Below, in pieces: positions 1 through 21,567 of a stretch of 21,567 nt of DNA. The stretch comes from Oscillospiraceae bacterium (GTDB taxonomy: Bacteria; Bacillota; Clostridia; Oscillospirales; Oscillospiraceae): contig JAFTGG010000031.1 in the NCBI GenBank assembly GCA_017458025.1, forward strand, positions 1-21,567, read 5' to 3'. A program made the translations under genes and the position numbers. The notes below the pieces were generated by a model. It saw only the letters and a program-made list of their open reading frames with translations. It did not search any database and was not told the DNA's origin. Within the stretch, counting starts at the first letter, position 1, and each line of letters opens with the position of its first letter.

Positions 1-33
1 CAATTCGTGCGCTGCGCGGTGTGAAGCCTTTTC

Positions 34-62
34 GTCGGAAATGGCTTTTGCATTTGCCGACG
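34..62. repeat. Inverted repeat near left edge
   Basis: CGTCGG and CCGACG form the outer arms, with AAATG and CATTT forming an inner set around a short loop. It sits just left of the terminator at 69-95. No open frame crosses this stretch. Its role is unknown; it could be the end of a structured intergenic element cut by the window edge. Confidence 0.4.
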
Positions 63-68
63 ATTTGG

Positions 69-95
69 AAAGAACGGCTCAAGCCGTTCTTTTTT
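69..95. terminator. Rho-independent terminator, probably bidirectional
   Basis: The arms AGAACGGCT (71-79) and AGCCGTTCT (82-90) are perfect and are followed on the plus strand by a run of Ts to 95. On the minus strand the hairpin lies directly after the stop codon of the alkyltransferase gene (97-99) and has only a short T run. It can therefore end the leftward transcript and any rightward transcript entering from outside the window. Confidence 0.75.
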
Positions 96-96
96 G

Positions 97-417
97 TCAC
101 AATATCATCGGCAGCGCGCGCACGCGGTACTTCGTCATGTCCACATGGCTGCCGTCGACAAAGCCGACGCCCTCCGCCCGAAGCAGCTCCACCTGCCGGT
201 TCGCGCCGCCGAAAGCGAACGCGCTCGACACCTCGCCGTCGCGCTTGACGACACGGTGGCACGGGATCACGCCCGGTTCTGGGTTGACGTGCAGCGCGTA
301 GCCCACGACGCGCGAAAGCCGCTTGTTGCCGATCGCCTCCGCGATCTGGCCGTAGGTCGCGACGCTGCCCTTCGGGATCAGCTTCACCGCCTCATACACC
401 TTGTCGAACGTCGTCAT
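97..417 (-). CDS. MGMT-family DNA alkyltransferase, short form
   Basis: This 106-aa protein corresponds to the C-terminal DNA-binding and active-site domain of O6-alkylguanine-DNA alkyltransferases (Ada/Ogt). The active-site motif PCHRVV is visible at about residues 52-57, and the winged-helix segment (GSVATYGQIAEAIG) precedes it. The cysteine is retained; the alkyltransferase-like (ATL) proteins of similar size have tryptophan there, so alkyl transfer is possible. The N-terminal ribonuclease-H-like domain of full-length Ogt is absent, as in other short family members. The ATG at 417 has an AAAGGAGGG ribosome binding site about 8 bases upstream. The start lies inside the last 26 bases of the exporter gene, so the two are probably translationally coupled. 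Predicted role: repair or recognition of O6-alkylguanine in the cytoplasm. Confidence 0.88.
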   Translation of the reverse strand: MTTFDKVYEAVKLIPKGSVATYGQIAEAIGNKRLSRVVGYALHVNPEPGVIPCHRVVKRDGEVSSAFAFGGANRQVELLRAEGVGFVDGSHVDMTKYRVRALPMIL

Positions 418-1285
418 CGGCCTTCCCTCCTTTGAAGTCCGCCTGCATCAGCAGCAGGCTCAGCAGCATCAGCGCCGCGCCGAGATATGCGCGCGGATGC
501 AGCCGCTCTCCCGCGAGAAAGTATGCGATGATCGCGGAGAACAGCGGTTCGAGCGTGAAGATCAGCGCCACGCGGGCGGGCGCGGTGTGCTTTTGCTGCG
601 TGGTCTGGATCACGAACGCGAGGCCCGAGCAAAACAGGCCCAGAAACAGCGCCGCGCCCCAAACCGACGGCGAGCGCGGCAGCCGCGGCTGCTCGAACAC
701 GGACGAGAGCAGCAGAAACAGCACGCCCGTCACGCCGATCTCGACGACGCTCATGCCGATAGGGTCGACCTCCGGCCGCGCGATGGCGCGGTCGGTGATA
801 ACGATGTCGGCGCCGTAGGCCACCGAGCAGAGCAGGCAGATCGCGTCGCCGATCGCGAAGCGCGTCCCGCCGCTCAGCGTCAGCAGCGCGAGGCCGAGGG
901 TACAGAGCAGCAGCGCGGCGGCGAGCTTCTTCTCCGGCTTCTTGCGGTAGACGAGCAGCTCGATAAGCGGCGTGGTGATGACCGCGAGGCAGCTGATAAA
1001 GCCCGCGTTCGAGAGCGAGGTGTATTTAACGCCGTAGGTCGCGCCGACATAGACGAACACCAGCACGACGCCGATGATCGCGCCCCATTTGAGCGTCTCG
1101 CGCGTAAGGGCGCGCAGGTGCTTGCGGTAGACCGCGCCGAGGATCGCGAACGCGCTCAGAAAGCGGAACGCGTTGAGGTTCAGCACGTCGAGTTCTTCGA
1201 GGCAGACGCGGGAGAAGTAGTAGGAGATGCTCCAAAACGCCGTCGCCAGCACCAGCAGCAGCTCCGCCCTGCGCTGTTTCGCCAC
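392..1285 (-). CDS. DMT/EamA-family transporter
   Basis: This 297-aa membrane protein has about ten hydrophobic segments in two EamA repeats (roughly residues 10-135 and 150-285). The second repeat carries the typical end LIFTLEPLFSAIIAYFLAGE. The family exports or imports small metabolites such as amino acids or purines; the substrate cannot be read from sequence. I chose the GTG at 1283-1285 because AAAGGAGGGG lies about 11 bases upstream. The open frame continues to 1504, but that part runs through the fold-back element and has no family resemblance. The 3' end overlaps the alkyltransferase start by 26 bases. Transcription probably starts from the promoter at 1521-1550, giving a leader of about 230 bases that contains the fold-back element. 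Confidence 0.85.
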   Translation of the reverse strand: MAKQRRAELLLVLATAFWSISYYFSRVCLEELDVLNLNAFRFLSAFAILGAVYRKHLRALTRETLKWGAIIGVVLVFVYVGATYGVKYTSLSNAGFISCLAVITTPLIELLVYRKKPEKKLAAALLLCTLGLALLTLSGGTRFAIGDAICLLCSVAYGADIVITDRAIARPEVDPIGMSVVEIGVTGVLFLLLSSVFEQPRLPRSPSVWGAALFLGLFCSGLAFVIQTTQQKHTAPARVALIFTLEPLFSAIIAYFLAGERLHPRAYLGAALMLLSLLLMQADFKGGKADDDVRQGV

Positions 1286-1329
1286 GCGTCTCGCCTCCCC
1301 TCCTTTGCGCGGTTTTGATAGTATAATGC

Positions 1330-1497
1330 TAGGCCTTGTTTGAAAAATGCCGACATGCCCAAACGGCGGGTCTTTTTGCGCCATTCCGCGGCAATTCTTC
1401 TTGCAATACACAAAGTATTGCTGCGTCAAATCGGCCTTGTCTGGCAAAAAAATCCCTCGCCATTGGTCACGTTGCCCATTTTTAAAACAAGGCCTAA
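1330..1497. mobile_element. MITE-like fold-back element, 168 bp
   Basis: The ends are near-perfect 20-base inverted repeats: TAGGCCTTGTTTGAAAAATG on the left and the complement of TAGGCCTTGTTTTAAAAATG on the right, one mismatch. The inverse similarity continues inward at a lower level across both ~80-base arms and finishes at a perfect central hairpin, GCAATAC-ACAAA-GTATTGC, near position 1413. TA occurs at both outer edges, which would suit insertion at a TA dinucleotide (Tc1/mariner or IS630-type), though the TA may simply be part of the repeat. It encodes no protein. It lies between the exporter promoter and the exporter start codon, so it would be transcribed as one long hairpin. Confidence 0.65.
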
Positions 1498-1520
1498 TAT
1501 GCAACTTTTAGTCACATATT

Positions 1521-1550
1521 AGTATAACACCGTTTCCACGCACATGACAA
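1521..1550 (-). promoter_or_regulatory. Probable promoter for the EamA transporter
   Basis: Read leftward, TTGTCA (1545-1550) and TATACT (1521-1526) are separated by 18 bases, a good vegetative sigma factor match. Transcription would begin near 1513 and run through the fold-back element before reaching the exporter gene. Confidence 0.55.
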
Positions 1551-1561
1551 CCTCCTAAATT

Positions 1562-1597
1562 AAAAAACACAGGAGCCTCAATGGCCCCTGTGTTTTT
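1562..1597 (-). terminator. Rho-independent terminator of yjdF
   Basis: On the minus strand AACACAGGGGCC and GGCTCCTGTGTT form a strong stem followed by a T run. The yjdF stop codon (1578-1580) lies inside the hairpin. An A-rich 5' side means it may also act on the plus strand. Confidence 0.8.
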
Positions 1598-1994
1598 CCT
1601 TGCGTTTCTGCCGCTTCAGCGCAAACAGGCGCTGCTTTTCCGCCTCGCGCTGTTCGCGGCTGAGCCGCCTGCGCTCCGTTTTCTGCTGTTCGCGCTGCAT
1701 CTGCAGCGCCTGCTGTGATTTCGTGCCGACGCCCGTTTGCCGTGTCTGCCGCTTCGCCAGCTTGTGCAGCTTCTTGCACGTCAGATCGGGCGGTTTTTTC
1801 TCGGCTTCCACGGCGGGGCTGAATTTCAGATGCGCGTATTCCCTGCGCACCAGCTCCCAGACCTCATGGTCCTTCGGCTCCGCGCCAAACGTGACCTTGC
1901 ACGCCGACAGCCTGCCGTCTGCCACGCGCTCGAATACTCCCACCCAAAACGGGTCCTCAAAAAATACGGTCAGCCGAATCGAATCCTGCGCCAT
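1578..1994 (-). CDS. yjdF: YjdF family protein (DUF2992)
   Basis: This 138-aa protein shows the two halves typical of the family: an N-terminal domain beginning with a beta-strand-rich segment (IRLTVFFEDPFWVGVFER), and a very basic, probably helical C-terminal tail ending KRKEKHRGH. The biochemical function of YjdF is not established; family genes are commonly controlled by the yjdF riboswitch, which senses azaaromatic compounds. I chose the ATG at 1992-1994, which follows AAGGAGGG at suitable spacing. A longer frame starting at 2027 would translate part of the leader and has no ribosome binding site. The upstream leader is described separately. The gene is single, ended by its own hairpin, and lies between the dehydratase operon and the exporter. 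Confidence 0.88.
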   Translation of the reverse strand: MAQDSIRLTVFFEDPFWVGVFERVADGRLSACKVTFGAEPKDHEVWELVRREYAHLKFSPAVEAEKKPPDLTCKKLHKLAKRQTRQTGVGTKSQQALQMQREQQKTERRRLSREQREAEKQRLFALKRQKRKEKHRGH

Positions 1995-2121
1995 AACATT
2001 CCCTCCTTGCGCTTTGATCTCAGGCAAGGAACGGACGACCCAAGGAGGGAGGGCTACTGATATCCGAAAGCGGATACGGCCGGACTACCTACCGGCTCTG
2101 CGCAAAAGCGCGTTGTGTTTT
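1995..2121 (-). promoter_or_regulatory. Probable yjdF riboswitch and expression platform
   Basis: The leader directly upstream of yjdF contains, in transcript order, an ACACAA segment, a GCGC-TTTT-GCGC-type hairpin, GCCGG-TAGGTAGT-CCGGC, ATCCG-CTTT-CGGAT, and a CAGTAGCCCTCC segment. This arrangement fits my recollection of the yjdF RNA, and the gene match supports it. The ribosome binding site GCAAGGAGGG (complement of 2001-2010) can pair with TCCTTGC (complement of 2024-2030) or, over nine bases, with CCCTCCTTG (complement of 2041-2049). That points to translational control by hiding the ribosome binding site. No convincing promoter was seen; transcription probably starts near 2125. Confidence 0.72.
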
Positions 2122-2150
2122 TATCCTTGCCGCTGTTTGGTTCTTCGGGA

Positions 2151-2178
2151 AAAGCCGGTCTTTCGACCGGCCTTTTTC
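2151..2178. terminator. Terminator of the dehydratase operon
   Basis: The stem AGCCGGTC (2153-2160) and GACCGGCCT (2165-2172) encloses a 4-base loop. On the minus strand it directly follows the stop codon at 2179-2181 and ends in CTTTT. On the plus strand it is followed by TTTTTCTT, so it may work in both directions. Confidence 0.78.
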
Positions 2179-2895
2179 TTATCCCTTGTTCCGCATGCCG
2201 AAGTGCATCTCGCGCATGCCCTCGACCTCGTCGCAGATCGGCTTGAGGCTGCACGAGCCGCAGTCGGTCGGAAGGCCCTCCAGGATATGCGTCAGCGTCT
2301 TGGTGATGTCGTCGACCTTCTTCGCGGTCTTGGCGAGCTCCGCCACCACGGCGTTGTCCGTAATGAACACGATCTGCACGCGCTTGACGTGCTCATTTCT
2401 GTGATAACCCTTGATGTACGCCGCGCCGACGCGCTTAAAGTCGATGCCGCGCGACACCGCCGCCTTGCTCAGGCGCACCTGCTCTCGGTTGCTCTCCGAC
2501 GAAATGCGCACCATGTAGCCCTCGGGAAAGACGTGGTACTTGACGAACTCCATGTCGCGGATCGCCTGATAGGTCGCCTCGTCGTCGCCGCCAAGGTCGT
2601 CGACCAGCAGAAACGCGAGCCGCGCGAACGACACGTCGCCGTTCAGCTCCGGCAGATCCTTGCCGTAGAGCAGGATCTCGTCCTTCGGCACAAGGGCTTC
2701 GTCGCTCGTGACGCAGGTAAAGTTCGCCGACGGACATGAACCGCCGCCGAGCTCGAACGCCGCGTCGCGCATCATGACGAGCTCGCTCTCGCCCGTGTCG
2801 CGCCACGCATTCGCGGGATCATAGTCCCACTGCCGCGGCGCCGCGCCGTCGAGCTGGGCGCGGGTCGCGGTGATGATGTTGTTATACAGCTCCAT
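2179..2895 (-). CDS. Acetyl-CoA synthase (CdhC/AcsB)-like protein lacking a classical A-cluster region
   Basis: This 238-aa protein resembles, to my reading, the segment of acetyl-CoA synthase/CODH beta subunits that precedes the metal site: an ELGGG segment (about 48-52), an RISSESNREQ stretch matching the RVSK region, an internal IGxxL-like segment (150-165), and VKRVQIVFITD (170-180), close to the family's IEKIQVTIITD. The classical nickel-iron A-cluster motif (C-X2-C-X8-C-X9-C plus a later C-X-C) is absent. Instead the C-terminus carries C212-X2-C215-X5-C221, with C54 and C61 near the N-terminus; these could bind an iron-sulfur cluster. The ATG lacks a clear ribosome binding site and lies 5 bases after the stop of the small membrane protein, so coupled translation is likely. 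It is the last gene of the operon. Full acetyl-CoA synthase activity is unlikely; the role is unknown. Confidence 0.62.
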   Translation of the reverse strand: MELYNNIITATRAQLDGAAPRQWDYDPANAWRDTGESELVMMRDAAFELGGGSCPSANFTCVTSDEALVPKDEILLYGKDLPELNGDVSFARLAFLLVDDLGGDDEATYQAIRDMEFVKYHVFPEGYMVRISSESNREQVRLSKAAVSRGIDFKRVGAAYIKGYHRNEHVKRVQIVFITDNAVVAELAKTAKKVDDITKTLTHILEGLPTDCGSCSLKPICDEVEGMREMHFGMRNKG

Positions 2896-2900
2896 AAGCG

Positions 2901-3068
2901 CTAGAACTTGATATCCACGTTCTTGCGGTCGTGGATACGGTTGACCTGCGTGTAGACCCAGCCCAAAACCTTCTGGTCAAGGTTCCAGAAATACACGACG
3001 AACAGGACGCCCACGGCGGCAATGAGTACCTTCAGGATCGTCCAGAGGACTTTCAATACTTTTTTCAT
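2901..3068 (-). CDS. Small single-pass membrane protein, 55 aa
   Basis: The frame starts with MKKVLKVLWTILKVLIAA, continues with a hydrophobic stretch (about residues 7-28, rich in V, L, F and Y), and ends with a polar, basic tail (NRIHDRKNVDIKF). GGAGG lies 5 bases before the ATG, which strongly supports translation. The start has two lysines, so the tail may face outside or inside; topology is uncertain. A signal peptide is possible, but no clear cleavage site is visible. It lies between the activator and the acetyl-CoA-synthase-like gene, with 5 bases to the latter, so it belongs to the operon. I do not recognise a family. A short inverted repeat (3069-3090) includes part of its ribosome binding site. 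Confidence 0.75.
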   Translation of the reverse strand: MKKVLKVLWTILKVLIAAVGVLFVVYFWNLDQKVLGWVYTQVNRIHDRKNVDIKF

Positions 3069-3090
3069 AAAAACCTCCATTCAGGTTTTT
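3069..3090. repeat. Short hairpin overlapping a ribosome binding site
   Basis: AAAAACCT (3069-3076) and AGGTTTTT (3083-3090) are perfect arms with a 6-base loop. On the minus strand the GGAGG before the 55-aa gene lies in the loop and right arm, so folding could reduce its translation relative to the activator gene upstream. Confidence 0.45.
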
Positions 3091-3097
3091 CGTCTTT

Positions 3098-3898
3098 TTA
3101 GGCTGTCTTTTTGGCCTGGCCCTTCTGGCGGGCATACTCCGCCGCGCCGAGCGCGCCCATGAGCTGCGGGTCGGTCTTGAGCTCGACGACCTTGAGCTTC
3201 AAAACGTGCTCAATCGCCTGCTTCAGTCCGTCGTTCTTCGCGCAGCCGCCCGTCAGCGTGATGCTGTCCACCGCGCCGGCCTTTTTCGCCATGACGAAGC
3301 AGCGCTTGGCGACCGCCATCTGAATACCCGCCTCGATCTCGTCCATCGGCTTGCCCTCGCCGACGAGGGTGATGACCTCGGACTCCGCGAACACGGTGCA
3401 CTGCGCGGTGATGGGAATGACGTTCTTCGCGTTTAGGCTGAGCTTCGAGAACTCGGGCAGCGTCATCTCGAACGAGCGCGCCATCGCCTCGTAGAAGCGG
3501 CCCGTGCCGGCGGCGCACTTGTCGTTCATCGCGAAGTTCTTGACCGTGCCGTCGCTGTCGATGCTGATGCCCTTGACGTCCTGGCCGCCGATGTCGATGA
3601 TGGCCTTGACGTCGGGGTTCGTGATATGAACGCCCATAGCGTGGCAGGAGATCTCGGAGATGTTCTCGTCCGCGAACGGGACCTTGTTGCGTCCGTAGCC
3701 CGTACCGATCAGATACGCAAGCTCCTTGGAGTCCTTGAGCCCGGCCTTCTTGCAGACCTCCTCCATCGCGAGCGTCGCGCTCACCTCGGAGTTGATCTTG
3801 CTGCGAATGGTAGTGTCGGCAACGATCTTGCCGGTCTCGTCCAGAATGACCGCCTTGGTGTAGGTAGACCCTACGTCGCAACCGCCGTAATACTTCAT
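3098..3898 (-). CDS. 2-hydroxyacyl-CoA dehydratase activator (BadF/HgdC family ATPase)
   Basis: This 266-aa protein has the standard length of HgdC-type activators. It belongs to the ASKHA ATPase fold: phosphate-1 loop GCDVGSTYTK (6-15), phosphate-2 segment DIGGQDVKG (102-110) and adenosine-binding TGGCAKN (216-222). C128 (NDKCAAGTGRF) and C167 (AQCTVFAESEV) correspond to the two cysteines per subunit that bind the [4Fe-4S] cluster at the dimer interface. The family couples ATP hydrolysis to transfer of one low-potential electron onto the dehydratase, and is extremely oxygen-sensitive. The gene lies 109 bases after the 594-aa subunit, with a GGGGGAAAA ribosome binding site. The gap holds a TTTGCGC-GTCA-GCGCAAA hairpin (3977-3994) that may modulate its share of the operon transcript. 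Confidence 0.95.
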   Translation of the reverse strand: MKYYGGCDVGSTYTKAVILDETGKIVADTTIRSKINSEVSATLAMEEVCKKAGLKDSKELAYLIGTGYGRNKVPFADENISEISCHAMGVHITNPDVKAIIDIGGQDVKGISIDSDGTVKNFAMNDKCAAGTGRFYEAMARSFEMTLPEFSKLSLNAKNVIPITAQCTVFAESEVITLVGEGKPMDEIEAGIQMAVAKRCFVMAKKAGAVDSITLTGGCAKNDGLKQAIEHVLKLKVVELKTDPQLMGALGAAEYARQKGQAKKTA

Positions 3899-3976
3899 GA
3901 TATGTTTTCCCCCAAAAAATAGATTTTATATTTAGCCCCGCGTGGTCTCGCGCCCGCGGAGCGAAGCCCTTTTCGC

Positions 3977-3994
3977 CTTTGCGCGTCAGCGCAA
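3977..3994. repeat. Intercistronic hairpin
   Basis: TTTGCGC and GCGCAAA form a perfect 7-base stem with a 4-base loop, between the 594-aa subunit gene and the activator gene. On the minus strand it is preceded, not followed, by Ts, so it is not a good terminator for the operon. It could protect or separate transcript segments. Confidence 0.4.
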
Positions 3995-4007
3995 AAAACG
4001 AGTTGCC

Positions 4008-5792
4008 TTACCACGTCGCGTCATCTTCAAAATCAACCAGCGACGGATCGACGGGCGTCGCGCCCATGACGGTGTACATGAACTCGTTGATCTTGTCGCG
4101 CATGGCGCGGCGGGAAACGGTGCGCGGGTCCATCAGGTCGTGCTCGATCCAGACCATCTTGTAGTCCTTCTGCCGCGCCTGCTCGTCCAGCAGGCCCTGC
4201 AGCGTCGCCATGTTCTTGCACGCGACGTTCTGGTACATGAGGATCATATCGACCTTCCAGATCTCGCACTGCCGCCACAGCTCGTTGACGACGTTGTGAT
4301 AGCCGCCGTTGGTGTGACGGCGCATGACCATGCGCTCGTACAGGCGGGCGAGATCCTCCAGCGCTTTCTCCTTGTCCTCGGTCTCCAGCGGGCGGGTGAA
4401 GTTCAGGCTCTCCATCTCGACCAGCACGTCGACGCCCCAGCAGTTCGCGATCCAGTTGGTGAGGTTCGCGTAGTAGTGCGCCGGACACGACCAGACGATC
4501 GCGCGGTACTTCATCTTGCCGCGCCACGCCTCCTCGCGCTTCTCGTACGCCTGGAGCATGATCTTGTTGACCTTCTCGAAGGTCTTCATCACGCGCGGGT
4601 CCGCGCCGCCGTCCATCTCGTAGTTCCACTTGCGGAACAGCTCGTAGCACGGGCCGATCAGCTGCGGATACGGGGTCTGGTTGACCTCCCACTTCTGCAG
4701 CTCGTAGCTCGTTTCAAGGTTGAAGCGCTTGATGGTGTTGAAGTACGCCTCCCAGCTCCACTTCGCGCCGGTGGTCTCCTCGATGAACTTGATGCAGTGC
4801 TTGATGTCCTCCGCCGCGTCGGCGACGGTCTCCTCGTACTCATAGCGCACGGGGAAGGTCAGGTGGAACACGGGTAGGTCGGGGAAGCGGCGCTTTAAGT
4901 ACGAGGACGCCATAGTCGAGCCGTCGCAGGGCATCGAGCTGGAGATGAAGCACGCGCCCATGTGCGGCAGAGCGTCGGTGACGATCGCGCCGCACTCGGA
5001 GGACGGGACGGGGCAGGTGTCGGACGGGAGGCCGAAGCTCTCGACCGCGTCGATGTACGGCACGCAGGTGAGCTGGTCGACCTCGGACACGAGGAACACC
5101 GGCAGCAGTTGGTACGGCACGCCGAGAAGGTCCGGGAAGCCCGCCATGATCTGGCCCATCGTCATCTCGTCGAAAAGGACGACCTTCTTGTTGAGCTCCG
5201 TGGCGTTGCCGTTCTTCTGATCGCACTTCGCGAGGAACACGAGATTCTCCGCGACATAGCGGAAGATATCGTAGATCAGCAGATGGCTCATGCGGAGCGC
5301 GCTGCCGCGCTGGCCGAGCGTGTTCTTGTCCATGAACGAGTGCGCGCAGAAGTACGAGATCATCCAGCGGTAGTAGAGCGTCGCGTTCAGGGACGGGATC
5401 AGGTCCTTGCTGAACGTCCCGAGGAACATGCCCCACATGCGCAGCCACTCGTAGAAGTCGTAGGCGGTGTCGCCCACGCCGCGCCACTCGCGGCGGACGG
5501 TCGCCATGCAGCCGGAGCGGTAGAGCTTGCCGAGCTGCTTTTCGCCGTTCTTCAAGAGGTCGAGACGCTCCGCGTTCGACATGTTCTTGATCGCCTTCGC
5601 CTCGTCGGCGATGCGCTTGCCGGTGAGCGTCAGGTTCCTCTTATGGCGCGCGGCGACGGCGCTCCAATCGGTCTCGTCGAGCATATCCTTGATGATGCCG
5701 CCGACTTCCTTGAGGTTCTTGCCCTGCGCCTTCCAATCAATATGGTCCTTGTAGCGCCAGAACGAAGGATTCGGATATTTCGCCTTAGCCAT
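4008..5792 (-). CDS. 2-hydroxyacyl-CoA dehydratase family subunit, long form
   Basis: This 594-aa protein carries the HgdA/HgdB (PF06050-type) fold in roughly its last 360 residues. Cysteines suited to hold the [4Fe-4S] cluster are C260 (DTCPVPSSEC), C289 (SSSMPCDGS) and C525 (NVACKN). The end VWIEHDLMDP...RDKINEFM matches the typical family C-terminus. The first ~235 residues are an extension: classical HgdA is about 477 and HgdB about 380 residues. The ATG at 5790-5792 is preceded by AAGGAGG and overlaps the previous gene's stop (ATGGCTAA). A start eight codons earlier has no better support. It should form a heterodimer with the 404-aa subunit and receive electrons from the activator. The substrate is unknown; dehydration of a 2-hydroxyacyl-CoA or reduction of a difficult substrate are both possible for this superfamily. 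Confidence 0.88.
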   Translation of the reverse strand: MAKAKYPNPSFWRYKDHIDWKAQGKNLKEVGGIIKDMLDETDWSAVAARHKRNLTLTGKRIADEAKAIKNMSNAERLDLLKNGEKQLGKLYRSGCMATVRREWRGVGDTAYDFYEWLRMWGMFLGTFSKDLIPSLNATLYYRWMISYFCAHSFMDKNTLGQRGSALRMSHLLIYDIFRYVAENLVFLAKCDQKNGNATELNKKVVLFDEMTMGQIMAGFPDLLGVPYQLLPVFLVSEVDQLTCVPYIDAVESFGLPSDTCPVPSSECGAIVTDALPHMGACFISSSMPCDGSTMASSYLKRRFPDLPVFHLTFPVRYEYEETVADAAEDIKHCIKFIEETTGAKWSWEAYFNTIKRFNLETSYELQKWEVNQTPYPQLIGPCYELFRKWNYEMDGGADPRVMKTFEKVNKIMLQAYEKREEAWRGKMKYRAIVWSCPAHYYANLTNWIANCWGVDVLVEMESLNFTRPLETEDKEKALEDLARLYERMVMRRHTNGGYHNVVNELWRQCEIWKVDMILMYQNVACKNMATLQGLLDEQARQKDYKMVWIEHDLMDPRTVSRRAMRDKINEFMYTVMGATPVDPSLVDFEDDATW

Positions 5793-6999
5793 TGCTTGCC
5801 GCCTCCTTTTCACCGTGGATACGCTTGATCTCCAGCGACTCGACGAACGCCTGGAAGCGCGTGCGGAGCTGGCCGGAGGTGCGGGCGTTGTACGGGCGGT
5901 CGATGGACAGCACCGGCCAGCCGTATTCCTCGTTCATAATGTGGCTGACGAGCGCGCGCTCAAAGCCCCAATAGTCGCAGAACTTCATCTGCTCGTAAAT
6001 AAGGCCGTCCGCGTGGAACTTCTTTGCGAGCCGGTCCGCCGTATCGCGGCGCTGCTGGACCTTGTCGTCGGCGATATAGCGCGCGCACTCGGCGCTGCGC
6101 ATATAGTGCTCGCAGATCTGGGTCAGCACGTCGTCGGCGTCGTTGAGCTCGATGACCTCGCGGCCCGGCGTCGAGCCGTAGCAGTAGCGGTCGGACACGA
6201 CGAACGCGCCGGCCTCCTCGATCATCTTCGTGAGCGACGGATCGTCGATCTCGCTGCCGACGATGGCGACGCGCGCGCGGTACCACGGCTCGTCGTCGAC
6301 CTTGCGCTTTTTGATCTCCTCCAGCGTCTCGCGCAGCTTCGGGAGGATCAGGTACTTCGGACATACATAGGTTACGAGGTTGAGCACGTGGAACTCATAG
6401 CCCGTGATGGGCGGATTCTCCAGCGCGCGCAGCTCGCCGATCTCGGAGATGATCCTGCAAACCTCGTTGTGCTCCTCGACCGCCTTGCGCATCGCGGCGT
6501 CGGAGGTGTCGACGCCGTAGTTATCCTCCATGTAGTTGAGCAGGCGGTGGCGCATCTGCTTAACGTACTGCCGGATCGTGTAGTCCTCGACCTTGAAGGG
6601 AACGTCGACATGCGTGACAAACATCTTCGGCTTCGTGTTGAGCTTTAAAAGCTCAAAGTGCTCGTAGAAGCGGTTCATCATCGAACATGCGTCCACGCCG
6701 GCGAGGCCGTCGAGGAAGTTGTAGCCGCCCTCGATGCCGCGTTCGAGCAGCGCGCGGGCAAATTCGCAGGTGTAGTTCGACATGTAGTACGTCGCCATGT
6801 CGATCGACCCTGTCCTCGGCGCGCGCAGACGCACGGAGAAGCAGTTGCCCAGATTGAGCAGCACCTCGGGAATGTGGTAACAGGTGTAGCCGATGGCGAG
6901 CTTGCCCTCCGCCTGCGCCTGCTGTACCAATTCGTTGTTCGCTTCCTCGAGCAGGTTCTCAAAGTAGATCATGTGCTTGAGATCCTTCAAATGGTACAC
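5785..6999 (-). CDS. 2-hydroxyacyl-CoA dehydratase family subunit, HgdB-like
   Basis: This 404-aa protein has typical HgdB length and architecture. It opens with GYTCYHIPEVLL (37-48), where C40 is the expected first cluster ligand. C105 (GVDACSMMN) and C341 (QMKFCDYWG) fit the other two, and the C-terminus LSIDRPYNARTSGQ...RFQAFVESLE is the family end signature. The cluster would be one half of the radical (ketyl) dehydration site. I kept the GTG at 6997-6999, which has AAAGGAAAAGGG directly upstream and lies 10 bases after the CooC-like stop. An ATG nine codons later (6972) preceded by GAAGGAT is an alternative. The stop overlaps the next gene's start by 8 bases, which suggests coupled synthesis of the two subunits in equal amounts. 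Confidence 0.9.
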   Translation of the reverse strand: MYHLKDLKHMIYFENLLEEANNELVQQAQAEGKLAIGYTCYHIPEVLLNLGNCFSVRLRAPRTGSIDMATYYMSNYTCEFARALLERGIEGGYNFLDGLAGVDACSMMNRFYEHFELLKLNTKPKMFVTHVDVPFKVEDYTIRQYVKQMRHRLLNYMEDNYGVDTSDAAMRKAVEEHNEVCRIISEIGELRALENPPITGYEFHVLNLVTYVCPKYLILPKLRETLEEIKKRKVDDEPWYRARVAIVGSEIDDPSLTKMIEEAGAFVVSDRYCYGSTPGREVIELNDADDVLTQICEHYMRSAECARYIADDKVQQRRDTADRLAKKFHADGLIYEQMKFCDYWGFERALVSHIMNEEYGWPVLSIDRPYNARTSGQLRTRFQAFVESLEIKRIHGEKEAASNG

Positions 7000-7009
7000 C
7001 CCTTTTCCT

Positions 7010-7762
7010 TTAGACTTGTAGCTTATCGAGCGCTTGCCGCGCCCCTTGGATCACGTTGGAATCGTCGGGCAGTTCAAATACGCTTTTGCCCTGCACGTCG
7101 TTTTTCGCGTGCTGCGCGTCCGCCCCGATGACCGCGAGGACCGGCGCGCCCGCAATGTCGGGATCGGCGATCAGCTCCGGCCGCGTCGCCCGATTGATGA
7201 CGACGCCGCATTTCTCATACATCACCAGCTCGTCCGCCACCTTTTTGATGGTGCCGATGACCTGATAGCCCTTGCGGCTCTGGTCCGTGATGAGCAGCAG
7301 GTGCGTCACCTTTTCCATCACGCGGCGGTTGATCTGCTCGATGCCGGCCTCGCCGTCGATGACGACGTAGTCGAACTCCCCCGCCAGCAGGCTGATGACT
7401 TCTTTTAAGTAGCCGTTCACCGTGCAGTAGCAGCCCGCGGTCTCGGGCCGCCCGATAGCGAGGAACGCGAAGCCGCGCGTCTCGACCATCGAATCAAAGA
7501 GCCGGAACCGCGCCTCGGCGATCAGCTCGTCGGGGTTGGTCTTGGTCGCGTCGTTCGCGAGCGACTTTCGGATATCGTCCAGCGTCTCCGTCACCTCGAC
7601 GCCCAACGCCGTGGAGAGCCCCACGGCGGGGTCCGCGTCAATGGCGAGGATCTTTGAGTCCGGATACTGCTCCGTGAGCAGCCGCAGCACCGCCGCCGAG
7701 ACGGACGTTTTCCCGACGCCGCCCTTTCCCGCGACAGCTATGATCTTTGCACGCAATGGCAT
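7010..7762 (-). CDS. CooC-like nickel-associated P-loop ATPase
   Basis: This 250-aa MinD/CooC-type protein has a deviant Walker A GKGGVGKTS (12-20), the AIDADPAVGLSTALG switch segment (40-54) and a Walker B-like VVIDGEAG (133-140). C111-Y-C113 in GRPETAGCYCTVNG matches the nickel-binding C-X-C motif of CooC, which inserts nickel into CO dehydrogenase or acetyl-CoA synthase. It is the first gene of the operon. The ATG at 7762 is only one base from GGAGGG; a TTG two codons downstream (7756) has much better spacing and may be the true start. The open frame reaches to 7852 but would cover the promoter. No CODH gene is in the window, so its client is unclear; the operon's acetyl-CoA-synthase-like protein is a candidate. 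Confidence 0.88.
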   Translation of the reverse strand: MPLRAKIIAVAGKGGVGKTSVSAAVLRLLTEQYPDSKILAIDADPAVGLSTALGVEVTETLDDIRKSLANDATKTNPDELIAEARFRLFDSMVETRGFAFLAIGRPETAGCYCTVNGYLKEVISLLAGEFDYVVIDGEAGIEQINRRVMEKVTHLLLITDQSRKGYQVIGTIKKVADELVMYEKCGVVINRATRPELIADPDIAGAPVLAVIGADAQHAKNDVQGKSVFELPDDSNVIQGARQALDKLQV

Positions 7763-7799
7763 CCCTCCAATAACCCCATTATGCCAATATGACACTGTG

Positions 7800-7828
7800 A
7801 TTGTACCATAAAGCCGCGGCTTTGACAA
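7800..7828 (-). promoter_or_regulatory. Promoter of the dehydratase operon
   Basis: Read leftward, TTGTCA (7823-7828) and TACAAT (7800-7805) are 17 bases apart, a near-consensus vegetative promoter. Almost the whole spacer and the edge of the -35 box is a perfect 14-base palindrome, described separately. Confidence 0.75.
7810..7823. promoter_or_regulatory. Palindromic putative operator
   Basis: AAAGCCGCGGCTTT is a perfect palindrome between the -35 and -10 boxes of the leftward promoter. A dimeric regulator bound here would block RNA polymerase. No regulator gene lies in the window, so its binder is unknown. Confidence 0.5.
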
Positions 7829-7846
7829 CAGGATTTTAGACATTTC

Positions 7847-7862
7847 CAACAACTTTTTGTTG
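7847..7862. promoter_or_regulatory. Second inverted repeat in the divergent promoter region
   Basis: CAACAA (7847-7852) and TTGTTG (7857-7862) flank CTTT, and the right arm overlaps the -35 box of the rightward promoter. This could be a second operator controlling the flavoprotein gene. Confidence 0.4.
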
Positions 7863-7888
7863 CTTCATGTCGACGCGTATGCTACAAT
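7860..7888 (+). promoter_or_regulatory. Promoter of the flavoprotein gene
   Basis: TTGCTT (7860-7865) and TACAAT (7883-7888) are separated by 17 bases. Transcription would begin near 7895, about 43 bases before the ATG at 7938. Confidence 0.7.
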
Positions 7889-7937
7889 ATGCTTAGTTTA
7901 GTATGCTTTTACCAATCTAAGGAAGAGAGGACAAACC

Positions 7938-10211
7938 ATGAAAACAGACGCATTGGTACAGCAGCTGATCGACAGCTACGGCAATTGGTTTGAAGCGAAC
8001 TCCGAAAACCGCGCCGGCGGCGCCGCGCGCATGACGCAGGAGCTCTACCCCTACGACCATATCTTCTCCCCCATTCAGATCAATAAGCTCAAGGTGAAAA
8101 ACCGCCTCGTCATGGCGCCGATGGGCAACTGCCAGATGGCGGAGGAAACGGGGCGCCCGAACCAGAAGATGCTCTCGTACTTCTTCGCGCGCGCCGAGGG
8201 CGGCATCGGGCTCCTCACCACGGGCCTCATCCCCATCAGCCACCACATCGACTCGTCCGTCACCGAGAAGGGCAACTTCTCTTACTTCCCGCGCATCGAC
8301 GGCACGCGCACGAACTTCATGGGCTGGCGCGACCTCGCGCAGGGCGTGCACGCCCGCGGCAGCCGCATCTTCATCCAGCTGACGCCGGGCCTCGGCCGCG
8401 TCGGCAATCCGCAATGTCTTCTGACCAAGTACCAACTGCCGGTCTCCGCGTCGTGGAACCCGAACTTCTACCTGCCCGACGTGCCCTGCCGTCCGCTGCT
8501 CGACGTCGAGTGCGACAAGATCATCAAAAACGCCGGCCAGGCGGCGATGGACGCCAAGGTCATGGGCATGGACGGCGTGTATCTGCACGGACACGAGGGG
8601 TATCTGCTCGACCAACTGACCTCGCCCGCGTTCAACCGCCGCAAGGCGGGCAAGTACGCCGATTGGCAGCGCTTCGGCATCGACCTCATCAAGCAGATCC
8701 GCAAGAAGGTCGGCCCCTACTTCCCGATCATGTACCGCATCGACCTGTCCCTCGCGCTGAACGAGACCTACGGCAAGCGCATGGAGACGGTCAAGAGCCT
8801 CAAGGGCTTCCAGAACGGCCGCACGGTCGCGGACACGCTCAACTACATGGAAAACCTCGTCAAGGCGGGCGTCGATATGTTCGACGTCGACCTCGGCTGC
8901 TACGACAACTGGTGGCTGCCGCATCCGCCCGCGGGCATGCCGGCGGGCTGCTTCCTCGACGTCAGCAAGGTCGTGAAGGAGTATTTCGCGGCGCGCGGCG
9001 TCAAGTCCAACGTCGGCGTGGACGTGCCCATTGTCGCGGTGGGCAAGCTCGGCTACCCCGACCTCGCGGAGCAGGCGCTGCGCGACGGCAAGTGCGACAT
9101 GGTCATGCTGGGCCGCCCGATTCTCGCCGACCCCGAGTGGGCGAACAAGGCGTACGCGGGCAAGGTCAGCGAGATCCGCCCCTGCATCGGCTGTCAGGAG
9201 GGCTGCGTCAACGAGTTCGTCGAGGGCGGGCATCCCCAGTGCGCCGTCAACCCGCGCACCGGCTTCGAGGAGATCGTGCCGCGCAGCTTCCCGAAGGCGG
9301 AGGTCAGCAAACGCATCGCCGTCGTCGGCGGCGGGTGCAGCGGCATGAACTTCGCCCTCGTTGCGGCGAGCCGCGGGCACAAGGTCGATATCTACGAGAA
9401 GGACGACAAGCTCGGCGGCAAGCTGTGGGCCGCGTCCACGCCGATGGTCAAGTACGACATGATGAACTACACCAAATGGCTCATCGCGCAGGTCGAAAAG
9501 GCCGAGGGCGTGACGGTGCATCTCAAGAAGGCCGTGGACAACAAGTTCCTCAAAAAAGAGAAGTTCGACGCGGTCGTCTACGCCGGCGGCGCGCAGGGCA
9601 GCGAGAAGCTGCCGCCGATCCCCGGCATCACGGACGTCAAGACCGTCGAGGGCACCGACCTGCTGGTCAAGCCGGAGCTACTAGACGGCGCGAAGAAGGT
9701 CGTCGTCATCGGCGGCGGCGCGGTGGGGCTGGAGACCGCCTATTGGCTGCAATATGAGCGCAAGTGCGACGTCACCGTCGTCGAAATGCTCCAATACATG
9801 ATCGACGGCGCGTGCACCGCGAACCGCGGCCACCTCATCCACTACTTCGAGGAGGCGGGCGGCAAGCTCATCAACTGCGCGAAGGTCGTCGGCTTCGGCG
9901 CGAACAACTCGGTCAAGATCGAGCGCAACATCTCCAAGGGCGTGCCCGATCCGTACTGCACCTGGACGCCGATCATCCCGAAGAACGTCGAAAACCCGCT
10001 TGCGCCCAAGATGGGTCCCGAGAGCCTGATCGAGACGCTTCCCAGCGACCTCATCGTGCTCTGCATGGGCCGCGCCGCGAACGACGAGCCGTACTACAAG
10101 GCGGTCGAGGAGCGCGTCGCGCCCGAGATCTACAACATCGGCGACTCGCTGCAGGCGGGCAATCTGCTCACCGGCAATCGCGCCGCGTGGCACACCGCCG
10201 CGAAGATCTGA
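7938..10211 (+). CDS. Old Yellow Enzyme/2-enoate reductase-type flavoprotein
   Basis: This 757-aa cytoplasmic enzyme has the three-part architecture of 2-enoate reductase, 2,4-dienoyl-CoA reductase (FadH) and the bile-acid enzymes BaiCD/BaiH. The FMN-binding TIM barrel (about 40-400) includes NRLVMAPMGN and HGHEGYLLDQLTSPAFNRR. Then comes a [4Fe-4S] motif C416-X2-C419-X3-C423-X11-C435, an FAD-binding VVGGGCSGMN segment (about 460), and an NAD(P)H-binding VVVIGGGAVGLE segment (about 590). It would pass hydride from NAD(P)H through FAD, Fe-S and FMN to an activated double bond. It is longer than the usual ~670 residues, with a ~35-residue N-terminal addition and an expanded barrel region. A GAGAGGA ribosome binding site precedes the ATG. 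Divergence from the dehydratase operon suggests it reduces that enzyme's product. Confidence 0.92.
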   Translation: MKTDALVQQLIDSYGNWFEANSENRAGGAARMTQELYPYDHIFSPIQINKLKVKNRLVMAPMGNCQMAEETGRPNQKMLSYFFARAEGGIGLLTTGLIPISHHIDSSVTEKGNFSYFPRIDGTRTNFMGWRDLAQGVHARGSRIFIQLTPGLGRVGNPQCLLTKYQLPVSASWNPNFYLPDVPCRPLLDVECDKIIKNAGQAAMDAKVMGMDGVYLHGHEGYLLDQLTSPAFNRRKAGKYADWQRFGIDLIKQIRKKVGPYFPIMYRIDLSLALNETYGKRMETVKSLKGFQNGRTVADTLNYMENLVKAGVDMFDVDLGCYDNWWLPHPPAGMPAGCFLDVSKVVKEYFAARGVKSNVGVDVPIVAVGKLGYPDLAEQALRDGKCDMVMLGRPILADPEWANKAYAGKVSEIRPCIGCQEGCVNEFVEGGHPQCAVNPRTGFEEIVPRSFPKAEVSKRIAVVGGGCSGMNFALVAASRGHKVDIYEKDDKLGGKLWAASTPMVKYDMMNYTKWLIAQVEKAEGVTVHLKKAVDNKFLKKEKFDAVVYAGGAQGSEKLPPIPGITDVKTVEGTDLLVKPELLDGAKKVVVIGGGAVGLETAYWLQYERKCDVTVVEMLQYMIDGACTANRGHLIHYFEEAGGKLINCAKVVGFGANNSVKIERNISKGVPDPYCTWTPIIPKNVENPLAPKMGPESLIETLPSDLIVLCMGRAANDEPYYKAVEERVAPEIYNIGDSLQAGNLLTGNRAAWHTAAKI

Positions 10212-10400
10212 TACTGAACTCATATAAAGGCAATACCGCACAATTTATGGTATCTTTTTATAACGCCGCAAGGCGCGCTGCATTTCGTATGAGACGCGCC
10301 GATGTGCGTAGCACAGCGGCTGCAATGAAAATATCTTATTTTCATTGCAGAATAGTAAGAGATCAGTATAAAACGTGTAAGCTTTTTATTGGATAATGGT
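10211..10400 (+). repeat. Mosaic intergenic repeat A, copy 1
   Basis: It begins at the flavoprotein stop codon with ATACTGAAC. It shares with copies 2 and 3 the ATGGTATCTTTTTATA block, the GCCGC-AAGGCGCG block, CGTATGAGACG, and the end segment GTGTAAGCTTTTTAT. The first hairpin arm is degraded here. The interior has its own 12-base hairpin (GCAATGAAAATA and TATTTTCATTGC, around 10322-10348) not found in the other copies. GATCAGTAT at 10361-10369 mirrors the opening ATACTGAAC. Confidence 0.72.
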
Positions 10401-10406
10401 ATGAGA

Positions 10407-10442
10407 TAAAAGGGGTCTTGCCTCATGGCAAGTCCCCTTTTA
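10407..10442. terminator. Hairpin terminator upstream of the peptidase gene
   Basis: AAAAGGGG and CCCCTTTT form the outer stem and TTGCC and GGCAA the inner stem around TCAT. It would stop rightward readthrough from the flavoprotein gene. It ends only 14 bases before the peptidase start, next to its GGAGG, so an attenuating role is also possible. Confidence 0.65.
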
Positions 10443-10455
10443 TCGGAGGTGCGCT

Positions 10456-12222
10456 GTGAAAAAAATATTTCGTCTGTTTTCGTTTTTCATCGCCGCGGCG
10501 CTTGCCGCCGCGCTCGCCGCGCCGTGCGCGTCGGCGGCGTACTACGAGCCGTTCGACCACCCCGACGTCGCTTACGCCGACATGGCGTACGCCGGAGTCG
10601 ATTTGGACGCCGTTGCCGCGTTTTGCGAGCGCTTTGCGCAAGACCCCGTCGGGCAATATCCCGCGCTGCTCGATCTCTACGACGAGGTCTACACGCAGAA
10701 TGAACTCGCATACATTCGCATGTGCCGCAACGCAGGCGACGGAGAGCTCGCCGCGGCGTGTGAACAGGCAGAGTCGGACTTCTCCTACGCTTCGGACGCG
10801 ATCTACCTCGCGCTCAGCGAGGCGCTGGACGGCCCGCAGGGCGACGCGCTTCGCGAGCTGATGCCCGAGGGCGAAGCGGAGGGCTTCGCCGGCTACGAGC
10901 CGACGCCCGCGGACGCGTTCGACGCATCGGCGGAGGAAGCCGCGCTGATCCGGCAGTACTATCTGCTGCCCGACGACCGCAATTTTGCGGACGCGGCGGC
11001 GGAGCTGTATCTGCAGCTCGCGGCGCTGCGCCGCGACGAAGCGGAGCGCGCCGGCTTCGACAGCTATCCCGAATACGCCTACGCCTACTTCTATGCGCGG
11101 GAGTACGCGCCCGAGGACGCGCGGCAACTGCGGCGCGTCGTCAAGTCGACGCTCGCGCCGCTTTACGTCCGCTGTCTCTACGCGCTGTACGAGTTCGATC
11201 CCGCGTGGGACGACGAGCCGGCCCCTGACACAGAGGAGTTGCTGGACGCCATCGGCTCGCGCATCGGCGATATTTCGCCGGAGCTGACGGAGGCGTTCGA
11301 CTTTCTGCGCCGGAACGGGCTCTACTGCATCGGCGAGGGCGACGCGCTGTTCGACATGGGCTACACCACGGCGCTTCCCGCCTACCGCTCCGCGTTTTTG
11401 TTCAACAAGGTCGACGCCCGCTACAGCGCGTTCAAGGACACCGTCCACGAGTTCGGGCACTTCAACGCCGCCTATCACGATCCCACGCCGATGCTCTACC
11501 AATACGGCAATATGGACGTGAGCGAGATCCAATCGCAGGGGTTGGAGCTGCTGTTTCTTCCCTATTTGCAGGAGTTTCTCGCCGGCGACGATCCGGACGG
11601 GCGCGGCGCCGTCACGCTCGCCGCCGTCTCGGACATACTCGGCTCCGTCGTGGACGGCTGCCTGTACGACGAGTTCGAGCAGGCGGTCTACGCCGACCCC
11701 GCCATGACGGTCAAGGAATTGCACGCGCTTGAAGCCAGACTCAATCACGAATACGGGCTCGACTCGATCAGCGGCGGCGAGCCGTATTGGGTCTATATCA
11801 CGCACCTGTTCGAGCAGCCCTGCTACTACATCTCCTACGCGGCCTCGGCGCTGCCCGCGCTGGACATCTGGCTGCGGTCGTCGGACGACCGCGACGCGGC
11901 GGTGGATACCTACATGAAGGTCTCCGCCGCACGCACGGACGCGTGGTTCTTCGACGTGCTCTACGACAACGGGCTCTGCGACCTCACCGACCGCGGAGAC
12001 TTGACGCGTCTCGCGCAAAGGCTGGAGCAGCAGCTCGATCCGCTGCTTCAAAGCGTTCCCGCCGCACACGCTCCCATTTGGGTCTGGGGCGTCGCGGGCG
12101 CGGCGGTTCTTTTGTGCGCGGGGCTTGCATTTTCCCGAAAAAGGTGTAGAATCGCCGCAGAAAGAGAGAGGGGACCCTGCTATGCCCACAACAGCGAAAA
12201 CGACGGCGAAGAAATCGAATAA
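10456..12222 (+). CDS. Secreted, membrane-anchored M3-like metallopeptidase
   Basis: This 588-aa protein has a signal peptide (KK, then a hydrophobic core, about residues 1-28) and a C-terminal membrane segment (about 536-555) followed by a basic tail. The catalytic domain therefore sits outside the cell. The zinc motif is HEFGH (331-335), and SEIQSQ (356-361) provides the probable third ligand E357, 26 residues after the first histidine. This spacing and the E-x-x-S-Q pattern fit oligoendopeptidase F/thimet (M3) enzymes, though the rest is divergent. The GTG start at 10456 has GGAGGT upstream. Its last 41 bases overlap the L,D-transpeptidase gene in another frame. A peptidase anchored at the surface next to a wall crosslinking enzyme suggests peptide turnover at the cell envelope. 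Confidence 0.8.
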   Translation: MKKIFRLFSFFIAAALAAALAAPCASAAYYEPFDHPDVAYADMAYAGVDLDAVAAFCERFAQDPVGQYPALLDLYDEVYTQNELAYIRMCRNAGDGELAAACEQAESDFSYASDAIYLALSEALDGPQGDALRELMPEGEAEGFAGYEPTPADAFDASAEEAALIRQYYLLPDDRNFADAAAELYLQLAALRRDEAERAGFDSYPEYAYAYFYAREYAPEDARQLRRVVKSTLAPLYVRCLYALYEFDPAWDDEPAPDTEELLDAIGSRIGDISPELTEAFDFLRRNGLYCIGEGDALFDMGYTTALPAYRSAFLFNKVDARYSAFKDTVHEFGHFNAAYHDPTPMLYQYGNMDVSEIQSQGLELLFLPYLQEFLAGDDPDGRGAVTLAAVSDILGSVVDGCLYDEFEQAVYADPAMTVKELHALEARLNHEYGLDSISGGEPYWVYITHLFEQPCYYISYAASALPALDIWLRSSDDRDAAVDTYMKVSAARTDAWFFDVLYDNGLCDLTDRGDLTRLAQRLEQQLDPLLQSVPAAHAPIWVWGVAGAAVLLCAGLAFSRKRCRIAAERERGPCYAHNSENDGEEIE

Positions 12223-13606
12223 GGTCCTCCCTGTCGCGCTCGGCGTTCTGGGCGCGGCGCTCGCGCTGTACCTCGGCTTCGCCGCGTGGCTGCGCGTCGA
12301 CGGGCGTTTCCCGTTCCACACCGTGCTCAACGGGCGCGACGTGTCGCTCCGGCGCGCGCTGGACGTGCAGCAGACGGTCATGGACGGCTTCTACCCGAAC
12401 ATGGCGTTTACCATTGAGGGGCGGGACGCGCAGACTTATCAGGTCGCGCCGTCGTCCTTTGATTTCTCCGACGCCGAGCGCGCCGTCGACTTTCTGCCGC
12501 GCAGCACGCTCGCGTGGCCCGCGTCGCTGTTCGGCGGCACGGCGTATACGACCGCGGACGGCGGCGCCATCGGCAAGCTGGCGCGGCGGATCGAATCGGA
12601 GTTCCCCGCGTTCCGCGATACGCGCGCGGCGCAAAACGCGTATCTGCGCTACGACGCCGAGCGCGGCGGCTTCGCCGTCGTGCCCGACGCCGGCGGCACG
12701 GAGATCGACGCGGCGAAATTCGAGACCGCGCTGGAGAATCATATCCGCTATGGCAGCGGCACGTTCGACCTTGACGCCGCAGGCGTCTACCGCGCCGCCG
12801 ATATCACCGTGTACTCGCCCGAGCTGGTCGAAGCCTATGACAGGCTGAACCGTTTCCTTGACGCGACGGTCGTTTACAGCGAGGGCGAAGTCACGAAAAC
12901 CTTCGAGGCGCGCATGCTCGCGCCCTACCTTACCGTGTCGCGCGACACGTTTGCGATCCGCTGCGACACCGCTTCCGCCGCGGCGGACGGCGTGTTCGAC
13001 GCGTTCGCCGCGGAGCTGGCGGAGGCGTTTGACTCTTCCGGTATCGCGCGCGACTTCATCACGCACGACGGCGAGACCGTCACCGTCACGGAAAAGACGT
13101 GGCGGGCAAGGCTCGACCGCGCGGCGACCGCCGCGGCCCTCGCCGCGCTTACCTTCGACGAGCTTGCCGCCGCGGACGGCCCTGTCTCCGGCGAATTTGT
13201 CTGGGAAAAGGCGCCGCTCGACCGGCTCAGGAGCTATGTCGAGATCGACCTCGCCAATCAAATGCTTTACCTTTACACCGACGGCGAGCTCATGCTGGAA
13301 ACGCCCATCGTCTCCGGCAATATGGCGGCGCGGCATGGCACGCCGGCCGGCGCGTTCTCGCTCATCGGGAAATACCGCAACGTCACGCTGCGCGGGCCGG
13401 ATTACGCGAGCTTCGTGCGCTATTGGATGCCGTTCAACAACAAGATCGGCATGCATGACGCAAGCTGGCGCAGCCGCTTCGGCGGCACGATCTACCGAAC
13501 GAACGGCTCGCACGGCTGCGTCAATATGCCCCGCGCCGCGGCGGAGCAGTTGTACGAGACCATCGACGATACTTACGCCGTTGTCTGTTATTGGCGCGAG
13601 GCATAA
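12182..13606 (+). CDS. L,D-transpeptidase (YkuD family) with peptidoglycan-binding-type region
   Basis: This 474-aa protein begins with a short basic segment and a single membrane anchor (about residues 15-36). A long middle region (about 50-340) resembles the paired peptidoglycan-binding-4 domains found in clostridial enzymes of this type. The YkuD catalytic domain follows (about 350-474): H425 in GMHDASW, then NGSHGCVNMP with the catalytic C446. It would form 3->3 crosslinks in peptidoglycan or attach other groups to it, outside the membrane. I chose the ATG at 12182, which has AGAGGGGA upstream; it lies inside the end of the peptidase gene, so the two are co-transcribed and probably coupled. 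A strong terminator follows at once. Confidence 0.93.
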   Translation: MPTTAKTTAKKSNKVLPVALGVLGAALALYLGFAAWLRVDGRFPFHTVLNGRDVSLRRALDVQQTVMDGFYPNMAFTIEGRDAQTYQVAPSSFDFSDAERAVDFLPRSTLAWPASLFGGTAYTTADGGAIGKLARRIESEFPAFRDTRAAQNAYLRYDAERGGFAVVPDAGGTEIDAAKFETALENHIRYGSGTFDLDAAGVYRAADITVYSPELVEAYDRLNRFLDATVVYSEGEVTKTFEARMLAPYLTVSRDTFAIRCDTASAAADGVFDAFAAELAEAFDSSGIARDFITHDGETVTVTEKTWRARLDRAATAAALAALTFDELAAADGPVSGEFVWEKAPLDRLRSYVEIDLANQMLYLYTDGELMLETPIVSGNMAARHGTPAGAFSLIGKYRNVTLRGPDYASFVRYWMPFNNKIGMHDASWRSRFGGTIYRTNGSHGCVNMPRAAAEQLYETIDDTYAVVCYWREA

Positions 13607-13608
13607 AA

Positions 13609-13659
13609 TTTGCCGAAAAAGTCGCCCCTTTTCATTTAAGGGGCGACTTTTTCGGCAAA
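13609..13659. terminator. Strong bidirectional terminator
   Basis: Perfect arms of about 22 bases run from TTTGCCG (13609) to CGGCAAA (13659) around a short AT loop. The inner part, GTCGCCCC and GGGGCGAC followed by TTTTT, is a classical terminator for the L,D-transpeptidase gene. The mirror image can act on leftward transcription. Confidence 0.88.
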
Positions 13660-13712
13660 AAGCTATTGCAATTTCGTTCAAGACATTATCATGAAGTCGG
13701 AAACGCCGAATA

Positions 13713-13922
13713 ATACTGAACTCGTTTAAAAAGATCCCATTGATGGTATCTTTTTATAGCGCCGCAGGCGCGTCAGTGTTTGCATGAGACGGCGTGCGAA
13801 GCACGCGCGATCTCAAATGAAATATGAGATCAGTATGAGACGTCGGCTGCCTCAGCAGCCGGATACCGCCGTCGGCGGCATCTGTCGGATAAAAAATGTA
13901 AGCTTTTATCCGATAGCAGTAT
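13713..13922 (+). repeat. Mosaic intergenic repeat A, copy 2
   Basis: It opens with ATACTGAAC and closes with CAGTAT, short inverted ends. It contains the TTTAAAAAGAT/ATCTTTTTATA hairpin, GCGCCGCAGGCGCG, GCATGAGACG, extra hairpins (GCGTGC-GAA-GCACGC; GATCTCA/TGAGATC; CGGCTGC/GCAGCCG), GCCGCCGTCGGCGGC-type pairing, and the closing CGGATAAAA/TTTTATCCG hairpin. The closing hairpin abuts the rplL stop codon (13922-13924) and may end that transcript. Together with the terminator at 13609 it accounts for the 315-base gap. Confidence 0.75.
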
Positions 13923-14296
13923 TACTTGAGCTCGACCTTGCCGCCGGCCTCTTCGACCTGCTTCTTGAGCTCTTCGGCCTCGTCCTTGGCGACGCCTTCC
14001 TTCAGAGTCTTCGGAGCGCCTTCGACAAACGCCTTCGCCTCGGCGAGGCCCAGGCCGGTGATCTCACGGACGACCTTGATGACCTTGATCTTCGCGGCGG
14101 CGTCAAAGCCGGCGAGGACGACGTCAAAGTCGGTCTTCTCCTCAGCGGCGGCGGCAGCGCCGGCGCCGGCAGCGGGAGCGGCCATCGCGGCGGCGGAAAC
14201 GCCGAACTCTTCCTCGAGGGCATGGACGAGCTCAGAGAGCTCCAGAACGGTCAAGCCCTTGATCTCTTCGATCATAGCAGTCACTTTCTCAGACAT
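13922..14296 (-). CDS. rplL: 50S ribosomal protein L7/L12
   Basis: This 124-aa protein is the stalk protein that recruits translation factors to the ribosome. The N-terminal dimerisation part (1-35), an Ala/Gly-rich hinge (about 36-52) and the C-terminal factor-binding domain with [20 protein letters not shown] (about 69-88) are all present and of normal length. GGAGGAAC precedes the ATG. It follows rplJ by 47 bases. No rpoB follows it; the next gene is convergent, which differs from the common rplJL-rpoBC order. The closing hairpin of repeat copy 2 lies directly after its stop. Confidence 0.98.
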
Positions 14297-14343
14297 GGTA
14301 AAGTTCCTCCAATTTTAGATTTTTGTTTGATGTGGTTTGCCGC

Positions 14344-14913
14344 TCATTCAGCGGCGGGAGCCTCAGCGGCCGCTTCCTCGGCGGGAGCCTCGGCAGGGGC
14401 GGCCTCCTCGGCGGTCGCACCGCCCTTTTCGGCGATCTGCTTCAGGACGACGGCCAGGCCCGTGATGGGCGCGAGCATCGTGCCGAGCACCTGAGCCTGC
14501 AGGACGGGCAGCGCCGGGATCGCGGCGAGAGACTGGATGGTGGCCATGTCGATGACCTTGCCGTCCATGAAGCCGCCCTTGATCTCGAACTTGCCGTCGC
14601 CGAGCTTCTTGGCGTAGTCGGCAATGACGCGGGCGGGAGCCACGGGGTCGCTCGCGATGGCGAGGGACGTGGTGCCGTTGAGCTGATCGTCCAGCGCGTC
14701 GAGACCGACGTTGTTGAACGCGCGGCGGAGCATCGTGTTCTTGATGACAGCGTACTCGACCTCGTTCTCACGGCACTCCTTGCGGAGCGCGGTGTCCTCA
14801 GCCACGGTGATGCCCTTGTAGTCGACGATGACGCCGGCCGCGGCGTTCTTGAGCTTCTCGCTCAAGCTCTCCACGATCGCCTGCTTTTCGGACAGGACTT
14901 TTGCGTTAGGCAT
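14344..14913 (-). CDS. rplJ: 50S ribosomal protein L10
   Basis: This 189-aa protein anchors the L7/L12 dimers on 23S rRNA and, with them, represses its own operon through the leader RNA upstream. The start MPNAKVLSEKQAIVESL at 14911-14913 follows GGAGGTG; an in-frame ATG eleven codons upstream lies ahead of this ribosome binding site and is not the start. The last ~25 residues are a tail of Ala, Glu and Pro (EEAAPAEAPAEEAAAEAP), an addition to the usual 165-175 residues. Such low-complexity tails are seen in several clostridial L10 proteins. Confidence 0.97.
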   Translation of the reverse strand: MPNAKVLSEKQAIVESLSEKLKNAAAGVIVDYKGITVAEDTALRKECRENEVEYAVIKNTMLRRAFNNVGLDALDDQLNGTTSLAIASDPVAPARVIADYAKKLGDGKFEIKGGFMDGKVIDMATIQSLAAIPALPVLQAQVLGTMLAPITGLAVVLKQIAEKGGATAEEAAPAEAPAEEAAAEAPAAE

Positions 14914-14965
14914 TCTGGGTTTCACCTCCGTTGGAATTTTTGACACATATCCATGTGTCGGGGAG

Positions 14966-15080
14966 AGGTGCGTTCGGAAAGAAAACTGTCCTCATGCCCA
15001 AAGGCACAAGGACAGTTTAAAGCAATGTAACTTGCTGTCCTCGGCAGGATTTACGCGGCAAGCCGCACCTACTGTCTTTG
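14966..15080 (-). promoter_or_regulatory. L10 leader with attenuator
   Basis: The transcript carries CCAAAGACAGTAGGTGCG (complement near 15063-15080) and CCTGCCGAGG, typical of the L10(L12) autoregulatory leader; CGCACCT near 14966-14972 can close the structure with AGGTGCG. Three copies of one motif make a switch. AGGACAG (15035-15041) can pair with CTGTCCT (15009-15015), or the latter can pair with a second AGGACAG (14986-14992) followed by TTTTCTTT. The second pairing is a terminator (14983-15018). L10-L12 binding would favour termination when free protein is abundant. Confidence 0.82.
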
Positions 15081-15117
15081 GAACGCTCCGTGATTGTTGC
15101 CGCAAGGCGGCAGCATT

Positions 15118-15204
15118 TTATATGCCATTTCGCTCGCCGCTAAAGCGGCAGCCGCGAAATATGGCGTATAATATCAAACCGTCTTACGACAGTTCGATAT
15201 TATA
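15118..15204. repeat. Two-hairpin intergenic element B, copy 1
   Basis: The first hairpin has nested arms GCCATTTCG/CGAAATATGGC and GCCGCT/GCGGC. The second is TATAATATC...GATATTATA with 17-base arms (two mismatches) and a 4-base loop (15167-15204). The same order of motifs occurs at 16485-16552. The right arm of the second hairpin contains the -10 box of the rplJ promoter. Confidence 0.5.
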
Positions 15205-15227
15205 TTTACGCTTTGCGGGATTGTCAA
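15199..15227 (-). promoter_or_regulatory. Consensus promoter of rplJ-rplL
   Basis: Read leftward, TTGACA (15222-15227) and TATAAT (15199-15204) are exactly 17 bases apart, a perfect vegetative consensus. It drives the L10 leader. Its -10 box forms the outer edge of the palindrome at 15167-15204. Confidence 0.88.
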
Positions 15228-15235
15228 GTCCTAAT

Positions 15236-15925
15236 TTAAATCTTCGCGGTGCTCATCTTGACGCCGGGGCCCATCGTGGACGCGACGACGCAGGACTTGA
15301 TATACTGTCCCTTCGCAGCGGCGGGCTTCGCCTTGATGATAGCGCCCATCAGCGCGTCGAAGTTCTCGGCGAGCTTCTCGGGGCCGAAAGAAACCTTGCC
15401 GATCGGGCAGTGAATGATGTTGGTCTTATCGAGACGGTACTCGACCTTACCGGCCTTGGACTCCTGAACGGCCTTTGCGACGTCGGGAGTAACGGTACCG
15501 GCTTTCGGGGAGGGCATCAGGCCCTTCGGGCCGAGGACCTTACCGAGACGGCCGACGACGCCCATCATGTCCGGAGATGCGATGACGACGTCGAAGTCGA
15601 ACCAATTCTCCTTCTGGATCTTCTCGACGAGGTCCATCTCGCCGACGTAATCCGCGCCGGCTTCCTTGGCGGCGTCCGCCTTGTCGCCCTTGGCGAAGAC
15701 GAGCACGCGGGCGGTCTTGCCCGTGCCGTTCGGAAGGACGATCGCGCCGCGGACCTGCTGGTCGGCGTGGCGGGAGTCGACGCCGAGCTTGACGTGCAGC
15801 TCGACGGTCTCGTCGAACTTGGCGGAGGCGGTCTTGCAGATCAGGCCGAAGCCCTCTGCCGGCTCGTACTGAGCGTTCTTATCGATCTGCTTCGCAGCGT
15901 CCTGATACTTCTTACCTCTAAACAT
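15236..15925 (-). CDS. rplA: 50S ribosomal protein L1
   Basis: This 229-aa protein has the normal L1 length and binds 23S rRNA at the exit-site stalk. Recognisable segments are [58 protein letters not shown] and the C-terminal [12 protein letters not shown]. It starts 14 bases after rplK with AAGGGGG upstream, so the two form one operon. The stop codon lies just upstream of the rplJ promoter. Confidence 0.98.
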
Positions 15926-15939
15926 TGCTCAATACCCCC

Positions 15940-16365
15940 TTACTCTTCGACCGTGACGCCCATAGAGCGCGCGGTGCCCGCGATCATGCTCATGGCCGCT
16001 TCGAGGCTGCCGGCGTTGAGGTCGCGCATCTTCATCTCGGCGATCTTCTGAATGGACGCCTTGGAGATCTGGGCGACCTTTTCCTTGTTGGGCACGCCCG
16101 ACGCCTTCTCGATGTTGCACTCCTTCTTGATGAGGACCGCAGCGGGAGGGGTCTTGGTGATGAAGCTGAAGGAACGGTCGGCGTACACGGTGATGACGAC
16201 GGGGATAATGAGGCCCATGTCATTCTTCGTGCGCTCGTTAAATTCCTTCGTGAACGCCGCGATGTTGATGCCGTGCTGACCGAGCGCGGGACCGACGGGG
16301 GGCGCGGGAGTTGCTTTGCCTGCAGGAATCTGCAGCTTGACGTAACCGACTACTTTCTGTGCCAT
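15940..16365 (-). CDS. rplK: 50S ribosomal protein L11
   Basis: This 141-aa protein is complete. [20 protein letters not shown] (about 11-30) is the N-terminal signature, and the C-terminal RNA-binding domain ends with [19 protein letters not shown]. It binds the GTPase-associated region of 23S rRNA. AAGGAGG lies ahead of the ATG. The gap to nusG (16366-16549) holds only hairpins, and no clear promoter was found there. Confidence 0.98.
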
Positions 16366-16401
16366 AACGTATGGCCTCCTTTTATAAATGTGGTGACGAG
16401 C

Positions 16402-16423
16402 GAGGCGCGCGGTTCCGCGCCTC
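16402..16423. repeat. GC-rich hairpin in the nusG-rplK gap
   Basis: GAGGCGCG (16402-16409) and CGCGCCTC (16416-16423) pair perfectly around a 6-base loop. No T run follows on either strand, so it is not a typical terminator. Confidence 0.45.
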
Positions 16424-16484
16424 TCCCACTTTGCCGGAGCGTATCCGGCTCATCGCGATTGGCGATATATGCGGGGGATGGTAC

Positions 16485-16552
16485 GCGCCAATTTCCCGCC
16501 GCTTCGCGGCTATCGAAATTGATGCGCGTAAATATCCGCTTGCGGATATTTA
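16485..16552. repeat. Two-hairpin intergenic element B, copy 2
   Basis: The first hairpin has nested arms GCGCCAATTTC/GAAATTGATGCGC and GCCGC/GCGGC. The second has perfect 11-base arms TAAATATCCGC and GCGGATATTTA (16529-16552). The motif order matches the element at 15118-15204. The end of the second hairpin supplies the TAA stop codon of nusG (16550-16552). Confidence 0.5.
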
Positions 16553-17077
16553 TTGGCCTACGACCTCCACCTGATCGAGCTCCAGCTCGACCGGGGTCTC
16601 GCGCCCGAACATGGACACGACGACGCAGACCTTGTTTTTCTCGGCGTCGATCTCGTCGACCGTTCCGATGAACGTCGCGAGCGGCCCGTCGGTGATCTTG
16701 ACCTGATCGCCGACATTGTAGAGCACGACGATCTCGTGCTTCTCCATGCCGAGAGCCTGAACTTCCTCCTCCGTGAGGGGGATCGCGTTGTTGGCAGAGC
16801 CGACGAAGCCGGTCACGCCGCGGATATTGCGGATCAGATGCCAGGTGTCGTCCGTCATAATCATCTTCACAAGCACATAGCCCGGGAAGACCTTGCGTTC
16901 GACCTGCTTCGCCTCGCCCGACTCGGTGACCTCTGTCACCGTCTCCATCGGGATGCGGATATCAAGGATCATATCCTCGAGATGGCGGTTCGCGACGAAC
17001 TTCTCGATCGCTGTCTTGACGGCGTTCTCATAACCGGAGTAGGTATGCGCGACATACCATTTTGCGCTCTCAGCCAT
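16550..17077 (-). CDS. nusG: Transcription termination/antitermination factor NusG
   Basis: This 175-aa protein binds RNA polymerase and links it to Rho or the ribosome. The NGN domain (about 1-110) includes KWYVAHTYSGYENAV and FPGYVLVKM, and the KOW domain (about 125-170) includes GDQVKITDGPLATFIGTV. AAAGGG precedes the ATG. It follows secE by 13 bases. The stop codon forms the edge of a perfect hairpin that could contribute to separating nusG from rplK expression. Confidence 0.98.
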   Translation of the reverse strand: MAESAKWYVAHTYSGYENAVKTAIEKFVANRHLEDMILDIRIPMETVTEVTESGEAKQVERKVFPGYVLVKMIMTDDTWHLIRNIRGVTGFVGSANNAIPLTEEEVQALGMEKHEIVVLYNVGDQVKITDGPLATFIGTVDEIDAEKNKVCVVVSMFGRETPVELELDQVEVVGQ

Positions 17078-17090
17078 GATCTACCCTTTC

Positions 17091-17306
17091 TCAGCCCGCG
17101 AGGCCGATCAGCAGGTGCACTGCCGAAACGGCGGCATAGTCGAAGACCCAGATGCACACGCCGACCATCAGCGAGAACAGCAGCACGGTGCCGGTGTCCT
17201 TGATCGTCTTCTTCGGCTGGGGCCAAACGACCTTCTTGAGCTCGCTTTTCATTTCACGGAACCACTTGCCGCGGTCCTTTTTTTCCTTCTTCTTTTCTTC
17301 TGCCAT
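17091..17306 (-). CDS. secE: Preprotein translocase subunit SecE
   Basis: This 71-aa protein is the short, single-span type of SecE. A charged N-terminus (1-30) leads into ELKKVVWPQPKKT (22-34), the conserved amphipathic segment, followed by one membrane helix (about 40-65). It clamps SecY in the Sec translocon. It lies between rpmG and nusG, the standard order. The ribosome binding site is weak and rather distant (AAAGG, about 12 bases). Confidence 0.95.
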   Translation of the reverse strand: MAEEKKKEKKDRGKWFREMKSELKKVVWPQPKKTIKDTGTVLLFSLMVGVCIWVFDYAAVSAVHLLIGLAG

Positions 17307-17326
17307 AACTTTTTACGACCTTTCGC

Positions 17327-17476
17327 TTACTTGGTCTCGCTGTGAACGGTATGCTTCCTGCAGAAGGGACAATACTTGTTCAGCTCCAGCTTGTCCGGGG
17401 TGTTCTTCTTGTTCTTGATCGTGTTGTAGTTTCTCTGCTTGCACTCGTTGCAGCGGAGAGTGATCTTCACGCGCAT
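17327..17476 (-). CDS. rpmG: 50S ribosomal protein L33
   Basis: This 49-aa gene starts [19 protein letters not shown] and ends [16 protein letters not shown]. The four cysteines as C-X2-C pairs (CNEC and CPFC) mark it as the zinc-binding form of L33. GGAGGTG lies 6 bases before the ATG, and secE follows 20 bases downstream. It is the first gene after the promoter at 17591-17620. A longer open frame in another phase covers this stretch but has no ribosome binding site or family match. Confidence 0.96.
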
Positions 17477-17590
17477 AACGGCACCTCCTCTTTAGACTGC
17501 CTCCCTGCTTGGATTGAAGAGTGGATCTCTGTGTGCGTGAAAAGCGAAAAATGCGCACAAAAAGAAAGCCCTCTTTCACAGGTAAGTGGT

Positions 17591-17620
17591 ACTATACCAC
17601 AAATCAACGTGAAAGGTCAA
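17591..17620 (-). promoter_or_regulatory. Promoter of rpmG-secE-nusG
   Basis: Read leftward, TTGACC (17615-17620) and TATAGT (17591-17596) are 18 bases apart. The leader is about 110 bases long. The rest of the 347-base gap holds repeat copy 3; no further gene is seen. Confidence 0.75.
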
Positions 17621-17657
17621 GCTTTTTTTGCGGGGGTTTTTATTTTTTTCACGGAAA

Positions 17658-17820
17658 AGCGTCTCATACTGAACCCCTATAAAAAGATTCCATTTATGGT
17701 ATCTTTTTATAGCGCCGAAGGCGCGTATGCGTTCGTATGAGACGCTAGCTGCGTCAGAAACCGTATGCCGCCGCTGCGGCATCTATCGGATAAAACGTGT
17801 AAGCTTTTTATCCGATAGTA
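17658..17820 (+). repeat. Mosaic intergenic repeat A, copy 3 (best preserved)
   Basis: The left part is a compact unit of 89 bases (17658-17746) with inverted ends: AGCGTCTCATACTGAAC and the complement of AGCGTCTCATACGAAC, differing by one base. Between them lies a 34-base hairpin, TATAAAAAGAT...ATCTTTTTATA (17678-17711), and GCGCCGAAGGCGC. To the right are GCCGCCGCTGCGGC and the closing hairpin TATCGGATAAAA/TTTTTATCCGATA. It ends 3 bases before the rnc stop codon, and the closing hairpin could end the rnc transcript. Confidence 0.78.
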
Positions 17821-17823
17821 GGA

Positions 17824-18525
17824 TCAGACCAAGCCGCTTTCTTCGCTTTGTCCCATGCGTTCCAGCGCGTCCCGCGCCGCCATCTGCTCCGCCTCTTTCT
17901 TGCTGCGGCCGCTGCCTTCTCCGGCAAACGCGCCGTTGAGCAGCACCGAGATGGTGAAGGTCTTGTCGTGGTCGGGGCCGCTCTCGCCGGTCAGTTGGTA
18001 GCGCAGCGCCTGATTGGGGCTGCGCTGCACGAACTCCTGCAGCGCGGTCTTGTAGTCGCGCCGGCGCTCCACCATACGCTCCTCCGTCACCTCGTTGAGC
18101 AGTACGCGGTGAATGAGCGCGCTTGCCGGCTCAATGCCGCCGTCAAGATAGACCGCGGCGATGACCGCCTCGGTAGCGTCCGCCAGGATCGACGGGCGCT
18201 CGCGTCCGCCGCCCGCCTCCTCGCCGTGGCCGAGGCACAGGTAGCGCCCCAATCCGATGCGCTTGGCGATCTCATAGAGGCTGCCCTCGCACACAAGGCG
18301 CGCGCGGATACGCGTCAGCTCGCCCTCCGGCGCGTCGGGGTGCTCCCGAAAGAGGAACTCTGCCGTCACGAAGCCGAGCACACTGTCACCCAGAAATTCG
18401 AGCCGCTCGTTGCTGACCGCTTCGTCGCCGCGGTGCTCGTTGGCGTATGAGCTGTGACGCAGCGCCTCACGCAGCAGCGCCTCATTTTTAAATCGGTAGC
18501 CCAGCGCTTCCTCCAGCTCCCGCAT
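17824..18525 (-). CDS. rnc: Ribonuclease III
   Basis: This 233-aa endonuclease cuts double-stranded RNA, including rRNA precursors. The catalytic signature NERLEFLGDS (39-48) supplies E43 and D47, and ILADATEAVIAAVYLDGG supplies the second acidic pair. A double-stranded RNA-binding domain fills about 155-228 (DYKTALQEFVQ ... SKKEAEQMAARDAL). I chose the ATG at 18523-18525 because GGAGGAGGAG lies just upstream; a TTG nine codons earlier lacks this. It follows acpP, with a terminator between them, so expression may depend on readthrough. Confidence 0.96.
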   Translation of the reverse strand: MRELEEALGYRFKNEALLREALRHSSYANEHRGDEAVSNERLEFLGDSVLGFVTAEFLFREHPDAPEGELTRIRARLVCEGSLYEIAKRIGLGRYLCLGHGEEAGGGRERPSILADATEAVIAAVYLDGGIEPASALIHRVLLNEVTEERMVERRRDYKTALQEFVQRSPNQALRYQLTGESGPDHDKTFTISVLLNGAFAGEGSGRSKKEAEQMAARDALERMGQSEESGLV

Positions 18526-18560
18526 CGGCTCCTCCTCCTTTCGTATCGCCAAAAAAGAAC

Positions 18561-18584
18561 GACGCCCCGCGCGGGCGGGGCGTC
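18561..18584 (-). terminator. Terminator between acpP and rnc
   Basis: GACGCCCCGC and GCGGGGCGTC form a perfect 10-base stem with a 4-base loop. On the minus strand it is followed by GTTCTTTTTT. It lies 5 bases after the acpP stop codon. Confidence 0.85.
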
Positions 18585-18589
18585 TTGTA

Positions 18590-18835
18590 TCAGGTGAGCC
18601 TGCCGCTTAAGAATTTCACGCAGTCGCCCACAGTCTTGAGCTGCGCAAGGTCGTCCTCCTGAATCTCGTCGAGATTGAACTCCTCCTCCATCGCCATCAC
18701 CAGCTCCACAAGGTCGACGGAATCTGCGCCGAGATCGTCCGTGAACGAACTTGCCATCGTGATCTCATCTTTGTCCAGCGCAAACTGTTCCGCAATCAAG
18801 GTCTGCAGCGTGCTGAAAATCTCCTCCGGGGTCAT
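18590..18835 (-). CDS. acpP: Acyl carrier protein
   Basis: This 81-aa acidic protein carries growing acyl chains in fatty acid synthesis. DDLGADSVDLVEL includes S39, the serine that receives 4'-phosphopantetheine. GGAGGAGAG precedes the ATG at 18833-18835; the longer open frame upstream crosses the promoter and is not coding. It has its own promoter and terminator between plsX and rnc, which suits its high demand. Confidence 0.96.
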   Translation of the reverse strand: MTPEEIFSTLQTLIAEQFALDKDEITMASSFTDDLGADSVDLVELVMAMEEEFNLDEIQEDDLAQLKTVGDCVKFLSGRLT

Positions 18836-18883
18836 AATGCTCTCTCCTCCTAGACGGGTGTTGCATAAATCTGGTATGCCTGC

Positions 18884-18912
18884 ATCGTACAACAAAGCAT
18901 ATGCTGTGTCAA
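18884..18912 (-). promoter_or_regulatory. Promoter of acpP
   Basis: Read leftward, TTGACA (18907-18912) and TACGAT (18884-18889) are 17 bases apart. The spacer contains the 10-base palindrome AGCATATGCT (18896-18905). It does not resemble the known FapR operator. Confidence 0.7.
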
Positions 18913-18942
18913 GAGCCTTTCGCAAAAAATGTCACAAAACCG

Positions 18943-19980
18943 TCACCCTGCGTTTCCCGTGCGGTCGAGGCGCATTTTGTCGATGTCCCGCGCGATGTCG
19001 TCGGCGATGCCGCTGCGCGCAACCTCCGCCGCCTGACGCACCGCGTTGCAGAACGCCATGTCGTTCGACGAGCCGTGCGCCTTGACGACGGGCTTCGAGA
19101 TGCCGAGCAGCGCCGTGCCGCCGACCTCGTTGGGGTCGAGCGTCTTTTTAAAGTCCCTGAGCCCGCCCTTTAAGAGCAGCGCCGCGGCCTTTGTGCCCGC
19201 GTTTTTCATCAGCATGCCCTTGAGCATGCCGCCCATCAGCTTGCCCGCGCCCTCGACGCTTTTGAGCATGACGTTGCCGGAAAAGCCGTCCGCGACGATA
19301 ACGTCGCACTGACCCAGCAGCGCTTCCTTCGCCTCCACGTTGCCCACGAAATTGAGGTCGCCGCGCTTGTGCGCCTCCCTGAGCTTCGCGTTCGTCTCGC
19401 GGCGGAGCGCGTCGCCCTTCTCCTCCTCCGCGCCGATGTTGAGCAGGCCCACGCGGGGCTTTGCGACGCCGAGCACCTTGGAGGCGTAATAGCTGCCGAG
19501 GTAGGCGAATTGCAGCAGGTACTCCACCGTGCACTCCGCGTTCGCGCCGCAGTCGAGCAGCACGGCGCGTCCGGTTGCGGTCGGGATCGTCGGCGCGAGC
19601 GCCGCGCGGCGCAGGCCGCGGATACGCTTGACGACCAGCGTCGCGCCCGCGAGCAGCGCGCCGGTGCTGCCGGCGGAAACAAAGCCGTCCGCCTCGCCGT
19701 TTTTCACCATGTTAAGCCCGACGGTCAGCGACGAGTCGGGCTTCCTCTTGAACGCCGTCGCGGGGTCGTCCGCGATCTCGACCACCTCATTCGCGTTGCG
19801 GACGGTGATCCCGTCGGGCAGCGCGGTCTTGCCCGTTTCGCGCAGCGCGTCCAAGATCGCGTCCTCGCGCCCGACGAGGACGAGCTCCACGTCGGGGTAC
19901 TTCTCGCGCGCGAGCAGCGCGCCCTTTACGGGCGCAAGGGGCGCGAAATCGCCGCCCATCGCGTCGATGACAATTTTCAT
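18943..19980 (-). CDS. plsX: Phosphate acyltransferase PlsX
   Basis: This 345-aa enzyme converts acyl-ACP to acyl-phosphate for phosphatidic acid synthesis at the membrane. It starts MKIVIDAMGGDFAPLAPVKG, and shows VSAGSTGALLAGA (about 101-113), ADGFSGNVMLKSVEG (about 230-244) and VGGTALLGISKPVVKAHGSS near the C-terminus, all characteristic. AAAGGAG lies 6 bases before the ATG. It follows trmFO by 30 bases and precedes acpP, a common lipid gene pairing. Confidence 0.97.
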   Translation of the reverse strand: MKIVIDAMGGDFAPLAPVKGALLAREKYPDVELVLVGREDAILDALRETGKTALPDGITVRNANEVVEIADDPATAFKRKPDSSLTVGLNMVKNGEADGFVSAGSTGALLAGATLVVKRIRGLRRAALAPTIPTATGRAVLLDCGANAECTVEYLLQFAYLGSYYASKVLGVAKPRVGLLNIGAEEEKGDALRRETNAKLREAHKRGDLNFVGNVEAKEALLGQCDVIVADGFSGNVMLKSVEGAGKLMGGMLKGMLMKNAGTKAAALLLKGGLRDFKKTLDPNEVGGTALLGISKPVVKAHGSSNDMAFCNAVRQAAEVARSGIADDIARDIDKMRLDRTGNAG

Positions 19981-19992
19981 CGTTACTCCTTT

Positions 19993-20009
19993 AATGGGGA
20001 ATCCCCATT
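19993..20009. repeat. Small palindrome between trmFO and plsX
   Basis: AATGGGGAATCCCCATT is a perfect 17-base inverted repeat centred on one base. It fills most of the 30-base gap and ends close to the plsX ribosome binding site. Confidence 0.5.
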
Positions 20010-20010
20010 T

Positions 20011-21384
20011 TCAGTAAAGTTCTTTTTGCATACTTTTTCTTTCAAGAAAAAGTATGTCGGACATGACCTCGTCATGCATGGCGTCGATGATCTCCAGCGA
20101 GCGCTTCGACAGCTCCGCGTTCTTGTTGCGCTTGCCCTTGACGCGGTAGCCCAGCGGCGGAATGATGCCGAAGTTGACGTTCATCGGCTGGAAGTCCGTC
20201 ACGCTTCGGTTGCTGACATACAGCCCCAGCGCGCCGATGGCGGTCTCCCGCGGGAAATCGAGCGGCGCTTTGCCCTCGAGCCGCCGCGCCAGCTCCACGC
20301 CGGCAAGAAAGCCGGACGCCGCCGACTCGACGTAGCCCTCCACGCCGGTCATCTGCCCCGCGAAGGCAATGCGCTTGTCGGCAATCAGCCGGTAGTAGCG
20401 GTCGAGCAGGCGCGGGGAATCGAGATAAGTATTGCGGTGCATCACGCCGTAGCGCACGAACTCAGCATCGTGCAGCGCGGGGATCATGGAAAAGACGCGC
20501 TTCTGCTCCGGAAAACGCAGGTGCGTCTGGAAGCCGACGAGGTTGTAAACGCTGCCGTCCTTGTTGTCGCGGCGCAGCTGCACCACGGCGTAGGGCTCGC
20601 GCCCCGTCCCGGGGTCCTTCAAGCCGCGCGGCTTGAGCGGGCCGTAACAGAGCGTGTCCCGCCCGCGCCGCGCCATGACCTCGACCGGCATGCAGCCCTC
20701 GAACACGTTCTTGTCCTCGAAGCCGTGCACCGGCGCTTCCTCCGCCGTCGTCAGCGCCTCCCAGAACGCAAGGTACTCCTCCTCGGTCATCGGGCAGTTT
20801 ACATAATCCGCCGTCCCCTTGTCGTAGCGCGAGGCGAACCACGCGCGCTCCATATCGACGCTCTCGAAGGTCACCAGCGGCGCGGCGGCGTCGAAGAAAT
20901 GCAGGGTGTTTCCCGCGTCGTCCCCGCCGCCGATTTTCTTCGCGATGGCGTCCGCCAGCGCGTCGCTCGTCAGCGGGCCGGAGGCGACGAGGACTTCTCC
21001 CTCCGCGGGCAGCTCCGTCACCTCGCCGCCCACGACGGCGATATTCGGGTGGCTGCGCACGCGTTCGGTCACGAGCCGCGCAAAGCCGTGGCGGTCGACG
21101 GCGAGCGCGCCGCCGGCTTCGACGCGCGTTTCGTCCGCGCATTGCAGAATGAGCGAGCCGAGGCGGCGCATTTCTTCTTTCAGCAGCCCCACCGCGTTCT
21201 CAAGCTGGTCGGAGCGCAGGGAGTTGGAGCAGCAAAGCTCCGCGAAATCGTCGGTCACATGCGCCGGAGTGCGCTTTTGCGGCTTCATCTCGCAAAGCGT
21301 GACGTTCACGCCGCGCCGCGCCATCTGCCACGCCGCCTCGCTGCCAGCGAGGCCCGCGCCGATGACGGTCACTTGATTGCTCAT
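20011..21384 (-). CDS. trmFO: Folate-dependent tRNA (uracil-54) methyltransferase TrmFO
   Basis: This 457-aa flavoprotein makes ribothymidine at position 54 of tRNA using methylenetetrahydrofolate. The FAD-binding VIGAGLAGSEAAWQMA (7-22), ELCCSNSLRSD (49-59) containing the conserved cysteine, and FQPMNVNFGIIPPL near residue 405 identify it. The start overlaps the upstream stop (ATGA), and GGAG precedes it. The last ~14 codons contain a perfect palindrome (20029-20056) and encode FLERKSMQKELY, which looks like an added tail rather than family sequence. Confidence 0.96.
   Translation of the reverse strand: MSNQVTVIGAGLAGSEAAWQMARRGVNVTLCEMKPQKRTPAHVTDDFAELCCSNSLRSDQLENAVGLLKEEMRRLGSLILQCADETRVEAGGALAVDRHGFARLVTERVRSHPNIAVVGGEVTELPAEGEVLVASGPLTSDALADAIAKKIGGGDDAGNTLHFFDAAAPLVTFESVDMERAWFASRYDKGTADYVNCPMTEEEYLAFWEALTTAEEAPVHGFEDKNVFEGCMPVEVMARRGRDTLCYGPLKPRGLKDPGTGREPYAVVQLRRDNKDGSVYNLVGFQTHLRFPEQKRVFSMIPALHDAEFVRYGVMHRNTYLDSPRLLDRYYRLIADKRIAFAGQMTGVEGYVESAASGFLAGVELARRLEGKAPLDFPRETAIGALGLYVSNRSVTDFQPMNVNFGIIPPLGYRVKGKRNKNAELSKRSLEIIDAMHDEVMSDILFLERKSMQKELY
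20029..20056. repeat. Perfect palindrome inside the trmFO 3' end
   Basis: CATACTTTTTCTT (20029-20041) and AAGAAAAAGTATG (20044-20056) are perfect 13-base arms with a TC spacer. AT-rich composition contrasts with the GC-rich gene around it. It resembles a short intergenic palindromic repeat that has entered the end of the reading frame. Confidence 0.65.
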
Positions 21385-21567
21385 GTCTCCTCAAAATCGT
21401 CCGCGTTGACGGTTACGGCTTTGGCCTTCGCCGTCTTTTTTGCCGCGGTTGTTGTCGCGGCGGGCTTTTTCGCCGCGGTCTTCGTTTCGGTGGGCTTCTT
21501 CGCGGCAGGCTTCTTTTCCTCCGCCTTCTCCGCTTTCTTATCCTCCGCCGCGGCTTTCTTGGTATAG
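21381..21567 (-). CDS. topA: Probable DNA topoisomerase I, C-terminal tail (partial)
   Basis: Only the last 61 codons are in the window; the gene continues past the right edge. The visible part is an Ala/Lys-rich tail with repeats such as AAKKP and KKTAKAKA, ending NADDFEET. Lysine-rich tails of this kind are common on bacterial topoisomerase I, where they aid DNA binding, and topA directly upstream of trmFO is a frequent Firmicute arrangement. The stop overlaps the trmFO start (ATGA). No catalytic part is visible, so the identification rests on tail and position; another DNA-binding protein is possible. Confidence 0.6.
   Translation of the reverse strand, partial: YTKKAAAEDKKAEKAEEKKPAAKKPTETKTAAKKPAATTTAAKKTAKAKAVTVNADDFEET

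Follow-up and report, generated by a model that had tools for sequence, protein, structure and literature searches.

A leftward operon in the window (the whole 21,567-nucleotide stretch of DNA analysed, from a gut-type bacterium) carries six real genes, encoding a CooC-like ATPase, a small and a large HGD-D subunit (SSU and LSU), an HgdC-type activase, a hydrophobic peptide and a CdhC-like protein, and it is faced by a divergent gene for a 757-aa flavin reductase. This conserved six-gene set resembles an ATP-powered Fe-S reductase for hard-to-reduce molecules combined with two parts known elsewhere from the nickel enzymes of CO metabolism. We see a slightly better than even chance that the operon encodes an ATP-dependent reductase in which CooC and the CdhC-like protein make up a dedicated module, common to several enzyme pairs, for metal maturation (perhaps with nickel) or for accessory tasks. 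All seven reading frames listed in the initial annotation are present at or near the places it gave, with the family relations it named.

Conservation of the gene set

Gene order is conserved, in records titled Oscillospiraceae, Lachnospiraceae and Mogibacterium as well as in one Spirochaetaceae bin. The CdhC-like gene has its full set of five partners at 31 of the 43 loci with sufficient upstream sequence, and CooC is there at 42 of these 43. The scan of genome contigs covered the 80 best-scoring of 222 relatives, and the P0003 protein search scored 7997 candidates. Several LSU paralogues stand beside one CooC/CdhC-like module, and the family is multi-copy in rumen and gut bacteria.

Across 200 genomes of the family, the full CdhC-like type occurs in 17, a count reached from 19 by leaving out G455, where the match is an ACS-type frame of 708 aa (E 9e-10), and then, from 18, by setting apart G480, which has no match beyond a paralogue of 216 aa without the tail. 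LSU is present in 17 of these 17 and in 3 further genomes without the full CdhC-like type, after G293, G313 and G471 (38-58 bits, partial, 431-452-aa frames) were removed from an LSU count of 23 to give 20. Among 291 genomes of the class, LSU and the CdhC-like protein both occur in the same 5, the LSU count having fallen from 9 with the omission of G031, G069, G096 and G210 (36-53 bits). These exclusions were chosen after the scores had been seen, the next genome reaching at best 168 bits for the family and 575 for the class; the LSU match counts include contig-cut pieces, and the Fisher values on co-occurrence ignore shared ancestry. Co-occurrence of the six genes across genomes, set beforehand as the test on which the initial proposal should stand or fall, was thus examined and found. 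The proposal of a distinct system is likewise borne out by a conserved, co-occurring set with dedicated CooC-like and ACS-like proteins.

A search of the open-licence literature by title and start of abstract found no paper on this gene set. Passages from papers on MCR activation, the mlp cluster, the Calderihabitans CO transcriptome, the ACS alcove and gut metalloenzymes offered no link to it.

The two HGD-D subunits

Both subunits belong to the HGD-D family (PF06050), scoring 308 and 125 bits against a cut-off of 28.4. The initial annotation assigned three candidate cluster cysteines to each, a number that holds for LSU; SSU has six, all of them at double-cubane ligand positions of BzdN. Cysteine counts were repeated on all sufficiently long frames (SSU 59 of 67, LSU 64 of 78, CdhC-like 80 of 80), the alignments themselves being chosen subsets: A1 comprises 28 of 2632 matches (the query and 27 from a list of 120); A4 has 39 sequences and A5 32.

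SSU (404 aa; 5785..6999, minus strand) places C40, C78, C105, C273, C305 and C341 at the [8Fe-9S] ligand positions of BzdN and DCCP, and each of these candidate ligands is kept in 59 of 59 frames of at least 380 aa. Judged by this ligand conservation, SSU would hold a candidate [8Fe-9S] double-cubane cluster. Among solved structures it is closest to BzdN (121.7 bits versus 79.7 for HadC), at 86.3 bits against the BzdN model TIGR03190, whose cut-off is 453.8. Against the DCCP equivalog NF040772 (cut-off 350 bits), SSU scores 145.2 bits and LSU 42. Tight clustering with a characterised dehydratase had been named in advance as evidence against a distinct system; PDB and NCBIfam searches placed neither subunit near a characterised enzyme.

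LSU (4008..5792, minus strand) consists of a helical N-terminal extension and an HGD-D core; its start lies most likely at 5792, in agreement with the 594 aa first proposed. The extension found no match in the structure search, in which ten strong matches begin at residues 132-174. C267, C296 and C532 (P0003 numbering) are conserved in 64, 64 and 63 of 64 frames of at least 500 aa. Their pattern is that of the [4Fe-4S] site of BzdO (C95/C128/C380), and in one alignment all three also meet cysteines of MbdO. The catalytic His131 of BzdO, two or three residues past the second cysteine, has no His counterpart in LSU in either alignment register; the motif there is CDGS, with S299 in 64 of 64 frames. 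In its fold, LSU resembles BzdO no more than it resembles HadB.

On the best reading of these sequence patterns, the SSU/LSU pair would be built like the benzoyl-CoA reductase core BzdNO, minus the catalytic His of BzdO, rather than like a 2-hydroxyacyl-CoA dehydratase. Shared with the class I benzoyl-CoA reductases BzdNO/MbdON are two HGD-D subunits, an HgdC/BcrAD-type activase, the six-Cys double-cubane pattern of the small subunit and the three-Cys [4Fe-4S] pattern of the large one. The present system differs from them in the residue at the His131 position, the N-terminal helical extension of LSU, a single activase gene, the added CooC, CdhC-like protein and small peptide, and a score far below the BzdN cut-off. 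With DCCP and DCCP-R it has in common six ligand cysteines and an activase partner, but it comprises accessory genes and, beside SSU, a subunit of the catalytic type; SSU stays under the NF040772 cut-off. HgdAB, HadBC and FldBC share the superfamily, the activase and the LSU fold, whereas their small subunit has three cluster cysteines instead of six and the operon described here has no CoA-transferase.

Activase, peptide and the CooC/CdhC-like pair

The activator was correctly recognised from the start as HgdC-type: this ATP-dependent activase (266 aa; 3098..3898, minus strand) scores 211.2 bits against TIGR00241 (cut-off 125.4) and carries both cysteine motifs, as do 51 of 57 full-length neighbours. 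The product initially called a 55-aa membrane protein (2901..3068, minus strand) represents a family of 55-59-aa peptides with one hydrophobic stretch, by eye a putative membrane helix, and a conserved tail around NLDQK and DRK..DIKF.

The CooC-like ATPase (250 aa; 7010..7762, minus strand) has both the deviant P-loop (GKGGVGKT) and the C-X-C motif (GCYC) of the CooC/AcsF nickel ATPases. Its best PDB match is CooC 3kje (E 9.3e-14), with CYC aligned to CYC, which agrees with the C-X-C-bearing protein of the initial annotation, and all 52 of the full-length CooC neighbours have GCYC. The reading frame extends to a TTG at 7852, which is probably too early a start; the Met matching 7762 is the start in most relatives.

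The CdhC-like protein (238 aa; 2179..2895, minus strand) matches PF03598 at 27.7 bits (cut-off 24). The fragment described earlier can be specified as an acetyl-CoA synthase (ACS) middle domain, whose fold it has, followed by a C-terminal C-X2-C-X5-C tail. C212, C215 and C221 of this tail occur at 80 of 80 loci and C61 at 72 of 80; the tail is modelled at pLDDT <50. The protein ends after C-X2-C-X5-C, and the A-cluster domain, its four-Cys motif and the nickel-binding CGC are absent. The neighbourhood of a CooC-type ATPase and an ACS-related protein with the middle domain fold recalls CooC/AcsF with acetyl-CoA synthase. It departs from that system in the absence of a detected CODH and of the A-cluster domain, and in having C-X2-C-X5-C where the ACS-type frames at locus L134 have C-X2-C-X8-C-X9-C plus CGC.

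PF03063, a profile that covers hybrid cluster proteins as well as the CODH family, has no match in the host genome (89% complete) or in G369, and matches 4 of the 18 CdhC-like genomes of the family, G480 included. CODH maturation as the task of CooC in this host is disfavoured by the lack of a PF03063 match in a genome of that completeness. CooC aligned with a G455 CooC beside one ACS-type frame at 133 bits (35%), and with a second, between CODH and another ACS-type frame, at 64 bits (28%). An argument for an AcsF rather than a CooC1 lineage drawn from these scores was withdrawn, since both reference genes, two only and from one genome, adjoin ACS-type frames. On contig C12 the second CooC gene has a His-rich neighbour, which proved a weak clue to nickel: judged by the number of His residues, such a neighbour occurs at 1 of 10 CooC loci, and the genome of the same genus lacks it.

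Proposed function and alternatives

We propose a low-potential, ATP-dependent reductase of the HGD-D/BcrC/DCCP superfamily. The activase would pass electrons to the SSU/LSU heterodimer with ATP hydrolysis; by analogy with the BzdNO architecture, the [8Fe-9S] double-cubane cluster of SSU would store them and hand them over to the [4Fe-4S] cluster of LSU, at which the substrate would be reduced. CooC and the protein with the ACS middle domain would act as a dedicated accessory pair: most likely the metal loaded by CooC, plausibly nickel, goes into or through the CdhC-like protein, and this protein may in turn mature or service the reductase. One such module would serve several SSU/LSU pairs per cell. 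The small hydrophobic peptide suggests membrane attachment, and the enoate/BaiCD-type flavin reductase, often adjoining, may handle a neighbouring step. The absence of the BzdO His from LSU and of CGC and the A-cluster domain from the CdhC-like protein, together with the incomplete conservation of C61, the low model confidence of the Cys tail and the fold of LSU, counts against this scheme. Nor does the cluster type demand accessory proteins, as we know of no report that DCCP or BCR needs a CooC or ACS-like protein. The earlier idea that the substrate is unusual or redox-inert gains strength.

Instead of nickel, CooC and the CdhC-like protein might handle Fe-S, assembling, repairing or reducing the double-cubane or active-site cluster. 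CooC would then work either as a carrier like ApbC/NBP35 or as a reductase like NifH, and the CdhC-like protein would hold a [4Fe-4S] cluster as a scaffold or donate electrons to the activase. We regard this as possible though doubtful: Fe-S would fit the C-X-C motif and the conserved CdhC-like Cys tail, the nickel ligands of the A-cluster are absent and the client bears a six-Cys [8Fe-9S]-type site, but among solved structures CooC is nearest to the CODH/ACS accessory protein. DCCP and BCR are not known to have such partners, which also speaks against an Fe-S task. A bolder form of the nickel idea, which we consider rather unlikely, is a new nickel-dependent enzyme class in which CooC loads Ni onto the ACS-like protein, and this protein hands it to SSU/LSU or is itself a component of the reductase. 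The result would be an ATP-driven Ni/Fe-S double-cubane reductase acting on inert compounds, unsaturated or aromatic; a single maturation module would support a set of paralogues that differ in substrate. If true, gut and rumen bacteria would respire or reduce such otherwise inert compounds.

That the operon encodes a radical dehydratase, as it was first called, or more exactly a variant (R)-2-hydroxyacyl-CoA dehydratase feeding an enoate reductase, now seems unlikely. 2-Hydroxyacyl-CoA dehydratases are described as having one [4Fe-4S] cluster per subunit (PMC11574389), and a plain dehydratase was downgraded once six cysteines had been mapped in SSU, which is also nearer to BzdN than to HadC. 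No CoA-transferase is found among the operon's proteins, and the host has a separate, classical hgd-like cluster on contig C126 (labels by eye). Improbable in our view is a role of the CdhC-like protein as a substrate handler that binds CoA or acyl-CoA and presents it to LSU. The ACS middle domain, whose fold it shares, is reported as the part that interacts with CoA in the CODH/ACS of C. autoethanogenum (PMC12289521); such a role would leave the pairing with CooC and the conserved Cys tail unexplained, and one module beside several LSU paralogues better fits a general service. We give hardly any credence to CooC and the CdhC-like protein as roleless remnants of a lost CODH/ACS operon. Both do resemble CODH/ACS parts and the host has no detected CODH-family gene, but the gene order maintained from Oscillospiraceae to the Spirochaetaceae bin, the conserved cysteines and the close co-occurrence argue otherwise.

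A partial parallel is the isr isoprene reductase operon of Acetobacterium wieringae, in which an anaerobic reductase is accompanied by nickel-chaperone genes with no ordinary nickel enzyme adjoining (PMC10134865). Its chaperones are HypA and HypB in place of CooC, and apart from these the operon as described has only an oxidoreductase and a ferredoxin (PMC10134865).

A family of this kind, present in multiple copies in bacteria of the rumen and gut, with one cluster layout and a link to proteins known from CODH/ACS chemistry, would open a new range of gut reductions; it would also serve to test for an entry of nickel, or of a dedicated maturation route, into these enzymes. The question is testable because the operon occurs in two Butyrivibrio genomes whose titles are not marked MAG, XPD2006 and NC2007 (loci L058 and L098).

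The divergent flavin reductase

The 757-aa protein (7938..10211, plus strand), initially assigned to the Old Yellow Enzyme type, is indeed an Oxidored_FMN/BaiCD-like flavoenzyme, at 306 bits against the BaiCD model NF041087 (cut-off 825). A divergent gap of 175 bases (7763..7937) separates it from CooC, as expected for the shared promoter region suggested earlier; the sole sigma-70-like site in support of a promoter (7828-7800, minus strand) is at chance level, with 1 found versus 0.5 expected. The flavin reductase is an optional partner of the module, since G202 has the module with no PF00724 match and a close relative (L022) carries a different gene at its place.

Organization of the operon and family assignment

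The operon constitutes a real, conserved system. All seven genes proposed in the initial annotation, six leftward and one divergent, were confirmed. The leftward genes encode a CooC-like protein, small and large HGD-D subunits (SSU and LSU), an HgdC-type activase, a hydrophobic 55-aa peptide and a CdhC-like protein, a stand-alone acetyl-CoA synthase (ACS) middle domain with a C-X2-C-X5-C tail. With the favored start codons, the intergenic spacings are tight: 10 bases between CooC and SSU, an 8-base overlap between SSU and LSU, 109 bases between LSU and activase, 29 between activase and peptide, and 5 between peptide and CdhC-like gene.

Domain analysis identified the CooC-like protein as a CbiA/MinD-type ATPase whose top PDB match is CooC (3kje); its top NCBIfam scores were to MinD models, all under cut-off. 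Both subunits are PF06050 proteins, the SSU carrying a six-cysteine, BzdN-type double-cubane pattern; the activase exceeds the TIGR00241 cut-off, and the CdhC-like protein matches PF03598 at 27.7 bits. Family searches assigned no family to the peptide. The divergent gene encodes an Oxidored_FMN (PF00724) flavin reductase, nearest to the BaiCD and bilirubin reductase models and scoring far under their cut-offs.

From these sequence features, the architecture is predicted to be of a known kind, a double-cubane, activase-driven reductase. The earlier dehydratase label is to be dropped in favor of this architecture, and the system should be called a predicted double-cubane-type reductase. We know of no report of a CooC and CdhC-like accessory pair beside such a reductase, and a limited literature search found no description of the gene set.

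Elsewhere in the window, Pfam matches among neighboring genes (392-1504, 1578-2027, 12125-13606 and 17824-21384) comprised an EamA transporter, DUF2992, a YkuD transpeptidase domain and RNase III, together with a phosphopantetheine-binding protein, PF02504 (PlsX-like) and a GIDA-family gene. In the 13.8-17.7 kb interval, the frames submitted to Pfam were without a match.

Conservation across genomes

A scan of genome contigs yielded 222 relatives, the best 80 of which were taken as loci; their record titles include Oscillospiraceae, Lachnospiraceae, Butyrivibrio, Mogibacterium, a Spirochaetaceae bin and others. Among these 80, 43 loci retained at least 6.5 kb upstream of the CdhC-like gene, and 31 of the 43 contained CooC, SSU, LSU, activase and peptide together. 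A further 3/43 held the same partners except that no peptide was detected. CooC was the sole partner in 6/43, and single loci held CooC with activase, CooC with activase and peptide, or the peptide alone.

The co-occurrence check called for in the initial annotation found the CdhC-like protein and LSU together in both family and class samples. Within the family sample (n = 200), 17 genomes encoded the tailed CdhC-like protein and 20 the LSU, with both in 17. The three genomes with LSU and no tailed CdhC-like protein were G480 (88% complete), G468 (80%) and G485 (85%); G480 has only a tailless CdhC-like paralogue. In the class sample (n = 291), CdhC-like protein and LSU occurred in the identical five genomes, spanning four families. 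CooC matches (E up to 1e-40) fell in the identical 8 of 81 genomes.

A flavin reductase was present at 27 of the best 80 of 222 loci by protein clustering, and in a separate count at 22/41 loci with sufficient flank. Its placement in the 27 loci varied: directly behind the CdhC-like gene in 11, divergent next to CooC in 8, and elsewhere in 8. The genome under study has three PF00724 matches, including the one at the operon.

Copy numbers and a possible shared module

Across 18 CdhC-like genomes (G480 included), LSU matches numbered 1-7 per genome (median 3.5), against one CdhC-like match in 16 genomes and two in 2. The genome under study has three SSU/LSU pairs versus one close activase; the second activase match (42% identical) sits in the hgd-like cluster of contig C126, and no others matched. 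Because one module faces several LSU copies, we read CooC, CdhC-like protein and activase as a service module common to several SSU/LSU pairs.

The two additional pairs lie on short contigs, C154 (L009) and C280 (L010), without an activase on either. The separate C126 cluster (L011) contains two HGD-D subunits and an activase, identified by search, plus a decarboxylase alpha subunit and a CoA-transferase, labeled by eye. Small hydrophobic peptides (cluster c9) adjoin paralogous SSU/LSU pairs in 12 of the best 80 of 222 loci (e.g., L058:1873-2088, L010:271-450), and their tail resembles that of the 55-aa peptide. An HtpG/Hsp90 gene, perhaps a chaperone for assembly, lies near the operon in 14 of these 80 (e.g., L090:2412-4418), identified by Pfam for one representative and by clustering for the remainder.

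Possible involvement of nickel

The CooC protein is of a type that points to nickel, the CdhC-like protein is akin to ACS, and a precedent exists in the isr reductase operon, which contains nickel-chaperone genes (PMC10134865). However, the CdhC-like protein lacks the nickel ligands of ACS, the CooC is at most a candidate AcsF-type protein, and the same motifs could serve Fe-S; we therefore keep nickel as the novel but rather unlikely reading.

Additional CooC and CdhC-like genes

On contig C12 of the genome under study (L016:4905-5666 and 5536-6003), a CooC paralogue with 58-59% identity precedes a gene for a small, strongly His-rich protein and NfnAB-like genes, labeled by eye. By the same His-count criterion, no His-rich gene lay beside the orthologue in the same-genus genome. 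One CODH locus (L134; G455, contig C29) has two different CooC genes and, on opposite strands, a 708-aa and a 717-aa frame that are ACS-type by motif. Another CdhC-like subfamily is shorter, at 216-217 aa, and lacks the Cys tail; it occurs at L135:7098-7751 (G331), L118 and L120, and the G331 gene adjoins a DUF389 gene.
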